In this document: one piece after another, positions 1-64,000 of the stretch
Layout of the letters: the number at the start of each line of letters is the position of its first letter
How positions within the stretch are numbered: position 1 is the first letter of the stretch
Assembly (NCBI GenBank): GCA_033762255.1
Contig: JANRLT010000039.1
Coordinates: forward strand, 1 to 64,000
DNA length: 64,000 nt
Direction: 5' to 3'
DNA from: Pirellulales bacterium
GTDB taxonomy: Bacteria > Planctomycetota > Planctomycetia > Pirellulales > JALHPA01
Position numbers and translations under genes: made by a program
Notes under the pieces: generated by a model
The model's database searches: none
What the model saw: the letters and a program-made list of their open reading frames with translations, nothing else
Told to the model about the DNA's origin: nothing

Positions 1-69
1 CAGATGCCGCCGCACGATCTCGGCTTTTTGTTGCGGATTAAAATGCCGCCGGGTCTTGCTTTCGCTCAT
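1..69 (-). CDS. Transposase N-terminus (IS3/IS66-type helix-turn-helix protein), runs off the window
   Basis: Only the first 23 codons are inside the window. The protein begins MSESKTRRHFNPQQKAEIVR, which resembles the start of transposase OrfA/HTH_Tnp_1 proteins (basic residues, then an F-x-x-x-x-K-A-E-I-V helix). The ATG at 69 follows GGAGGA at a good distance. A GGGTTA-TAT-TAACCC hairpin lies at 88-102 just upstream, in a position that could be an operator. The rest of the element is outside the window, so completeness and IS family cannot be judged. Confidence 0.55.
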   Translation of the reverse strand, partial: MSESKTRRHFNPQQKAEIVRRHL

Positions 70-172
70 GGATCATTCCTCCAGTTAGGGTTATATTAAC
101 CCAACCAGCGGCGTTGTCCAATTTCGGCTGAGGCAGAACAGGGGAGCTAGGTTAGAGTGGAATCGGCAAGCG

Positions 173-403
173 TTGGCGTTGAAAGCGATTCGCGATTCAC
201 AGTTGGACCTCTGTACAAACAAGCAAGACCGTATCAAGGCTTGGAAAGAGTATATTCAAGCCATGGAAAGCACATTGGAAAGAATATTTGCATTACGAGA
301 AGAGCAATCCAAAGGTGGAGAAGAGTATTACTACCAGAATTTCCGATACTTAGTTTTGGATGCAAAATGTCAACTACATCTGTTGGAAAATTCGTCAGAT
401 TGA
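173..403 (+). CDS. Short hypothetical protein, probable remnant of a coiled-coil protein
   Basis: This 76-codon frame starts with TTG and has no clear ribosome binding site. The product is charged and helical (QDRIKAWKEYIQAMESTLER...). The pattern of leading helix, E-R-I, then A-K-C-Q-L-x-L-L-E resembles the C-terminal helical hairpin of TolC-like or hypothetical secreted planctomycete proteins, but no full protein is present. It sits directly beyond the promoter side of the transposase at the left edge, so it may be a truncated relic at an insertion point. Function is not recognised. Confidence 0.3.
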   Translation: MALKAIRDSQLDLCTNKQDRIKAWKEYIQAMESTLERIFALREEQSKGGEEYYYQNFRYLVLDAKCQLHLLENSSD

Positions 404-496
404 GTTTCCTACAAAAACATAATTCTCTTAGTTCTGTGATGTATGGATGAATTGAGACTGGTATTGTTTCTGTGCAGTTTCATGATGGTGCATTTC

Positions 497-566
497 GGGG
501 TCGGGAGTCTGACGCGGTGAAAACGCATTTAGCAAAGCGACGTGTTCGCGGAAGACTCCCGACCCC
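497..566. repeat. Palindromic element, 14-bp perfect terminal inverted repeat (copy 1)
   Basis: The arms GGGGTCGGGAGTCT (497-510) and AGACTCCCGACCCC (553-566) are perfect inverted repeats around a 42-nt centre. A second copy lies at 35677-35746 with one mismatch in the stem and a diverged centre. The shared ends and diverged interior look like a small non-autonomous palindromic element. With the next repeat it fills most of the gene-free stretch 404-785. Confidence 0.8.
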
Positions 567-602
567 CTGTGCCTCAATATTTTCCAAGGATTGGCATGGA
601 TG

Positions 603-722
603 AAACGTGGTTCGGGCTTAAGCCCGTAACCCCAATAGTTTTACTTTAATTAGATTTCCTAGGGCGACGCTGCGCTTGCCCTAGGCTGGGATAGGTTGGG
701 CTTTCAGCCCACAGAAGAAATA
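603..722 (+). repeat. CCTAGGGC stem-loop interspersed repeat, copy 1
   Basis: The core at 658-713 contains a hairpin with arms CCTAGGGC (658-665) and GCCCTAGG (678-685), then a second small stem TGGG-CTTTCAG-CCCA. A GGGCTTAAGCCC palindrome precedes it. The core recurs almost identically at 35835-35890 and 63867-63921 in the same orientation. No open frame of note accompanies it. Confidence 0.85.
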
Positions 723-785
723 GCGATGGATACATTCCAACACGCACAATATAAATTCTTCCCCCTCCGTTTCCTCCTGTTCTAT

Positions 786-1745
786 TCACGACCGTGCCTC
801 TCTCTCTTGCGCAGGTGCCACGGGCGGGGGAGGCGGCGGCGCGACCTTGACTGCCTCCAAATCATTCCCGCCCACGGCGATCTTCACCCGGAATTGCCCT
901 TTCGGCCAGTGGGGCATGTTCAAATAACCAAAGTGTGGATGCCAGACACGGAACGTCCATTCGCCCGGCGGGAGGCCGGTTAATTCAAAATCGCCACTAG
1001 CATCGGTGATCGCGGCCAAGGGGTGATTCCCCACATACAGATAGCTTTTCGCCCAGGGATAGACGCTGCTATTGACCAGGATGGGCAAATCCCGTTTCTC
1101 GGGTTTGAGCGGGACGACCAGCGACTTCCCGGGCAATAGCATGACATTGATATCGTTCTCTTGCCCCTGCAACCGAAAATTGGTCGCGTAACGGTCGTTA
1201 TTGCGAAGGAGCAGCGTCCGGCCCACATCCGTGGCCAATAACCGAGGAGCAAAGTTGCCATTCTCATAGATGATCTCCGCCGGTGGATGGGGGAGGGTCT
1301 TATCCGTGGGGGGCGGGGTGGGAAAGTTGGCATCGTGAACCGTGATCAACACGTCCCTCAGACCACCCGTTGGGCTAACAACCACCGACTCATCCCGCAG
1401 GTTCAAGCTAGCGTAATACCGCAAGTCGGCCCGGTCGGATTGGGCCAGGTTGGCGGCGATGAGCGGCTGGGGGGGTGGCGGCGTGCCATCAAAAATCAGC
1501 CTCCCCCGTAATGTTCCCGTTTTGACAGGCTGGTCCGCGGATTCCGCTGGCGACGTGACGACGGCTGCTAGCAACGGGGGTTGCGTGGCGGGTTTGGGGG
1601 CTATGAATGGTGCACGGGGTTGCGGAGCTGGCGGGGATTGGTTTTCCGGGAGTTCGCCTCCCGGCCCAACTGTGGGGAAGGAACTCTGAAAGCAAAACAT
1701 CAAAAGAACGACCAATCCTCGACAATTCATCAATCTATTTTTCAT
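786..1745 (-). CDS. Secreted carboxypeptidase-regulatory/cupredoxin-like protein
   Basis: The predicted 319-residue protein begins MKNRLMNCRGLVVLLMFCFQ, a signal peptide, followed by a Pro-rich linker. From about residue 75 it has a beta-rich body starting TGTLRGRLIFDGTPPPPQPL and containing VGRTLLLRNNDRYATNF, the layout of methylamine-utilisation/plastocyanin-like proteins in which a carboxypeptidase-regulatory fold (DASGDFELTGLPPGEWTFRV) follows a cupredoxin-like sheet. The classic copper ligand set is not clear, so metal binding is not claimed. The tail is Pro-rich (VAPPPPPPVAPAQ). An ATG three codons upstream (1754) is possible; 1745 puts the Lys-Arg immediately before the hydrophobic signal. 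Exported, function unknown. Confidence 0.75.
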   Translation of the reverse strand: MKNRLMNCRGLVVLLMFCFQSSFPTVGPGGELPENQSPPAPQPRAPFIAPKPATQPPLLAAVVTSPAESADQPVKTGTLRGRLIFDGTPPPPQPLIAANLAQSDRADLRYYASLNLRDESVVVSPTGGLRDVLITVHDANFPTPPPTDKTLPHPPAEIIYENGNFAPRLLATDVGRTLLLRNNDRYATNFRLQGQENDINVMLLPGKSLVVPLKPEKRDLPILVNSSVYPWAKSYLYVGNHPLAAITDASGDFELTGLPPGEWTFRVWHPHFGYLNMPHWPKGQFRVKIAVGGNDLEAVKVAPPPPPPVAPAQEREARS

Positions 1746-2164
1746 GGCAAGCATCCGAAAACAGGTCCGCGGACCGGGATCAGACGTGAATTTGTACAGA
1801 AGGAACGCTTTTGAATTTAGCCGACAAACTCAGAAATTTATTGTCACGAGTTTGTCAGTACCTATCAAAATTCCTATTAGATGAAAAAGTCAACTTTGGC
1901 CATGTTTCGGCCCAGATTCCAGTAATCCCAAAGCAATCTGTTGCCTTGGGGGCTTTAGGCAAGATGTTACACCCGTGTCGAATAAACCGTGCCAGAGCTT
2001 TTTTCTCGACCGATAATCTGTGACAGATAGGCTATGGTGTGCTGTTACAACGATGCTAGCGACGGGGAGCGCGTATTCACCTAGCATCCAACTGGGAATA
2101 ACTTGTTTGCCAATTCGGCAGGTAACCGACACAGCAAACTTTGATCGCACAGAGGCAGGAACGT
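1746..2164. other. Intergenic stretch between divergent secreted-protein genes
   Basis: About 420 bases without a convincing gene. Short frames here lack ribosome binding sites and overlap each other. The region should hold the divergent promoters of its two neighbours, but I could not assign a clear -35/-10 pair. Confidence 0.5.
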
Positions 2165-4213
2165 ATGAAACGGTTATGGCGGATAGCAATTCTTTGGTCG
2201 ATTGGCATCGGTGGATGTAACTTGGCAGTTGCGTTGGCTAACGAGCCAACACAGTCCGCGCATCCCCGCGAACTTCAACCCGCGCAGCAAGCCGCGCATC
2301 CCTTGGCACTTACCGCCGAGATGCCCCGTGGTCTCGATCCTGTCTTGCAGGCCACGTATTTGTTGGGCAAGCCCCAATGGAAAGCTCCGGCAGTGCGGGG
2401 ACCGGTGGCCCCCCCCGCGGGATTAGCCCCCGCCAGGGATCCAGCCCCCCCGCAATCATCATCAGTATCACCAAATACCGGCCCGACAGCCAACAGCCGT
2501 GGCGAGTCTGGCGTGACTGCCCCGCTGGTTAGTGTCTTGCAAAATTCGTCCAAAGGTAATTCGTCCGCTTCCATCCCGGTTGAATTGACCGAGGCATCGC
2601 GGGATAACGGGAATTCCGGGCCTCTGTCAAACTCCCCTGACCCCCGCTTGTCTAAAATTACCATTACAGAATCAGCGTTAGCGGGCGAAGAATATACAGA
2701 ACCTGCCCCGCAAGCCATCCCCTCCGATCCGCCCGCGTTGCACCCTGAAGAAACCACCACGGAATCTTATTCGACCTCCATCGCCAATGCCGAATCCACC
2801 CGCCAGACTCCCCAGCCCAGAATAGCCCTACGGGAGCAGCAATCTCCCCGGCCAGTCACTGCGCCCATGGAGAGCGACGCCACGGTGGAGGAGCCAGAAC
2901 CGGAAGTTCCCGACAACACCCCAGCTCCAGAAGAAGTCATCACCGATGGGGTAATTTCCGACGCGGGAATTTCCAGTACCGAGGGGGAAGACTATCTCGC
3001 GGAGCAGGGGCCAGTCGGCACGGAAAATGGCGAATCTTTCCCGACCGAGACGATTCGGGAACGCTATCCCAATGCCATGATCAAGGTCGAACGGAATGTC
3101 ACCCAGGACGCCGAGGGAAATTTTATCAATCATGGGCCGTTTGTGCAGTTTGACGAACGGGGGCGCATGACGGGTGGCGGGGAATACAATTTTGGTAAAA
3201 AGCAGGGCAAATGGACCCGTTCCTTTGCCATGAACGAAGGCCCCATGTTCAGCGGGCCGATGTTTAAGGAATTTACCGCGCCGTTTGTCAGTGAAGCCAC
3301 CTTTGAAAACGATCAATTGCAGGGGACCTGGAAAATTAGCGACGCCAAAAATCGCAAAGTTTTGGAGTGGCAATTTGAAAATGGCAAATGCGCGGGAGTT
3401 AACACTTGGTACTTTCCCACGGGATTGGTCCGACGGGAAATTCCCTATAAGCATGGCGAGATTGACGGTGACGTCCTGGAATATGGTCGCGACGGGCAAC
3501 TGGTCAAACGGGAAAGCTTTTTTCAAGGGCATAAACTCGCCCTGCAAACCGATTGGTACGAGCCGCATGTCAAACGGGCCGAAGGCTCCACCCTGATGTC
3601 CAAGGAAATCATTAAGCCAAATTTTGACTTTTGGAATGGCGTGGCCACCTTTACCGTGATTGGCAAAAGCGGTCAAAACCAACGGCATGGCCAATGGACC
3701 TGGTGGCACAAAAACGGCCAAAAGCAGATGGAGGGACGCTTTGAAAATGATCTCCCCTCGGGCCGTTTTACCTGGTGGTATGCCAATGGCCAAAAGCAAA
3801 TCGAAGGGGACTACCTGGCGGGTAAACAACAGGGCAAATTCCAGTGGTGGCACGCCTCCGGCGGTAAAATGCTCGAGGGTGAATACCAAGCCGGCTTGCA
3901 AGTCAATCAATGGACCCGTTGGAACGAAGCGGGCAAAGTTTTGGAACTGGCCAAATACGACGAAACCGGTGAGCAAATTGACTTCAAACAATTTCCCGGA
4001 GAAGGGGGTACGGGGGCGGCGGCCAATAGCGCCCTGGCCAGCCAAGAACCCGCCAAAGTGCCCACGACAATCATTCCCCCCGGGACCGGTGTCGAACCGC
4101 AACCGCTGCCCCAGTCTGCCAACACTGCCCAGGTCAAGCCGCTAGCACCCTCCCGCGCTACCGCTAACGCCCGTGCCACGGCGCCCCCCGTCCAAAGGCG
4201 CGTGCGCCGCTAA
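2165..4213 (+). CDS. Secreted YwqK/MORN-like repeat protein
   Basis: The ATG at 2165 follows AGAGGCAGGA and begins the signal peptide MKRLWRIAILWSIGIGGCNL. Residues about 30-300 are low-complexity (Pro, Ser, Glu rich). From about residue 330 repeated units of the form G-x-W-x-x-W-x-x-N-G-Q-K-x-x-E-G appear (for example WWHKNGQKQMEGRFEND, WWYANGQKQIEGDYLAG, WWHASGGKMLEGEYQAG). These are the MORN-like repeats of the YwqK family. YwqK-type proteins are often annotated as antitoxins, but this exported version with a long linker is more likely an envelope protein. The C-terminus is Pro/Ala/Arg rich. An upstream TTG in frame (2141) is disfavoured. Confidence 0.8.
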   Translation: MKRLWRIAILWSIGIGGCNLAVALANEPTQSAHPRELQPAQQAAHPLALTAEMPRGLDPVLQATYLLGKPQWKAPAVRGPVAPPAGLAPARDPAPPQSSSVSPNTGPTANSRGESGVTAPLVSVLQNSSKGNSSASIPVELTEASRDNGNSGPLSNSPDPRLSKITITESALAGEEYTEPAPQAIPSDPPALHPEETTTESYSTSIANAESTRQTPQPRIALREQQSPRPVTAPMESDATVEEPEPEVPDNTPAPEEVITDGVISDAGISSTEGEDYLAEQGPVGTENGESFPTETIRERYPNAMIKVERNVTQDAEGNFINHGPFVQFDERGRMTGGGEYNFGKKQGKWTRSFAMNEGPMFSGPMFKEFTAPFVSEATFENDQLQGTWKISDAKNRKVLEWQFENGKCAGVNTWYFPTGLVRREIPYKHGEIDGDVLEYGRDGQLVKRESFFQGHKLALQTDWYEPHVKRAEGSTLMSKEIIKPNFDFWNGVATFTVIGKSGQNQRHGQWTWWHKNGQKQMEGRFENDLPSGRFTWWYANGQKQIEGDYLAGKQQGKFQWWHASGGKMLEGEYQAGLQVNQWTRWNEAGKVLELAKYDETGEQIDFKQFPGEGGTGAAANSALASQEPAKVPTTIIPPGTGVEPQPLPQSANTAQVKPLAPSRATANARATAPPVQRRVRR

Positions 4214-4326
4214 CCCCCCCGGACCACAATTGTGGACTGAGGGGAACAGGTCGCTAACAGCAAATTCTCTGGCTTTTAAAACAATTCCCCTTGTCGGAAG
4301 CGGGTTTCTGCGTCATCCTGCCATTC

Positions 4327-4935
4327 ATGGAGCCAAATACCAGACGCACACTGGTCAATACACTATGGTTCGCCGTCTGCTGCGCGGTGGGATTAGCGGC
4401 GGATCTGGGGAGTAAAAGCTGGATTTTTGAGCGTTTGGGACACCCACCCCGCGACCGGATCGTCATTATTCCCAATTGGTTCAGCCTGACCACCGCCCTG
4501 AATGAAGGGGCTCTTTTTAGCATCGGCCAGGGATTTGCCTTGGGATTTGCTGCCCTCTCTTTTGTGGCGATGGCGGGGATTGGTTATTGGCTGTGGATTC
4601 GCGGGGGAATCGCCGATCGTCGCATGGCGATTATCCTGGGCTTTATCCTGGCGGGAATTACCGGCAATTTATATGATCGACTGGGATTGCCAGGACTTAA
4701 ATGGAGTTTTCCCCCAGAACGCGCTGGCCAGCACGTTTTTGCCGTGCGCGACTGGCTGCTCTTTCGAATCGAGCACGAAGTCATCGTTTTTGAGCCAATT
4801 TTGCAGCGCGAAATACCAAAACAAGAAATTTTATTTGACTGGCCGGTTTTCAACTTGGCCGATGTGATGCTCGTCGTGGGTGCGGCCTCCCTATTTTTAC
4901 TATCATTCTGGCCAGAGCCTAAAAAACCCGAGTAA
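4327..4935 (+). CDS. lspA: Lipoprotein signal peptidase (signal peptidase II)
   Basis: This inner-membrane aspartic protease cleaves the signal peptide of lipidated prolipoproteins. The 202-residue product has four hydrophobic segments and the family motifs: AADLGSKSW (Asp26), NEGALFSIG, GITGNLYDRLG (Asn114, catalytic Asp117) and FNLADVMLVVGA (catalytic Asp179). The two catalytic aspartates are 62 residues apart, against about 18 in the Escherichia coli enzyme, so there is an insertion of roughly 43 residues in the periplasmic loop. The ATG at 4327 was chosen over an upstream TTG (4291) because it starts directly before the first basic/hydrophobic stretch; neither has a strong ribosome binding site. 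Confidence 0.9.
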   Translation: MEPNTRRTLVNTLWFAVCCAVGLAADLGSKSWIFERLGHPPRDRIVIIPNWFSLTTALNEGALFSIGQGFALGFAALSFVAMAGIGYWLWIRGGIADRRMAIILGFILAGITGNLYDRLGLPGLKWSFPPERAGQHVFAVRDWLLFRIEHEVIVFEPILQREIPKQEILFDWPVFNLADVMLVVGAASLFLLSFWPEPKKPE

Positions 4936-5408
4936 ATTGGACACCGAGGAATTATTTGGGGAATTTTCATCAGATCCTAACAATCTTTTTGACAAAACCG
5001 CTGATTGTGTATAGCATGGCTATTAATTGCGGTTTCACGCAGTACGTGAGTTCTTCACGTCATTGGCTTGCGTGCACACGATCGCCAACCTAGGGGGGAA
5101 AATAACTAGGTGAGGTGCGAGTGTGCGATTCAGCGCATGTAGAACATAGGACAGGGATCTGTGCTTTGTACAAGAATTTACCTTGGAACATGGCAAAAGA
5201 TTTCAATGCGACTGAGATTATCAACTGGTGAACAGAAGTGGCAATCGGGGATAGTTCTACCAGTTCAGGGGATTCGTTAAAGCTTATTCGTCTTTGTCTC
5301 ACCCACTCGATTTAATTCGAGAGGGGGGCTAAAGATGTATTGAGCCGGGGAAGGCGAATCGGCAACCTGCGAAATGTAAATATTTCGCATTGTGGGGGGA
5401 TGCTATCG
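4936..5408. other. Intergenic stretch
   Basis: About 470 bases between lspA and the Rrf2-type regulator. I found no frame with a ribosome binding site, no strong terminator and no member of the repeat families seen elsewhere in the window. Confidence 0.5.
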
Positions 5409-5870
5409 ATGAAGCTTTCGCGCACGGTCAGTTATGCATTGCAGGCAACAATGCAGTTGGCAACCAGCAATAGCCAGCAACCGGTTCCTTGCAGCAAATT
5501 AGCCGCCGCGGGCAAAATGCCCGAGCGGTTTTTGCTGCAAATTTTGCGTAGTTTGGTGACTCACGGAGTGCTGCATTCAACTCGGGGCGTGGAGGGGGGC
5601 TACTCCCTCGAACGCAAACCCGAGGACATTTCGCTGCTGGATATTATTGAGGCTATTGACGGTCCGTTTCAGGCCAAAATGACCTGGGATGAGACCCTGC
5701 CCGATGAATCCCAGGTTCGCTTGCGGCGGGCGTTGTTTTCGGTGACAGAAGCCGCTCGTCGGCAACTGGAACAAGTCAAACTATCCCAGCTCATCGCCGC
5801 CGGCGGGGAGTTGGATTACTTGGCGACGCCAGTCGAAAAAGAAGAATTGATGCTGACGGCCATCTCCTAG
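5409..5870 (+). CDS. Rrf2-family transcriptional regulator without the Fe-S cysteines
   Basis: The protein begins MKLSRTVSYALQATMQLA and continues with the Rrf2 winged-helix pattern: IP/CSKLAAAGKMPERFLLQILRS then a G-G-Y-S-L wing (GVEGGYSLERKPEDISLLDI). This is a cytoplasmic DNA-binding repressor fold. The three cysteines that hold the Fe-S cluster in IscR/NsrR are absent in the region after the wing, so it is probably not an Fe-S sensor of that type. GGGGGA lies about 8 nt before the ATG at 5409; an alternative ATG at 5400 overlaps that site. The gene is monocistronic and followed by a terminator at 5976-6006. Target genes are unknown. Confidence 0.85.
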   Translation: MKLSRTVSYALQATMQLATSNSQQPVPCSKLAAAGKMPERFLLQILRSLVTHGVLHSTRGVEGGYSLERKPEDISLLDIIEAIDGPFQAKMTWDETLPDESQVRLRRALFSVTEAARRQLEQVKLSQLIAAGGELDYLATPVEKEELMLTAIS

Positions 5871-5975
5871 GCTTGCGGGGTAGGGGGGCAATTTCGCAGC
5901 GCGGAGGGGGACCGGCTGTCTGGATTGCAGCATCAGTCTGTGGAATTTACTCAAATTGCGCAAGCAATCCCGCTC

Positions 5976-6006
5976 AACCGGAGAATCGCTTCTCCGGTTT
6001 TTTTTG
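5976..6006 (+). terminator. Rho-independent terminator
   Basis: Perfect 10-bp stem AACCGGAGAA / TTCTCCGGTT around a TCGC loop, followed directly by a run of eight T. It lies about 105 nt after the Rrf2-type gene and probably ends its transcript. Confidence 0.85.
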
Positions 6007-6068
6007 CGCTAACAAATGCGCGGGTTTCGCCGTGGCTAACGTTAGTATTGTCCCTGCCAAACATCCAT

Positions 6069-6144
6069 CTCCCGTCTCCCGCCTCCCGTCTCCCGTCTCC
6101 CGTCTCCCGCCTCCCACCTCCCACCTCCCGCCTCCCACCTCCCG
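6069..6144. repeat. Heptanucleotide tandem repeat (CTCCCGY/CTCCCAC)
   Basis: About eleven consecutive 7-bp units, CTCCCGT, CTCCCGC and CTCCCAC in mixed order. It sits between the Rrf2 terminator and the phosphatase gene, ending about 40 nt before that start codon, so copy-number change could alter the leader of the phosphatase transcript. Confidence 0.9.
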
Positions 6145-6183
6145 CACTGGCATTTTCCATACATTTTGGCTAAGTTGGCGGAC

Positions 6184-6993
6184 ATGGACACCAACCAGCC
6201 TACTGACCCCGCGGATATTGCCTCTCGCCTCGAGTTTGCCCGCGACATCGCGCGCGAGGCCGGCGCGTTAACACTCCGCTATTTTCAAAACCCCGGCCTG
6301 GCGGTCGAGCGCAAAGCCGACGCCTCTCCCGTGACCGTCGCCGACCGCGAGGCCGAACTGCTCTTGCGCTCGCGGATCGAAGCGCAATTTCCCCGGGATG
6401 GCATCCTCGGCGAGGAATTCCCGGAACGCCCCGGCACATCCGGCTTTCGCTGGGTGCTCGATCCCATCGACGGGACCAAGTCCTTTATTCACGGCGTGCC
6501 GCTGTATGGAACCATGGTTGCCGTCGAGACCGGGGGAGCGGCCCTGCTGGGCGTGGTGTTTATCCCGGGGCTAGATGAACTGATTTACGCGGGACGGGGG
6601 CTGGGTTGCTGGCACATACGGCAGGGCCAACCCGCCACCCGCTGCCAGGTCTCGCGCGTGGCACGGCTGGCGGAGGGGTGCTTTGTCACCAGTGAAGTCA
6701 AAAGCTACAAGAAAATCAACCGCCCCGAGGTCTACGAACATTTGCAATCCGCCGCGCGGCTGGACCGAACCTGGGGGGACTGCTACGGCTATTTGTTGGT
6801 GGCGACGGGCCGGGTGGAAATGGCGATCGACCCCTTGATGAATATCTGGGACGCGGCGGCGGTGCAGCCAATCATCGAGGAAGCGGGGGGACGATTTACC
6901 GACTGGGCCGGAACGCGCAGCATATCCAGCGGCAACGCCCTCGCGACCAATGGCCTGGTGCATGACGAAGCGCTGGGGTTGATGCGGGGCTAG
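6184..6993 (+). CDS. hisN: Inositol-monophosphatase family phosphatase, HisN-type histidinol-phosphatase candidate
   Basis: A 269-residue cytosolic metal-dependent phosphatase. It has the family's metal site motifs: GEEF near residue 78, WVLDPIDGTKSF (the D-P-I-D-G-T signature) and WDAAAVQPIIEEAGG near the C-terminus. The text after the signature (FIHGVPLYGTMVAVE) resembles histidinol-phosphatase HisN more than inositol or CysQ phosphatases, so removal of phosphate from histidinol phosphate in histidine synthesis is the leading guess, but substrate cannot be fixed from sequence. The ATG at 6184 (MDTNQPTDPADIASR) was preferred to a TTG at 6166. It is followed convergently, after 3 nt, by a ParE-type toxin gene. 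Confidence 0.8.
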   Translation: MDTNQPTDPADIASRLEFARDIAREAGALTLRYFQNPGLAVERKADASPVTVADREAELLLRSRIEAQFPRDGILGEEFPERPGTSGFRWVLDPIDGTKSFIHGVPLYGTMVAVETGGAALLGVVFIPGLDELIYAGRGLGCWHIRQGQPATRCQVSRVARLAEGCFVTSEVKSYKKINRPEVYEHLQSAARLDRTWGDCYGYLLVATGRVEMAIDPLMNIWDAAAVQPIIEEAGGRFTDWAGTRSISSGNALATNGLVHDEALGLMRG

Positions 6994-6996
6994 CTG

Positions 6997-7296
6997 TCAT
7001 TCCCGCAGACGATTTCGCCAAAAATCCGGGTGGCGGCTATGGTGGCTGATAGCCAGAATTCGGACGTGATCCAAGCTTATACGATAATAAATTGCATACG
7101 GAAACCGGGACATGGTAAAACAACGAATATTAGCCTGGATTATTTCCCCCCGTTCCGGCCTTTCAGCAATGAGTTTCACCGTATCGTCCACGGCATTCAA
7201 AAAATCGCTTCCCAGCTTATTAACCCGTGATTCATAGAATCGGGCGGATTCAATAAGCTCGGCCTGCGCATCAGGGTGATAGACAACAATCATCAC
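6997..7296 (-). CDS. ParE/RelE-superfamily toxin
   Basis: The 99-residue protein has the ParE toxin pattern: YHPDAQAELIESARFYESR in the first helices, FLNAVDDTVKLIAERPERG in the middle and CFTMSRFPYAIYYRISLDHV with ILAISHHSRHPDFWRNR at the end. Members poison gyrase or ribosome-bound mRNA; which applies here is not visible. Its start overlaps the stop of the antitoxin gene by 4 nt, so the pair is an operon with translational coupling. Confidence 0.9.
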   Translation of the reverse strand: MMIVVYHPDAQAELIESARFYESRVNKLGSDFLNAVDDTVKLIAERPERGEIIQANIRCFTMSRFPYAIYYRISLDHVRILAISHHSRHPDFWRNRLRE

Positions 7297-7517
7297 AAGG
7301 AATTTCTTGCGGCTAACATCGCTTCTGCGTGGGTCACTGGCCGCACAAGCCCAGTTTCCAATTCATGATCCCGCTGTTTTGCCAATTCTAACACAGAAGT
7401 TACATCCCCATTAGCCTCGCATTCCGGTTGAATGCTCCGCCACAATTCTTGGGCCAAGGTGATTCGATCGGAAATCGGCAACGCCAAGGCTAATGTTAAG
7501 ACTTCACGGGTTTGCAT
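7293..7517 (-). CDS. Addiction-module antitoxin component
   Basis: A 74-residue protein of the short alpha-helical putative addiction-module component family: LTLALALPISDRITLAQELWRSI, then a Glu-rich central region and a C-terminal helix (TGLVRPVTHAEAMLAARNSL). Such proteins bind and neutralise the ParE/RelE toxin encoded directly downstream. The 3' end overlaps the toxin start by 4 nt. It should be autoregulatory, but no operator was identified. Confidence 0.85.
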   Translation of the reverse strand: MQTREVLTLALALPISDRITLAQELWRSIQPECEANGDVTSVLELAKQRDHELETGLVRPVTHAEAMLAARNSL

Positions 7518-7716
7518 GGTACGCTTGATATAGGGAGAGAAATTTCAGAAAAATCGCATAATTGAATAACCTAACAGCACTGGATAGACAATTCCATCAA
7601 CTTCCTGTGCATCCACAATTGTACAACACAAAATTGTTGTGTGCTATTCCAGTTCCGTATGCTTCTCTTTATAAATCTCCGATAGGTGGCAATAAATATT
7701 TTTAAATGATACCCGG

Positions 7717-8100
7717 TTGTTGGAGTCAAAAAAGTTTTCCGCAGGCGCAGCCGTGCGGGACGAGCAGTATCTGTGGTCGTTGCGGTACATCGACGCGCCG
7801 ATTTTTCGGCAGACCACGACGTATCCCGGCGGCGTGCCGACCACGGGCGACCGGCTCTATTACCTGACCGACCCCAAGATGAACGTCACCTGCCTGGTGA
7901 ACGATGCGGGGACGGCGGTCGAGCGGTACTTATACGACCCCTACGGCCAACCGCTGTTCTTCGACGGGAGCTACGGCACGCGGACCAGTTCCGCTTACGA
8001 CAACGAGGTGTTATACTCGGGGTATCGCCGCGATCCGGTCACGGGGTTGTATCATGTGCGGTTCCGGGATCTGCATCCACGATTGGGGCGGTTGATGTAA
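7717..8100 (+). pseudogene. Rhs/YD-repeat core remnant
   Basis: The frame encodes the end of an Rhs repeat-associated core: YYLTDPKMNVTCLVNDAGTA, VERYLYDPYGQPLFFDG, YSGYRRDPVTGLYHVRFRDL and HPRLGRLM, then a stop where intact proteins continue with R-D-P. The thousands of residues that normally precede the core are missing; upstream sequence is AT-rich and unrelated. The last 125 codons of a polymorphic-toxin or wall-associated protein therefore remain. GC content is higher than the flanks. It is followed by a second coding-like remnant (8315-8555) and a small membrane-protein gene. Confidence 0.8.
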
Positions 8101-8224
8101 CCGCTCGAAGAAAAGCTGCGGCGGATTAAACCCAAATGCCATTTCACGCTGGTGATCCGCAACTCTGGCCGGACATGCCGTGGGTTTACCGGTATTTAAA
8201 CGCGGTTATCAAGAAATGGCTTCC

Positions 8225-8300
8225 ATCCGCTTCGCGGCCCAGGAACAAGTTCCTGTGGTAGCCGTTTTGATCATGAGTGCTAATCGGGGGTACCCGGTTC
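8225..8300. repeat. GGAACAAGTTCC-type repeat fragment
   Basis: Contains CCCAGGAACAAGTTCC with its palindromic GGAAC-AA-GTTCC core, then GAGTGCTAATCGGGGGTACC, both shared with the longer copies at 20797-21040 and 22380-22595. It separates the Rhs core remnant from the following coding-like remnant, so it probably inserted into the old gene. Confidence 0.65.
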
Positions 8301-8314
8301 GTACAACCAAGGCC

Positions 8315-8555
8315 TGCTGATCGTTCAAGACGTCGGAAATTTCTCTGGTGGCATTCGCGATTTTTCCAGAACTTGGTGGCAGGGCACAATGAGACTGGGT
8401 ACTCCTTTTAATGACATTCGTCGGAGGAATATTGGCAGGAACGGCATGATATTCGATCCAGTGCAACACCCTATTCAAGAGTTGCTTTTGCCGGTGGAGT
8501 TGGATTTTTTGGAACTGTTGTAGGCACAGCTGCGCGGGCCTTGAGGGGATTATGA
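8315..8555 (+). pseudogene. Coding-like remnant, possible end of an Rhs-associated toxin
   Basis: Two plus-strand frames read like protein in succession: GGIRDFSRTWWQGTMRLGTP with NDIRRNIGRNGMIFDPVQHP, then after a frame change RVAFAGGVGFFGTVVGTAAR ending at TGA 8553-8555. The stop overlaps the ATG of the next gene by 4 nt (ATGA), the junction expected between a toxin C-terminus and its immunity gene. A frameshift lies between about 8374 and 8500. This is a weak reading from composition and gene junction only. Confidence 0.35.
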
Positions 8556-8755
8556 AGTTAATCGGTTTTATTGCAGCATTTCTGGGCATGGCTCTGATAT
8601 TGAGCCATTATGCAATCATTTTTATCATTGAAGTTTATTTTCCACAGATTGGAAAATATTATAATAAAGAAATGGAACTTTGTGTGCATCTTCTGGCGAT
8701 TTTGCTGATGGCTGCTGGCACCGCGCTGTTGGTACTCACAACTCACAACCCTTGA
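8552..8755 (+). CDS. Small two-helix membrane protein, possible immunity protein
   Basis: A 67-residue protein with two hydrophobic segments (IGFIAAFLGMALILSHYAII and LCVHLLAILLMAAGTALLVL) joined by a short polar loop. GAGGGG precedes the ATG at a good distance, and the start overlaps the stop of the upstream remnant by 4 nt. Small membrane proteins in this position after Rhs C-termini are commonly immunity proteins, but I recognise no family. If so it is an orphan, since the upstream toxin frame is broken. Confidence 0.55.
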   Translation: MKLIGFIAAFLGMALILSHYAIIFIIEVYFPQIGKYYNKEMELCVHLLAILLMAAGTALLVLTTHNP

Positions 8756-9013
8756 GCGGGTAGCCCAGGTGATTCGCAAGGGTACCCTAGAAACTTGTTC
8801 CTTGACCGCGCTGCGGCAAGAAGCAGAATTAGAATAGTTCGGCTACAACCAATTTGCTTCTAGTGCCGCGCATACTGGAACAAGTTCCAGTCCCACCCGC
8901 GAAGATTGATTCTCAACAATTCTGCAACTTTGTATTATATTCTTTCCCTGGGGGAAAACCAAGGCATTTTATAATGATGATCATTATTACTACGGCGGCA
9001 TGCAGCGCTCATA
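8756..9013. repeat. GGAACAAGTTCC-type repeat fragments
   Basis: Holds pieces of the repeat family seen at 20797-21040: GGGTACC..AAACTTGTTCCTTG, CGCTGCGGCAAGAAGCAG and GGAACAAGTTCCAGTCCCAC. No gene was seen. Confidence 0.6.
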
Positions 9014-9646
9014 TCATTCCACATCCGCATACGTCTCTTCATAGATTTCCTGTAACGACCGCCCTTGGAACGTCCAGTATGGCGTGGGTTGTACGTTATA
9101 GTCTAATTGCAGCACTTGCCGCGTCGCGGCGGTTAACGACATTTCCGTCTCGCCGAGGAGGACTTTTTTTGGTCCGACGACCGTGACCGTCGCGCCATTC
9201 TCCGGGCAGACCAGAATGGAACCCTCCGGGATACCCATTTCATAGTAGTTTAAGCTGGGGCGGCGGGTGCGCAGGACTTCCGCCGCGGCCAGGGATTGCG
9301 GATCGATCCCCGTGGGTTGGGCGGCCACTTCGGCGGTGGCGTCCTCGGTATGGAGCAGCCGCAGAATGGCGATCGCTTGTTCGGGATCGATGCGAAAAAA
9401 CTCCCGCCGGGGATTGATGCGCTGGGGGCCAAAGGCGGTGTGCAGGGCCAGTTCCACTTCATCGGGATTTTGCACCCGGCAGGCAAACTTTAGCTCAAAG
9501 GGAACGGGCACGCCGGTGGTGTAAAGCTGTGCCAGGCGAATGGCTGTGTCGTGCGCGGCCGTGCGGCCAATCTTGACCAGCCCCGGCATGGCGGGATTGA
9601 CCAGGACATAGACGATGGCGTAATTCGCGGTCGGGTTCTCGGACAT
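9014..9646 (-). CDS. GIY-YIG nuclease-like (T5orf172/MUG113) protein
   Basis: The N-terminal 95 residues fit the compact GIY-YIG-like T5orf172/MUG113 domain: YAIVYVLVNPAMPGLVKIGR, then ELALHTAFGPQRINPRREFF with the conserved Arg and Glu. Catalytic activity is plausible because Tyr, Arg and Glu are present. The C-terminal 70 residues (SILVCPENGATVTVVGPKKV.. and YWTFQGRSLQEIYEETY) form a separate small domain that often follows this nuclease domain in hypothetical proteins. It ends 7 nt before a DUF5615/DUF433 toxin-antitoxin pair on the same strand, so it may share the transcript. The biological role is unknown. Confidence 0.75.
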   Translation of the reverse strand: MSENPTANYAIVYVLVNPAMPGLVKIGRTAAHDTAIRLAQLYTTGVPVPFELKFACRVQNPDEVELALHTAFGPQRINPRREFFRIDPEQAIAILRLLHTEDATAEVAAQPTGIDPQSLAAAEVLRTRRPSLNYYEMGIPEGSILVCPENGATVTVVGPKKVLLGETEMSLTAATRQVLQLDYNVQPTPYWTFQGRSLQEIYEETYADVE

Positions 9647-9653
9647 GCATTAC

Positions 9654-9986
9654 CTAAGATAAAATAAGCATCGCCGCATCTGGATCTGAGATAAAAGTCT
9701 GTATATCGAAAATTCGCGAGGTCAAGAGTTGAACAATTTTACGCGTTGGTCCATTGCCCACTTGCAACCAGATAAATTTTGGTGGCGCCCCATTAGCCAA
9801 AGATAGACTTTGGAAATCGGAATCTTTGGAAACTATCGTCAAGTTGTGCCGCAAAGCGTATTCCCAAACAATCCGGTCCTCAGCGGTATCCAGTCCGATT
9901 AATTGAACTTGTCTTGATCCGGGAAATTCGTTTGCCAGAAGTAGTGGCAATCGACGAGAAAGATTTTGATCAAACAGCAAACTCAT
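9654..9986 (-). CDS. DUF5615 PIN-like toxin
   Basis: A 110-residue PIN-like protein starting MSLLFDQNLSRRLPLLLANE, with EDRIVWEYALRHNLTIVSKD and SDFQ: the D-x-N-L and K-D-S-D-F acidic positions of the Mut7-C/DUF5615 RNase-like fold. Such proteins are the presumed toxins of DUF433 antitoxin pairs. An upstream in-frame start would reach into the antitoxin; ATG 9986 overlaps its stop by 4 nt and is preferred. Confidence 0.9.
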   Translation of the reverse strand: MSLLFDQNLSRRLPLLLANEFPGSRQVQLIGLDTAEDRIVWEYALRHNLTIVSKDSDFQSLSLANGAPPKFIWLQVGNGPTRKIVQLLTSRIFDIQTFISDPDAAMLILS

Positions 9987-10204
9987 GCCGCTGGCCTCGC
10001 CAAGTGACTGGCGGCATAGGCAAAACAAGCTCGTACATCATCTATCGTTAATTCTGGAAAATCAGCAAGAAGTTCCTCAACACTCATCCCACCCGCGAGA
10101 TATTCCAGCACATCGCGCACGGTAATTCGCATACCACGGATGCATGGCTGGCCATTACGCTTCCCGGATTCAATTGTGATAAGTTGCGTAAAGTCAATAT
10201 TCAT
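9983..10204 (-). CDS. DUF433 antitoxin
   Basis: A 73-residue winged-helix protein with the DUF433 signature: ITIESGKRNGQPCIRGMRIT (the G-x-P-x-I-x-G-x-R-I/V motif) followed by VEELLADFPELTIDDVRACF. It is the DNA-binding antitoxin of the downstream PIN-like toxin and overlaps it by 4 nt. The ATG at 10204 follows AAAGGAA; an upstream ATG (10222) would remove that spacing. Confidence 0.9.
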   Translation of the reverse strand: MNIDFTQLITIESGKRNGQPCIRGMRITVRDVLEYLAGGMSVEELLADFPELTIDDVRACFAYAASHLARPAA

Positions 10205-10268
10205 AAAAATTCCTTTGTCCATTGACTTGTATACAATGCGACTCCGCGGTGAAATTTCCGTAGCTCCC

Positions 10269-12137
10269 CTACGCCACAGCCCCCGTACTCGTGCGGGGCT
10301 TGTATTCGTCCTTATTCACATTTGGGCTGACGCCCTCCGGTGTGGCGTCATTGTGAATGTCGAACCATTCCTCCTTAAATTCGATGCGCGGTTTTTCGGG
10401 ATTGCGGATCGCCATGTTGGTAGTGAGGGCGATGATCGCGTCGGCCATGGCCACCTTGGGATGGCAGCGGGGGCGGAGCAGTTTGGGATCGATGCTGTCG
10501 TCGTTTTGATTGCGAATGCACCAGGCCCAATGCTCCAGTTCCTCGGTATAGCCGCGACTGATGGGGCCGGCCTCGAGCGCGGCCTTGCCGACGCCGCTGC
10601 TAACCGCCGCGCCGCCGCTGGCGGTGGTGTCCAGGACGGCGTCCTTTTTGACGGAAATCGCCGTGGTCATGCTGTCATTGCCATTTGGCCAAAGGTAATA
10701 ATCGGCCTCGCGCAACAGGGCCATCGTCCCCTTGGTCCCCATGACGTACTCGCCGTAGTCGCCAAAGCCGTTGCCATTGATGGAGGAATACGTCACGCCG
10801 ATTTTGTTATGCGGGTCCTTGACGATTTTCTTATCGGTGGCTTTTTCTCCGGTGAAGTCATAATACTTTGGTCCGGGAAATTCATACATGCAATAGACGT
10901 GATCCTCGGTCTCGCGGTCAAAGGGATAAATGTGCCGACCGCCGACCGCCGTAACGGCGATGGGCATGGCCTTGTAGTCCTTATCCGGGTGGTTGGCCGC
11001 GGCGGTGCAAAAGATGGTGCTGGCGTCGAGTTGGTGGCTGCCAAGTTCGGCCATGAGGCCTCCCCCGGTCCGGGCAAAAATCCGCCAACGGATCAGTTCC
11101 TCGATCGCGGGGCGGTTATAGGTCTGGCCGGTCAGGGCGTCCTTGAGCACATCCGCGATGTAGCCGTGCTTTTTGGCGTCTTCCTCTCCCAGATCCAGCA
11201 GTTGTTTGCGGGTTTGCTCGATCCGCTTGACTAGGGATTCGACTTCCTTGGCCGCGCCAGGGCTTTTCTTCATTCCAGCCAGTTCTTTTTCCCATTTTTC
11301 CAGATTCTTGGCCAGCTTTTCGCTGCCGGGCAGTTCGGGCTTCCAGGTGTCATTCAACCGATGCCACTGCGCGCGGATGTGGTGCACATCGCCGACAAAG
11401 CCGTTCTTAATCACGTGCACCGCGTTGTCATACAGCACGCTATAGTGCCGTTGATGCCCCACGCCCAGCAGTTTCTTGGTTTCCTCCGAAACGCGGCCCA
11501 TCTCTTTGCACTGCGCGACGGTCTGACCCATCAGTTTTTCGCAGAGCACATGCAGTCCGGCGCGCATCGCGCGAATGGCGCACTCGGCATGTAAATGCAA
11601 GGGGAGGGCGATGATGATCCCCTCTAGTCCTAGCTCATCCTTGGCGGCGATCAGATCGTTATAATCGCCATACACCTTGATATTTTGGCGGGCTTCGTCC
11701 TCGGTCTTGTACCCATACTTTTTCATGAGTCCCGGACGGACGGCAATCGTATTAGCGCTGGACCAATCGCCATGAAAACTGCGATGAATGTTATACGGGC
11801 GAATGTCAGAGATCGCCACGCACTGTAGATAGTCGGGATTGTGGGCGCCAATCAGCACGTTCCCCTCGTCCCCGGATCCCACAAAGGCCACCCGTACGGG
11901 ATCGATTTTCTTGCCATAGCCAAAGTACATCGCCCCCAGCCCGGCTCCGCTGACCGCCCCCGCGGCCACCGTTCCGGCTAAAAACTCGCGGCGGTTATAC
12001 ACAAACTTGTCTGGATTGGTGGTGGGCTTGCCGGCGGCATCCACCGGTTTACCCGCGGAGTCCCGGGCAAGCTCGGACGAGATGGCCAGTTCAAAGTTTT
12101 GGGCGCCGACTTTCTTATGTTCATCCAACAGGTTCAT
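10269..12137 (-). CDS. Tat-exported Gfo/Idh/MocA family oxidoreductase
   Basis: A 622-residue NAD(P)-dependent oxidoreductase. A Tat-like signal (NRREFLAGTVAAGAVSGAGL) starts around residue 46 after an unusually long N-region, then the Rossmann start VRVAFVGSGDEGNVLIGAHN, the E-K-L motif that replaces the usual E-K-P (HVLCEKLMGQTVAQCKEMGR), and the C-terminal sheet (GGLMAELGSHQLD). A helical insertion of about 60 charged residues (ENLEKWEKELAG type) lies between the two domains. Proteins of this kind act on sugars or cyclitols, here probably in the periplasm; substrate is unknown. ATG 12137 follows AAAGG. It is 90 nt downstream of the DoxX-type gene on the same strand, suggesting an operon. 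Confidence 0.85.
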   Translation of the reverse strand: MNLLDEHKKVGAQNFELAISSELARDSAGKPVDAAGKPTTNPDKFVYNRREFLAGTVAAGAVSGAGLGAMYFGYGKKIDPVRVAFVGSGDEGNVLIGAHNPDYLQCVAISDIRPYNIHRSFHGDWSSANTIAVRPGLMKKYGYKTEDEARQNIKVYGDYNDLIAAKDELGLEGIIIALPLHLHAECAIRAMRAGLHVLCEKLMGQTVAQCKEMGRVSEETKKLLGVGHQRHYSVLYDNAVHVIKNGFVGDVHHIRAQWHRLNDTWKPELPGSEKLAKNLEKWEKELAGMKKSPGAAKEVESLVKRIEQTRKQLLDLGEEDAKKHGYIADVLKDALTGQTYNRPAIEELIRWRIFARTGGGLMAELGSHQLDASTIFCTAAANHPDKDYKAMPIAVTAVGGRHIYPFDRETEDHVYCMYEFPGPKYYDFTGEKATDKKIVKDPHNKIGVTYSSINGNGFGDYGEYVMGTKGTMALLREADYYLWPNGNDSMTTAISVKKDAVLDTTASGGAAVSSGVGKAALEAGPISRGYTEELEHWAWCIRNQNDDSIDPKLLRPRCHPKVAMADAIIALTTNMAIRNPEKPRIEFKEEWFDIHNDATPEGVSPNVNKDEYKPRTSTGAVA

Positions 12138-12227
12138 GGCGGAGGCCTTTGACAATGGTGGGGGTGAAAAGCGTTGAAATATTGAGTAATGACGGAGAAT
12201 TGGCAAGAAAATAAGACTACGTTTCAA

Positions 12228-14057
12228 CTACGTCCTGGCACGCGCGGGAGCGGGTGTAGGGGGAGAACCTTGCGACTGACCCATGATTAGACCATGTAGG
12301 ATATAGTCCAACCCCGCAACCCGCCCGATGAGGGTCGTGGCCAGCGTAAAGCAAGCGAGCAACTCCACCCATTCGTAATACGTGGCTTTGACGGCCAAAG
12401 GTTCCCAAAAAGGGTTAAGGAGCACGACTTGCAGCAAAAATAATCCGCAGACGGTGGCCGCCAGACGGGTAAACAGGCCCACGACGAGGCAAGCCCCCGC
12501 TATCAGTAACACCCATTTTACGACCCGGTCAATCTTAACGTAGCCTGGCTCTGGCGGCAGATAGGGATTTTTGCTGAATTGTGCCTGCTGGGCGTCGGTT
12601 AGCCGGGCAATCTGCCGGGCTGTCAACCCTTTTTCGATGGCTTCGATCTCGGCCCACCAGGCGGCGGGCTTGGCGGCCAGTTCCTTGCGCTTATCCGCAA
12701 TCCGTTTGTCGTTAAATGGCACCACAGCAGTTGGCTCCGCCGCCATTTTCTCTAGCCGTGTCAATTCCGCCCGATATTCATAAATGTCCTGCTCCCAGGC
12801 TTGCATCCGTAACTTTACAAACTCCATGTAGGTCAGCAAATCCTGATGAAAGAGGTCCGCCTGGGTTAGCTTGGCCCCTTTATCGGTTGCGGAGGGAATT
12901 TTGTCGGAGGGGGGAGTTGTCGCTGGGTCGGTGGGGTTTTTCTCACTGGATTTTGTGGCAGCGGCCGCGGCATCCGCCGGGGTACTGTCGGTCTTGGTAA
13001 CGGCGGCGGCCGGAGTAATAGTTGGCTGCTTGGTGGTTGATTCCCCCGCTTGAAATTTGACCAAGGTCACAGCGGCAGTGGCATCCACAGCGGCGGATTT
13101 GTCGGTGTCGGCGGGGTTGTCTTCCAATGTGTTTTTGTCGGAGTTGGTCGCTTTCTGAAATTCCACATTTTCAGGGGAAGGCTCGGTCGGCTTATCGTCT
13201 ATGGAATCTTTACTCTCTGGTGCCGCTTTATTGGCGGCATCATCCCCTGATTTTGACTGATCCTGGGGCATGTCGGACGGCGGGTCGGTCTCTTTGGCCG
13301 GGGAAGTTGCGTCCGAAGGGGTGGCATCCGGGGGGGATGTGGTCTCGTTTTTGCCGCTATTCGCTGGTTTGCCAGATTCCGCAGGCTCGGAATTTTCGGT
13401 TGGTTTGGTCGCATCCGCGGGCTTGTCGCTTACCGGCGATTGAATTGCATCAGCTGGTTTATTTTCACTTGCCGCTGGAATGTTTTCCGCCGGTTTTTTA
13501 TCTTTTTCCGGGGTCTTTGCACTCGCGGCAAGTTGGGCGATCTTTTCGCGGCGGGCTTTCTCGGCCTGAAGCACTTGCTCCGCCGAGATGGTCCCCGCCT
13601 GATAATGCGTGCTAACGGCATTGGTATTGGCCTTGAGATCGCGCATAATCTGCAACGCCCACCTACCGGTGATGGGGTTTTTATACAATGGATGATTTTC
13701 ATCATCGAGCTTTTGATCAGGCTTCTTGGGGTCGGCCTTGTACGATTGCAGCTTTTGGTCGAGCGGCTTATTAAAATGAGCTAGCGCATCGACGTAGTAA
13801 TCGCGATCCGCCACCCCGGGCCGCTTTTCCCCTTCGGCAAACGGCAAGCCCGCGGTATGGGCAAAGCGATGATGGGTGGGGAGCTGGTTTTTTACCGATT
13901 CGGCAAAGGGTCCGACACTGACGCTAAGAAAGCCTTTGCTGGACCAGTTTTTGTCCTGGACGTGATGCAACCCCTCGCTAAAAAAGTGCCAGCCAATGGC
14001 AATTCGCAAAGCGAGCAAAAAGAAAATCGTGCCGGTCGTGGTAATGGCTGTTTTCAT
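12228..14057 (-). CDS. DoxX-family membrane protein with a large low-complexity insertion
   Basis: The 609-residue protein starts with the first helix of the DoxX fold (TIFFLLALRIAIGWHFFSEG, then LHHVQDKNWSSKGFL) and ends with its remaining helices (VVKWVLLIAGACLVVGLFTR, LAATVCGLFLLQVVLLNPFW and EWVELLACFTLATTLIGRVA). Between them lie about 430 residues, including roughly 230 rich in Pro, Ala, Lys, Glu, Asp and Thr, and a helical segment near the end. DoxX proteins are small (about 130-150 residues) four-helix membrane proteins linked to redox functions. The inserted segment should be periplasmic. Next to the Tat-exported oxidoreductase, an electron-transfer partnership is possible. Confidence 0.8.
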   Translation of the reverse strand: MKTAITTTGTIFFLLALRIAIGWHFFSEGLHHVQDKNWSSKGFLSVSVGPFAESVKNQLPTHHRFAHTAGLPFAEGEKRPGVADRDYYVDALAHFNKPLDQKLQSYKADPKKPDQKLDDENHPLYKNPITGRWALQIMRDLKANTNAVSTHYQAGTISAEQVLQAEKARREKIAQLAASAKTPEKDKKPAENIPAASENKPADAIQSPVSDKPADATKPTENSEPAESGKPANSGKNETTSPPDATPSDATSPAKETDPPSDMPQDQSKSGDDAANKAAPESKDSIDDKPTEPSPENVEFQKATNSDKNTLEDNPADTDKSAAVDATAAVTLVKFQAGESTTKQPTITPAAAVTKTDSTPADAAAAATKSSEKNPTDPATTPPSDKIPSATDKGAKLTQADLFHQDLLTYMEFVKLRMQAWEQDIYEYRAELTRLEKMAAEPTAVVPFNDKRIADKRKELAAKPAAWWAEIEAIEKGLTARQIARLTDAQQAQFSKNPYLPPEPGYVKIDRVVKWVLLIAGACLVVGLFTRLAATVCGLFLLQVVLLNPFWEPLAVKATYYEWVELLACFTLATTLIGRVAGLDYILHGLIMGQSQGSPPTPAPARART

Positions 14058-14383
14058 GCGTGATGGATTATCCAGGCGGGAAAAATTCCGCAAATTTTTA
14101 GCTTTGCGGCAGCGAAACGAACAAAGATTTTAGGCGACAGTTGCCAACATGCCGCGTCACCCAAACTCCACTTCCCTCTACCCCCGTTATAGACTCAAGC
14201 ACTTATTATGCAATGAATGGCGCGGGTTGCCAACTCATCAAACCGTCCCGTGGGGAAAAATCAGCCTGAAACCGCAATTCCGGGGCACATTTTACAGACT
14301 AACTGACCCCATGGCACAAAATCAAGCGCGGACGGGAAAGCGGTGAGCAAGGTTGGGGCAAAAAAAACGATATCAGGGCATAG
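14058..14383. other. Intergenic stretch
   Basis: About 325 bases between the DoxX-type gene and the broken ParE gene, expected to hold the DoxX promoter. A 65-codon frame on the plus strand lacks a ribosome binding site and protein-like composition. Nothing else was recognised. Confidence 0.45.
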
Positions 14384-14716
14384 TTAGCTATCCCCAGGCA
14401 AGTCCCGCATACGGACGGGGCGTTGTCCCGGTCCTCGCACCCGCAAGATGAGAATGCGGTCATTTTCGAGCTCAAATAATATGCGATAACGACGACCGTA
14501 AGGCGTCTTAATTAATGCTTGCTGTATTTTTCTGTTCCAGCACGGAGTGGACTCAGGTAATATAGAATAAATTGCCGGATTTATCGAGATTCGAATTATC
14601 GCCTGGGATAGCGATTCTTACCAACGCTTGGCGCCTGTGGCGGATCGACTTGCGATCCAATCAAAACATTCTTGAATATCCGTTCTGGCTTTCTCCATGA
14701 TATAAATCGGTATCAT
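14384..14716 (-). pseudogene. ParE/RelE-type toxin gene with an in-frame nonsense codon
   Basis: Reading from ATG 14716 gives MEKARTDIQECFDWIASRSA and TGAKRW, then TAA at 14620-14618 (codon 33), then the same frame continues ESLSQAIIRISINPAIYSIL and, after 20 more codons, KTPYGRRYRILFELENDRIL with ILRVRGPGQRP before the true stop at 14384-14386. The pattern W-(Y)-E-S-L and G-R-R-Y-R-I-L-F identify a ParE/plasmid-stabilisation toxin of 110 residues. A single base change (TAC or TAT to TAA) accounts for the lesion. ATG overlaps the antitoxin stop by 4 nt. Confidence 0.85.
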
Positions 14717-14976
14717 GATTTATCTGATTCAATATTCTGTTTAATGCGAAAATGGCGATCAAAATCAGCGAACGGAACTGGTTGTTCGCCCTTGGCCAAA
14801 TCGCGCAGGGCTTCATCGATTAATTCATAATCCGTGGGATCAACAGAAAATGTCTTCACTGAGTCGCGCCACTCGTCGAGTGCCTCTTCGGGAGATAAAT
14901 GCGACTGGCCTTGACGTATCATATCTGATAAAAACGCCGTGAATTCAACAAGTTCCTGGCCGACAGGGGGCTGCAT
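14713..14976 (-). CDS. Antitoxin-like protein upstream of a broken ParE toxin
   Basis: An acidic 87-residue helical protein (MQPPVGQELVEFTAFLSDMI, LSPEEALDEWRDSVK, YELIDEALRDLAKGEQPVPF). The S-P-E-E-A-L-x-x-W-R pattern fits the antitoxins that pair with ParE-type toxins in several planctomycetes and cyanobacteria. The 4-nt overlap with the toxin start supports that role. Because the toxin frame carries a stop codon, this antitoxin is probably an orphan that may still bind DNA or related toxins. Confidence 0.7.
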   Translation of the reverse strand: MQPPVGQELVEFTAFLSDMIRQGQSHLSPEEALDEWRDSVKTFSVDPTDYELIDEALRDLAKGEQPVPFADFDRHFRIKQNIESDKS

Positions 14977-15174
14977 AGGTCACACGAGTGTTACTGAAAA
15001 TGGATGTCCACCGAGCAATTGCACATCCTTGGTGCGATAACACTATTATTATAAAATCTTTCGCTGGCTGTTCAAGCTATTTACCGCAGCCCTCCTACCA
15101 ACGCCGTCGCAAATGGGCTATTTTTGGGGGAGCGTCCCTCGTTTTTGCCGCTGCCGCGTTTATATAGCACGCCC

Positions 15175-16170
15175 ATGCGCATCGTTTTGTGTTATCCCGT
15201 CGAATCCCGCCACGTCGCACAAATCCAGCAAATCGTTCCCAAGGCCAGCGTACTAGACGCGGGCCAAGAAGGGATCGCGCGGGAAATCATGACGGCGGAC
15301 ATCTTCTGCGGCCATGCCAAGGTACCCATGCCCTGGGAGGATGTGGTGCAACAGGGCCGGCTGCGCTGGATTCAATCCTCGGCGGCGGGGCTAGATCACT
15401 GCCTGGTCCCCTCTGTGATCGAATCTGACATTCCCGTCACCAGCGCGTCGGGCGTCTTATCTGACCAAGTTGCCGAGCATACGCTGATGCTGGCAACCTC
15501 CCTCACGCGTAATATGGCCACGTTTTTTCGCCAGCAGCAGGCCCACGAGTATGTCCGCCGACCGACGCGTGACCTGACCCATAGCACCGTGGGAATCGTG
15601 GGCTTTGGGGCCGTGGGGCGGCGCGTGGCGGAAGTCCTGGCCCCGTTCAAGACACGAATTCTGGCAACGGACGTGTATCCCATCGACAAACCGAGCTACG
15701 TGCAAGAACTATGGCCCGCGGAGCGCCTGGATGAACTGCTGCCGCTGGTGGATATGTTGATCCTGTGCCTGCCGCTGAATGACCAGACCCGCTGGCTGTT
15801 TAACCGCGAGAAACTACAGCGGATGAAGCGCGGCGCGCTGCTCCTTAATATGGCGCGCGGCAAGCTGGTCGTGGAGGAGGACCTGGTCGCGGCGCTCGAG
15901 TATGGGCCGCTCTCCGCCGCCGCAGCCGATGTGGCGGCCGAGGAACCACTCTCGCCGACCAGCAAGCTGTGGGACCTACCGAATATGCTGATCACGCCGC
16001 ACGTGGCGGGTCAAAGCGCGCGGCGGATCGATAACATGACGAACTTTTTTTGCGAGAATCTGCGACGCTACCAGACCGGTGAGCCATTATTAAATTTGGT
16101 CGATAAGCGATTGGGTTTTCCTATCCGTCGCGCGGGAGAACAGACAACGCTAAAAACAACGCGAGAGTAA
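15175..16170 (+). CDS. D-isomer-specific 2-hydroxyacid dehydrogenase
   Basis: A 331-residue cytosolic NAD(P)H-dependent enzyme that reduces 2-keto acids to D-2-hydroxyacids. The Rossmann motif is THSTVGIVGFGAVGRRVAEV with an acidic residue two strands later (ILATDVYP). The catalytic triad is visible: Arg in LLNMARGKLVVEE, Glu in DVAAEEPLS and His in MLITPHVAGQS. N-terminal substrate-domain residues are less conserved, so glyoxylate/hydroxypyruvate reductase and related enzymes cannot be separated. ATG 15175 (MRIVLCYPVES) fits the usual start; an upstream in-frame start would add 17 unlikely residues. It stands alone. Confidence 0.85.
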   Translation: MRIVLCYPVESRHVAQIQQIVPKASVLDAGQEGIAREIMTADIFCGHAKVPMPWEDVVQQGRLRWIQSSAAGLDHCLVPSVIESDIPVTSASGVLSDQVAEHTLMLATSLTRNMATFFRQQQAHEYVRRPTRDLTHSTVGIVGFGAVGRRVAEVLAPFKTRILATDVYPIDKPSYVQELWPAERLDELLPLVDMLILCLPLNDQTRWLFNREKLQRMKRGALLLNMARGKLVVEEDLVAALEYGPLSAAAADVAAEEPLSPTSKLWDLPNMLITPHVAGQSARRIDNMTNFFCENLRRYQTGEPLLNLVDKRLGFPIRRAGEQTTLKTTRE

Positions 16171-16209
16171 AAAATTTAGGTAACCATTTATTATTTGAAA
16201 TGACGAGAA

Positions 16210-16314
16210 TCAAACCGGACGCTATCACGTGGCGGTTGATGCTTATGCTGTGACCGTGACGGAATCAGTGACAGTGACGAAATCAACCATTGGTCGCTAG
16301 CCTACGGTTGCCGT
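16210..16314. repeat. GCTAGC-centred inverted repeat family, copy 1
   Basis: The left arm AAACCGGACGCTATCACGTG and the right arm, the inverted form ending GGTCGCTAGCCTACGGTTG, bracket a centre with repeated TGACRGTGACGRAATCA. A copy with better-kept arms is at 35554-35637 and a partial one at 24233-24270. It is the only thing recognised in the gene-free stretch 16171-16561. Confidence 0.7.
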
Positions 16315-16561
16315 GCCTTGCGCGCATAGAACGGGGTTCTGGCTTCGACTCGCATTCGCTCGTGTTATCCAAATACCTGTCACATCCTTTAAAAACAATC
16401 GGCCACCGCTGCGCAAATTAACGGTGAAATCATCCGGATTCTCCCGCATCAATCATAGGATGATGCGCCAGGCTGTGATACAGTTGGCTCTGTCAAGCGG
16501 CTGGCGAGAGCTGTAACACTACCGCGCGCCGTGAAGCGGTTTCTTATCTAGGGGAGCACTC

Positions 16562-19219
16562 ATGTTGGTATTTCGATCGCTAGTGGCAGGCATGGCGCTG
16601 TTCAGTTGGCTTGGATCATTGGCCCAGGCCGATGTGCGCCTCCCGCGCATTTTTAGCGACCGGATGGTCTTGCAGCGCGAACAACCCATCCCCGTGTGGG
16701 GTTGGGCCGCGCCGGGCGAGCAGGTTCAGGTCACGTTGGGCGAAGCAACCGCAACGGCGACCGCCGCCGCAGATGGCGGCTTTCGCGTGGATTTGCCCGC
16801 GCAACAGGCCGGAGGCCCGCACGAATTGATCGTCCAGGGCAAAAACACGATCAAAATCCCCGATGTGTTGGTTGGCGAGGTCTGGCTTTGCTTTGGCCAG
16901 TCGAACATGCAGTGGAAAGTCTCTCAGTCCGCGACCGCGGGGGAGGATCTGCCAAAAGCGCACGACCCGCAACTGCGGTTGTGTAACGTGGAATTGCGGA
17001 TCGCCACCAGCCCCCAAACCGACACCGGGGCCGGTTGGCAAGCCAGCGATAAAAACAGCGCAGCCGGTTTTTCCGCCGTCGCTTATTACTTTGGCAAGAA
17101 ACTCCGCGAGGAATTGGGCGTACCGGTCGGCATCATCAACGCCTCGGCCGGGGCGATTCCCATCGAGTCGTTCACGCCAGCCATCGGCTGCCAGATGATC
17201 CCTTCCCAGGCCAAGATTGCCCGCCTGACCGCCAACGTCGAACGTGAATATCGGCGGATGCGCACCGCAGCCCTGGATCGCGTGACTGCCGAATGGCAGG
17301 AACAAGCCCGCGCGGCGATTGCCGCCGATGCGCCGTGGCCCGCCGGACCGACGCAACCGGCGGGTTTGGACGTGGTCGTGCAGCGGGGATGGCTGCCGTT
17401 GGGCTTATACAACGGCGCCATTCATCCCATCATTCCCTACGGCATTCGTGGCGCGGTCATGTATCAAGGCGAAGCCAACAATGGCCAGGGGATGGAATAT
17501 TTTGATAAGTTAAAGGCGCTAATCGGCGGCTGGCGCAAGGCGTGGGGGCAGGGGGACTTTCCCGTCTTGATCGCGCAATTAGCCCCCTGGTCGGGCTATC
17601 CAGAAGGAAACGTCGAAGGGATTTGGGAAGCCCAGCTCGCGGCTTTGCAATTGCCCAATACCGGTCTGGCCGTCACCACGGACTTGGTCCCGAATATCGG
17701 CGATATTCATCCCAATCAAAAGCGCGAAGTGGGCCAGCGACTCGCGCTTTGGGCGTTGGCCAAAACATACGGCCGAGATCAATTGGTTTATTCCGGGCCG
17801 TTGTTTAAAAGTGCCAAAATCGAAGGGGAAAGCATTCGCGTCTCATTCGATCATGCCGAGGGCCTGACCACGCGCGACGGCAAACCTCCGACGTTCTTTC
17901 AAATCGGCACGCTCGATGGCTTTGTCGATGCCCAGGCAAAAATCGACGGCGACAGCGTCATCGTACATAGCCCGCAAGTGCCGCAACCCCTATTTGTCCG
18001 TTTTGGCTGGAAGAATACAGCCCAGCCAAATCTGGTGAATAGCGCGGGGTTGCCAGCCTCGCCCTTCCGGACCGATTGCCAGGGGGTCACGTTTAGCACC
18101 GGAAGCCGATTTACCCAGGAAAAAATGGTCGAACTGCAAAGCGTGGGCATGGCCGGTGAAATTCGCTATACCTTGGATGGATCGACGCCAACGGCCGAGT
18201 CCCCCCTCTATCGCGAACCGTTGCGGTTAACAAACACCACCACCATCCAGGCACGCCTGTTTGCTCCCGATGGCCGCAGCAGCTTGGCCAGTCAGGCAAC
18301 CTATACGCAGGTGCCCCCAGTGACGGCGAACGGCAAACAATATGCCCCGGGCCTAGTCTATGATTACTACGCCGGTCGCTGGCTAGAGATTCCGGACTTT
18401 GCCACGCTCACGCCCGATTTGACCAGCACGCTGGATACCTTGCAGCCACGTGCATTTCCCGAGAGCTTCTTTTGCGCGCATCGGTTGCGGGGTTTTATCG
18501 TCATTCCGCAGGATGGCGAATATCACTTTCAAGCGGTCGAGCGCGGGCAGCGGGTGCGTCAGCCCTCCCCGCGCATCAGACTCACGGTCGCCGGACAGTT
18601 GGTCGCTGGCGGAGAACCGGGACAATCGGCAGCTTCGGCTGAAGCTGCTCCGTTGGCCGTGGGACGCACCGTGCGGGTCCGCCTGGAAGGGGAGCAAAAA
18701 ATCCTCTCCCTGGCCGAAGTGCAAATTTTGGAACATGTCAGCAAGCAACCATTGCAGACCGCGGGCAAGGCCAGCCAGTCCACCACGGGTTACGGCTGCA
18801 CGGCCAATCGGGCCAATGACGGCAATACCAGTTCCTCGTTTTTTAATGGGTCGCTGTCCAGCACCGATACCGAAACCAATCCCTGGTGGTCGGTCGATCT
18901 GGGGGAGGAAAAACAGATTGGACTGATCAAAGTTTTCAATCGTGGCGATTGCTGCGGCGAGCGCTTGTCGCAGGCGATTGTGGAAGTTTTGGATGGCGAG
19001 GGAAAAGTGACCTGGTCCTCGCGCATCGGCACGACAGTCAACAACAGCGTGGATGAATTCGAGGCGGAACCGGGTATCAAACTGACCGCCGGTGTCCATC
19101 CGCTGGAACTGGTTTATCTGGAACAGACGGGCACTCCTGCGCTACAGGTCCTTTACTCAGGCCCTGGCGTCGAGCGGCAAGAAATCCCCGCAGCGGTGTT
19201 ATGGCAGCAGGAAAAGTAA
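16562..19219 (+). CDS. Secreted sialate O-acetylesterase-type esterase with PA14-like and discoidin modules
   Basis: The 885-residue protein starts with a signal peptide (MLVFRSLVAGMALFSWLG). The first 430 residues are a SASA/SGNH-type esterase: VWLCFGQSNMQWKV carries the block I Ser, GAVMYQGEANNG is the block III-like motif and NIGDIHPNQKREVG holds the D-x-x-H pair. These enzymes remove O-acetyl groups from sugars. A chitobiase-type domain (GEIRYTLDGSTPTAESPLYR) follows near 530, then a PA14-like carbohydrate-binding region and a discoidin/F5-8C domain (NPWWSVDLGEEKQIGLIKVF). The C-terminus continues as a PA14-like tail (HPLELVYLEQTGTPALQVLY). GGGGAG precedes the ATG. Exported polysaccharide degradation is inferred. 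Confidence 0.85.
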   Translation: MLVFRSLVAGMALFSWLGSLAQADVRLPRIFSDRMVLQREQPIPVWGWAAPGEQVQVTLGEATATATAAADGGFRVDLPAQQAGGPHELIVQGKNTIKIPDVLVGEVWLCFGQSNMQWKVSQSATAGEDLPKAHDPQLRLCNVELRIATSPQTDTGAGWQASDKNSAAGFSAVAYYFGKKLREELGVPVGIINASAGAIPIESFTPAIGCQMIPSQAKIARLTANVEREYRRMRTAALDRVTAEWQEQARAAIAADAPWPAGPTQPAGLDVVVQRGWLPLGLYNGAIHPIIPYGIRGAVMYQGEANNGQGMEYFDKLKALIGGWRKAWGQGDFPVLIAQLAPWSGYPEGNVEGIWEAQLAALQLPNTGLAVTTDLVPNIGDIHPNQKREVGQRLALWALAKTYGRDQLVYSGPLFKSAKIEGESIRVSFDHAEGLTTRDGKPPTFFQIGTLDGFVDAQAKIDGDSVIVHSPQVPQPLFVRFGWKNTAQPNLVNSAGLPASPFRTDCQGVTFSTGSRFTQEKMVELQSVGMAGEIRYTLDGSTPTAESPLYREPLRLTNTTTIQARLFAPDGRSSLASQATYTQVPPVTANGKQYAPGLVYDYYAGRWLEIPDFATLTPDLTSTLDTLQPRAFPESFFCAHRLRGFIVIPQDGEYHFQAVERGQRVRQPSPRIRLTVAGQLVAGGEPGQSAASAEAAPLAVGRTVRVRLEGEQKILSLAEVQILEHVSKQPLQTAGKASQSTTGYGCTANRANDGNTSSSFFNGSLSSTDTETNPWWSVDLGEEKQIGLIKVFNRGDCCGERLSQAIVEVLDGEGKVTWSSRIGTTVNNSVDEFEAEPGIKLTAGVHPLELVYLEQTGTPALQVLYSGPGVERQEIPAAVLWQQEK

Positions 19220-19410
19220 ACCAGATCGTGGCAATTGCAGCAGGATGCCAGGGTTTGGACGCAGCGGCATGGTAGTTGGATGCCACGGGTTGAGAGCAGT
19301 AGTAGGGTGCCTGGGGTTAAGCGCAGCGAACCCTCAGCGAACGTGCGATTAACCATCGGCTATGGGCTATAATCCCCGTGGGGGATTTAAGTTTCCAGAA
19401 GAATAGCACA

Positions 19411-20153
19411 ATGAAACGTGTTCCACTGCCACTAGCAGGTAAAATTGGATTTGTAGGGACAACATCTAATGCCCCAATAGTCCTGAAATGCTATCGTAAT
19501 ACCCAAGTGGAATCGTCTCGTGAATTACTCACCACATCATTCGTTTGGCTCGGCATGTCTAATGCCCGCAAGGAACACCCCGATACCAATGCATTACGCC
19601 GTGGCATCAAGCGTTGCCTTGCGCATGCAGTCCCGTTTTCAGGAACGATGTGCCGAGCCGTCGCCACGAAGTATGCGAACAGAGGTGACTTGTTGACCGG
19701 CGCAGGAGCCAAAATACATGGCGGCCGCTGGAATCCACCAGGGCTATTTTGTGCAATCTATGGCACACTCGATCCTTATGCGGCACTGGCCGAAACTTTG
19801 GGCATTATGGACAATACTGCATACCTTACGAGCAGCGGTTGCCCCTAGTGTTGGTTGGAATTGAAGTCAGACTGCAACGTGTACTCAATCTAACCGATGG
19901 AAAAATTCGTCAGCATCTTGGAGTATCGGAAGAGCGGATGCTCGAAGCCGATTGGCAAACTGTTCAAGCCAAGAATGGCGAAGGACTGACTCAGGCCATT
20001 GGGCGATTGGCCTGGGAGGCGAAGATCGAGGCGTTGTTGGTTTCTTCGGCTAGATTCAAGAAGGAAAATAATTTGGTTATTTTCCCGGACCAACTGAGCA
20101 AGCGAAGTCTGTTACAAATCATAAACCGTCAAGAGCTGCCCGAACCTCGGTAA
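19411..20153 (+). pseudogene. RES-domain toxin gene interrupted by a frameshift
   Basis: Two overlapping frames make one RES protein. Frame one contains AHAVPFSGTMCRAVATKYAN and AGAKIHGGRWNPPG (the R and G-G-R-W-N core of RES toxins) up to YAALAETL; it then runs to a stop at 19848. The second frame continues GHYGQYCIPYEQRLPLVLVG, RVLNLTDG and RLAWEAKIEALLVSSARFKK with NLVIFPDQL. Loss of one G in the run near 19800-19802 restores L-G-H-Y. RES toxins are NAD-degrading ADP-ribosyltransferase-fold enzymes. The start is uncertain (19411 or 19555). A ParS-type antitoxin gene is convergent, 9 nt away. Confidence 0.8.
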
Positions 20154-20162
20154 AACGTCAGG

Positions 20163-20600
20163 TTAGCTAGAAACGCCGGATTCCAGCTCATAGATCATCC
20201 GCCAAATGCGGTCGACCTCTCCGCGTTCGATGATCTCGATCGGCTTAAGCCCAGCAAAAGCAGCGTTGGGTGCGTTTAGCCAAGTCCCCACAAAGTCCTC
20301 GCGCATCACGCCCGCCAAGGCTTCCTGGAGGCGAGCCATTTCCCGAAAGCGTTGCGAGCAGGCTGAGCTGAGAGGTTTCTCGGACTCCCAATCGGCAATC
20401 GCCCGCTCGGAATATCCGACCACGCGCGAGAAGATTTTGCGGCTCACTCCGAGCCGCTCTCGCAAGACACGAACAGACACCAACTGTCCCATACTCGGGG
20501 CGGCGACAACTGGAGATTTTTTGATGATCCTCCGTGTCTTTGCGACTCCCCGAGAAAGTCGCGGTTGGGAGGTTTTTTTGTTGTTGGTTTTCGTGGCCAT
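20163..20600 (-). CDS. Xre/MbcA/ParS-family antitoxin
   Basis: The 145-residue protein has a Lys/Arg-rich N-terminus, a Xre-like helix-turn-helix (LRERLGVSRKIFSRVVGYSE then RAIADWESEK) and the C-terminal ParS toxin-binding domain: TWLNAPNAAFAGLKPIEIIE and RGEVDRIWRMIYELESG. Its partners are RES or NAD-consuming toxins. GCAGGAG lies 7 nt before the ATG. It runs towards the RES gene (convergent), whereas the usual order is antitoxin then toxin on one strand. The antitoxin itself looks intact. Confidence 0.85.
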   Translation of the reverse strand: MATKTNNKKTSQPRLSRGVAKTRRIIKKSPVVAAPSMGQLVSVRVLRERLGVSRKIFSRVVGYSERAIADWESEKPLSSACSQRFREMARLQEALAGVMREDFVGTWLNAPNAAFAGLKPIEIIERGEVDRIWRMIYELESGVSS

Positions 20601-20796
20601 TTTGATACTCCTGCTAGATCAATTATCGGCCACAGTCCCGCCAAAGTCAAGCACTCTTTCATGCAAATCTGCATGCATTTTTCGTGAGGCACTGCATAGG
20701 CGTGATATTGCGGGTTTTCGCACGCTAGTATCCCTGCTAGAGCGTGACTACAAAACTCTGTTTAGTCCTGGCTCAGCCGGTAGCCCAGAATAAAAA

Positions 20797-21040
20797 TCGT
20801 ATATCAAAGGAACTTGCACCTGGGCAGCGCAGCGGTAAAAAGCACTTCTTGAAATATCTACGCTCCAACCTGTAGGCTTCTTGTGCTGCTCACCCCGGAA
20901 CAAGTTCCGGTGGCAGCCCATTGACGATTAGCTGGGATAACCGCTCTCTGAGATTTCCGTTTACGTGGTGAGCGTCAATCGGGGGTACCCGGTAAGGAAC
21001 TTGTTTCTGGGCCGAGCAGCGGCAAGAAGCAGTTTTATAC
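20797..21040. repeat. GGAACAAGTTCC-centred interspersed repeat, long copy 1
   Basis: About 200 bp match the copy at 22380-22595 in the same orientation: CAGCGCAGCGGTAAAAAGCA, CCTGTAGGCTTCTTGTGCTG, GGAACAAGTTCCGGTGGCAG and the GTGGTGAGCGTCAATCGGGG block followed by GGTACCCGGT. The core GGAAC-AA-GTTCC is palindromic. A truncated copy sits at 21423-21500. The gene-free stretch 20601-21558 consists mainly of these and the hairpins at 21144-21244. Confidence 0.75.
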
Positions 21041-21143
21041 GCTTATTAGCTGAATATAGCGCGCTCGCATTTTGTGAATGCGTGAAGAATTCATGCTTTT
21101 TCGCCACATGACGCAACCGCGTTGCGGTAGGATTTTTGGCTTG

Positions 21144-21244
21144 CGATATTCCCAGGGTAACCGCTGCGCGGCAACCCTGGGCTGAGTTACGTTACCGCGT
21201 TGCGGTAGATTCCCTTACCCAGGCCCTCTCCCAGTGGGAGAGGG
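21144..21244. repeat. Pair of REP-like hairpins
   Basis: First hairpin: CCCAGGGT / ACCCTGGG around a GC-rich loop (about 21150-21181). Second: CCCTCTCCC (21224-21232) / GGGAGAGGG (21236-21244) with loop AGT. No gene was found here; listed 80-90-codon frames have no ribosome binding site. Confidence 0.7.
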
Positions 21245-21558
21245 GGTACCGCGAAGCGGTTCTGGAGCATAGCCCACGGGTTGGAGCGCAGCGAAAAACC
21301 CTGGGAAAAATGGCAAAAATAAGGGCCCCGTACTCCAACGGAGTTCCGCAAACTCTGGGTATATTGGGTATAATCCGCGCTAATTTTGCTTGCGATTGGT
21401 ATTAGAATATTTTTGCTACAACTGATAGGCTTCTTGTGCTGCGCACACCGGCACAAGTTCCGGTGGTATCCAATTGGCAATTAGCTGGGGTACCCGCTAT
21501 CCAGCGAAAGACCTGCACTTTCTGCTCAAAATATAACACAAATAAAATAGACTGCCGA

Positions 21559-22287
21559 TCACGTGCAGCGCTTGGTTAGTCTGCAACGGTATCGAAGCCA
21601 CCCTGCTCCACAAGATGTAATCAAGGCAACTGCCATAAGACAAGAAGGCTCAGGTATCGGCGTGGTCGCGAAACTTATTTGATTGATTGTAAAATCGCCG
21701 ATGCTTAATGGAGCTTCTGTCAATCCAAACTCAATTCTGGCGATATTGGCTTCGGAGTTGGAGATACCAATAAATATAGCCGACCCGTCCTGAGCGCCGT
21801 TATACTCACCGTCTTCAGTGAATGTTCCCAGTATCTGCCCAGCCGTATTATATGCGGTGATACTAGCCACAAAATTTCCGGAGGATGGCGTTCTATAATT
21901 AGGCACGATCTGCGTACCCACCCCGTACACTGGGAAGTCGAATATCACACTTATTGGCCCTAGGTTTTGGGCTCCGTAAACGTTACCAGTGTAATAAAGG
22001 CGGTCATTTAAAGTGAAGTTGCCTACAAACCCGGTAATCGTGTTTTGGTCGATTCGCGTGCCTGTGCCAGACAGTTGACTGACAGTTGCTTCAACGCCCC
22101 CGATAGACATAACCATGACCGGGTTTGGAAAATTCGTGCTTTGCGGGCCTAGTTGACCCCAATCGATAGTGTCGGATGCACCCAATGCTTCTCGGGAGGT
22201 GATCAGCTGCGGTTGAGCTAGAGCTTGGGACGTAAGCGATTCAACCATGCTGAACAACAATGCGCATAACAATAAACGAAATTTCAT
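21559..22287 (-). CDS. Secreted PEP-CTERM-type protein
   Basis: A 242-residue exported protein: signal peptide MKFRLLLCALLFSMVESLTS, a beta-rich middle without recognised catalytic motifs (TPSSGNFVASITAYNTAGQI, NSEANIARIEFGLTEAPLSI) and a C-terminal sorting segment TPIPEPSCLMAVALITSCGA followed by WLRYRCRLTKR. P-E-P, a short membrane helix and a basic tail are the PEP-CTERM pattern, processed by exosortase and kept at the envelope. It is flanked on both sides by interspersed repeats and has no obvious operon partner. Confidence 0.8.
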   Translation of the reverse strand: MKFRLLLCALLFSMVESLTSQALAQPQLITSREALGASDTIDWGQLGPQSTNFPNPVMVMSIGGVEATVSQLSGTGTRIDQNTITGFVGNFTLNDRLYYTGNVYGAQNLGPISVIFDFPVYGVGTQIVPNYRTPSSGNFVASITAYNTAGQILGTFTEDGEYNGAQDGSAIFIGISNSEANIARIEFGLTEAPLSIGDFTINQISFATTPIPEPSCLMAVALITSCGAGWLRYRCRLTKRCT

Positions 22288-22379
22288 GAGCTAATTCTCG
22301 ATTGAAAAAGGAAAGTAGGTCAAAAAAGTTGCGAATTTCAATACTTTACACTAGAAAATCGTTCGGGTAAATAGAGCGG

Positions 22380-22595
22380 GTAGCTCCGGTCATTCAACCG
22401 GTACCCAAGGAACTTATTCCTTGGCAGCGCAGCGGTAAAAAACACTTTTTGACATATCTGAACTCCATCCTGTAGGCTTCTTGTGCTGCGCACCCCGGCA
22501 CAAGTTCCGGTGGCAGCCAGTTGGCGTTAGAGTTGGATAACCGCTTCCTAAGGTTTCCGTTTAGTGGTGAGTGCTAATCGGTGGTACCTGATCGG
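22380..22595. repeat. GGAACAAGTTCC-centred interspersed repeat, long copy 2
   Basis: Matches the copy at 20797-21040 over about 200 bp, including CCTGTAGGCTTCTTGTGCTG, CACAAGTTCCGGTGGCAGCC and TTTCCGTTTAGTGGTGAGTG. It fills most of the gene-free stretch 22288-22614 between the PEP-CTERM gene and the thioredoxin-like gene. Confidence 0.75.
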
Positions 22596-22614
22596 GCTAG
22601 CCTGCCGTTTGGCA

Positions 22615-23127
22615 TTACATGTCCTTTGCGGCGGTGGGATTTGGGTCTTTGAGCAATTCGAGGAATTCAGTTTTACTGATTCCCCCGGCTCGCCATCGCA
22701 AAGCATTACCCTGTGAATCGGTAATAATCGTGACCGGGGGCCCGCCGACATTGTAACGCGCTAGCACCTCAGTATCGTCTGGGTTATCGAAATCAATTGC
22801 CACGGGGATGAATTGCGTGTTGACCAGTCCCTTGACCTCTTCGTCAGCCCACACTCTGCGTTTCATCACTCGGCAGGGAACACACCACGTACCGGTAAAG
22901 TACAGGATCATCGGTTTACCAGAGTCGGCTGCTTGTTGCAGAGCAGAAGTGTAGTTGTCAGCCCAAGCGATGCTATTGGGAGGTACGTAGAAGCTGTACC
23001 AAGCGTACACCAGCGAGACGACGAGGAATGTCAGCCAAAAGCAGCGCCAGAAATGAAAACGATTCCTTCGGTCCGGAAGTGGCTCGGCGCTGCCGGTCGC
23101 TGCTGGTTGGGATGATGATTCATTCAT
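22615..23127 (-). CDS. Membrane-anchored thioredoxin-like protein
   Basis: A 170-residue protein with one N-terminal membrane helix (RCFWLTFLVVSLVYAWYSFY) followed by a periplasmic thioredoxin fold: GKPMILYFTGTWCVPCRVMK contains the C-V-P-C active site, and the cis-Pro loop is VGGPPVTIITDSQGNALRWR. It should reduce or isomerise disulphides, or supply reductant to a cytochrome or peroxidase. A GTG 47 codons upstream (23268) overlaps the previous gene by 11 nt and could be the true start; the shorter form keeps the usual layout. It follows the 96-residue membrane protein in an operon. Confidence 0.8.
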   Translation of the reverse strand: MNESSSQPAATGSAEPLPDRRNRFHFWRCFWLTFLVVSLVYAWYSFYVPPNSIAWADNYTSALQQAADSGKPMILYFTGTWCVPCRVMKRRVWADEEVKGLVNTQFIPVAIDFDNPDDTEVLARYNVGGPPVTIITDSQGNALRWRAGGISKTEFLELLKDPNPTAAKDM

Positions 23128-23257
23128 ATGTGTGCGCTCATATTCCGTGTGTGACGAAGGTATGAAATCAAGCGGTTGCGGCCAATGACTTTGATTGGAG
23201 GAAACGCCCGATCGGCGACTCGGGTGCATTTTGTAGTTATGCAGGTTGTTTATCGTG

Positions 23258-23548
23258 TCATTGCTCACTGTTCACATCAGACAAAGCGATAGTCTGCTTA
23301 ACACGAATCGGCAGTTTTTCGATGGGGAGCCGTATTTGTTGGATAACTAGCATCGGAAGTGAGCAGCAAGCGATCGAGAAACCGACCGCCAGTGCCGTTC
23401 CGGCGAGCTTCCAGTTACCAAATGCGACCAACATTCCCGCAGCAGGTATCAGACTGCATGCGGCAAGCAGTCCGACGAACAGTACGAATAAGCCAAGCCA
23501 ATTTAAGTGGGCTTTGCCTTGAACGTTTTCGACAACTCTGATTGCCAT
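23258..23548 (-). CDS. Small membrane protein upstream of a thioredoxin-like gene
   Basis: The 96-residue protein has two to three hydrophobic segments (WLGLFVLFVGLLAACSLIPA, AGMLVAFGNWKLAGTALAVG, FSIACCSLPMLVIQ) and a polar C-terminus. AGAAG precedes the ATG. The family is not recognised. Its end lies within or just before the start region of the thioredoxin-like gene, so the two are probably co-translated. Confidence 0.65.
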   Translation of the reverse strand: MAIRVVENVQGKAHLNWLGLFVLFVGLLAACSLIPAAGMLVAFGNWKLAGTALAVGFSIACCSLPMLVIQQIRLPIEKLPIRVKQTIALSDVNSEQ

Positions 23549-23866
23549 GATGACTTCTGCTCGTGAAAGGATTGAAATTCGTTAAACTATATTTCGCTCT
23601 AACCATGTAAATCTTGGTCGATCTTGGTTCTTCCAGCATAACGCCACCGATAAACCAGCGGCAGGCAAAAAAGTGTTGATTTCAGGAAACGCCCGATCCA
23701 CCGCTTCGTGTCTTCGGATTGTTTGTTGGGTTTTCGGCGGCACCTCGAAATGTTTCCATTCGCAAGAATACAGGTGTCATTAGTCATAGTCGAATAACGG
23801 ATAGCCCATCTTTAAAAGCGGCTTCCCCAGGAAATTGTTCCGGTGGTGGCCCCAGGGACTCTCGGC

Positions 23867-23935
23867 CACCATGTGTCAAGAAATCTCCGCCACCGCATTA
23901 TGGCACGCGGAAAAGTAAGCCAAATCCTAGCAATT
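23867..23935 (+). pseudogene. Relic of the 3' end of a PA14-type gene
   Basis: This short stretch resembles the last codons of the esterase gene at 16562-19219. The relic encodes CQEISATALWHAEK then a stop, against RQEIPAAVLWQQEK then a stop, and the similarity continues into the sequence after the stop (CAATTGC blocks). The rest of the old gene is not present. The remaining gene-free stretch 23549-24425 shows only short frames and the repeat at 24233-24270. Confidence 0.6.
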
Positions 23936-24232
23936 GCCCGTTTCATCCGTGAATTTGCGGAATTCCAGGGGCAGTCCCAAAGATAAGCTTGACAACAGGT
24001 TACGGCACATTTAAGGTCAAATTACGGTCTACGACAAAATGCGTTGCGAGACCTCCTTGGCCAGCGGGGGAACCCCTTTGCGATTTACCCCGGATGGTCA
24101 TCCCCGCCGATTGGTTTTACCCGCCTGAATCAAGCGTTATTTTTGAGGGGTCGGCTTACTGGGTGACGGCGAATGCTCCTACTACGGGTGGTTTTTTGGA
24201 TGAGTCGTAGGTGGCTGACCCAAGAAGACAAA

Positions 24233-24270
24233 ATAAACCGTGGGCTAGCGCCCGACGGCTGATTTATGCA
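24233..24270. repeat. GCTAGC-centred repeat, partial copy
   Basis: ATAAACCGTGGGCTAGCGCC followed by CGACGGCTGATTTATG matches one arm of the family at 35554-35637. Confidence 0.6.
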
Positions 24271-24425
24271 GCGCACCACAAGTTTCATCACACCCAAATT
24301 CCGTAATTCCCACCATTACACTGGTATAATGCCCGTCACTCACGATTGTTTCCCGGACGGGGGAGCGAACGCCCAACGACGACGAATCCCAACCGACGAA
24401 TCCCACCCTCGAGGATTTTCCCATC

Positions 24426-27400
24426 ATGAGCCATCGCACGCCATCGCTGACAGGCTGGATTCTTTTGCAAAGCCTGTGCTGTCTGCTGCTCTGTGGCGAC
24501 AGTCAGGCCCAGGCGGAAGATTCAGCCACGCCCCCGGCCGCGGCCGTTTCTAATGTCCCGGCCACTCCACCGGCCGCAGTAGCCGCTGGAAATGCTTCGC
24601 AGGCGATTAGTTATTATCGCCAGATTCGGCCGATTTTTCAGGCTCATTGCCAGGGTTGTCACCAGCCAGCCAAAGCCGGCGGCAAATATGTCATGACGGA
24701 GTTCTCCCAACTGCTGGCCGGGGGGGAGTCAGGCTCGGCGGCGATTGTGGCGGGCCAACCCGACCAAAGCGCGCTGCTCGAACAAATCACCCCCGTCGAG
24801 GGCAAAGCCGCGATGCCCAAGGATCGTCCGGTGCTGAGCGCGAGTGACATCGAGCTGATCCGCATCTGGATCGCCCAAGGGGCGCAGGATGACTCGGCGG
24901 CTTATGTCGGGCCGCGCTATGATGCCGAACATCCGCCGGTTTATTATCGCCCCGCGCCGATTACCACGCTCGATTTTTCGCCCGATGGCAGCCTCTTGGC
25001 CGTGGCTGGCCTGTACGAAGTGTTGTTGATTGACACGGCCAGTCACAACGTCGTGGCCCGCTTGGTGGGGAAGTCCGAAAGGATCGAATCGGTGCGATTT
25101 TCGCCTGATGGCCAGCGATTGGCGGTGGCGGGGGGAATTCCCGCCGAAGCGGGGGAACTGCAAATTTGGAACGTCCCCGAACGGAAGCAACTCTTGTCGA
25201 TTCCGGCGGGTTTTAATGTCATTTATGGCGTCTGCTGGTCGCCGGATGGGCAAAAAGTCAGTTATGGCTGTGGCACGGCGGACGACAACTCGCTGCGCGC
25301 GGTTGACGCCAATACCGGCAAGGAAATTCTCTTTCAAGGGGCGCATAACGACTGGATTCGCGACACCGCGTTTTCGACGGACGGTTCGCACCTGGTCTCG
25401 GTCTCGCGCGACATGAGCGTCAAACTGACCGAGGTCGCCACGCAGCGCTTTGTGGATAATGTCACCTCCATTACCCCCGGCGCGCTCAAAGGGGGGAATC
25501 AGGCGGTCGCGCGGCATCCCCGACAGGATCATATTGTGGTGGCGGGGGCCGATGGCACGCCCAAGGTGTATCGTCTATACCGCGAGACGGCGCGCATGAT
25601 TGGCGACGACGCGAATCTGGTTTTTGAATTGTTTCCCATGTTGGGGCGGGTTTTTTCGACCCGTTTCAGCCCCGATGGACGACGGATTGTCTGCGGCAGC
25701 GGCCTGGATGGCCGGGGCGAGGTGGCCGTCATGACGTATGAATACGATGGCGATGTCCCCGCCAATATCAAGCAGATCATGGGGAAGGTTCCGGGCGGTC
25801 GCAACGATCCTGAACGCCAGGCGCTAAAAGAATACAAAGACCAGGGGGCCAAGCTGCTCTGGCAGCAAAAGATCGACGAGGCGCCCGTTTACAGCGTTGC
25901 CTGGCATGTCGGAAATCAAATCGTGGCCGCTGGCTGCGGCGATGGCACGGTAAGATTGCTCGATGCCAACACCGGCTCGCCTATCAAACAATTCGTCCCC
26001 GTCGCCGCATTTATCAATCCCAACGCCACGGCGGTCAAACGTCCGGCGGTGGCAAAACGTCCTGAAGAACCTGTCACCCCACGCCCGCTACCCGACAATG
26101 CCCAGGTGGCCCGCGTGGTCGTGCATCCCGCCAGCATCCAGTTTGCGGACCGGTTGGACTATGCCCAGTTGCTGGTGACGGCGGAATTAGCCACTGGGGA
26201 GCAACTTGACATCACGCGGTTGGTCACGCCCGTATTGACCGGCAACGTGGCCGTCGTTTCGCCCGGTGGTCTGGTGCAGCCCGTGACGAATGGCGCGGGT
26301 GAACTCCAACTTAACTGGCAGGGTCAAAGTGTCAGCGTGCCGATCCAGGTTAGCGGCATGGACCAGCATCATCCGCGCGAGTTTGTGCGCGACGTAGCGC
26401 CTGTGTTGTCACGCATGGGCTGTAACGCCGGGACGTGTCACGGTTCTGCCCAGGGGCGGATCGGCTTTAAGCTTAGTCTGCGCGGGTACGATCCGATTTT
26501 TGATGTGCGGGCGTTAACAGACGATTTGGCGGGTCGACGGGCAAATCCCGCGGCGCCCGAGCGCAGCCTGTTCTTATTAAAGGCCACCGCGGGCGTGCCG
26601 CATGCCGGGGGACAACTGACGCGCGAGGATGAAAGCTACCACGAAGTGCTGCTCGATTGGATTCGGGATGGGGCAAAATTTGATCCCGCCGCACCGCGCG
26701 TGACGAAACTAGAACTCCTTCCACAAAATCCGGTGATCTCCCGCCTGGGCGATCAACAACAAATGGTGGTGCTGGCCACGTATTCCGACGGCCGCGTGCG
26801 CGATGTCACACGCGAGGCATTTTTGGAAAGCGCCAATACCGAGGTCGGGACCGTTTCGCGCATGGGCCTGGTAACCGCCGAACGCCGCGGCGAGGCCGCG
26901 CTGCTGGCCCGCTTTGAAGGAGCCTACGCCGCCACCACCGCTACCGTCATGGGGGACCGCGAGGGATTTGTCTGGGTGGAACCCCCAACCTGGGGCAAGA
27001 TTGATGAATTGGTAGCGAGGAAGTGGCAACGAATGAAGATTCTACCCTCGGATTTGGCCGGTGACGCCGAGTTTTTGCGCCGCGTCTATCTCGACTTGAC
27101 GGGACTTCCCCCCACGGCCGCGCAAGTGCGCGAGTTTTTGGCGGATACCCGCGACACGCGGGTTAAACGTGACGAAGTGGTCGACCGCCTGGTTGGCAGT
27201 CCGGCATATGTCGAGTATTGGACCAACAAATGGGCGGATCTGCTGCAAGTCAATCGCAAATTTTTAGGCCCCGAGGGAGCCAAATCATACCGCCGCTGGA
27301 TTTATGAACAACTGGAAAAGAACACCCCGTATGACCAGTTTGTGCGCTCCATCCTGACCGCCAGCGGCTCAAATCGCGAACATCCCGCCGCATCCTATTA

Positions 27401-29603
27401 TAAGATTTTGCGGGAACCGACAGCCATCATGGAAAACACCACGCACTTATTCTTAGGCGTGCGGTTTAATTGCAATAAGTGCCACGATCATCCGTTTGAA
27501 CGCTGGACCCAGGACCAGTACTTTCAAACCGCGGCTTATTTCGCCCAGGTGGGGCTGGACGCCGATCCCGCCAGCAAAGACCAGCGCATTGGCGGCAGCG
27601 ATGTCGAAGGGGCCAAGCCCCTCTACGAGATTATCCTCGACCGTCCACAAGGGGATCTTAAGCATGATCGGACCGGCCAGACCGCCGCGCCGCAATTTCC
27701 GTATGCTTGCCAGCATCCCGCCCCCTCGTCAGACACCCGCCGCGAGCAGCTCTCGGCCTGGATGACGTCCCCCGACAACCAGTATTTTGCCCGCAGTTAT
27801 GTTAATCGGCTCTGGGGCTATCAATTTGGCGCGGGGATCATGGAACCGATCGACGACTTGCGCGCCGGCAATCCCCCCAGCAATCCCGAGTTGCTGGATT
27901 ACCTGACCCAAGAATTCATCGCCAGCGGCTTTGACGTGCGGCACATGCACAAGCTGATTTCCAAGTCGCGGACTTATCAATTGTCGTTTGCCGCCAATCA
28001 ATGGAACGAGGATGACAAGCTCAATTACTCGCACGCCACCCCCCGCCGTTTGCCCGCCGAAGTCCTGTTTGACACGGTTTATAGCGCCCTGGGGACCAAA
28101 TCCAACTTTCCCGGCGCCGAGCCGGGGATTCGCGCCGCCGCGCTGCCGGATTCGGGGATAGAGCTGCCCGGTGGATTCTTGTCGACGTTTGGCCGGCCGG
28201 TGCGCGAAAGCGCCTGCGAGTGCGAGCGTTCCAGCGGGTTGCAGCTGGGGCCGGTGATCGCGCTGATCAGCGGGCCGACAATTGCGGAGGCCGTCGGTGC
28301 CATCGATAACGACATGGCCAGCTTTGTAAAGGCAGAGCCCGATAATCGCAAGCTTGTGGATGAGTTGTTTGTCCGGCTATTAAACCGTCCCGCCACCGAG
28401 TCCGAGATTGCCGCCAGTCTGGGACTCTTGGATCAAATTCCCGCCGAGCATGAAAAGCTGCTGGCCCAACTGGCCGCCAAGGAGGCGGAAATCGCCCCGA
28501 TCCGCGCCCAACAAGAAGCGGCTCGTGCCGCCGAAATTGCCGCCGCCAAGCAGGAATTATCCGCCCACGAGGCGGAGATCGCCCCGCGCGTGGCCCAGCA
28601 AGAACAAGAGCGCGCCACGCTCATTGCCACCAACGAGGCCGCCCTCAAGCAGTATAATGATTCCTTACCCGCCCAACAGGCCGCCTGGGAACAAGGGCAA
28701 CTGACCGGTCCCGAGTGGTTCACGCTGCTGCCAGCCAAGGTTACTCCCCCCGGTGGTTACACTTCGGTCGTGTTGGCGGACCGCTCTGTCCTGTCTAAGG
28801 GGGCCGGCAAGGGAGTGACCACCGTCGAACTGGCGACCGATTTAACGGGGATAACCGGCTTGCGGCTGGAAGCGCTCTCCGACGAAAGTTTGCCCCATAA
28901 AGGTCCTGGCCTGGCGGCGGATGGAAATTTTGTCGTTAATGAGCTCGAACTATTTCTGGTTGGCCCGGATGGCGCCACCTCCACCAAGGTGCCGCTGCAC
29001 AACGCCCAGGCGGACTTTAGCCAGAATGGTTTTGAAGTCGCCAAAGCGATTGACGGCGACCAAAACGAAGGGAACGGCTGGGCCGTGCATCCGCAAATTG
29101 GCCGCACGCATTGGGCGGTGTTTGCGCTCAAAGAACCCTTGGCCGGCGCTGGCACCAAAAAACTCACGCTAAAAATCACACATAACTACAGCACCAATTT
29201 TCTCTTAGGCAGGTTCCGTATTTCGGCCACGACCGCGGCGGGCACGCTTCCCCTGGGCCTATCCGAGGAACTCTCCGCGGCCCTGCGCACGGAACCGGCC
29301 CAACGCGGTCCCCTGGGCGAACAACTTACGGCCATGTTTCGCGCCCTTGATCCAGAATTTCAAAAACTGCAACAGGCATTAACCGCCAGCCAGCAACCGC
29401 TGCCGGTCGATCCCAAATTGGCCGAATTGCGCAAAAAAGTCGAATCCCTAGAGAGCCGGCAAATCCCGCTGGACGGGCGGCTCAAGCAACTGCGCGAAGA
29501 CGCGGCCATGAGCACCGCGCAACTGGCCAACGCCCGACTGGCCTGGGCACAGGATATCGCCTGGGCGTTGATCAACAGTCCGGCGTTTTTGTTCAATCAT
29601 TAA
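24426..29603 (+). CDS. Cytochrome c / WD40 / DUF1549-DUF1553 planctomycete giant protein
   Basis: The 1725-residue exported protein begins with a signal peptide (LTGWILLQSLCCLLLCG). A PSCyt1-type domain follows with one haem site (IFQAHCQGCHQPAKAGGKY). Residues about 165-540 are WD40-like repeats (ITTLDFSPDGSLLAVAGLYE and similar). A second cysteine motif MGCNAGTCHGSAQG is near 660. An Ig-like BIG2 segment precedes DUF1549 (LDLTGLPPTAAQVREFLADT) and DUF1553 (CNKCHDHPFERWTQDQYF, SYVNRLWGYQFGAGIMEPID), then a coiled coil of Ala/Glu/Gln and a C-terminal region. GAGGA lies about 11 nt before the ATG. It forms the usual planctomycete pair with the downstream DUF1501 gene. Function of these pairs is unknown; periplasmic redox or sugar processing has been guessed. 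Confidence 0.9.
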   Translation: MSHRTPSLTGWILLQSLCCLLLCGDSQAQAEDSATPPAAAVSNVPATPPAAVAAGNASQAISYYRQIRPIFQAHCQGCHQPAKAGGKYVMTEFSQLLAGGESGSAAIVAGQPDQSALLEQITPVEGKAAMPKDRPVLSASDIELIRIWIAQGAQDDSAAYVGPRYDAEHPPVYYRPAPITTLDFSPDGSLLAVAGLYEVLLIDTASHNVVARLVGKSERIESVRFSPDGQRLAVAGGIPAEAGELQIWNVPERKQLLSIPAGFNVIYGVCWSPDGQKVSYGCGTADDNSLRAVDANTGKEILFQGAHNDWIRDTAFSTDGSHLVSVSRDMSVKLTEVATQRFVDNVTSITPGALKGGNQAVARHPRQDHIVVAGADGTPKVYRLYRETARMIGDDANLVFELFPMLGRVFSTRFSPDGRRIVCGSGLDGRGEVAVMTYEYDGDVPANIKQIMGKVPGGRNDPERQALKEYKDQGAKLLWQQKIDEAPVYSVAWHVGNQIVAAGCGDGTVRLLDANTGSPIKQFVPVAAFINPNATAVKRPAVAKRPEEPVTPRPLPDNAQVARVVVHPASIQFADRLDYAQLLVTAELATGEQLDITRLVTPVLTGNVAVVSPGGLVQPVTNGAGELQLNWQGQSVSVPIQVSGMDQHHPREFVRDVAPVLSRMGCNAGTCHGSAQGRIGFKLSLRGYDPIFDVRALTDDLAGRRANPAAPERSLFLLKATAGVPHAGGQLTREDESYHEVLLDWIRDGAKFDPAAPRVTKLELLPQNPVISRLGDQQQMVVLATYSDGRVRDVTREAFLESANTEVGTVSRMGLVTAERRGEAALLARFEGAYAATTATVMGDREGFVWVEPPTWGKIDELVARKWQRMKILPSDLAGDAEFLRRVYLDLTGLPPTAAQVREFLADTRDTRVKRDEVVDRLVGSPAYVEYWTNKWADLLQVNRKFLGPEGAKSYRRWIYEQLEKNTPYDQFVRSILTASGSNREHPAASYYKILREPTAIMENTTHLFLGVRFNCNKCHDHPFERWTQDQYFQTAAYFAQVGLDADPASKDQRIGGSDVEGAKPLYEIILDRPQGDLKHDRTGQTAAPQFPYACQHPAPSSDTRREQLSAWMTSPDNQYFARSYVNRLWGYQFGAGIMEPIDDLRAGNPPSNPELLDYLTQEFIASGFDVRHMHKLISKSRTYQLSFAANQWNEDDKLNYSHATPRRLPAEVLFDTVYSALGTKSNFPGAEPGIRAAALPDSGIELPGGFLSTFGRPVRESACECERSSGLQLGPVIALISGPTIAEAVGAIDNDMASFVKAEPDNRKLVDELFVRLLNRPATESEIAASLGLLDQIPAEHEKLLAQLAAKEAEIAPIRAQQEAARAAEIAAAKQELSAHEAEIAPRVAQQEQERATLIATNEAALKQYNDSLPAQQAAWEQGQLTGPEWFTLLPAKVTPPGGYTSVVLADRSVLSKGAGKGVTTVELATDLTGITGLRLEALSDESLPHKGPGLAADGNFVVNELELFLVGPDGATSTKVPLHNAQADFSQNGFEVAKAIDGDQNEGNGWAVHPQIGRTHWAVFALKEPLAGAGTKKLTLKITHNYSTNFLLGRFRISATTAAGTLPLGLSEELSAALRTEPAQRGPLGEQLTAMFRALDPEFQKLQQALTASQQPLPVDPKLAELRKKVESLESRQIPLDGRLKQLREDAAMSTAQLANARLAWAQDIAWALINSPAFLFNH

Positions 29604-29700
29604 CGGACCCGCGATCGAAACGAATTTCCCCATTTAAACCCCGCGCGACCGACGCCGCGCTTTCCGTTCTCCCCTTTTTTACCTAATAAGGATCCCAACC

Positions 29701-31179
29701 ATGCTGGTCATTCCCGGACAACCTGGCAAAGATGTGTGCGATCGCGAGGTGGGACTGAGCCGCCGCGCTCTGCTACGCGTGGGGGGCTCGGCCATGTTGG
29801 GACTAAGCCTGGGACGGGCGTTTGAGTTGCAGGCCTTGGCCGCGACCGCTGCAACCGCCGATGGCAAAGCCCAACCCGGTTGGGGCAAGGCCAAAAGCAT
29901 TATCATGGTCTATCTGCAAGGGGGGCCGAGCCACCTCGATTTATGGGATCCCAAGGAAAACGTTCCCGATAACGTCAAGAGCGCGTTCACGTCGATCCCG
30001 ACCAAGCTGACCGGCGTGCACTTTACCGAAATCCTGCCCAAGCTGGCCGAACTGAACGATAAGTTCACCACGATCCGCTCGATGAGTTACACTCCCAATG
30101 GGCTGTTCAACCACACGGCCGCCATCTATCAAATGATGACCGGCTATACAACCGACCGAGTCAGTCCGTCGGGCCAGTTGGAGCCTCCCAGCCCCAAGGA
30201 CTTTCCGAACTTTGGTTCGCAGATCATCCGCCTGCAGCCGGTCAAGGAACCGATGCTGCCTTTTGTGATGCTCCCCCGTCCACTGCAGGAAAGCAACGTC
30301 ATCGGCAAGGGGGGGACCGCCGGATTTCTGGGCCGCGCGTACGACCCGTACACGCTGTATCCGGACGGCGACGACATGGACCTGAACAAGATGGACAAAA
30401 TCAACATTGACGACCTCAAGCTGCGGCCCGACGTATACGCCAGCCGCCTGGAACGCCGTGCCAAGCTACGCGACGCCATCAACGCCGGCATGCCGGAAAT
30501 CGACAAGGCGGTCAAGGATTATAAGCTAAATTCCTACTACTCCCGGGCGCTCGATCTGGTCATTTCCGGCAATGCCCGCGAGGCGTTCCGCCTGGATGCC
30601 GAAACCGACGCCACGCGCGATTCCTACGGCCGCAACACCTTTGGCCAAAGCTGTCTATTGGCCCGGCGATTGGTCGAGGCTGGCACCCGCGTGGTCGAGG
30701 TCGTGTGGCCCAAGGTGGCCAATTCGGACAATCACTCGTGGGACCATCACGTCGATTTGACCAAGCGGATGAAGACGCAATCCGGGCCGATGCTGGACCA
30801 GGGTTTGTCGGGCCTCTTCGCCGATTTGGATCAGCGCGGCATGCTGGAGGAGACGCTAGTCGTGGTGGTGGGGGAATTTGGCCGCAGTCCGCAGCGCGGC
30901 GTCAGCACCTCGGGCAATGGCAACAGCGCCGACGGGCGCGACCATTGGCCCTATTGCTATACGGCGCTGGTGGCCGGGGCGGGGACCAAGCGGGGCTACG
31001 TCCATGGCAAAAGCGACAAGACCGCTTCGGCCCCGGTGGAGGATCGCGTGCATCCGGGCGAACTGCTGGCGACGATTTACCACGCCTTTGGGATCGACCC
31101 GCACACCATTGTCTATAATCACTTGAACCAACCGCGCGAACTGGTCCCTGCCGCGGCGGTAACGGCGCTGTTTGCGTAG
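29701..31179 (+). CDS. DUF1501 protein with Tat-like signal
   Basis: The 492-residue protein starts with a twin-arginine-like segment ([20 protein letters not shown]) and has the DUF1501 pattern: [60 protein letters not shown] and [14 protein letters not shown] near the C-terminus. The fold belongs to the alkaline-phosphatase/sulfatase superfamily, with metal-ligand-like D and H residues. AAGGA precedes the ATG. It is 97 nt downstream of the DUF1549/DUF1553 gene with a matching orientation, so the pair is probably an operon. Exported, substrate unknown. Confidence 0.9.
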
Positions 31180-31254
31180 GTGCCTGTGGATAAACTCGCT
31201 GCACGTCGCAGGTTGCCTGGGGTTAAGCCTAGCGAGCTCCCAGCGGGTGAAAAT

Positions 31255-31280
31255 CAGAATGATGAATGATAAGTGCAGAA
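31255..31280. repeat. CAGAATGATGAATG short interspersed repeat
   Basis: The 26-bp word beginning CAGAATGATGAATGATAAGT and ending GCAGAA recurs inverted at 33065-33090 and in a diverged form at 38352-38377. All three are in intergenic sequence. Confidence 0.65.
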
Positions 31281-31297
31281 GGATGAAAGAAAATCTA

Positions 31298-31324
31298 AAA
31301 TTTGAAATCGGTGATTTCAAATTT
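31298..31324. repeat. Perfect 12-bp palindrome
   Basis: AAATTTGAAATC / GATTTCAAATTT with loop GGT. There is no T-run after it in either direction, so it is not a standard terminator; it lies between the DUF1501 gene and the repeat flanking the HNH gene. Confidence 0.75.
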
Positions 31325-31368
31325 GAAGAGGTGGCTAAGGCTGAATGCAGTGCAATAGGCACCTGACC

Positions 31369-31488
31369 TTGTTCCTGTATGCGCAGCAATAGCAGCCCAC
31401 AATGTGGCGCGTAAATCTTTGCAGAATTGCTTTTTTGCCGCTGCTCAGCCAAGGAAAAAATTTCTTGGGCCACCCGCGGGTATGTTAG
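31369..31488 (+). repeat. Direct repeat flanking the HNH gene (left copy)
   Basis: About 115 bp match 32920-33035 in the same orientation, with blocks GCGCAGCA, GCAGAATTGCTTTTTTGCCG, and CCAAGGAAAAAATTTCTTGG (a palindrome). The pair encloses the HNH gene with about 1.4 kb between the copies. The gene-free stretch 31180-31582 holds this copy, the 12-bp palindrome and the short repeat. Confidence 0.75.
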
Positions 31489-31582
31489 CTGTGGCGGTTT
31501 TGTTTGTTACTGATACTGGTTCAAGGAACAAATTCTTTGGGTAGCCGATGAAAAATCTGGACTAATTGCTAAAAAATTTTAG

Positions 31583-32746
31583 TTATAGAGGCTTATCTGA
31601 CTTGCCTAAATTGCACGCCTCGCAAAGGGTCCACAAGTTATCATCTAAGTTTGAACCGCCCACTGCAAGTGCTTGTTTGTGGTCAATATGAAGAACTACG
31701 CCAGATGCCTGAGTTGCACCGCAAATCTGGCAACGGAATCCATCCCGTTTCATCAAATCGTATCTGCGGGATTTTGAAATTCCGTCTCTTGGTGTTGACT
31801 CTGGCAGTATCATTTCGTCTGCTTCCGTTTCTGGTCCCAGATAGCCAGTAGGAACTTCAGCCATACTCAAGCTCTGGATGATTGCACCGCTTCGCATTTT
31901 TATAACTGGTTTCAATCTTCCTTCTCCTGTCCAAAACAAGCAAAAATGCGGGTTTCGCCAATGAGGTGATTTGTCCTTTTCGAATTGCATTTTTTTCCCA
32001 ATGTCAAAACCCCTTCCCATGCGTCGTGAAGCACGGTCTTCAAGCCATCTTTTAACTTCCTCTTCTTCAGTTTGATCATACTTTGCTTGATCCTTTGACA
32101 GGACAATCGGCGTGACAAGATCCTCACCGCGCGCTAATAACGATACGAATAAAACTAGCCTCATCATTAGTGCTTTTGCAGCTTCAAGTTCAAAAGTTGC
32201 GTTAGATTTCTCATCCCATTGATCAACCCTTGGCTTTATTTTCGAGGATTTCTCGATAAAGCTTTCTGCCGACTCTTCCAGTTCATAGGAGCCGCAAAAA
32301 AAAAAGTGTTTTTCAGTATCTGCAAGCCAGCAATCAACAATCATAATTTTAAGCTCCTCGTCAATTTGCACAAGTGCTGTCCCTACTGTATATGGTTCGT
32401 GGCCTTTCGGAAAGCGAAGTAACACCGTGGCGAAGGGTAGTTCAATTGACTTCATCGCAAGGTCGAGTCGAACAGTCTTCGCAAGCGAAATAGCAACAGG
32501 CCAAAAATTGTAGTACGGTCGATTTTCGTCAACCCATTCCTGCTCGGCGCTCGCAAAATGATAGGAAAGATCAAAATTATCAGAAAGTATTTTCTGACCC
32601 TTTTCCATTGCGTTAACAAAGTTGTTTATTATTTTTTCACGAAACTCTGCCGACTTAATGCCAGTCAGGTGAATTCGATTACCATTGCCTCCCTTATTTT
32701 GGCGCAAGTATCTATTCTTGACAGTTATGTACTGGTGAAATTGCAT
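31583..32746 (-). CDS. HNH endonuclease-domain protein
   Basis: A 387-residue protein whose last 60 residues are an HNH nuclease with zinc-ribbon cysteines: GFRCQICGATQASGVV, LHIDHKQALAVGGSNLDDNL and WTLCEACNLGKSDKPL. The remaining 325 residues are not recognised; they contain aromatic and charged segments and no clear Walker or methyltransferase motif. Codon use is more AT-rich than neighbours (many Lys, Ile, Asn and Glu codons). A restriction or defence function is possible. The gene is flanked by direct repeats at 31369-31488 and 32920-33035, a sign of acquisition as a unit. Confidence 0.8.
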   Translation of the reverse strand: MQFHQYITVKNRYLRQNKGGNGNRIHLTGIKSAEFREKIINNFVNAMEKGQKILSDNFDLSYHFASAEQEWVDENRPYYNFWPVAISLAKTVRLDLAMKSIELPFATVLLRFPKGHEPYTVGTALVQIDEELKIMIVDCWLADTEKHFFFCGSYELEESAESFIEKSSKIKPRVDQWDEKSNATFELEAAKALMMRLVLFVSLLARGEDLVTPIVLSKDQAKYDQTEEEEVKRWLEDRASRRMGRGFDIGKKMQFEKDKSPHWRNPHFCLFWTGEGRLKPVIKMRSGAIIQSLSMAEVPTGYLGPETEADEMILPESTPRDGISKSRRYDLMKRDGFRCQICGATQASGVVLHIDHKQALAVGGSNLDDNLWTLCEACNLGKSDKPL

Positions 32747-32919
32747 ATAAGTATCCGATCTTCAAATGCCTTAAACCGGAATTCAATTGCTAAATTCAAA
32801 ATACACTTAATATTCCGACTATGCCATCATTAGCTCTGAAAAACAGTGGACCGTGAGCAGCCATTAACCATTACTGCTAGCGGGTAGCTCAGCTAAATCG
32901 CCAACTAGCTAGCACCGCA

Positions 32920-33035
32920 ACTTATTCCAGTGTGCGCAGCATAAGCGGCCCACAAAGCGGTATGTAAACCCTTTGCAGAACTGCTTTTTTGCCGCTACGA
33001 GGCCCAGGAAAAAATTTCCTGAGCCACCTGCAGAA
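32920..33035 (+). repeat. Direct repeat flanking the HNH gene (right copy)
   Basis: Matches the left copy (31369-31488): TGTGCGCAGCA, GCAGAACTGCTTTTTTGCCG and the palindrome CAGGAAAAAATTTCCTG. With the inverted short repeat at 33065-33090 it fills most of 32747-33158. Confidence 0.75.
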
Positions 33036-33158
33036 TAGATAGTGCCGGAACTTTTGGTATTCAATTCTGCATTTTTCATTCATCATTCTGCATTCAATTG
33101 GGTGTCTGGGGGCGAGCCTCAGCCACCCATTGCTAATTTGTAATTTGTATTTGACTCC

Positions 33159-35255
33159 CTACTTTCCCACGCCCGGGACCACGGCGGAGACCCCCTCGCG
33201 GATCGTAATGTCGTGGCTTAGCACCTGCTGCTGGCCGACAAAGTAATTATGGTCGTCCTCCACGACTAGATTGAACGTCTTGACTGGCTTTTCGACCAGT
33301 TCCACGCTGCGGATCGGCTCGGTCACCTTGAGGCCATGCAGGACCATCCCGGGTTGCAGCTCGCGGGCCTTGACCCAGCCGGTACCAACCACCCAAAACG
33401 GATGCCCGCCGGTCGCGCGGATGGTCTCCGCACCGCACAGGATGTGAAACAGCGGCTGCGGATCGCGCGTGGTCGTTTTCAGCACCGGTCGCCAGCCCAG
33501 TGCGCCGGTCGCTGTATCTTGGGCTAAGACCAAGTCCCCGGCTTTGATCCGGTCGATGGCCACTAGCCCCGTGGAAGTGGTAATGGGCGTGCCAGCGGGA
33601 AGGCAGGAACAAGAAGTGCTTACACCAAATACTGCTAACATTGCAGGCGTAGAAAGTTGGCCGTCAACGTAGTAATTTACACCATCTGAGTAAAATGACC
33701 TACCGTAATAGTAAAAATTGCTTCCAGCAGTTCTGCTAAGTACAGGATAGCCAAAACTATCAACGGAAGTATTCCCTGAAACGTCGACAAAACCGCTCTC
33801 TTTTATTCGTTTTTCACGAATTTTCTCCATATCGCGCTTCCATTGCTCTTGTTCAAGTTTCAATTTTTCAGCCTCGGCTTGCTTACGTTGATGTTCCTTC
33901 TTTGCTTTTAGATCTTTTTCCAATTCTGTCACATATTCAGTAATCTCCGGAGGCGCAATCACCACCGCGCTCTTGGTCGCCTTGTAACTTGTGTACAGCG
34001 ACTTCTCTCCAGTCGTGTAAACCTCATTCACGTCGTTCCACCAGCGCCACCAATCTTGCGGCGAATCGAGTCCCGTTGACTCGGTAATCATGGCCAGCAT
34101 TTGCATCACCCGCCGGTTATGCTCGTCAATGGACTGATTCCGCGCTTGCCGCACCTGATCCCGCGCGGCGGAGGCGGCGCGGGCTTGGCGGCCAGCCTCG
34201 TCCAGGGCCAGATTTTCCTCACCATCGCAATAAAAGGTATGGTCAAAGACAGCCAGTTGTTGTTTGTTCTGACCGTCGGCAAAATAGCTTTGGCGATAGA
34301 TCAGCTTGCCGCCGCGGGCGACGGTCAGTTCCATGCTTGCCAATACCGGCCCCTTCAGCTCCGCCAAGAGCGCCGGGATAAAGGTGTGCCAGTCCCGTCC
34401 CTTGAGCGCGTTCACCGCCGCGGATTCTAGCTCCGGCGTGTTGGCAAACAGCGCGTGCCGCACCAGCGACTGGCTGGACTCCGCCCAGGGCGTTTTGGCC
34501 AGGGCCGCGATGACCACCCCCGCCCCCTCCGGCGAAGCGGTCGAAAAGATCAGTTCCCATGTCGGCACAATCGCCGGATCGGTGATGGTCAACAGTTCCG
34601 CCACCGTTTGCTCATGCGACAGCTTGCCATTCTGGAACTTGGCATACACTGTTTCCAACTGCGCGTGATGCCGCTGATACGCGGCGGCGACAGCCTTCGC
34701 ATCCGCTCGCGCGGCGGCCAATTCTTCGGGGGTAAACCATTGCCCATCCACCCCAGGCTGGCCCACCATGACATGCCCCAGCCGCTGGTGCGCGGCGGCA
34801 TGTTCAGGCTCTAGTTCCAAGACCCGCGTTAAATGCACCCGTTCTTGGTCCGGCAGCCCATGTTTAGCACAAAAATCGGCCAACGCCAGCTGCCCCGCTG
34901 GCGTGGCCGCGGTCTGATCCCTCAGTCGCTGATATTCCGCCAGCGTCGCTGGAGGCTTGGTCGTGCGCAAGTAATCTTCCACCGTGATCCACTTTTGCTT
35001 CATGCGCAAATATCCTAGTTGACTGCGCAAAAGTGGGTCATTGGGGGTTTTGGCCAGGGCTTCGTTCAGGATTTTGGTTCGCTTGCTAAACTCACCCGCT
35101 TGCGCGGCGGCCAACGCAGCCTGAATTGTTTGATTTGTGTTAGAAGTGTTGGATATTACTTCGGCGGCATGACTGCCGGGGACGGTACCATGACTCACCA
35201 TCATCACCACCCAGCCAATTACCGGCCCAGCCGCAAAGCAAGAACGCGCGAACAT
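33159..35255 (-). CDS. Secreted TPR-like protein with a C-terminal HINT domain
   Basis: A 698-residue protein with a signal peptide (CFAAGPVIGWVVMMVSHG), a helical TPR-like N-terminal third (TPNDPLLRSQLGYLRMKQKW, LELEPEHAAAHQRLGHVMVG), a mid-region and a Glu/Lys coiled coil (about 465-500). The C-terminal 135 residues are a HINT (Hedgehog/intein) autoprocessing domain: SCLPAGTPITTSTGLVAIDR with a nucleophile Cys, ETIRATGGHPFWVVGTGWVK (the T-x-x-H block) and FNLVVEDDHNYFVGQQQVLS before HD. Position-terminal Asn of inteins is replaced by Asp, and little follows the domain, so cleavage rather than splicing would be expected. CAGGAG precedes the ATG. Function is unknown. Confidence 0.85.
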   Translation of the reverse strand: MFARSCFAAGPVIGWVVMMVSHGTVPGSHAAEVISNTSNTNQTIQAALAAAQAGEFSKRTKILNEALAKTPNDPLLRSQLGYLRMKQKWITVEDYLRTTKPPATLAEYQRLRDQTAATPAGQLALADFCAKHGLPDQERVHLTRVLELEPEHAAAHQRLGHVMVGQPGVDGQWFTPEELAAARADAKAVAAAYQRHHAQLETVYAKFQNGKLSHEQTVAELLTITDPAIVPTWELIFSTASPEGAGVVIAALAKTPWAESSQSLVRHALFANTPELESAAVNALKGRDWHTFIPALLAELKGPVLASMELTVARGGKLIYRQSYFADGQNKQQLAVFDHTFYCDGEENLALDEAGRQARAASAARDQVRQARNQSIDEHNRRVMQMLAMITESTGLDSPQDWWRWWNDVNEVYTTGEKSLYTSYKATKSAVVIAPPEITEYVTELEKDLKAKKEHQRKQAEAEKLKLEQEQWKRDMEKIREKRIKESGFVDVSGNTSVDSFGYPVLSRTAGSNFYYYGRSFYSDGVNYYVDGQLSTPAMLAVFGVSTSCSCLPAGTPITTSTGLVAIDRIKAGDLVLAQDTATGALGWRPVLKTTTRDPQPLFHILCGAETIRATGGHPFWVVGTGWVKARELQPGMVLHGLKVTEPIRSVELVEKPVKTFNLVVEDDHNYFVGQQQVLSHDITIREGVSAVVPGVGK

Positions 35256-35553
35256 GGGATTTCTCCTGTTTTTTTAGATGAGCGGGGGGGAACGGAGCGA
35301 TGACGGCGCCCAATCAAGCAGCCGCTGCCCCAGCATTCCCAATCAAAAGCGATATAAAATTAACGCAACCCCTCTGAGTTTGACTCTTAGTTTGTCAGAG
35401 AGTTGCCTGTTCCGTAAATAGCGGACCTGCCGGAGAGAACAGGACACTATTCAAAATACACCTAGCGAGAGCCGCGGCCAACACCGGACAAAAAAATTAA
35501 AGTTTTTGTCCAGGATTGAACAGGGGCAGGGGCAAAAGTGGCACAAAGAGAAA

Positions 35554-35637
35554 TAAACCGGACGCTAGCGCGTGGCGGCTGATGGCTTATCCAATCACGG
35601 TGACAAAATCAGCCGCCGGGCGCTAGCCCACGGTTAC
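35554..35637. repeat. GCTAGC-centred inverted repeat family, copy 2
   Basis: Arms AAACCGGACGCTAGCGCGTG and its inverted partner (CCGGGCGCTAGCCCACGGTT) bracket a short centre. See copies at 16210-16314 and 24233-24270. Confidence 0.75.
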
Positions 35638-35676
35638 TGTAAACGGCTAAACAGTGACGCTAAATCAACTTGCCCC

Positions 35677-35746
35677 GGGGTCGGGAGTCTGACGCGGTGG
35701 TAACGTATTTGGCGGGTGGGCTTATTCGCAGAAGACTCCTGACCCC
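35677..35746. repeat. Palindromic element with 14-bp ends (copy 2)
   Basis: GGGGTCGGGAGTCT and AGACTCCTGACCCC bracket a 42-nt centre; one mismatch from the perfect palindrome at 497-566. Confidence 0.8.
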
Positions 35747-35794
35747 CTTTGCTTTGTCTAGGGGAAAGGGAGCGTCTGGCGCGCGACAGTGGAT

Positions 35795-35970
35795 GAATCG
35801 GGCCGTTGGCCCTACAATTGTGTATTACTCTTAACCTAGGGCGACGCTGCGCTTGCCCTAGGCTGGGATAGGTTGGGCCTTTGGCCCACAAAAAATTGAA
35901 CGCCTTTGGCCCGTACTTACTTGGGCAACAAAATTTTTCGCACACTGCGAAGAATAAAACGGTTAATAGT
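35795..35970 (+). repeat. CCTAGGGC stem-loop interspersed repeat, copy 2 (long)
   Basis: The core (35835-35890) equals copy 1 (658-713) apart from GGGCCTTTGGCCC replacing GGGCTTTCAGCCC. The similarity to the right-edge copy extends past the core over TTTGGCCCGT and GCACACTGCGAAG to about 35970. The gene-free stretch 35256-36074 is thus built from three unrelated repeat families in a row. Confidence 0.85.
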
Positions 35971-36074
35971 ACGGATTCCTTTTGCGAATCTACCCAAATC
36001 TGCTACAAAAAAGAGAGAGCGCGTCAGGCTCAATTAAGGGCAGAAAACTTTTCTTTTTGCGGCACGGGGTAACG

Positions 36075-38261
36075 ATGCAAATGCCAACCCTTCTTTTGTC
36101 TCCCGCGGCTTGCGCCCGTTCAGCCAGACGTTTGGCCGTACGAACATGCCTGCTCGACAAGCTTTTCCCCATCTTGACTTTGACCGCTGTTCTCATGCTA
36201 TTGTCGGGAGAGCTTTCGCTCTGGGCCCAACCACCAAACAAGCCCGTGTTGCCCGTTCCCGCCAACCGGGCCGTGCCGCAACAGTTGCCGCGTAGCACGC
36301 AGTTTGTCGGCTCACTTGTGGTCAATACCCCGCAGGGCAAACGGACGGGGACGGCGTTTGTTGTCTCACCCACGGGCCAGATCGCCACGAGTTTTTCGTT
36401 AGTGGAAGGGGGGACAAAGGCTCAATTTGTGTTACCCTCCGCAAAGAAGCCGTTTGATGTCACAGGAGTCTGGGTGGCTAGTCAAAAAACGGATTTAGCG
36501 ATCCTGGCCATTGCCGAACCGGGTCAAAACTGGGAAGGCCTGCCGCTGGAAACAAAAAATTGGCCCGCGATAGGCGAAGCACTAATTCCACAACTTGGCC
36601 CGCGCTCTCCCGCGATCGATCAGCAGTTTCCCCTCTTAGACCCGCGCCCGGGCCAACAAAAATTCTATTTCCCCCGCTTGCACCGTCAGTTATCTGGCCG
36701 CGAGTTTTGGGCGGGATGGGAAAAACTGCCCGACACAGCCATCGGACGGGATCCATTTTTACATTGGTACGCCCTGGATGTTGGCATTGATCCCAGCGGC
36801 GCGGGGGCTCCCGTGTGGAACAGGACCACCGGGCAAGTCGTGGGGATCCTTTCCGGCGTGACGGCCAATCCGCGCGAATTACGCTGGGTGACGCGGGCGA
36901 GTCACTTGGTCGAGCTATTGGCGGAAATTCCCGCGCAGCCCAGCCCGTTGGCCACGCTCAAAACCTGGCGTGATCCCCTGGCCCCGCTGATGGACTTACC
37001 CGAGAAAAATCCCGCGGCGCCGAATGTCGCCGCGCAACCAGATGCCCCCGCGCCGAATGCCGCGGTGGTAGGAGATATCTTTGCGCAAATTCGTGCCATT
37101 GCCGATCCCGCGCTGCTCAAGCGCGATGGTTACTTGGCCGAGCGGTACGCGGCCAACGCGCGGCGAATTGCGGAGCTAGAATCGCAAATCAGCGCGGTCG
37201 AGCAACTGTTGCCGCGCTTGCGGGATGAAAATGTGGAGGCCCGTGCCAAGCAAGACCAGGTGCTGACCCGCATCAACACGATGCAGCCGGAGCAGCCATA
37301 TCAATCGACCAGGGTGGTCAACGTTCAAGACGAAACGGGCCGAATTCAGCCACGCCAGCAACAGGTGACGTTGTATCGCTTTTCGGCCCGACAAAATGCG
37401 GAGATAGCGCGGCTGCGGGACGAGGGCTTTGCCCAACAGGGAGCGGTGACCACCAGCGAACTGCTGACGCATGTCGCGCGCAATGGGGACTTGCCCTTTT
37501 TACGCGCTAGTCTGGCCCATGAGCAGCGCGAAACCTTTTTTCTGACGGATCCATTGGAACTGCGCGAAAATGAGGAAAGCCGCCGGCTACTTACCGCGCT
37601 GGACGCGATTATCGACGAAGGAGGCGCCCCCGCGGCGGTACTGATCGACCGGGCCATGTGTCATTTGCATCTGCGCGACTTTGCCGCGGCGGAGGCCGAT
37701 CTGCAAGCGGCGATAGGCGTTGATACCACCATCACCCACGTGGCGAACGCCGCGCGGGCCAGAATATTGCTGTTAACGGCCTTAGCCAATGATGCCGCCA
37801 AACCCTCGCAGATCCAAGCCGCGACAGAGCAACTACAACGCGCGTACAAACTGTCGGCCAAGGACCCGCGGGTGCTTGCCATCGCCGCGCGCATGGATCT
37901 GGACCAAGAGCAATATGCGCCGGCGGGAAGAAAACTTTTGCAATTGCATCACCAGGGCCAGAGAACGTTGGAGACACGCTTGGCGTTGGGTTGGCTGCTG
38001 CTAGCGGCCTCCTCAAGCGATGTGAATAATCCCGAATTAGCCGAGCATTTGGCAAGAGAATCTTGCTTTGGCACCGCGGCGCGCGATTGGGCGGGACTGG
38101 CGCTCTTGGCGGCGGTCCATGTTAAGCAGCAAGAACATGACGAAGCGGAACGTTTGTTAGACGCCGCGCTCTTAATCGCTCCCGAGTCGGGCACAGCACA
38201 GGGGGAACACTGGCGATTTCAACTGACGCGAAAGCAACCTCTGGAGCGGTTTTGGAAGTGA
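36075..38261 (+). CDS. Trypsin-like fold protein (catalytic His and Ser missing) with TPR tail
   Basis: The 728-residue protein has a signal/anchor (FPILTLTAVLMLLSGELSLW) followed by an HtrA-like chymotrypsin fold: GSLVVNTPQGKRTGTAFVVS, then SFSLVEGG where active proteases have N-H-V-V (His absent), SQKTDLAILAIAEP (the Asp is kept) and DPSGAGAPVWNRTTGQVVGI where active ones have N-S-G-G-P (Ser replaced by Ala). It should therefore be a non-catalytic binding protein. After about residue 390 a coiled coil (IAELESQISAVEQLLPRLRD) leads to TPR repeats (ALDAIIDEGGAPAAVLIDRA..). GGGG precedes the ATG. Stretch 38262-38423 holds two hairpins. Confidence 0.8.
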   Translation: MQMPTLLLSPAACARSARRLAVRTCLLDKLFPILTLTAVLMLLSGELSLWAQPPNKPVLPVPANRAVPQQLPRSTQFVGSLVVNTPQGKRTGTAFVVSPTGQIATSFSLVEGGTKAQFVLPSAKKPFDVTGVWVASQKTDLAILAIAEPGQNWEGLPLETKNWPAIGEALIPQLGPRSPAIDQQFPLLDPRPGQQKFYFPRLHRQLSGREFWAGWEKLPDTAIGRDPFLHWYALDVGIDPSGAGAPVWNRTTGQVVGILSGVTANPRELRWVTRASHLVELLAEIPAQPSPLATLKTWRDPLAPLMDLPEKNPAAPNVAAQPDAPAPNAAVVGDIFAQIRAIADPALLKRDGYLAERYAANARRIAELESQISAVEQLLPRLRDENVEARAKQDQVLTRINTMQPEQPYQSTRVVNVQDETGRIQPRQQQVTLYRFSARQNAEIARLRDEGFAQQGAVTTSELLTHVARNGDLPFLRASLAHEQRETFFLTDPLELRENEESRRLLTALDAIIDEGGAPAAVLIDRAMCHLHLRDFAAAEADLQAAIGVDTTITHVANAARARILLLTALANDAAKPSQIQAATEQLQRAYKLSAKDPRVLAIAARMDLDQEQYAPAGRKLLQLHHQGQRTLETRLALGWLLLAASSSDVNNPELAEHLARESCFGTAARDWAGLALLAAVHVKQQEHDEAERLLDAALLIAPESGTAQGEHWRFQLTRKQPLERFWK

Positions 38262-38272
38262 GTGTTATGTAG

Positions 38273-38328
38273 GGCGGAACTGGTTCCGCCTTCCGTGAAA
38301 TGTTCATTTGGCGGATCACGATCCGCCA
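38273..38328. repeat. Two adjacent perfect hairpins
   Basis: GGCGGAAC-TG-GTTCCGCC (38273-38290) and TGGCGGATC-AC-GATCCGCCA (38309-38328). They follow the TPR protein gene by 11 nt; no T-run follows, so they are REP-like or act as a 3' end signal. Confidence 0.8.
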
Positions 38329-38423
38329 TACGTCAACCACTTGGTGAAAGTCAGAATTAAAAATGATAAATGCAGAATAGCCGCATTCAATTCGTAATTC
38401 GTAAATTGTAATTCGTAATTACA

Positions 38424-38516
38424 TCAGCGCTTGGCCTTGGTAGGGGGCTTCTTTGCATCCTTTTTGGGCTTCTTGTTTTTCTTATCATTCTTTTGGCTGT
38501 TGTTACCTTTTCCCAT
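38424..38516 (-). CDS. 30-residue Lys/Asn-rich basic protein
   Basis: The frame encodes MGKGNNSQKNDKKNKKPKKD followed by AKKPPTKAKR and a stop: about half Lys/Arg, with no hydrophobic stretch. AGGAG lies 8 nt before the ATG, an excellent ribosome binding site, and the window shows no competing frame. The composition suggests a nucleic-acid-binding or ribosome-associated small protein, but no family is named. It sits alone between convergent and divergent neighbours. It is shorter than most gene-calling cut-offs. Confidence 0.7.
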   Translation of the reverse strand: MGKGNNSQKNDKKNKKPKKDAKKPPTKAKR

Positions 38517-38799
38517 GATCGTGCTCCTGTGTAAAAAGGGGGGAATGAATCGTGGCTATGCGGGGTGGCCCGCACCTGCCCACATATCTAACCAAAATTG
38601 TAGCAAATCCACCCATTTCAGGAACACCAAATGGGCGGGTAGCGTGCAGAGTCGCGGAATGTGGCACCAGAGGCGGAGGAGGTAGGCCTTTTTCGCACAG
38701 ACCATTGGACCTTTGCTCGGATACGGTGGGACTGCGCAGTGGCCCATCAAGCAAACAGGAGGAAGCTTGGATGCTTGTCGCCACCATGTCATCCCATTA

Positions 38800-38841
38800 C
38801 GGATTGATTGCCCACGGCACCGGATTGATTGCCCACGGCAC
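38800..38841 (+). repeat. Two tandem copies of a 21-bp unit
   Basis: CGGATTGATTGCCCACGGCA plus C repeats twice in a row (38800-38820 and 38821-38841). It lies 130 nt before the sulfatase start codon in the gene-free stretch 38517-38970, which otherwise shows no recognised gene. Confidence 0.9.
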
Positions 38842-38970
38842 CGGGACGGTGCCTGCTACTTTGTTGCCACGTAGGCAACCTCCAATGCTTTACGGATTGG
38901 CTTTTTTCCTCTATATTTTTGGGCTTGTTGCGAATTTTTTTGCCCTACGCTTTTTTCCACAGCAGGCCCC

Positions 38971-41355
38971 ATGCGCACTTATTGCTTCACTTGTGGTTTT
39001 CTCTTGGCGTGTGTTTTTGCGGGCTCATTTTCTGGCTGGTATGGAAGCCGCCTGTGGAACGACGCCCAGGCCCAGAATGCGGCAGCGTCAGCCCCGGCTG
39101 GCCGGCAACTTCCGCAGCCCGACCCAACGTTTCAAGGCAAAATTGCCGAAACTGTTCCCAATTCAACTGCCAGCTTTCCCCTGCCCCTGCGGGCCAAGCC
39201 AGGCTCCCCCAATGTGCTGATTATCCTGCTCGATGATGTGGGTTTTGGGATGTGTTCGACATTTGGCGGACCGGTGCCAACGCCTAACATGGATAAATTG
39301 GCCGCAAATGGCCTAAAATACACGCGGTTTCACACGACCGCGCTTTGCAGTCCGACCCGCGGCGCGCTCTTGGCCGGGCGAAATCATCATAGCATCGGCA
39401 CGGGGGTAATCATCGAGATGGGGACCGGCTTTCCGGGTTACACGGGGATCATTCCCCGCAGCACCGCGCTGGTCTCGCAAATCTTGCGCGATAATGGCTA
39501 CGCCACCAGCATGTTCGGCAAATGGCATAACACGCCCGAACCAGACATCAGCCCCGCCGGACCATTCGACCGCTGGCCTACGGGATTGGGCTTTGAATAC
39601 TTTTACGGATTTAACCAAGGCGAAACCCACCAATACTATCCCACCCTGTATCGCAACACCGTGCCGGTGCCCCAACCCAAATCGCCAGAACAGGGGTATC
39701 ACTTTACTGCCGACATGACAGACGAAGCGATTGCCTGGACCCGCAATGTTCGTGCGGCTGACCGCAGCAAACCGTGGTTCTGCTACTTTAGCACGGGTGC
39801 CGCCCACGCTCCGCATCACGCGCCGCCAGAGTGGCGGGAAAAATTCAAAGGAAAATTCGACCACGGTTGGGACAAACAGCGCGAACTGACTCACGCCCAG
39901 CAATTAAAACTGGGGATCATCCCCTCCGGGACACAACTAACCCCCCGCCCACGGGAAATTCCTTCTTGGGAAAGCCAATCCCCCGAGGCTCAGACCGTTT
40001 ATCTGCGCCTGATGGAAAATTACGCGGGTTTCATGGCCCATACCGACCATCACGTGGGCCGGTTGATCGACAGCCTGGAAGCGTCGGGTGAACTAGAGAA
40101 TACGCTGGTTTTTTATATGGTGGGGGATAATGGCCCGAGTGCCGAAGGAGGACTCGAAGGGACATTTAGCGAACTCGCGAGCCTGCTGGGGATTCAACTG
40201 GGTCTGCAAAGCACGATCCAGCGGTTGGATGAAATTGGCGGTCCGAAAAGCGAGCCGCATGTCCCTGTCGGTTGGGCCTGGGCCATGGCTAGTCCGTTTC
40301 AATGGACCAAGCAAGTCGCCAGCCATTTTGGAGGGACACGGAATCCGCTGATTGTGCATTGGCCCAAGGGGATAAAAGCCAAAGGGGAAACGCGCACCCA
40401 ATTTCATCATGTGATTGACGTGGTGCCAACGATCCTGGAAGCCTGCCAGATTGTCGAGCCAAAAACAGTCAATGGCATTCCCCAAAAGCCCATCGAGGGA
40501 ATCTCGATGCTGTACAGCTTTGACGGGGCAAAAGAAAAAGACCGCCGCACAACGCAATATTTTGAAATGTTTACCAACCGCGCGATCTATCACGAAGGCT
40601 GGGTGGCCTGCAGCCGGTTTGGCGTTCCTTGGGTAACCGCTGGCCGTGACGGGGATTTTTTAAACGTTCCTTGGGAACTATATCACGTTGATCAGGATTT
40701 TAGCCAGGCCAATAACCTGGCCGCCCAGGAACCCGCGCGGCTAAAGGAGTTGCAGGCGGTTTTTGTGGCGGAAGCGATGAAATACGATGTTTTCCCCTTA
40801 GATGCGCGGAAGTCTGAACGCTTGGACCCCAAATTACGCATCGCGGGAACTCCGCCGACGGAATGGACCTACTTTGGCAATAATGTCTGGCTGCCAGAAC
40901 CGATCGGCCCGCAAATTTTCCCCCGGCCGCATACGATCACGGCCAAGCTTATCATTCCAGAAGGGGGCGCCGAAGGAGTCGTCGCGTGCGCCGGAGCGTT
41001 TTCCGCCGGATGGTCGCTGTATGTCAAGGATGGTCGGCCCCACTTTCGCTATACGCTGTTTGAACTGGCCGACTTGACGATTAGCGGAGAAAAGGAACTT
41101 TCGCCAGGACCAGTGACGCTACGCACCGAGTTCATACCCGCAGGCGCTCCCACCGGCGGCGGCAAACTCCGGTTATTTGTCAACGAGCATCCCGTTGGCG
41201 AAGGCGTGCTAAAACGGACGTCGTTTCGACATGGGCTGGAACCTTTTGAACTGGGCCGGGATTCAATCACATCGGTCGATCCCGCTTACGCGGACCGGGG
41301 CAAATTTGAATTCACCGGAACCATTGAGGAAGTGAAATTTGAATTGAAAAAGTAG
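38971..41355 (+). CDS. Secreted arylsulfatase-family sulfatase
   Basis: The 794-residue exported enzyme (signal MRTYCFTCGFLLACVFAGSF) has the sulfatase core: NVLIILLDDVGFGMCSTFGG with the metal aspartates, and TTALCSPTRGALLAGRN, where Cys126 in C-S-P-T-R would be converted to formylglycine. Later metal and active-site motifs are GKWHNTPEPD and VGDNGPSAEGGLEG. The C-terminal 150 residues are a beta-sandwich. It would remove sulfate from a polysaccharide or aryl ester; substrate is unknown. AGCAGG is near the ATG. A formylglycine-generating enzyme is not encoded in the window and must come from elsewhere. Confidence 0.9.
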   Translation: MRTYCFTCGFLLACVFAGSFSGWYGSRLWNDAQAQNAAASAPAGRQLPQPDPTFQGKIAETVPNSTASFPLPLRAKPGSPNVLIILLDDVGFGMCSTFGGPVPTPNMDKLAANGLKYTRFHTTALCSPTRGALLAGRNHHSIGTGVIIEMGTGFPGYTGIIPRSTALVSQILRDNGYATSMFGKWHNTPEPDISPAGPFDRWPTGLGFEYFYGFNQGETHQYYPTLYRNTVPVPQPKSPEQGYHFTADMTDEAIAWTRNVRAADRSKPWFCYFSTGAAHAPHHAPPEWREKFKGKFDHGWDKQRELTHAQQLKLGIIPSGTQLTPRPREIPSWESQSPEAQTVYLRLMENYAGFMAHTDHHVGRLIDSLEASGELENTLVFYMVGDNGPSAEGGLEGTFSELASLLGIQLGLQSTIQRLDEIGGPKSEPHVPVGWAWAMASPFQWTKQVASHFGGTRNPLIVHWPKGIKAKGETRTQFHHVIDVVPTILEACQIVEPKTVNGIPQKPIEGISMLYSFDGAKEKDRRTTQYFEMFTNRAIYHEGWVACSRFGVPWVTAGRDGDFLNVPWELYHVDQDFSQANNLAAQEPARLKELQAVFVAEAMKYDVFPLDARKSERLDPKLRIAGTPPTEWTYFGNNVWLPEPIGPQIFPRPHTITAKLIIPEGGAEGVVACAGAFSAGWSLYVKDGRPHFRYTLFELADLTISGEKELSPGPVTLRTEFIPAGAPTGGGKLRLFVNEHPVGEGVLKRTSFRHGLEPFELGRDSITSVDPAYADRGKFEFTGTIEEVKFELKK

Positions 41356-41674
41356 ACATGCGGGCGTAATAGATTTTTAGTATGTCAAATAGTACCAGCC
41401 GGGCAGGTGGCTGGGGGACGAGAGTGGGTGGCGGGGGACGAGCCTAATCAAGCCCAAATCCAGGAAACGACAACCAGCTTGAATCATGCATGCAGGAGAT
41501 ATCTGGTCGCGACCCTAAAAAAGTAAATTCGTTGGCTTCGGGAATAATCCCAGCCGGCCTTCGTTATTACTCCCAGTCGTCCGGCAATCGTTGTCGGACA
41601 CGCAAATACGGCGATTTTGCGGCGTTTCTTTGCCGGAAATTGCCGAAAAACTCATTATTCCGGGGAGTATTCTG
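41356..41674. other. Intergenic stretch
   Basis: About 320 bases; contains GGGGGACGAG twice (near 41410-41446) but no gene, terminator or known repeat family was identified. Confidence 0.45.
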
Positions 41675-42304
41675 ATGAAGACGTCATTGATTGGTAGCGG
41701 CATTTTAGGGTTGATTTTGGGCCTGGGACAATTCTCTAACGCCTCGGCCTGCGACCGGGTGGTTTACACAACTTATCGTCCGGTGGTGGTGCAAAAAGTC
41801 GTCACACAACCGGTTGTTGTGGTCCCCACGGTCAAAGTCGCCCGGGTGGAAGTGGAACCCGTCACAATCACCAAGGTTGTCTCGGTGGCTGCTCCGATTC
41901 GCTTGCCTTCCATGGAAGCGGGGGGCACCTATCGAGCGCGCGTCGATTTTCCCGGCAGCGATGCGGGATTTGTTGTGCTGGTGGTCGGAAATGTCAAGCA
42001 ACACTGCGAAATCCAAGGCTGGGCCAGCCAGCAAGTGACCTTCACCCTGCCTGCATTGGGTGTCAATGGGGACACCACGGCCCACTTGGAAATTATCAAG
42101 TCAAACGGGGACTTGGCCCGGCGGATTGCCATCAATCTGACACAGCCCGCGGACCTCGTGGAAGTATCCGCCGGGGACGCCATGGTCAATAAGCCATTAA
42201 AACCGGCCCAGCGCAATGGGCGGGTAAGCCTGGACGGGCTGCCTAATGCAGTTGCTCCCAGCGTGCCGGTCGAGGCTCCCGTGGCCCCCAGTGAAGGGGC
42301 ATAA
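41675..42304 (+). CDS. Secreted protein with Val-rich repeat and Ig-like body
   Basis: The 209-residue exported protein starts MKTSLIGSGILGLILGLGQF, followed by a segment rich in Val-Val pairs (VVQKVVTQPVVVVPTVKVAR) and a beta-rich body with V-x-V repeats (AGGTYRARVDFPGSDAGFVV, EIQGWASQQVTFTLPALGVN). The tail is Pro/Ala/Val rich. GGGGAG precedes the ATG. No enzyme motif is visible, and the family is not recognised. It is followed 34 nt later by a terminator and then a second secreted protein gene. Confidence 0.65.
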   Translation: MKTSLIGSGILGLILGLGQFSNASACDRVVYTTYRPVVVQKVVTQPVVVVPTVKVARVEVEPVTITKVVSVAAPIRLPSMEAGGTYRARVDFPGSDAGFVVLVVGNVKQHCEIQGWASQQVTFTLPALGVNGDTTAHLEIIKSNGDLARRIAINLTQPADLVEVSAGDAMVNKPLKPAQRNGRVSLDGLPNAVAPSVPVEAPVAPSEGA

Positions 42305-42337
42305 TGCCCGCATAGACCTTATAAAAAGTGTTTCGCT

Positions 42338-42377
42338 AGGCGGCGGTAAGCATTTGCTACCCGCCGCTTTTTTTATT
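42338..42377 (+). terminator. Rho-independent terminator
   Basis: A stem formed by GGCGGCGGTA and TACCCGCCGC (one bulged base) followed by CTTTTTTTATT. It ends the transcript of the gene at 41675. Confidence 0.7.
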
Positions 42378-42509
42378 AGTCAAAAACAGGTTGCTGTTTT
42401 TTTTAGATTCTTAGTAATTCTGGCTTAGGGAATACCCCCAGGGATGGAACTTCGCTAAAATGTGGCTCAGGGACATTTATAACACCCATTTCAAAAAAGG
42501 GAGCGTGCC

Positions 42510-43550
42510 ATGCAAGTGCGAGTGTTGGGTTTACTGGTGCTAGTCGGCCTGGTTGTGGCGGGAATCGGTGCGGCAAATACGTTGCAGGCCCAAAGAAACG
42601 CTCCCGCCGCCAAGGGTGTGGCAGGCAAAGCAGCCAAGGCAGCCACAGAAGTTGCTGACGCGGCCAAGTCCGCCGCCGCCACTGCCGCCGCCCCAGCCAC
42701 GGACTTTTTAGCAAATCTGGATGCCGCCGTGGTGGAAGAAGTCCGCAAAGGCATGGCCCAAACCGAAGCCGCATTCAATGCCGGAAATGTGGATGCGCTG
42801 ATCAGCGGTTTTATTCCTGAAGGGGAATATATTGACGAGAACGGCACGGTCTATCAAGGAGCGGCGGAAATCAAAGCCCTACTCACCTCGTTTTTTGCAA
42901 AGTATCCCGGCTCAAAACTAAGCGTCAACCTGGAATCACTCCGTTTTGTGGGTCCCGTGGCAATCGAAGAGGGGGTCCGCACGATCACCAGCAAAGACGA
43001 TTCCACCAGCACCCAACTTCGTTTTATCGCGGTGCGGTATAAAACTCCCCAGGGCTGGCAATTGGTTTCCTTGCGTGATTTTAGCGATGACATTCCCACG
43101 CCCCATGATTATTTGCAGCCATTAGCCTGGCTGGTGGGCGATTGGGTCAACGAAGGTTCCGATGCTCGAGTCAAAATCAATTATCGCTGGTCGGCGGACG
43201 GCAATTTTTTACTCGGTGAATATGACGTGCAGCGGGATGGCGTGGCGGTGATGAATAGCACGCATCGAATCGGTTGGGATCCCGTGGCGGGCAAGATCCG
43301 CTCGTGGCTGTTTGATTCGGACGGCGGCTTTGGCGAAGGTCACTGGACCCAAGTCGGCGAGGAATGGGTTGTTAAATCGACAGCCACCCTGCCGGATGGT
43401 CAAACAGGGTCCGCAACCCTGGAATTTGTCCCGCTAGAACCAACCCGTTTTGTAATACGGGGGACGGATCGCCTGGCCGGCAACGAACGCCAGCCCGATT
43501 TTGAATTTGCTATTGTCAAACAAGCTCCCCAACCCCAATCGGGCAAGTAA
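42510..43550 (+). CDS. Secreted SnoaL-like protein with a DUF1579-like C-terminus
   Basis: The 346-residue exported protein (signal MQVRVLGLLVLVGLVVAGIG) has an Ala/Lys-rich helical linker, then a SnoaL/NTF2-like alpha-beta fold (VRKGMAQTEAAFNAGNVDAL, SGFIPEGEYIDENGTVYQGA) and a lipocalin-like DUF1579-type half (LAWLVGDWVNEGSDARVKIN, GNFLLGEYDVQRDGVAVMNS). Such pairs are common in planctomycetes and often annotated as SgcJ/EcaC family proteins; no catalytic residues are claimed. GGGAG precedes the ATG. It is 53 nt upstream of the NRP-repeat gene on the same strand and may be cotranscribed. Confidence 0.75.
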   Translation: MQVRVLGLLVLVGLVVAGIGAANTLQAQRNAPAAKGVAGKAAKAATEVADAAKSAAATAAAPATDFLANLDAAVVEEVRKGMAQTEAAFNAGNVDALISGFIPEGEYIDENGTVYQGAAEIKALLTSFFAKYPGSKLSVNLESLRFVGPVAIEEGVRTITSKDDSTSTQLRFIAVRYKTPQGWQLVSLRDFSDDIPTPHDYLQPLAWLVGDWVNEGSDARVKINYRWSADGNFLLGEYDVQRDGVAVMNSTHRIGWDPVAGKIRSWLFDSDGGFGEGHWTQVGEEWVVKSTATLPDGQTGSATLEFVPLEPTRFVIRGTDRLAGNERQPDFEFAIVKQAPQPQSGK

Positions 43551-43603
43551 CCCTCCTGCTTATTCTTGCGATATTGAACATAATTCCTGTGGAGAAGCAT
43601 ATC

Positions 43604-45859
43604 ATGAAACTTCGTTATTTTGGGATGTGGGCCACTTCCGTGGCGCTCTGCTGCGGCATGGTGGCAAGCGGGGGTTTGACAGCGCAGGCTCGTCCATCGA
43701 TCGGTGGCGGGGGTGGCGCTAGAATGGGTGGCGGAGGAGGAATGGCCCGCCCTAGCATGGGTGGGGGGGGTATGGCCCGGCCTAACATGGGTGGCGGAGG
43801 GATGTCGCGGCCAAATATGGGTGGCGCAGGTGGCGGTGGAATGGCGCGGCCAAATATTTCGCGTCCCGCGCCAAACGTCAATCGGCCCTCGATGGGGAAT
43901 GTCAATCGTCCCAGTACTCCAAACATTAATCGGCCAAACATCAGCAATCCCGGGATCAACCGCCCGTCGCTCGATCGGCCTTCGCTGGGGGGTATTCCCA
44001 ATCGTCCCACGACCCGGCCGAATCTGCCGAACATCAATAATCCCGGGGCAAACCGCCCTAATTTACCTAACATCAACAACCCCAATATCGCCCGGCCAAA
44101 TCTGCCTAATACGCGGCCGAACCTGCCCAATACCCGACCAACACTACCAAATCGGCCAGAGTTGCCAAATGTCAACCGTCCTTCGGTCCGGCCACCCAAT
44201 CTTGTCGGTCCCACGCGGCCTGGTGGGGGTGCGACCACGCTACCCAGCTTGCCAGGGAATAACCGGCCCGGGGTCAATCGGCCAAATATTGATCGGCCTA
44301 GCCTGGGGAATATCAATCGCCCCGGCGTGGGGAATCGCCCGGATTTGCCCACCACATTGCCGGAGCTACCAAACAGGCCAAATCGACCAAATTTGCCTGA
44401 TCTAGGCTTAAACCGACCTGGCACAAAGCCGGGGCTGCCTAACCGCCCGAATCTGCCTGATCTGGGCACAAATCTCCCAAATCGACCAAACCTGCCAAAC
44501 CTGCCAAACCGCCCGGGGCTGCCCAACCGGCCTGAAGTGCCCATTGCCCGCCCCGAGCTGCCCATCATTGGTGGAAATCGTCCGGGAGGCAATTGGAATC
44601 GTCCTGATTGGAACCGCCCGGATCGTCCCAATATCAATATTGGCGATAACATCAACAATAATTGGAACATCAATAACAACTGGAACAATATCAACATTGC
44701 CAACCGGCCTAATTGGGATCGTCCAGGTTGGAATAACCCCGGTTGGGGGTGGGGTGGTGGCGGTAACTGGCATGACAATTGGTACAACAACTGCGTTAAT
44801 GATCGGTGGCACGGCTGGTATAACGGCTGCTGGCACGGTTACTGGAATAGCAGTTGGTACCGACCGCTGCCGTGGGTAGCCACGGGCTGGGGTCTGGGCG
44901 CATGGACGAGCGGTTGGGGTTATAGCACCAGCTATTACAATCCCTATATCGTCTCCGTTCCCCAGACGGTGGTTGTGCCTTATGATTATTCCCAACCGGT
45001 CGTGGTTAATAATATCCAGCCCGCCGCTGATAGCGACGGATCGGCCGCCCCTCCCCCCACGGAGGATAGTGCTAACGAGCAAGCGGTGGCGTTCTTTAAC
45101 GATGGTCTTGCTAAATTTCGCGCGGCGGATTACGCCGGCGCGCTGACGCAGTTTGACGCCGCGTTAAAGAAACTTCCCAACGACCCGGTGGTGCACGAAG
45201 TACGGGCTTTGGCGCTCTTTGCCCTGGGTGACTTCAATTCCGCGGCGGCAGCGCTCAATTCTCTGTTATCTTCCGCTCCGGGAATGGATTGGACCACAAT
45301 GAGCGGCCTGTATGGAAATGTTGATGACTATACCAAACAACTTCGCGCGCTCGAGTCCCACCTCAAGTCCAATCCCAAGGATGCCGCGGCCGCGTTTGTG
45401 TTGGCGTATCATTATTTGGTGCTAGGCTCCAAGGACGCCGCTATCAACACGCTCAAAGCGGTCGTGGAATTACAGCCAAAGGACACCACAGCGCGGCGAA
45501 TGCTCAACGCCCTGGTGCCGCCCGCCGCTCCGGCCCCCGTGGCGGAGGATCCGCCCGCGGACCCCAATGCTCCCGAAACTAATCTCGTCGGTACATGGCG
45601 GGCCGAGGCTGGTGACACGGCAATCGAATTGACGGTCACGCAGGATTCAAAATTTTCTTGGATGGCCACGCCCAAAGGCGAAGCCCCCGTCAAACTCGAA
45701 GGGGACCTCTCTTCCAGCCGCGACGGCCTAGTGCTACAAACCGCCGAACAAGGCTCCATGGCGGGTAAAGTGACAGCCCTGGGTGGTGACAAATGGCGAT
45801 TTAACCTGGCGGGAGCTCCCGCCAATGATCCCGGCTTGATCTTTCAGCGCAAAGAGTAA
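43604..45859 (+). CDS. Secreted low-complexity protein with Asn-Arg-Pro repeats, aromatic patch and TPR domain
   Basis: The 752-residue protein starts with a signal peptide (MKLRYFGMWATSVALCCGMV). Residues about 30-75 are Gly/Met rich (MGGGGGMARPSMGGGGMARP). Residues about 80-345 contain dozens of N-R-P-N/L-P units (NRPNLPNINNP, TRPNLPNTRPTLPN). A Trp/Asn-rich block follows (NWDRPGWNNPGWGWGGGGNW), then a membrane-proximal or linker segment, TPR repeats (FRAADYAGALTQFDAALKKL.. and similar) and a C-terminal beta domain (TNLVGTWRAEAGDTAIELTV). GGAGAAG precedes the ATG. A surface or wall-associated role is inferred; no family is named. Confidence 0.75.
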   Translation: MKLRYFGMWATSVALCCGMVASGGLTAQARPSIGGGGGARMGGGGGMARPSMGGGGMARPNMGGGGMSRPNMGGAGGGGMARPNISRPAPNVNRPSMGNVNRPSTPNINRPNISNPGINRPSLDRPSLGGIPNRPTTRPNLPNINNPGANRPNLPNINNPNIARPNLPNTRPNLPNTRPTLPNRPELPNVNRPSVRPPNLVGPTRPGGGATTLPSLPGNNRPGVNRPNIDRPSLGNINRPGVGNRPDLPTTLPELPNRPNRPNLPDLGLNRPGTKPGLPNRPNLPDLGTNLPNRPNLPNLPNRPGLPNRPEVPIARPELPIIGGNRPGGNWNRPDWNRPDRPNINIGDNINNNWNINNNWNNINIANRPNWDRPGWNNPGWGWGGGGNWHDNWYNNCVNDRWHGWYNGCWHGYWNSSWYRPLPWVATGWGLGAWTSGWGYSTSYYNPYIVSVPQTVVVPYDYSQPVVVNNIQPAADSDGSAAPPPTEDSANEQAVAFFNDGLAKFRAADYAGALTQFDAALKKLPNDPVVHEVRALALFALGDFNSAAAALNSLLSSAPGMDWTTMSGLYGNVDDYTKQLRALESHLKSNPKDAAAAFVLAYHYLVLGSKDAAINTLKAVVELQPKDTTARRMLNALVPPAAPAPVAEDPPADPNAPETNLVGTWRAEAGDTAIELTVTQDSKFSWMATPKGEAPVKLEGDLSSSRDGLVLQTAEQGSMAGKVTALGGDKWRFNLAGAPANDPGLIFQRKE

Positions 45860-45881
45860 TCCGCCTGTTCATTAGGGCAAA

Positions 45882-45940
45882 AAACCCGCCACGTCAGCTT
45901 GGGGCTGTTATAACCCCCTGCCTACGTGGCGGGTTTGTTT
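45882..45940. terminator. Bidirectional rho-independent terminator
   Basis: Strong stem AAACCCGCCACGT (45882-45894) / ACGTGGCGGGTTT (45924-45936) with an inner GGGGC / CCCC mini-stem, followed by TTTT in the plus direction and AAAA in the minus direction. It separates the NRP-repeat gene from the minus-strand stress operon. Confidence 0.85.
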
Positions 45941-46020
45941 TATGTGGGAAGTGATTTTTTAACACAAGTCGACGCGGATGACGATTTGGTATTTTTAACC
46001 TTGAACGAGATAAGTCCGCT

Positions 46021-46221
46021 TTACCATGGCTTTAACTTCCAGCCTAAAATAAATCCCACACCCAGGCACCACAAGGCGGCGGTACCGGGATTTTCCTTGG
46101 CGTAATCATGCATATATTGCAGCAAATCCTCGGTCATCTTTTTGCCCTGATCGATCATCTGATCAGCGCTCAGTTCCTTGTTGTGATTGTTTTTTTCCGC
46201 CTTGACTGCTTGGGCAACCAT
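46021..46221 (-). CDS. Small membrane protein, DUF883/ElaB-like
   Basis: A 66-residue protein with a charged helical first half (VKAEKNNHNKELSADQMIDQ) and one C-terminal helix (NPGTAALWCLGVGFILGWKL). The layout matches small YqjD/ElaB-type inner-membrane proteins that associate with stationary-phase ribosomes, but sequence identity is low. AGGAG precedes the ATG at 46221. It is the last gene of the minus-strand operon that starts with the CsbD-TM gene. Confidence 0.65.
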   Translation of the reverse strand: MVAQAVKAEKNNHNKELSADQMIDQGKKMTEDLLQYMHDYAKENPGTAALWCLGVGFILGWKLKPW

Positions 46222-46273
46222 GGGTAAAGACTCCTAAAATGAGGTGCAAAATAGTAGCAGGTAAAAAATTGGA

Positions 46274-46705
46274 TCAACTCTCCCGCGGGGAAGTAGCCTC
46301 GTGAGAGTTGATCCCGGAAATTAGCATCAATTGATCTCGGATGCATTCGAGGTTGATTTTTAACTCTTGAAATGGCATCGCAAACCGTTTGACTCCGGAC
46401 TGAATCAAGGTCCAGGCCATAAGGCCGGCCAACACGCCCATGATTAATACAGTCACGGTAATGATGCCCAAAGACTGCAAAAGCGAGAAGTCGGCTTGAA
46501 GCAAGGCCACGACACCGCACGCCGCCGCCAAAAACAAAACTAATAGCATGAGGACCACAGCGACCACCATCAATCCCGCGCCAAGGGCCAAGCCGCTTTT
46601 AGCGGCGGCAAATTCAGCAATGAAATGCCGAATTTGCAATTTCCACAATTCACCGGACTTTTGTAAAGTATGGCCAATTTGTTGCCTTACGGGGACAGTG
46701 TCCAT
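46274..46705 (-). CDS. Holin-like / YqjE-type inner-membrane protein
   Basis: The 143-residue protein has an N-terminal helical stretch (VRQQIGHTLQKSGELWKLQI) and two long hydrophobic helices in a hairpin (LALGAGLMVVAVVLMLLVLF and SLGIITVTVLIMGVLAGLMA). This is the pattern of phage-holin-superfamily/YqjE proteins found beside ElaB and CsbD-type genes. GGGAGC precedes ATG 46705; the two preceding codons in frame give a TTG start that is disfavoured. Operon with its neighbours on the minus strand. Confidence 0.75.
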   Translation of the reverse strand: MDTVPVRQQIGHTLQKSGELWKLQIRHFIAEFAAAKSGLALGAGLMVVAVVLMLLVLFLAAACGVVALLQADFSLLQSLGIITVTVLIMGVLAGLMAWTLIQSGVKRFAMPFQELKINLECIRDQLMLISGINSHEATSPRES

Positions 46706-46738
46706 GATCAAAGCTCCCAGGGGAATTATTTAGTAAAG

Positions 46739-46909
46739 TTATCGCACCATGCGTTTCATAAAAATTCCTAGTAATAAACCGGCGTTCAACGCGGCTAAAA
46801 GCCATGGAAATGCTTGCTCGCGCCGCAGCATGGGGGGCTCCGGCTGGACTTTGGTTCCATCGCGGCTGTACCTTAACTGGCCCGCGGCAGTGGTGTAGGT
46901 ATTAGGCAT
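46739..46909 (-). CDS. 56-residue membrane protein, translationally coupled
   Basis: The short frame encodes MPNTYTTAAGQLRYSRDGTK, then a Pro/Glu segment and a C-terminal hydrophobic stretch (PWLLAALNAGLLLGIFMKRM). Its ATG overlaps the last codons of the upstream gene by 8 nt (46902-46909), a classic coupling. It continues the operon of small envelope proteins. It is too short for most gene-calling tools, but position, coupling and composition support it. Family not recognised. Confidence 0.7.
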   Translation of the reverse strand: MPNTYTTAAGQLRYSRDGTKVQPEPPMLRREQAFPWLLAALNAGLLLGIFMKRMVR

Positions 46910-47405
46910 GGTGTTTTCTCACAAATGGTTCGGAAGCATGATTGTCCTGGACCGCAGGGCGCGATGGTTGTTCGCTCTTTTCGTCTCCCCGCTGGGAAAA
47001 GTGCTTATTAGCAAAGTCCATTCCCTGCCGCATCAAGATGCCCGTGCCATATTGGGCCGCCAGTTCCATGGCCCGTGACATGAGGGATTGCCAAAGGCTT
47101 GATTTTGCCGGGTGCCTGGAACTACTTTCCATTTGCTCCAGCTTTCTTGCCAACCGTTGCAGCAAGTCACGCTCGCTTTTAACGGCGGACTTGGCCGGAA
47201 TTAACCAATATCCGATTGCCAGGGCCACGCCCCCCCAGATCCAGGGGGAATGTCGTATATATTCCCGCCAATCCAACGCTTGCTTGACTTCTCTTTGCAA
47301 TTGCTGAATTTCCTGGCTGGTGGTGCGGCTATGGGATCCCAGGTCTTGCCTCACAAGTCGCATTTGTTCTCGCAAGTGATCGGCGTTTTGCGCGGGATCC
47401 TTCAT
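46902..47405 (-). CDS. Coiled-coil membrane protein, DUF883/YtxH-like
   Basis: The 167-residue protein has an N-terminal coiled coil (NADHLREQMRLVRQDLGSHS, QEIQQLQREVKQALDWREYI), a membrane segment (SPWIWGGVALAIGYWLIPAK), a second charged helix (RDLLQRLARKLEQMESSSRH) and a polar tail. It resembles DUF883-type proteins. It lies between the CsbD-TM gene and the 56-residue gene; a hairpin (47447-47506) is in the gap to CsbD and may adjust the operon's downstream expression. Role in envelope stress is inferred from neighbours. Confidence 0.7.
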   Translation of the reverse strand: MKDPAQNADHLREQMRLVRQDLGSHSRTTSQEIQQLQREVKQALDWREYIRHSPWIWGGVALAIGYWLIPAKSAVKSERDLLQRLARKLEQMESSSRHPAKSSLWQSLMSRAMELAAQYGTGILMRQGMDFANKHFSQRGDEKSEQPSRPAVQDNHASEPFVRKHHA

Positions 47406-47446
47406 GATGACTCACATAGTTTATGAAAGATGACATTAAAATAGCG

Positions 47447-47506
47447 ACAGGCTCTGGTGTCAAAACAAAGCTAATATCTAATTTTGCTTTAACGCCCAGA
47501 GCCTGT
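47447..47506 (-). terminator. Intra-operon hairpin
   Basis: ACAGGCTCTGG (47447-47457) pairs with CCAGAGCCTGT (47496-47506). On the minus strand the 3' arm is followed by CGCTATTTTAATG, a weak T-run, so it may be a partial terminator or an mRNA-stabilising hairpin between CsbD and the following gene. Confidence 0.5.
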
Positions 47507-47538
47507 TTCCCACACGCGGAAATTTCAAGGGGAAAAAA

Positions 47539-48087
47539 TTAATTACGCACATGTCGCGCTAAATTTTCCGGCAGGATGGAGGCGAGCGAGTCCATCAATT
47601 GACGGCTCATGTTGTCATAAGCCCGGTAAGGGGTGCAAGTGTTCATTCGCTGCGACACCAAAAGCGCCACGCCCGCACCCGCTGCCATCCCCACGCCAAA
47701 AGCAATTAACAAGGATTGGGTGGGGCGGTGTTGGACAAATTCTTCCACCTGATGTTGCCCTTCCTCCAGGGTTTCGGCTGCAGCCTGATATCCATTTTTC
47801 AGCGTTTCGGCGGTTTGCTCATAACCTTTTTGCACCGTCTCCGCGACACTCCCCATCATGCCCTCCTGGCTCCCTTCGGCGGATTTACCCATTCCCCTGG
47901 CCGATTTATCAAGGAATTGCTCAATCTCATCGCGGGCCACGCCGGTACGCTGTTGAATTTTGCCAACCACTTGATCCACATTCCCACCGTAAATTTGCAA
48001 ATCGTCATCCGTCAGCTTGCCCCAACGCTCCTTGACTTTACCCCGAATTTCATTCCATTTGCCTTGAATCATTTCTGAGTTAATCAT
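47539..48087 (-). CDS. CsbD-family stress protein fused to a membrane helix
   Basis: The 182-residue protein begins with a CsbD domain (MIQGKWNEIRGKVKERWGKL, then GNVDQVVGKIQQRTG), the small helical family induced by general stress. A helical linker with repeats of Q-K-G-Y-x-Q-x-A-x-x-L-x-x-G follows (EQTAETLKNGYQAAAETLEE) and then a membrane helix (TQSLLIAFGVGMAAGAGVAL). CsbD proteins are usually about 65 residues and soluble; fusion to a membrane anchor is less common. GGGAGAG precedes ATG 48087. An exact-consensus sigma-54 promoter lies at 48167-48182. Confidence 0.85.
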   Translation of the reverse strand: MINSEMIQGKWNEIRGKVKERWGKLTDDDLQIYGGNVDQVVGKIQQRTGVARDEIEQFLDKSARGMGKSAEGSQEGMMGSVAETVQKGYEQTAETLKNGYQAAAETLEEGQHQVEEFVQHRPTQSLLIAFGVGMAAGAGVALLVSQRMNTCTPYRAYDNMSRQLMDSLASILPENLARHVRN

Positions 48088-48166
48088 GACTCTCTCCCAT
48101 CCATTTAAAAGTAACAAGTGAGTTGTTCAGGCGTGCGGGATTGCACGGTATTGAAAAAAATAAATT

Positions 48167-48182
48167 TGCAAAGGTCGTGCCA
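48167..48182 (-). promoter_or_regulatory. Sigma-54 (-24/-12) promoter of the CsbD-TM operon
   Basis: On the minus strand the site reads TGGCACGACCTTTGCA, an exact match to TGGCACG-N4-TTGCA, with GG and GC 10 nt apart. It is 80 nt before the CsbD-TM start codon. A short palindrome ACCAGTCTGGT (48259-48269) lies about 77 nt upstream of the -24 element and could be an activator site. Confidence 0.8.
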
Positions 48183-48258
48183 AAGGTAAAAGCCGGGCGG
48201 CAAATTATGATATTAGCGGTTTCACTGATAATTTTCCCCAGTCTCTGATTACCGATAC

Positions 48259-48269
48259 ACCAGTCTGGT
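48259..48269. promoter_or_regulatory. Candidate enhancer-binding palindrome
   Basis: ACCAG-T-CTGGT lies in the position expected for an upstream activator site relative to the sigma-54 promoter at 48167-48182. It shares the half-site CCAGT/ACTGG with the inverted repeat at 54114-54140. Weak evidence; two sites only. Confidence 0.35.
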
Positions 48270-48571
48270 TTTGTGGCAATCAGCCGCAGCGCGCGCGCCA
48301 GGTGTTTTATCAACCTCTTAGGCGGCTTTTGCGCCACGCGGAGAAAACCGATTAAGGGCAACATCGTTTTCGGTGGCATGTCGTTCTATCTCTAATTTTA
48401 TTCCACGCCCGCGACCTCTTACGGGTTAATCCGCTCGTCATTAATTCCATTTTCCCGCAGTTACCCCTTTTGAAATCAAGTTCCCTGGTTCGGAGGCGGA
48501 CTCCCCGCAGTGACCTTTGGCGCTGTGATCTGATCTAAATGATGAACACTTGATGAACCTGGAAAGAAATG

Positions 48572-48587
48572 CGGTATAAAATTTGCA
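48572..48587 (+). promoter_or_regulatory. Candidate sigma-54 promoter of the PRC-barrel gene
   Basis: Reads CGGTATAAAATTTGCA: the invariant GG and GC with 10-nt spacing and TTGCA are kept, but the first T and two C positions of TGGCACG are not. It is 63 nt before the start of the PRC-barrel gene. The stretch 48088-48649 holds this site, the divergent promoter at 48167-48182 and no gene with a convincing start. Confidence 0.5.
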
Positions 48588-48649
48588 AAAATATAAATTA
48601 GACGTAGGGGTGGCCATTATTGATGCGCATTGCGCAGAAAGGCTCTATC

Positions 48650-49441
48650 ATGTCGCGCTGTTACCTGGGTCCGGTCGTGCTTTTTTTATGGATGAGTCAT
48701 TTAACGGCGGTCGCGGAGCCATCCACTTCCCCTCCGGAACCAGTGGGAGAGTTGAATGAACCGCGGGTATGTCCGGTTTCATTTGCCAAGGATTGGATTG
48801 GCAAAAGAGTCAAAACCGTTGCTGGAGACACGGTCGGCGCAATCGAAGACGTTGCGATTGATATTGGCAAAGGGGAAGTGCAGTCGGTCTTTTTGCAACC
48901 CCCCCCTCCCGCCAAGAAACCGCGGGAAATTCTGGCCATACCCGGCAAGTCCCTGGCCTTTAATACTGAACAGAATGAGTTGGCACGCGCGGAATTTTAT
49001 ATCGATAAATTACCACCCCCCCAGACCGAGATCGAATCTCGACCAAACTCACCGGGCAATCTGATATTACTAGCAAAGATCGAGCCGATCGCGGTGCTCG
49101 ATAAGAATGGTGTGGAATTGGGAAAAATCAGCGATTTTGCCCTGGCGGCGGATCGTCTAACCGTGGCTTATGCGGTGTTTTTACCCGCCAACCCCACGAA
49201 GGAATTAGCCAAACATGAATTTTATCCCATTCCCTTGTCCGCATTCTTGTTTGATAGCAAGAAAAACCGCTGGATTTTAGACCTGGCTCCCCAAGTATTG
49301 CTTAACACTGCGGTTGCCAACACCCAACATCCACCCGCCAAGGTTGATTCCTTGTGGACGGAATTTGTGCATGTCCGTTATGGCCGGACGATCTTGGGGG
49401 GTGTGCAAGATAGCACTCAACAAGAACAAAAATCTCCGTAG
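48650..49441 (+). CDS. Secreted protein with two PRC-barrel-like domains
   Basis: The 263-residue protein has a signal peptide (LGPVVLFLWMSHLTAVAEP) and two PRC-barrel-like halves: KDWIGKRVKTVAGDTVGAIE with DVAIDIGKGEVQSVFL, and AVLDKNGVELGKISDFALAA with DRLTVAYAVF. PRC-barrel domains occur in ribosome maturation factors and photosynthetic reaction-centre H subunits, and as envelope stress proteins such as those next to CsbD genes. AAAGG lies about 9 nt before ATG 48650; an earlier TTG/ATG (48620/48623) is possible. A candidate sigma-54 promoter is at 48572-48587. Confidence 0.8.
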   Translation: MSRCYLGPVVLFLWMSHLTAVAEPSTSPPEPVGELNEPRVCPVSFAKDWIGKRVKTVAGDTVGAIEDVAIDIGKGEVQSVFLQPPPPAKKPREILAIPGKSLAFNTEQNELARAEFYIDKLPPPQTEIESRPNSPGNLILLAKIEPIAVLDKNGVELGKISDFALAADRLTVAYAVFLPANPTKELAKHEFYPIPLSAFLFDSKKNRWILDLAPQVLLNTAVANTQHPPAKVDSLWTEFVHVRYGRTILGGVQDSTQQEQKSP

Positions 49442-49458
49442 TCACTAATGGTTAATCA

Positions 49459-51279
49459 TTAATTGGTGGTGCCAGACAACAGGTTATTAGTGCCGCAGGG
49501 AATGGCCCCCACAATCGTTTGCAAGCCCTGTAGCGAAATAGGCTTGGTCACATACTGATGAAACCCCGCTTCTAGTGCCTGTTGACGCGCTCCATCCTGG
49601 CCGTATCCAGTAATCGCCACCAAATAAATATCGCTGGTTTCAGGAGACTTGCCTAAGAAACGGGCCACATCATATCCAGACATCCCCTCCGGCAGGCCAA
49701 TATCGCAAAGCACCAGATCGGGACGCTTTTCCTGACACAAATCAATTCCCGCCTGTCCACTCTGGGCCACGTACACGGTATGGCCCATGAGTTCCAGCAT
49801 TCGCCGCAACGGAAAAGCGGCGTCCCGGCGATCATCGATGATAACTACGGTGCATTGGCGTTGGGACTGGCGGCGGTCGGCGGCAACGGCAGGCAAGCGC
49901 GCGGGTTTTTCGATTCGCGGCAACCAAATTTGAAATTTAGAGCCTAGCCCCATGCCGGGACTGGAGGCGGCTATTTTTCCCCCGTGCAAATCGATCAATC
50001 CCCGGGCCAATGCCAATCCCAGCCCCAATCCCCCCCGTTTATAAACCGTGCCTCCCGGGCCTTGGGCAAACGGGTCAAAAATTAGCCGCAGGGTGGCCTC
50101 GTCCATGCCCTCTCCTTGATCCCGGATTTCAATCAAGGCGGAATCCGCTTGCGAACAAGTCAAAGCAATGGTTACCTCCTGGCCCCGGCGGGAAAATTTT
50201 ATCGCGTTATGCAACAGATTGCCAAACACTTGGAGCAGCCGCGCGCTGTCGGCTTCCACCCAAACATCTTCCGCCGGCATATCACATACTAAATTAACGC
50301 CATACTCTCGATCTGCTTTGTTAGTATCCGAAACCGCCCGCTCCAACAGCGCCTTCAAATCCAACGGTGCTTTTGTAACTTGCAATTTGTTATGCGAAAT
50401 GCGCGAAGCGTCCAACAAGTCATCCGCCAAACGTATGATGACATCGGTTTGTCGCTCCATGATGTGCTTTAGCTCCATTAATTCGGGGGGGAGTTCTTCC
50501 TGCAATTCCAAAACATCGATGGAATTCCGAATCGTAGCCAGGGGATTGCGCAATTCATGCCCCAACATAGCTAAAAAATTATTCTTAGCTTGATCCTGCT
50601 GTTGGAGATATTGGGCGAATTTATTCCGGATCTGATTGTCGCGGTATAAATAATAAAATCCTAAAAAAACCAACCCCACGCCAATGACCACAGCCGCCAC
50701 ATACAGCCGCCAGGCCCACGCCTTACTAAGGGCTATCTCCCCTTCCAACGCATGTTGGCGTTGTTTTTCGCGGGTTTCCAGCTTCGCCAACAGCAATCGG
50801 ATGGCATCCATTTCCGCTTTACCCCGATTGTTGGAAATATAGTTATGGGCGGCGGCTTTGCCATGCTGTTCGTAGATTTCGATCGAGTGGGCCATCTCGA
50901 CGAACTTTTGATTTACATGAATGGCGACCTGCTGAAGCGTCTCCAGAAATTCGACATCAGCCGCGCCGATTCGGCGCAAATGATTTATATGATCGTCTTT
51001 TTCTCGAATCGCCTGTAAGTAAGGGGCCAGGTATGTCTCGTTTCCCGTGATTTGATATCCCCGATGGCCCGTCTCGGCGTCTTGGACGGTGGATAATAAT
51101 TTGATCAGTTGGCGGGATACGCCAATGGAATGGGCATGCCGCTCCTGCATGGTGGATAACTTTACAATACTTTGATAATTCATCCACGTAAAGCTTACGA
51201 TAAAAACAAGCATCATGACCGCTACCAAAATAGCGGCGTTTAGCGAACGAGTGCCGATATAAGTTCCACGGAAAGGCAT
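49459..51279 (-). CDS. CHASE3 hybrid sensor histidine kinase
   Basis: The 606-residue inner-membrane kinase has a helix at about 14-33, a CHASE3 sensor (QDAETGHRGYQITGNETYLA) and a second helix (VAAVVIGVGLVFLGFYYLYR). HisKA contains NFLAMLGHELRNPLATIRNS (phosphoacceptor His241); HATPase motifs are NLLHNAIKF, DQGEGMDE and GGLGLGLALARGL. A C-terminal receiver has DDRRD and DLVLCDIGLPEG with the phosphoacceptor Asp. CHASE3 senses an unknown extracytoplasmic stimulus. Hybrid kinases pass phosphate His-Asp to an HPt protein; one is encoded at 53026-53904. The start at 51279 is chosen over an upstream TTG; it is 211 nt from the divergent activator gene. Confidence 0.9.
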   Translation of the reverse strand: MPFRGTYIGTRSLNAAILVAVMMLVFIVSFTWMNYQSIVKLSTMQERHAHSIGVSRQLIKLLSTVQDAETGHRGYQITGNETYLAPYLQAIREKDDHINHLRRIGAADVEFLETLQQVAIHVNQKFVEMAHSIEIYEQHGKAAAHNYISNNRGKAEMDAIRLLLAKLETREKQRQHALEGEIALSKAWAWRLYVAAVVIGVGLVFLGFYYLYRDNQIRNKFAQYLQQQDQAKNNFLAMLGHELRNPLATIRNSIDVLELQEELPPELMELKHIMERQTDVIIRLADDLLDASRISHNKLQVTKAPLDLKALLERAVSDTNKADREYGVNLVCDMPAEDVWVEADSARLLQVFGNLLHNAIKFSRRGQEVTIALTCSQADSALIEIRDQGEGMDEATLRLIFDPFAQGPGGTVYKRGGLGLGLALARGLIDLHGGKIAASSPGMGLGSKFQIWLPRIEKPARLPAVAADRRQSQRQCTVVIIDDRRDAAFPLRRMLELMGHTVYVAQSGQAGIDLCQEKRPDLVLCDIGLPEGMSGYDVARFLGKSPETSDIYLVAITGYGQDGARQQALEAGFHQYVTKPISLQGLQTIVGAIPCGTNNLLSGTTN

Positions 51280-51490
51280 TGGTGTAAAAAAAATTACTAT
51301 AAATTCGCCACTGACGTCCAATTTGCCCCGTGTTTAACGCACAAGGGGTTTTATTACCTCCAACTAATTTGGTATACTGCGATCATGAATTATTGAGGAT
51401 TGTCTGAATATTTTACAAGACGTACCGTAATATCTTTTTACTCCCCCCTAGCGGCTATGCGCTTTTCCGCACTTATAGCCCCCATTTTCC

Positions 51491-53029
51491 ATGCCCAAGA
51501 TTCTCGTCATTGATGATGACCGCACCGTCAGGTATTTGGCAAAGCAAGCTTTGCTGGGGTTGAATTGTGAATTGCTGGAAGCTGATAATGCCGAGACCGG
51601 ATTGCGGCTTTTACGCAAGGAACAGCCGGATGTCATATTATTAGACATTATTTTGCCGGATTTGTCGGGGCTGGAAGCCTATCACAAATTTCACGCCCTG
51701 GATTCAAAGCTGCCGGTCATTTTTATGACCTCCATGGAGAGCAGCGAGATCGCCATCCAAGCGATGAGCCTGGGAGCGTATGACTTTGTCATGAAGCCGC
51801 TGGATGTGAAATTATTGCTCCCGTTGGTTCAACAGGCGTTGGAAATTCGCCGCCTCATGCACGTGCCGGTAGCTCTTCCGGGGGGGAGCGGACTCCCCGA
51901 AAGTGCGGATCGGATTGTCGGCCGCAGCGCGGTGATGCAATCCGTTTATAAAGCCATTGGCAGGGTCGCGCAGCAAAATGTCACGGTGCTCATCCGCGGC
52001 GAAAGCGGCACGGGCAAGGAATTGGTGGCCCGGGCGATTTATCAGCATAGCAACCGGTCGGACGGTCCTTTTTTAGCCGTAAATTGCGCGGCTATCCCCG
52101 ACGCCCTTTTGGAAAGCGAATTATTTGGCCATGAAAAAGGCTCATTTACGGGGGCGGATCAGCGCCGGATTGGCAAATTTGAACAATGCCACGGCGGTAC
52201 GCTATTTTTAGACGAAATTGGCGATATGTCGCTGCTGCTCCAGGCTAAAATGCTGCGCGTGCTGCAACAACAGCAATTTGAGCGGATTGGCGGCAATCAT
52301 ACCATCACCACCGATGTGCGAATTATCACGGCCACAAATCGCGATCTTGAGCAAATGGTGGAGGCCCGCGAATTCCGGGCTGATTTGTATTATCGCCTGA
52401 GCGGATTTACCATTCACCTTCCCCCGTTACGCGAACGTCCAGCCGATGTCCCGCTATTATTGGAGCATTTTTTACGAATTTATTCATCCACGCTCAATAA
52501 AGACGTCAGCGGATTCTCTCAAGAGGTCCGCGATCTGCTCCAAAACTATTCCTGGCCGGGTAATATCCGCGAATTGCAAAATGTGGTGCGCCAAGCGTTG
52601 CTCAGCACGATTGGGCCAGTGCTATTGCCCGAATTTTTGCCCTCCAGCTTAACCCGTCCGGTAAAAAACCCCGAACCGTCGACCACCTCTGGCATAAACC
52701 CATTTAAGCCCGCCGGCTCACCGGTCTTCCACGCGCAACACGCCACCGAGGAAAAACCGGCCGCAAACGTGGATCAATTAGGCTCGGAAATCGCCCACCT
52801 CTTAATTCAAAACCAAGAAAATGTTTACGAAAAAGCACTGCTGGCGATGGAGCGTTTTTTGCTAACCCGCGTCTTGGAACAGACACAGGGCAATTTGTCG
52901 CATACGGCTAGAATTTTAGGCATTACCCGCGGGAGCCTACGCAATAAAATTAAGTCCGCCAGTATTCAAATAGATAAGCACGTGAAAATTGATGATCTCG
53001 AAAGCGAAAACACATTGGAAGAAAATTAA
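51491..53029 (+). CDS. NtrC-family sigma-54 activator response regulator
   Basis: The 512-residue protein has a receiver (IDDDRTVR, Asp52 in [11 protein letters not shown], Thr80, Lys102), an AAA+ domain with Walker [17 protein letters not shown] (170-177), [20 protein letters not shown] and Walker [14 protein letters not shown], then [12 protein letters not shown] and a C-terminal Fis-type helix-turn-helix ([20 protein letters not shown]). The sigma-54-contact loop reads GSFTGA in place of GAFTGA. This is the only sigma-54 activator in the window and sits among sigma-54 promoter matches. It is divergent from the CHASE3 kinase and overlaps the HPt gene by 4 nt at the 3' end (convergent). It should receive phosphate through the HPt protein. 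Confidence 0.9.
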
Positions 53030-53904
53030 ACTTTTCTCCCCAATTCCCCCTCTTGGGGGTGATGCTCCACCAGGGCCGCCGCCAAATGCGAAACTTCCTG
53101 TTCCACATCATTTAAAATCTTAGTCAAGAATTCAGGATCGGGCGAGGCGATTTGTGACTGAAGTTCCATTTCTTGCAAAACCGACTGGCAGCGTTCCGCC
53201 CCAAAATTTGCCACCAGCCCCTTAAGACTGTGGGCCGCGCGATGCGCGCGTACCCAATCATGACGTCGCACCGCGCCTCGCATTTCGTCCAGCAATCCTG
53301 GAAAATCCTCGTAAAAGAACGTGATTAAATTACCCAGCAACTGCTGGTCCCCACCCAAACGGTCCAAGCTCGCGGGAATATTGATAATAGGTAGCTGGGG
53401 CGTGGTCATAGCTGCATCCTCGTGTAAACCTTCTGCCGAATGGGCTGGGGATGGGGTAGGGGACGCTTTCAAAATGTTCCCGATCAATTCCAAAAGAGAT
53501 TGTACCGCAAAAGGTTTTTCAATAAAGGCATCCGCCCCCACCGCCACAAACCGTTCATAATCGTATTTTTGCCGCCGCGCGGTCGTGGCGATAATCGGCA
53601 CGTGCTTATCACCTTCTAAAACACGCAGGATGGATGTCGTCTGCAAGCCATCCAACAATGGCATTTGCAGATCGATAATGATCACATGGGGCACCTGCTC
53701 CTTTACTTCGCGAATAGCCCTAATTCCGTTGGAAGCTATCCGCACGCGATACCCCGCGCCGCTCAATATTTGAAACAAATACTTTTGCGTGGCCGGGGTA
53801 TCCTCTACCACAAGCACATCAACAGGCTGGGCGGGCGGCGTAGCGCCTTCCAAATAGGGGGGGATCGAAGGCATTGCCCAGGTAGTTTGTAAGTCAGTTG
53901 ACAT
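53026..53904 (-). CDS. Receiver-HPt phosphotransfer protein
   Basis: The 292-residue soluble protein carries an N-terminal receiver (VDVLVVEDTPATQKYLFQIL, phosphoacceptor Asp78 in VIIIDLQMP, Lys130 in AFIEKPF) and a C-terminal HPt domain with HRAAHSLKGLVANFG (His225, motif H-S-L-K-G). HPt domains carry phosphate from a hybrid-kinase receiver to a final receiver. With the two hybrid kinases and the NtrC-type activator encoded here, all components of a multistep phosphorelay are present. ATG 53904 was chosen; a GTG 27 nt upstream is possible. A weak sigma-54-like site is at 53966-53981. Confidence 0.85.
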   Translation of the reverse strand: MSTDLQTTWAMPSIPPYLEGATPPAQPVDVLVVEDTPATQKYLFQILSGAGYRVRIASNGIRAIREVKEQVPHVIIIDLQMPLLDGLQTTSILRVLEGDKHVPIIATTARRQKYDYERFVAVGADAFIEKPFAVQSLLELIGNILKASPTPSPAHSAEGLHEDAAMTTPQLPIINIPASLDRLGGDQQLLGNLITFFYEDFPGLLDEMRGAVRRHDWVRAHRAAHSLKGLVANFGAERCQSVLQEMELQSQIASPDPEFLTKILNDVEQEVSHLAAALVEHHPQEGELGRKV

Positions 53905-53965
53905 AAGTGGCCCGTGGCAAAACTCACCCACTCAGGCAGCTTTTCCGTAGTTTAATAATAGAGGT

Positions 53966-53981
53966 CGCAAATGTCATACCA
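53966..53981 (-). promoter_or_regulatory. Weak sigma-54-like site upstream of the receiver-HPt gene
   Basis: On the minus strand TGGTATGACATTTGCG keeps GG-N10-GC and TTGC but differs from TGGCACG at two positions. It lies 63 nt before the start codon. The gene-free stretch 53905-54259 otherwise holds the BON promoter and its upstream inverted repeat. Confidence 0.4.
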
Positions 53982-54113
53982 TTACAATTACACCAATATA
54001 TGCGTAACTAATTTCTTGATTTGTTTGGGCGTTAGGGCATAAATTGCGGAATAATGCATAATTTTATTGTCCAATATATTATTCCCTGGAGCCGGATCGC
54101 CCACGATGATTTT

Positions 54114-54140
54114 TTACTGGGCATCTTTATTAACCAGTAA
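54114..54140. promoter_or_regulatory. Candidate activator site for the BON promoter
   Basis: TTACTGG (54114-54120) and CCAGTAA (54134-54140) form a 7-bp inverted repeat with a 13-nt spacer, centred about 66 nt upstream of the -24 element at 54193. Position and symmetry fit an NtrC-type enhancer; the half-site resembles that at 48259-48269. Confidence 0.45.
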
Positions 54141-54192
54141 TCCGCTAGCACAACTGGGCAAAATGTCTTTTGTCGGAGGAATTGCATATTTT

Positions 54193-54208
54193 TGGCATTA
54201 ATTTTGCT
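54193..54208 (+). promoter_or_regulatory. Sigma-54 promoter of the BON-like gene
   Basis: TGGCATTAATTTTGCT keeps TGGCA, TTGC and the GG-N10-GC spacing; only positions 6-7 differ from TGGCACG. It is 52 nt before the start codon at 54260. Confidence 0.75.
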
Positions 54209-54259
54209 CTATTAATAAATTATTTCAAAAATTTCTACTTTAGGATCATCAAATACACC

Positions 54260-54571
54260 ATGGTTAAGGAAATACATGATGTTCCCTTTTCGGGGGGGAT
54301 CAAGCAATCTGCGGGGTTACTAGGGAGCGAAGAGCGGGAACTGCGATTACAGGCGGAGTTCATCCGCCAGCTATCAATCGTTTTTCCGGTTTTAGCACGC
54401 GCGTTGTACGTCCAGGTGGATAGCCAGCGGCAGGAATTGACTTTGGCCGGTCGGCTACCCACCTTCTACATAAAGCAACTTCTTTATCGCTTTTGTAGCC
54501 GACAATTGCCAGAATATCGATTGATTGACCGATTACAGGTCGATCAACATTCCAACTGGCCACTGAGTTAA
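54260..54571 (+). CDS. BON-like domain protein
   Basis: The 103-residue protein ends with a BON-type alpha-beta pattern: ALYVQVDSQRQELTLAGRLP, TFYIKQLLYRFCSRQLPEYR and LIDRLQV. BON domains bind phospholipid or polysaccharide and are typical of osmotically induced envelope proteins such as OsmY; here only one is seen and no signal peptide. An in-frame start 30 codons upstream (54170) would include AT-rich sequence between the promoter and the ATG, so 54260 is preferred. The ribosome binding site is weak. A hairpin at 54648-54683 follows. Confidence 0.6.
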   Translation: MVKEIHDVPFSGGIKQSAGLLGSEERELRLQAEFIRQLSIVFPVLARALYVQVDSQRQELTLAGRLPTFYIKQLLYRFCSRQLPEYRLIDRLQVDQHSNWPLS

Positions 54572-54647
54572 CCCCAGGCTACACAAAGAACTGTTTTGGC
54601 CGTCCGGGGAATTCCTCTTCTAACATTCGACATTTCGTCAAAAATAA

Positions 54648-54683
54648 ATGGCCGAGGTCAAACCCGCGTTTAACCCCGGCCAT
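54648..54683 (+). terminator. Hairpin terminator after the BON gene
   Basis: ATGGCCG (54648-54654) pairs with CGGCCAT (54677-54683); an inner GGT/ACC pair extends it. The following sequence is A/T-rich with short T runs only, so termination strength is uncertain. Confidence 0.5.
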
Positions 54684-54856
54684 CTTATAAAATAAATTTA
54701 CTTTTCCGCCCTGGTGACTCGTGCTGTGTCAACATTGAGTATTGACTACTCCGAAAAGCTGTAGTCCACTGCCTTCATGTCCAAAACGTGGGCGAGCACT
54801 CAGGGGCTAATTCGTCCGACTTGCGACTTTAGCACCGACACCACGCTCACCCATGC

Positions 54857-54943
54857 CTAACTCGTCAACCAATAAATGAGTAACAGCAAAGGAAGTGGAA
54901 TTCCGATCACCCACAGCATGGCAAACAAAAATTTCTTTCCCAT
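54857..54943 (-). CDS. 28-residue single-helix membrane protein
   Basis: The frame encodes MGKKFLFAMLWVIGIPLPLL followed by LLIYWLTS: a short basic start and one membrane helix. AGGTGG lies about 6 nt before the ATG at 54943. It follows the DUF892 gene by 48 nt on the same strand and would be the last gene of that operon. Many stress-induced short membrane proteins in bacteria have this size; no family is claimed. Confidence 0.65.
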   Translation of the reverse strand: MGKKFLFAMLWVIGIPLPLLLLIYWLTS

Positions 54944-54991
54944 GGTCCACCTAAAAGTAAACAAATCTCCGGTTGCTACGCGGGGTTTCGA

Positions 54992-55501
54992 TTAACCTTC
55001 CGCTTCCTCGGTCAAGGCCTCGACATTGATAATCGACTCCGCCAATTCGGTGAGCAGCTTATCCGTGGCTCCCTCTTCCTGCAGGCTTTCATCCAATAAA
55101 CTGGCCACATTTTCATGACCCAACAAAGTGGCAAAAGTGCGGGCCACGCCGTACGCGGCGATTTCATAGTGTTCCACCCGTTGGGCGGCGGAAATCAGGG
55201 CGGCATCCAGCAAATCCGGTTCAACATCCATTTTCATCAGTTCCGCCCCCTCTTCCAACAATCCTTGCATTCCCACGCAAGTGTGCCCCGACAACCTTAA
55301 TTCCAATTCGCTAGCAATTTGGTCCAAACGTTCCACTTGGCCTTGTGTTTCCTCCAAATGGTGGGCAAAGGCTTCGCGCAATTTTTCATTGTCCGCCGCC
55401 TTGGCCATTTTGGGCAGGGCTTTTAACAGTTGCTTTTCGGCACTATAAATGTCCTTCAGTTCGTGTAAAAACAAGTCGTCAAAGGTGTTTAACTTTTTCA
55501 T
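54992..55501 (-). CDS. Ferritin-like DUF892 (YciE/YciF) protein
   Basis: The 169-residue helical protein has the DUF892 pattern: FDDLFLHELKDIYSAEKQLL, KALPKMAKAADNEKLREAFA and RVEHYEIAAYGVARTFATLL with E-x-x-H metal-ligand positions. YciE/YciF proteins are ferritin-like, bind a di-metal centre and are induced by osmotic or stationary-phase stress. GGAGC precedes the ATG. It is 53 nt downstream of the lipoprotein gene, in an operon read from the sigma-54 site at 55957-55972. Confidence 0.9.
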   Translation of the reverse strand: MKKLNTFDDLFLHELKDIYSAEKQLLKALPKMAKAADNEKLREAFAHHLEETQGQVERLDQIASELELRLSGHTCVGMQGLLEEGAELMKMDVEPDLLDAALISAAQRVEHYEIAAYGVARTFATLLGHENVASLLDESLQEEGATDKLLTELAESIINVEALTEEAEG

Positions 55502-55554
55502 CGATCGTGCTCCATGATTAAGGGGTGAGGACCCGGGAAATGCCAGGTGATGAC

Positions 55555-55872
55555 TTACGGATTTTGATTGGGGACGGCGTTGGCCGCTTCGGCCTTTTCT
55601 TTTTGGATTTTTTCGGCTTCGGCGCGTTGTGCTTCTTGCAATTCTTGTTGCTTGTCAACGATTTTTTCATTGGCATTTTGCTGCGCTTGCCGTACATCCG
55701 TCGTGGCATCTTCCTTGGCATTTTGCAGCTCATTTTGTTTGTCAAGCATTTTCTTCTTGGCGTCCACTTCGGCTTGACGCACATCTTGCTTTTCCGACTG
55801 GGGGTCTTTCGCGCATCCCGCCAGACCGAACACGCATAAGCCGATCGCCGTTAAATTCAAACAACGTAACAT
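55555..55872 (-). CDS. Small lipoprotein with a coiled-coil body
   Basis: The 105-residue protein has a lipoprotein signal (LTAIGLCVFGLAGCAKDPQS; lipobox L-A-G-C) and a coiled coil rich in Glu, Gln, Lys and Asp (RQAEVDAKKKMLDKQNELQN). It should be anchored to a membrane by the acylated Cys and could act as an envelope spacer, as Lpp does. It is first in the operon with DUF892 and the 28-residue membrane protein. A sigma-54 promoter lies at 55957-55972, 85 nt upstream. Confidence 0.8.
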   Translation of the reverse strand: MLRCLNLTAIGLCVFGLAGCAKDPQSEKQDVRQAEVDAKKKMLDKQNELQNAKEDATTDVRQAQQNANEKIVDKQQELQEAQRAEAEKIQKEKAEAANAVPNQNP

Positions 55873-55956
55873 GGATTAATCCTCGCAAAAAAACGGTGTT
55901 ATCAACCGCCCATGATTGTTGCGCTACAAAACTGCAACGGCGGTACTTTAACCAAA

Positions 55957-55972
55957 AGCAAGTTGCATGCCA
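55957..55972 (-). promoter_or_regulatory. Sigma-54 promoter of the lipoprotein-DUF892 operon
   Basis: On the minus strand TGGCATGCAACTTGCT, with one difference from TGGCACG-N4-TTGC[AT]. It is divergent from the site at 56287-56302; both lie in the gene-free stretch 55873-56358. Confidence 0.8.
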
Positions 55973-56135
55973 GAAGTGGTTTGGCGCTTAAATGAAGTTG
56001 CGTTGCTCTGCTCTATTCCAGAACAATGGATGTATTGTCAGTTGTTTGATTTTCGGTCTAGTGAAACTGGGTGTTTTTGTTTAAGCAAACGGCAAGAATG
56101 ACTACTTTTGCCTTGAGTTTCTAAGGGAATGTTTT

Positions 56136-56158
56136 AGCCTTGTTTCAAGGCTTTTGGT
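56136..56158 (+). terminator. Weak hairpin in the divergent promoter region
   Basis: AGCCTTG (56136-56142) pairs with CAAGGCT (56146-56152), loop TTT, then TTTGGTTG. It may stop stray transcription between the two divergent promoters, or be part of a regulatory region. Confidence 0.4.
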
Positions 56159-56286
56159 TGAAATTTGATCAGTTTGGTAGCTTGTATATCAGACTTGACA
56201 GCAACTTTTATGTAAAACTCGTGGTTGAGCTAAGCACAATCTCCCACGGGGTTAAATGGGACTACGGAAATGAGCTGGATTGGCAA

Positions 56287-56302
56287 TGGCATGTTATTTG
56301 CC
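56287..56302 (+). promoter_or_regulatory. Sigma-54 promoter of the CsbD2-permease operon
   Basis: TGGCATGTTATTTGCC keeps TGGCA-G, TTGC and GG-N10-GC; one C-to-T change and a final C. It is 57 nt before the CsbD2 start codon. Confidence 0.75.
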
Positions 56303-56358
56303 TTTACTAACTGTAGAAGGAATTTGCAGTTAGACTATCCTTCCGAAAGGAAAGTACC

Positions 56359-56571
56359 ATGAAATGGGATACGATTCAGGCCAATTGGACCGAATTAAAG
56401 GGTAGAGTGGTGGAGTTTTGGGGACGGATCACAGAGGACGACCTAAGCATCATTCAAGGCAAACGCGACCAGCTCATCGCATTACTCCGACGATATTATG
56501 GTTTGAGTCAGGATGAAGCTGAGCATGAAGTCTGCAAATTTCAAAAGCAATGCGATGTCGAATTAATCTAA
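56359..56571 (+). CDS. CsbD-family stress protein
   Basis: The 70-residue protein reads MKWDTIQANWTELKGRVVEF then WGRITEDDLSIIQGKRDQLI, the CsbD family pattern (W-x-x-L-K-G, D-D-L, I-x-G-x-x-x-Q-L). It is the size of normal CsbD proteins. GAAAGGAA precedes the ATG. It shares the promoter with the permease gene 44 nt downstream. With the CsbD-TM protein at 47539-48087 this makes two CsbD paralogues in the same regulon candidate. Confidence 0.9.
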   Translation: MKWDTIQANWTELKGRVVEFWGRITEDDLSIIQGKRDQLIALLRRYYGLSQDEAEHEVCKFQKQCDVELI

Positions 56572-56615
56572 TGGCATAATTTTTCCCCGCCTCTTAAAAG
56601 AAGCAAAATAGTCCA

Positions 56616-58649
56616 ATGGCCAGATTAGGAAAAGTGGACCGGGCACTGCTGCGCACCAGTTATGTGATTACTGCATTTCTTTTAATCGCGGCGCTCTATC
56701 TCGGCCAGGATGTGTTTTTACCGCTCACCCTGGCCATTTTATTGACATTTCTACTGAGTGGAGCGGTTTCCCGCCTGGAACGCTGGGGCATGTCACGCAT
56801 CCCCGCGACAATTTTGGCCTGTGGTATCGTAGCCGCTGGCACGGCTGTGGTTTCCATGATTGTGGTTGGCCAAGCGGTCTCCCTGGCCGAAAATCTCCCC
56901 AGTTATCGGCAAAATATTGTCACCAAAATACAGGCGATTCAAGGCTCTTCCGGTTCTTGGGTCAAGCGCACCTTGGGGTTTGTGGAACAAATCCAAGAGG
57001 AAGTCGCTGCTCCGCAAGACTCAAACGTGGAGGATAAAAATCCTGGATCAGGGACGAAAAATACGGGCCAGGATCCTTCTCAGCTATCCACAAATACCAC
57101 GGATGCAAACACCCAAAAATCGCCGCTGGCTACCCCGGCACGCCCCGTCCCCGTCCAGCTGATGAGCCGCGAAAATGGCCTTTGGGCCTATTTTCGTACG
57201 ATTTCCGGTCCTTTGTGGGAACCGGTGGCGCTTATCGGATTAGTTAGCCTGTTTACTATTTTCATGCTCATCGACCGGGACGATTTGCGTAATCGGTTGG
57301 TGATCTTGCTGGGGAATCAACGGCTGTATGGCACCACCCAAATGCTGGACGAAGCCGCGCAGAAAGTGGGAAGATATTTGCGAATGCAACTGCTCATTAA
57401 CACCCTGTATGGAGCGGCCGTGGCGGTGGGGTTGGCGGTGGTGGGCCTGCCTAATGCGCTGTTATGGGGGTTTTTGGCAATGATTTTGCGCTTTATTCCC
57501 TACCTGGGTCCCCTGATTGCCATGGCGTTCCCTATTATGCTTTCCTTGGCGGTTTTTGAAGGCTGGATTCAACCGCTGATCATTGGCGGTTTATTTGTAA
57601 CCCTTGAATTAATATCCAATAACATCCTGGAACCGTGGTTATATGGCAGTAGCACCGGATTAACGGCCATGGGAATTTTGGTGGCCGCGTTATTTTGGAC
57701 AAGTTTGTGGGGAACCCCCGGATTAATCATGGCCATCCCTATCACCGTCTGCATGATTGTGATTGGGAGGCATTTTCCCCAATTTCGTGGTTTGAGGGTG
57801 TTATTGAGTGATGATGAGCCGATGCCGCCCGCGGCCGTGATCTATCAGAGATTGCTCGCGCGAGACCCGGATCAAGCGGCTGAAACCTTGACTGAATGCG
57901 CGAGCTGTCGGAGCTATGAAGTCCTTTGCGATGAAGTTTTGCTACCCGCCATCAAAATGTACGAACAGGATCGGCATCAAGACGTGATGGACGCTGACGA
58001 ACAAAAAACCCTGCAAGCGGATTTTCAGACTTTATTTCAAGAAAGCTTGGAAGATGCGTTGGCAACGACGCCCACGGAGGTGGTCCCGACCAAATGTCCC
58101 GCCCGGATTTTATGCATTCCCGCCCGCGACCAAGGAGATTTATGGGCCTCGGAATTGCTAGCCCGGCTCTTACTGCGGTTGGGGCACTCGGTTGATGTGA
58201 TCCCAGTAAACCAAACTACCGGCGAGACCGCCGAACAATTCGACCGCGGGGATTACGACCTGGCGATAATTAACGCCGTTCCCCCGGCAGTTACCATGCA
58301 TATTCAATATCTTTGCAAACGCCTGCGCGCAGTCGCGTCCCAAGGCAAAATCTTAGTCGGTTATTGGGCTACGGACGCCTTTGTGGAACGGGTGCGGGAA
58401 AAATTTACCAGCCGGGGAGCCGATCAGGTCGTTACCCGATTTCAAGACGCGGTCCAATGGTTGCAACGCGAAGCCCCCAGTTGGTCCGCCGCCCGCCAAT
58501 GTCGCACGGCCGCGGACAACCTTTCTCTTTCCGCTAGCCCGCGTCGTGAAGCCAACCCGCGCGATGAACAATCTGACAACTCTCCCGCGTCGATTCCGAA
58601 TGAGCGGGAAAATCAGCGGGAGGCGCGTGATTCGGCCGCTCCCGCTTGA
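56616..58649 (+). CDS. AI-2E/PerM-family permease with a C-terminal cobalamin-binding-like domain
   Basis: The first ~390 residues are an AI-2E transporter (PerM/TqsA family) with about seven membrane helices (ITAFLLIAALYLGQDVFLPL, ALLWGFLAMILRFIPYLGPL, LEPWLYGSSTGLTAMG) and a periplasmic insertion rich in Asn, Thr and Ser. The cytoplasmic tail from about residue 480 has a Rossmann-like domain (CPARILCIPARDQGDLWASE, LLARLLLRLGHSVDVIPVNQ, YDLAIINAVPP) resembling cobalamin-binding domains, but the D-x-H-x-x-G motif for the corrin is not conserved. A low-complexity tail follows. Transport of small organic molecules or ions is inferred; it may respond to the same stress as CsbD2. Confidence 0.8.
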   Translation: MARLGKVDRALLRTSYVITAFLLIAALYLGQDVFLPLTLAILLTFLLSGAVSRLERWGMSRIPATILACGIVAAGTAVVSMIVVGQAVSLAENLPSYRQNIVTKIQAIQGSSGSWVKRTLGFVEQIQEEVAAPQDSNVEDKNPGSGTKNTGQDPSQLSTNTTDANTQKSPLATPARPVPVQLMSRENGLWAYFRTISGPLWEPVALIGLVSLFTIFMLIDRDDLRNRLVILLGNQRLYGTTQMLDEAAQKVGRYLRMQLLINTLYGAAVAVGLAVVGLPNALLWGFLAMILRFIPYLGPLIAMAFPIMLSLAVFEGWIQPLIIGGLFVTLELISNNILEPWLYGSSTGLTAMGILVAALFWTSLWGTPGLIMAIPITVCMIVIGRHFPQFRGLRVLLSDDEPMPPAAVIYQRLLARDPDQAAETLTECASCRSYEVLCDEVLLPAIKMYEQDRHQDVMDADEQKTLQADFQTLFQESLEDALATTPTEVVPTKCPARILCIPARDQGDLWASELLARLLLRLGHSVDVIPVNQTTGETAEQFDRGDYDLAIINAVPPAVTMHIQYLCKRLRAVASQGKILVGYWATDAFVERVREKFTSRGADQVVTRFQDAVQWLQREAPSWSAARQCRTAADNLSLSASPRREANPRDEQSDNSPASIPNERENQREARDSAAPA

Positions 58650-58657
58650 GTGTTGAA

Positions 58658-61096
58658 CTAATAATTCAAGATCTGATCGGCGTATTTTGCCAACACCAGG
58701 AATAATTGATGTCGTTCCAGCGGTTTGGGTAAGTAATCATTGCACCCCGCCTCCAGGCATTTTTCGCGATCTCCCTGCAGGGCGGCGGCCGTGAGGGCAA
58801 TGATCGGCAATTTATATCCCAGCGACCGGAGACGCGCGGTTGCATCAAAACCATTTAACACGGGCATTTGCATATCCATCAGGATGACATCAAATGGTTC
58901 CTTGCCGGGGGCTGACTTTAGCATTAAATCCATCGCTTCCTGCCCCGTATTAACCACGGTTACCCGGGCCTGCACATCTTCTAACATGCGCCGCACCAGA
59001 TATTGCACACTGCGGGTATCCTCCGCCACCAACACGCGCAAGGGAATCGTCACCCGCAGCGTTTCGTGAATATGCTCGTTATCGGCCGCCAATTGCTCCC
59101 GCACGCTAATCGTCGAAGCGGCTTCTTCCTCCGTCAGCGGCAACTCCAAACCAACCTGGGTCCCCCGGTTGAGCGTGCTTTGTACCTCTATCCGCCCCTC
59201 CAAGAGTTCGGTCAATCGCTGGCAGATCGTCAAGCCCAGACCGGTACCGCCATATTTTTGCGATAAATGGCGGTGCTCTTGATGAAAGGCCGTAAAGATG
59301 TCCGCCAGCTTTTCCCTGGCGATGCCCACGCCCGTGTCGCTCACATCAATGCGCAAAAAGCCCGGCCGCAAGGGATCGTACGGACGGACATGAATAATGA
59401 CCTGGCCCCGTTCGGTAAATTTAATCGCGTTGCCCACCAAATTGATCAGTATTTGCCGCACCCGCAAGGGATCCGTGTTAATCAGCCGCGGCACGAATTC
59501 GGGATAATCGGTGTGCAATTCAATCCCTTTTTCCTGGGCCAGCGGCGCAAATAACGAATGCACGTCCTCGATGGTTTGCAAGAGGGAGCAAGGTACGCGA
59601 TTAACTTCCAACTTGCCAGCCTCGATTTTGGACAAATCCAAGACATCGTTTAAGATGCCCAGCAAGAGTTGCCCTTGATTGCGAATCATTTGCACCATTT
59701 CGCGCTGTTCATCGTCGGTCAGTCGGGGATAAAGCGTATCCGCGCAGCCCAAAACCGCGGTCAGGGGGGTCCGAATTTCATGACTCATATTCGCCAAAAA
59801 CGCGGATTTAGCCTCGTTGGCGGATTGGGCCTGGGCCTGCGCCAGGCGCAAGGTATCCTCGATGCTTTTGCGCTCCGTCACGTCACTTTGAATTCCGACG
59901 TAGTGCGTCACGTTGCCTTGCTCATCCCGCAAGGGGCTAATACGCACTTCATTCCAAAATTCGGTCCCGTCCTTGCGATAGTTTAAAAGCACCACATTGA
60001 CATCGGTTTGCCTGGACAGGGCCTCGGTAATGAGCCTTATCATGGCGGGATCGGTCTTGGGACCTTGCAAAAAACGGCAATTCCGCCCCACGATTTCCTG
60101 CCGCGAATATCCAGTTAATAATTCAAAACCGCGATTTGCGTAAAGAATTTCGCAGTGGGGTGTTTTGGCGTCGGTGACCAGGATGCCATTGGTGGCGGCT
60201 TCCAGCGCGCGGTTGCTCAGCCGCAAGTTTTCCTCAAATTTTCGCCGGGCGGTAATATCCCAGTTGAGACCGATCATCTTTAATGCCTGGCCGGTCTCGC
60301 TCCAAATGACTTTGCCGCAACCCTCTAGCCAGCGCACCCCTAGCGTCGGATGAGTTATTTGAAATTCCGCCTGATAACGGCCATTCTTTTCCAGCGCCGC
60401 CTCGGTCCGTTGCCGCACCCAATCGCGAAATTCAACCATTACCCGGTCAAAAATCATGTTAGTGTCGATTTTGCCGGGCTGATCGACAAATCCCCATAAT
60501 TCGCGGCACCGTTGGTCAAACGTGCAATACCCCTCCACCAAATCCCATTCCCAATAGCCCATTTGGGCCGCATCGAGCGCTAACCGCAACTGCACCTCGT
60601 GCAATTCCAAGGCGGCCTGCGACAGGCGATGCGCGTGAATCTCGGATTGGAGGGTTTGGTTGACTTGATAGAGCTCATGCGTACGTTCCGCCACCAAATT
60701 TTGCAAATCCTGGGTGCTGCGCAACATAAGGGCCTTTGGAATGACGGGTATTAATGCCACCACCGTTAATACGGAGACTCCCGCGGTGACCATTTTTAAC
60801 AAGCCCCCCAATCGGTAGGCTGGCCACCAAAACATTAGCGAATCCAAAAGATGCGTCATTCCGCACGCCAGAATAAATGCGCTAAATAGCCAAAAAATCC
60901 GGGGAAAAGGTAAATCCCTGCGTTTGCGTATAAATACCCATAATACGATGGGGATGGCGGTGTAGGCCCCCCAGATGAGCAAATCGGAAATGATATGCAG
61001 CCACCCCCAGCCAGGTTCTTCGTGCCAAACTGTGCCACAATGCCAACGCGGCGGAAATCCAGTTGTATCCCAGATCGCATTGAACCAGTTCAACAT
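58658..61096 (-). CDS. Ethylene-receptor-like/LOV hybrid sensor histidine kinase
   Basis: The 812-residue protein begins with three membrane helices like the plant ethylene receptor: DLLIWGAYTAIPIVLWVFIR with Asp38, and AFILACGMTHLLDSLMFWWP where Cys78 and His82 (C-x-x-x-H) match the copper ligands; Asp38-Cys78 spacing is 40, as in ETR1 (25, 65). A PAS domain (about 165-285) is followed by a LOV-type PAS: LTGYSRQEIVGRNCRFLQGP with the flavin adduct Cys340, LNYRKDGTEFWNEVRISPLR and VGIQSDVTERK. HisKA (HEIRTPLTAVLG, His439), HATPase (NLVGNAIKFTE, DTGVGI, GGTGLGL) and a receiver (ILMDMQMP, Asp741) follow. It would join a hybrid-kinase phosphorelay. ACAGGA precedes the ATG. Confidence 0.9.
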   Translation of the reverse strand: MLNWFNAIWDTTGFPPRWHCGTVWHEEPGWGWLHIISDLLIWGAYTAIPIVLWVFIRKRRDLPFPRIFWLFSAFILACGMTHLLDSLMFWWPAYRLGGLLKMVTAGVSVLTVVALIPVIPKALMLRSTQDLQNLVAERTHELYQVNQTLQSEIHAHRLSQAALELHEVQLRLALDAAQMGYWEWDLVEGYCTFDQRCRELWGFVDQPGKIDTNMIFDRVMVEFRDWVRQRTEAALEKNGRYQAEFQITHPTLGVRWLEGCGKVIWSETGQALKMIGLNWDITARRKFEENLRLSNRALEAATNGILVTDAKTPHCEILYANRGFELLTGYSRQEIVGRNCRFLQGPKTDPAMIRLITEALSRQTDVNVVLLNYRKDGTEFWNEVRISPLRDEQGNVTHYVGIQSDVTERKSIEDTLRLAQAQAQSANEAKSAFLANMSHEIRTPLTAVLGCADTLYPRLTDDEQREMVQMIRNQGQLLLGILNDVLDLSKIEAGKLEVNRVPCSLLQTIEDVHSLFAPLAQEKGIELHTDYPEFVPRLINTDPLRVRQILINLVGNAIKFTERGQVIIHVRPYDPLRPGFLRIDVSDTGVGIAREKLADIFTAFHQEHRHLSQKYGGTGLGLTICQRLTELLEGRIEVQSTLNRGTQVGLELPLTEEEAASTISVREQLAADNEHIHETLRVTIPLRVLVAEDTRSVQYLVRRMLEDVQARVTVVNTGQEAMDLMLKSAPGKEPFDVILMDMQMPVLNGFDATARLRSLGYKLPIIALTAAALQGDREKCLEAGCNDYLPKPLERHQLFLVLAKYADQILNY

Positions 61097-61264
61097 AAAA
61101 TCCTGTCAAAAACTCATCCCAGGGTTGGGCCACACGAATGAATAATAACTGCTCCCAAACGCCACAAACCCTGCACACTTTTAATAAGTGCCAGGGTCGG
61201 GCGTATAAAAATATACCGCTAATAATGTATATTTAATTTCTATATTTTTATTGAACTTCCCAGG

Positions 61265-61435
61265 CTACGGGGTGCCCCGCGGCACTTGGCCAAACAACAG
61301 GCTCAAAATGAACAACACAATAAAAATGAAAAATAAAATCTGGGCAATGCCCGAGGCGGCGGCGTAAATGCTGGTAAAACCAAATACCCCCGCAATTAGG
61401 GCAATAACCAGAAAAACAATGGTCCAGTGTAACAT
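61265..61435 (-). CDS. DUF1328 small membrane protein
   Basis: The 56-residue protein (MLHWTIVFLVIALIAGVFGF, then AAASGIAQILFFIFIVLFIL) fits the DUF1328/YtjA-like family of small two-helix membrane proteins. GAGGAG precedes the ATG. Such genes are often induced by osmotic stress. A weak sigma-54-like site is at 61494-61509. Confidence 0.9.
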   Translation of the reverse strand: MLHWTIVFLVIALIAGVFGFTSIYAAASGIAQILFFIFIVLFILSLLFGQVPRGTP

Positions 61436-61493
61436 GATTGAACTCCTCATATGGATTGAGTTTACAACAAGCTTTACCCTCTTCTAGTACATG

Positions 61494-61509
61494 GGCAATT
61501 TCTGCGCCG
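61494..61509 (-). promoter_or_regulatory. Weak sigma-54-like site upstream of DUF1328
   Basis: On the minus strand CGGCGCAGAAATTGCC keeps GG-N10-GC and TTGC but differs from the consensus at several positions. It is 59 nt before the start codon. It is divergent from the site at 61747-61762 in the gene-free stretch 61436-61822. Confidence 0.35.
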
Positions 61510-61746
61510 TGAAACATTAATTAAGCCACAAGTTCGCGGCCCATTAATCTCCTGACGACGTAATTATTTACTAAATCATGGTTTATAGCCAATTTAAATC
61601 TTTCAGCTATGATACTGAAGATTGTTAATTATCAAGAAGACGCCCCTGTCTCATTAACCACCAAACTGATTGCAAATATACCACTAACTGCGACGCGTTA
61701 GTTGCCTACCGTAAATTCACCACAGGATTGGCATCGCCGGGCGGTT

Positions 61747-61762
61747 TGGCATTGTATTTGCT
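61747..61762 (+). promoter_or_regulatory. Sigma-54 promoter of the GH13 gene
   Basis: TGGCATTGTATTTGCT keeps TGGCA, TTGCT and GG-N10-GC spacing; positions 6-7 differ from TGGCACG. It is 60 nt before the ATG at 61823 and very close in sequence to the BON promoter at 54193. Confidence 0.75.
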
Positions 61763-61822
61763 TGAACGAAAAAATGCTCTTCACCCTTTTCAAAATGACA
61801 CCCTTTTCAAAATATCTGCCAC

Positions 61823-63694
61823 ATGCTCAAGTATTCATCGAGTGTCACTTCTACCACCGCGTCCCTTAAATCCAGCGGAAAAATGCTTCTCGTCCAGGAT
61901 GTTCCAGAGGATTCTTTTTCCAGTCCCGAATTGGCGGGGATGGGAGCCATCGTCCATGCCGGCGGCGTGGCATTTCGAGTGTGGGCTCCCCACGCGGAAA
62001 AAGCTTTTGTAGTGGGTAGCTTTAATCAGTGGCAAGAAACCTGTGCACTGCGCAAAAACGATCAAGGTTTTTGGTATGTGGATGTGCCAGGCGCCAAAGT
62101 CGGCGATGAGTATCGATATTTATTTTATCGGGGGGAAGAACGACTATCGCGCATCGACCCTTATGCCAAGGAAGTTACCAACTCCATCGGCAACGGTGTG
62201 ATCGTCGATGAGGAGTTTGATTGGGGAGAAAACAATTTTCAACTTCCACCCTGGAATGAAATTGTGATTTATGAACTTCACATTGGCACATTTGGCGACC
62301 CCGACCGGCAACAACCTGGCAACTTTGACGCGGCAATCGCCAAATTTGAGCACCTAAAGCGGCTAGGCGTCAATGTCATTCAAATCATGCCCACGGCGGA
62401 GTTCGCCGGGGATTACTCTTGGGGATATAATCCGGCCCATATCTTTGCCACGGAATCGGCCTACGGCGGGCCGCGGGCTTTTAAAAACTTTATTCGCGCG
62501 GCGCATGACGCGGGATTGGGCGTGATATTGGACGTGGTTTACAATCACTTTGGCCCCAGCGATCTGGATTTGTGGCGGTTTGACGGCTGGACGGAAAACG
62601 ACGGAGGGGGCATTTACTTTTACAATGACTGGCGACGCAGTACCCCCTGGGGAGACACGCGGCCCGATTATGGCCGGGGAGAAGTTCGCCAGTTTATCCA
62701 CGACAACGCCTTTTACTGGTTGGATCAATTTCATGTGGATGGCCTGCGTTTTGACATGACGCTGTACATGCGCACGGCCAATGGGTCGGATTTGCCCGAA
62801 GGGTGGAGCCTGACCCAATGGATCAACCAGGACATCAGAACCAAATATCCCGGACGAATCACCATTGCCGAGGATTTGCAAAACAATGAATGGCTGACCA
62901 AGCCCGTGGACGCGGGGGGAGCGGGATTTTCCGCGCAGTGGGACGCGAATTTTGTGCATCCCATCCGTCGGGCGGTGGAGGTTTCCTCCGACGAGGCTTG
63001 CTCGCTCATGGCCGTGCGCGACGCGATCAACTTTAAATATAACGGCGATGGATTTCAGCGGGTGATTTACAGCGAATCACACGATGAAGTGGCCAATGGC
63101 AAGGCGCGTGTTCCCACCAATGTTGATCAGCGGGACGGGAACAACTATTTTGCCCAAAAAAAGTCCACCCTGGCGGCGGCGCTGGTCTTTACCACGCCGG
63201 GCATCCCCATGCTTTTTCAAGGGCAAGAGTTCTTGCAGGGGGGCTGGTTTCAGGACACGGTGCCGTTGGATTGGGACCTAACCGACACTTACCAAGGAAT
63301 CTTGCGACTGTACCGCGATTTGATCAGGTTGCGTTTGAATCGCGGCGGAACCACTCGCGGACTATGCGCCAACCATGTGGATGTCTTTCACGTCAACGAC
63401 GCGGAAAATGTCTTGGCCTTTCGCCGCTGGGACCATGGCGGCCCGGCCGATGACGTGCTGGTCGTGATGAATTTTTCCAGCGAACCAAAGCGGGATTATC
63501 GGATCGGTTTGCCCCAGCCTGGAACATGGGAGCTAGAGCTTAACAGCGATTGGCAGGGGTACAGCCCGGATTTTAGCAATTTTGCCTGCGATAATCTGGT
63601 GAGCGACGCGCAATCGTACGACCATCAACCCGCGAGCGCGCGGATCAATATCGGGCCGTACAGCGCATTGATTTATTCGCTATCGGGGGGGTAG
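61823..63694 (+). CDS. GH13 alpha-amylase-superfamily enzyme with N-terminal CBM48
   Basis: The 623-residue enzyme has a CBM48-like module (VAFRVWAPHAEKAFVVGSFN, QWQETCALRKNDQGFWYVDV) and a GH13 barrel: GVILDVVYNHFGPSDLDLWR (region I), DGLRFDMTLY (catalytic Asp311), RITIAEDLQNNEW (Glu350) and VIYSESHDEVANGKARV (transition-state Asp421). The last motif resembles branching enzymes, and the CBM48 fits branching, debranching or trehalose-forming enzymes; substrate is not fixed. Glycogen or trehalose handling in osmotic stress would suit its sigma-54 promoter. ATG 61823 is taken; an ATG at 61883 is also possible. No obvious ribosome binding site for either. Confidence 0.85.
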   Translation: MLKYSSSVTSTTASLKSSGKMLLVQDVPEDSFSSPELAGMGAIVHAGGVAFRVWAPHAEKAFVVGSFNQWQETCALRKNDQGFWYVDVPGAKVGDEYRYLFYRGEERLSRIDPYAKEVTNSIGNGVIVDEEFDWGENNFQLPPWNEIVIYELHIGTFGDPDRQQPGNFDAAIAKFEHLKRLGVNVIQIMPTAEFAGDYSWGYNPAHIFATESAYGGPRAFKNFIRAAHDAGLGVILDVVYNHFGPSDLDLWRFDGWTENDGGGIYFYNDWRRSTPWGDTRPDYGRGEVRQFIHDNAFYWLDQFHVDGLRFDMTLYMRTANGSDLPEGWSLTQWINQDIRTKYPGRITIAEDLQNNEWLTKPVDAGGAGFSAQWDANFVHPIRRAVEVSSDEACSLMAVRDAINFKYNGDGFQRVIYSESHDEVANGKARVPTNVDQRDGNNYFAQKKSTLAAALVFTTPGIPMLFQGQEFLQGGWFQDTVPLDWDLTDTYQGILRLYRDLIRLRLNRGGTTRGLCANHVDVFHVNDAENVLAFRRWDHGGPADDVLVVMNFSSEPKRDYRIGLPQPGTWELELNSDWQGYSPDFSNFACDNLVSDAQSYDHQPASARINIGPYSALIYSLSGG

Positions 63695-63759
63695 CTTCTA
63701 AGCGGGCAAAAATGCAATCATAAGTATACCGACGCAACACCCGCAAATGGAGTTTACTC

Positions 63760-63960
63760 GTCGTAGTTCGGGCTTCAGCCCGAAACCCAGGAGACTGTTG
63801 AATGAATTCGTTGGTCGAAGCGGATGGATCGGGCCTTTGGTCCTTTCATTCTTTTTCTTCCCATGACCTAGGGCGACGCTGCGCTTGCCCTAGGCTGGGA
63901 TAGGTTGGGCCTTTGGCCCAGAAAGAATCAAACCCTTGGCCCGTAAATGAATTAACCAAC
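63760..63960 (+). repeat. CCTAGGGC stem-loop interspersed repeat, copy 3
   Basis: Core 63867-63921 matches copies 1 and 2, including TAGGTTGGGCCTTTGGCCCA; a GGGCTTCAGCCC palindrome precedes it near 63770. The flanking TTGGCCCGTA and GCACACTGCGAAG also match copy 2, so the similarity extends to about the window edge. The gene-free stretch 63695-64000 holds only this. Confidence 0.85.
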
Positions 63961-64000
63961 GATAATCTTTGCACACTGCGAAGCATTTTAAGGTTAGTAG

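Follow-up and report, generated by a model that had tools for sequence, protein, structure and literature searches.

Ethylene sensing is established in only a few bacterial species, and the one known receptor of both light and ethylene is cyanobacterial. This protein, SynEtr1/UirS (Slr1212) of Synechocystis, is a histidine kinase with both a membrane ethylene-binding domain (EBD) and a photosensor; it binds ethylene and has an effect on phototaxis (PMC5812497, PMC6682694); its photosensor is a cyanobacteriochrome (UV-A), and it signals to UirR/LsiR. Ethylene binding has also been demonstrated for AzoEtr1 of Azospirillum brasilense, an EBD-PAS-histidine kinase with all seven residues that are needed for binding in ETR1 (PMC11819568); AzoEtr1 has neither a LOV domain nor a receiver and is partnered by a stand-alone receiver protein. 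Arabidopsis ETR1 itself is a hybrid kinase with a receiver, a GAF domain and a three-helix domain whose copper site consists of Asp25, Cys65 and His69 (PMC12643061), and it signals to CTR1. In the LOV histidine kinases (Brucella LOV-HK and EL346, and the engineered YF1 and SB2F1), the LOV domain lies upstream of the kinase, and there is no EBD. Ethylene-binding hybrid kinases, light-plus-ethylene reception (SynEtr1, with another chromophore class) and LOV kinases are already known.

The kinase analyzed here is encoded by a planctomycete of the order Pirellulales, within a 64 000-nucleotide stretch of DNA (hereafter, the window, meaning this entire stretch), and has the domain order EBD-PAS-LOV-HisKA-HATPase-REC. 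Like SynEtr1, it carries a membrane EBD and a photosensor in one histidine kinase, but the predicted photosensor is a flavin-binding LOV domain and the proposed partner is a sigma54 activator. It resembles AzoEtr1 in its EBD, PAS and kinase domains, except that it has both the LOV domain and the receiver; with ETR1, it shares the three-helix domain, the type of copper site and the hybrid kinase organization, but has PAS-LOV where ETR1 has GAF. The four LOV histidine kinases listed above, which share the position of the LOV domain, are among its top sequence and structure matches. Planctomycete EBD-PAS-HK-REC kinases (e.g. those of genomes G604 and G422) have the same EBD, kinase, receiver and neighboring sigma54 regulator but, unlike the window kinase, no LOV domain.

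The open reading frame named in the sequence-only reading is borne out and lies on the minus strand, which that reading had left unstated; its identification of the EBD and the LOV domain also stands, as confirmed by independent profile and structure-sequence searches (Table 1). The Pfam matches span residues 304–408 (PAS_9/PAS_3), 429–494 (HisKA), 542–655 (HATPase_c) and 688–799 (Response_reg), and the PAS_3 profile matches two stretches of the protein, the better one in the LOV domain. The HisKA histidine, the N and G boxes of HATPase and the receiver Asp and Lys are all present. The closest whole-length homologs are planctomycete, and the closest matches of the AlphaFold2 model, in which inter-domain placement is poor (pTM 0.42), include LOV-histidine kinases. 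A chance match or artefact is ruled out by profile scores far above the cut-offs and by full-length orthologs, and a two-gene composite or frame error by the single 812-codon open frame, collinear with the ortholog from genome G087.

Table 1. Features of the window that bear on the kinase, its proposed partners and the surrounding island.
Feature	Coordinates	Strand	Basis or remark
Hybrid histidine kinase, 812 aa	58658..61096	-	ORF, Pfam
Ethylene-binding domain (predicted), residues 30-124, three predicted membrane helices	60725..61009	-	ETR1_N
First PAS, residues ~166-289	60230..60601	-	PAS_3 stretch, PAS-like strand order in model; approximate limits
LOV, residues 297-408, Cys340 in GRNCRFLQG	59873..60208	-	Pfam, alignment
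HisKA dimerization/phosphoacceptor, His439	59615..59812	-	Pfam
HATPase_c catalytic domain	59132..59473	-	Pfam
C-terminal receiver, Asp741	58700..59035	-	Pfam
REC-sigma54 activator-HTH_8 response regulator (NtrC type), proposed output	51491..53029	+	G087 ortholog adjoins kinase
REC-Hpt protein, proposed phosphotransfer step	53026..53931	-	convergent with sigma54 regulator
CHASE3-HK-REC kinase, possible second input or unrelated	49459..51321	-	divergent from sigma54 regulator
AI-2E family transporter	56616..58649	+	homolog in G604 island
CBM48/alpha-amylase (branching-enzyme-like)	61823..63694	+	homolog beside EBD kinase and sigma54 regulator in G604
Sigma54-type match, TGGCAT-N5-TTGCT	61747..61762	+	61 nt upstream of amylase-like gene
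Sigma54-type match	48167..48182	-	upstream of CsbD gene 47539-48117
Sigma54-type match	55957..55972	-	85 nt upstream of small lipoprotein-like ORF 55555-55872
Sigma54-type match	54193..54208	+	~50 nt upstream of candidate start inside ORF 54170-54571
Sigma54-type match, one mismatch	56287..56302	+	57 nt upstream of small CsbD gene 56359-56571

The N-terminal domain is a predicted ethylene-binding domain, with a match to the ETR1_N family (PF25487) at E=1.5e-37 and 128 bits, compared with a cut-off of 27. All seven residues are kept (DYIPICH, i.e. Asp38, Tyr45, Ile48, Pro49, Ile75, Cys78 and His82), corresponding to the seven binding residues of ETR1, Asp25, Tyr32, Ile35, Pro36, Ile62, Cys65 and His69. 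The sequence-only reading had pointed to Asp38, Cys78 and His82; its numbering is correct, the Asp-to-Cys spacing is indeed 40, the same as between Asp25 and Cys65 of ETR1, and Tyr45, Ile48, Pro49 and Ile75 are retained on top of these three residues. The three-helix segment that it described is seen in the AlphaFold2 model as helices 28–58, 65–87 and 91–115. For the ethylene domain, no solved structure was matched in a search by sequence. All seven residues are retained in 128 of the 158 surveyed ethylene domains.

The LOV domain, a predicted blue-light sensor, shows matches of up to 7.8e-37 to LOV domains of solved structure, and its best matches are the LOV domains of known photoreceptors, e.g. 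aureochrome and phototropin. The canonical LOV motif around Cys340 reported earlier is present, and the flavin-pocket residues Arg341, Gln344, Asn372, Asn382 and Gln403 are kept. One residue departs from the pattern: Thr357 replaces the usual Arg, a second flavin-phosphate contact conserved across the remaining members of the family with LOV and across the aligned solved LOV domains, and this replacement could weaken flavin binding. Thr357, together with a relative (G1229) that has its ethylene domain but, at the LOV position, an ordinary PAS, would suit a kinase in which the ethylene domain works and LOV shows weak photochemistry or acts as a flavin-based redox sensor. We consider this quite improbable; the retention of Cys340 and of the other pocket residues, as well as the likeness to known photoreceptors, argues against it. 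No second true LOV domain was found in the source genome.

Ethylene domains were detected in 42 of 392 genomes across the phylum of the window, in 66 of 397 genomes of its order and in 28 of 398 genomes from the phylum of a Rhodocyclaceae bacterium (Pseudomonadota), and are therefore ordinary in bacteria, planctomycetes included; the consulted passages on bacterial ethylene receptors contain no mention of planctomycetes. The pairing with LOV is another matter. Among 128 ethylene-domain loci, nearly all from planctomycete sampling, LOV is present only in the window and in G087, and no EBD-LOV combination was seen in ~40 loci read outside the phylum (Pseudomonadota and plasmid records, with cyanobacteria covered by plasmids only), many of which extend only ~500 aa past the domain. 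A common architecture is, on these counts, rejected so far. A search directed at the family of G087 added two further pairings, G1211 and G1277, as well as relatives that proved informative. G087, G1211 and G1277 belong to the same class as the window genome but to another family, and rule out a one-genome oddity; within the order of the window, the pairing was found in the window genome only. The rarity implied in the sequence-only reading is broadly right, with the correction that at least three further genomes carry the pairing. No description of an EBD-LOV protein was found in the open literature; the individual parts are known, and their combination, an EBD-LOV kinase with a sigma54 regulator linked to it, was not found described. 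As to other planctomycete EBD kinases, several (loci L134, L135, L175 and L176) are long hybrids of 1200–1420 aa, and some genomes (e.g. G238 and G350) encode two or three EBD kinases each.

In a tree of the LOV-kinase-receiver part (a quick search, with SH-aLRT only and no bootstrap), seven proteins, those of the window, G087, G1211, G1277, G1230, G105 and G1229, form one clade with SH-aLRT 100. The window and G087 kinases are 53% identical overall, with 66% in the EBD and 59% in LOV compared with 35% in the first PAS and 29% in the linker; both sensors are, accordingly, better conserved than the region between them. All seven ethylene-site residues are kept in the window, G087, G1211 and G1277. 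In G1230, the site has decayed to D-L-I-A-L-S-H, with the copper Cys, the Tyr and the Pro lost, and G105 has no ethylene domain at all; both retain LOV. Conversely, G1229 retains the seven ethylene residues in the absence of LOV. The checked kinase and receiver residues, His439 included, are invariant across all seven members. The two sensors are gained or lost separately within the clade while the kinase core is unchanged. G105 and G087 belong to one genus, and the members other than the window to one family outside its order; transfer between lineages or repeated loss could each explain this spread.

G1230 and G105, where LOV, the kinase and the adjacent sigma54 regulator outlast the ethylene site or the entire domain, would also be compatible with LOV as the working sensor and a membrane domain that serves as a structural anchor or as a copper/redox sensor no longer reading ethylene. 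Such a role is unlikely in view of the complete site in the window and three of its relatives and of the conservation of the ethylene domain between the window and G087, which exceeds that of the first PAS. Separately, loci L355 (G105, 8492–12290) and L354 (G1230, 2937–6931) represent natural ethylene-domain loss and decay, respectively, beside an intact LOV kinase and sigma54 regulator.

The link to a sigma54 regulator comes from gene neighborhoods. In G087, a REC-sigma54 activator is the next gene, a few tens of nucleotides downstream on the same strand as the kinase, and its best match in the genome of the window is the regulator listed in Table 1 (569 bits compared with 313 for the next match; 56% identical). 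A REC-sigma54 activator is located directly downstream of the kinase in G1230 and G105 as well. A member of this regulator family and an EBD kinase are no more than 10 kb apart at 8 of the 42 loci examined (window, G087, G604, G552, G417, G291, G422 and G463); the 42 loci were picked by likeness to the window domain and are hence a non-random sample; the chance of such proximity is estimated at <1% per locus, from a few copies per 7-Mb genome. Because the family is common (143 of 397 genomes), most of its copies serve other kinases. A hybrid kinase normally requires an Hpt; the third gene in G087 ends in REC-Hpt, 37% identical to the REC-Hpt protein of the window, and in G422 an Hpt gene occupies the corresponding position.

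In the window itself, the regulator is 5.6 kb and several genes away from the EBD-LOV kinase and does not form one operon with it, and the CHASE3 kinase is nearer to the regulator and divergent from it. This layout leaves room for a real dual sensor with a different partner, the promoters of the island obeying, for example, the CHASE3 kinase. We regard this as not likely: the orthologous regulator directly adjoins the kinase in G087, G1230 and G105, and in G604 the amylase, AI-2E, a lone receiver, the regulator and the EBD kinase are kept together in one island.

The 'stress island' to which the kinase had been assigned is supported by its content, with two CsbD genes, DUF892, a PRC-barrel protein, AI-2E and the CBM48/amylase enzyme at 46–64 kb. 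The window contains four perfect TGGCAYN5TTGCW matches compared with 0.19 expected, a number reached in 0 of 100 shuffles, although the Y variant was admitted post hoc, once the strict-motif hits were seen. All four lie at 48.1–61.8 kb (48167–61762, 13.6 kb), ~50–85 nt before plausible starts, and the chance of such a cluster anywhere in the genome is ~0.0014 under uniform placement. Genome-wide, there are 29 matches, roughly a quarter of which could be due to chance because the reversed control gave 7. The textbook TGGCAC motif with two mismatches shows no excess in the window (42 compared with 40 expected), and no TGGCAYN5TTGCW-type sites were found near the kinases of G1211, G1230, G105 and G1277. 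These data are suggestive of a sigma54 regulon of nearby stress genes.

Several further features of the window were recorded. Each perfect site precedes a stress-type or small gene. The AI-2E transporter has a long C-terminal extension past its Pfam match, which ends at ~residue 383 of 677. A small ORF (61268–61435, minus strand), flanked by the start of the kinase and by the amylase-like gene, looks, by eye, like a DUF1328-type membrane protein. Outside the island, a 698-aa protein (33159–35255, minus strand) contains TPR repeats and a Pretoxin HINT domain (PF07591).

The domains, the ligand residues, the recurrence of the pairing, the independent loss of the sensors and the conserved neighbor can all be read from the sequences, whereas the binding of copper and ethylene, the flavin adduct, the Hpt step, the order of the phosphorelay, the response direction and the regulon with its targets are inferred. 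Rather probably, the protein is a dual-input hybrid kinase that feeds one phosphorelay to a sigma-54 stress regulon. The three membrane helices would bind Cu(I) via Asp38, Cys78 and His82, with ethylene sitting on the copper, and the cytoplasmic LOV domain would bind flavin and form a light-driven adduct with Cys340. Each input would alter the coiled coil leading into the kinase, which would phosphorylate its own receiver; the phosphate would then reach the REC-sigma54 activator via the REC-Hpt protein, and the activator would turn on sigma-54 promoters of nearby stress genes. No earlier description of an ethylene-to-sigma-54 pathway was found in the literature.

Ethylene may form from organics in sunlight. 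Tentatively, then, the kinase could be a sunlight-coincidence detector in a non-photosynthetic bacterium, in which one kinase integrates blue light, perceived by LOV, with ethylene, perceived at the copper site, and its phosphorelay leads to sigma-54 control of the stress island. If the dual-input scheme is true, the natural relatives that lack one sensor or the other would make it possible to separate what each input contributes through comparisons of proteins that already exist, and a planctomycete EBD-LOV kinase would tie ethylene to sigma-54 stress control.
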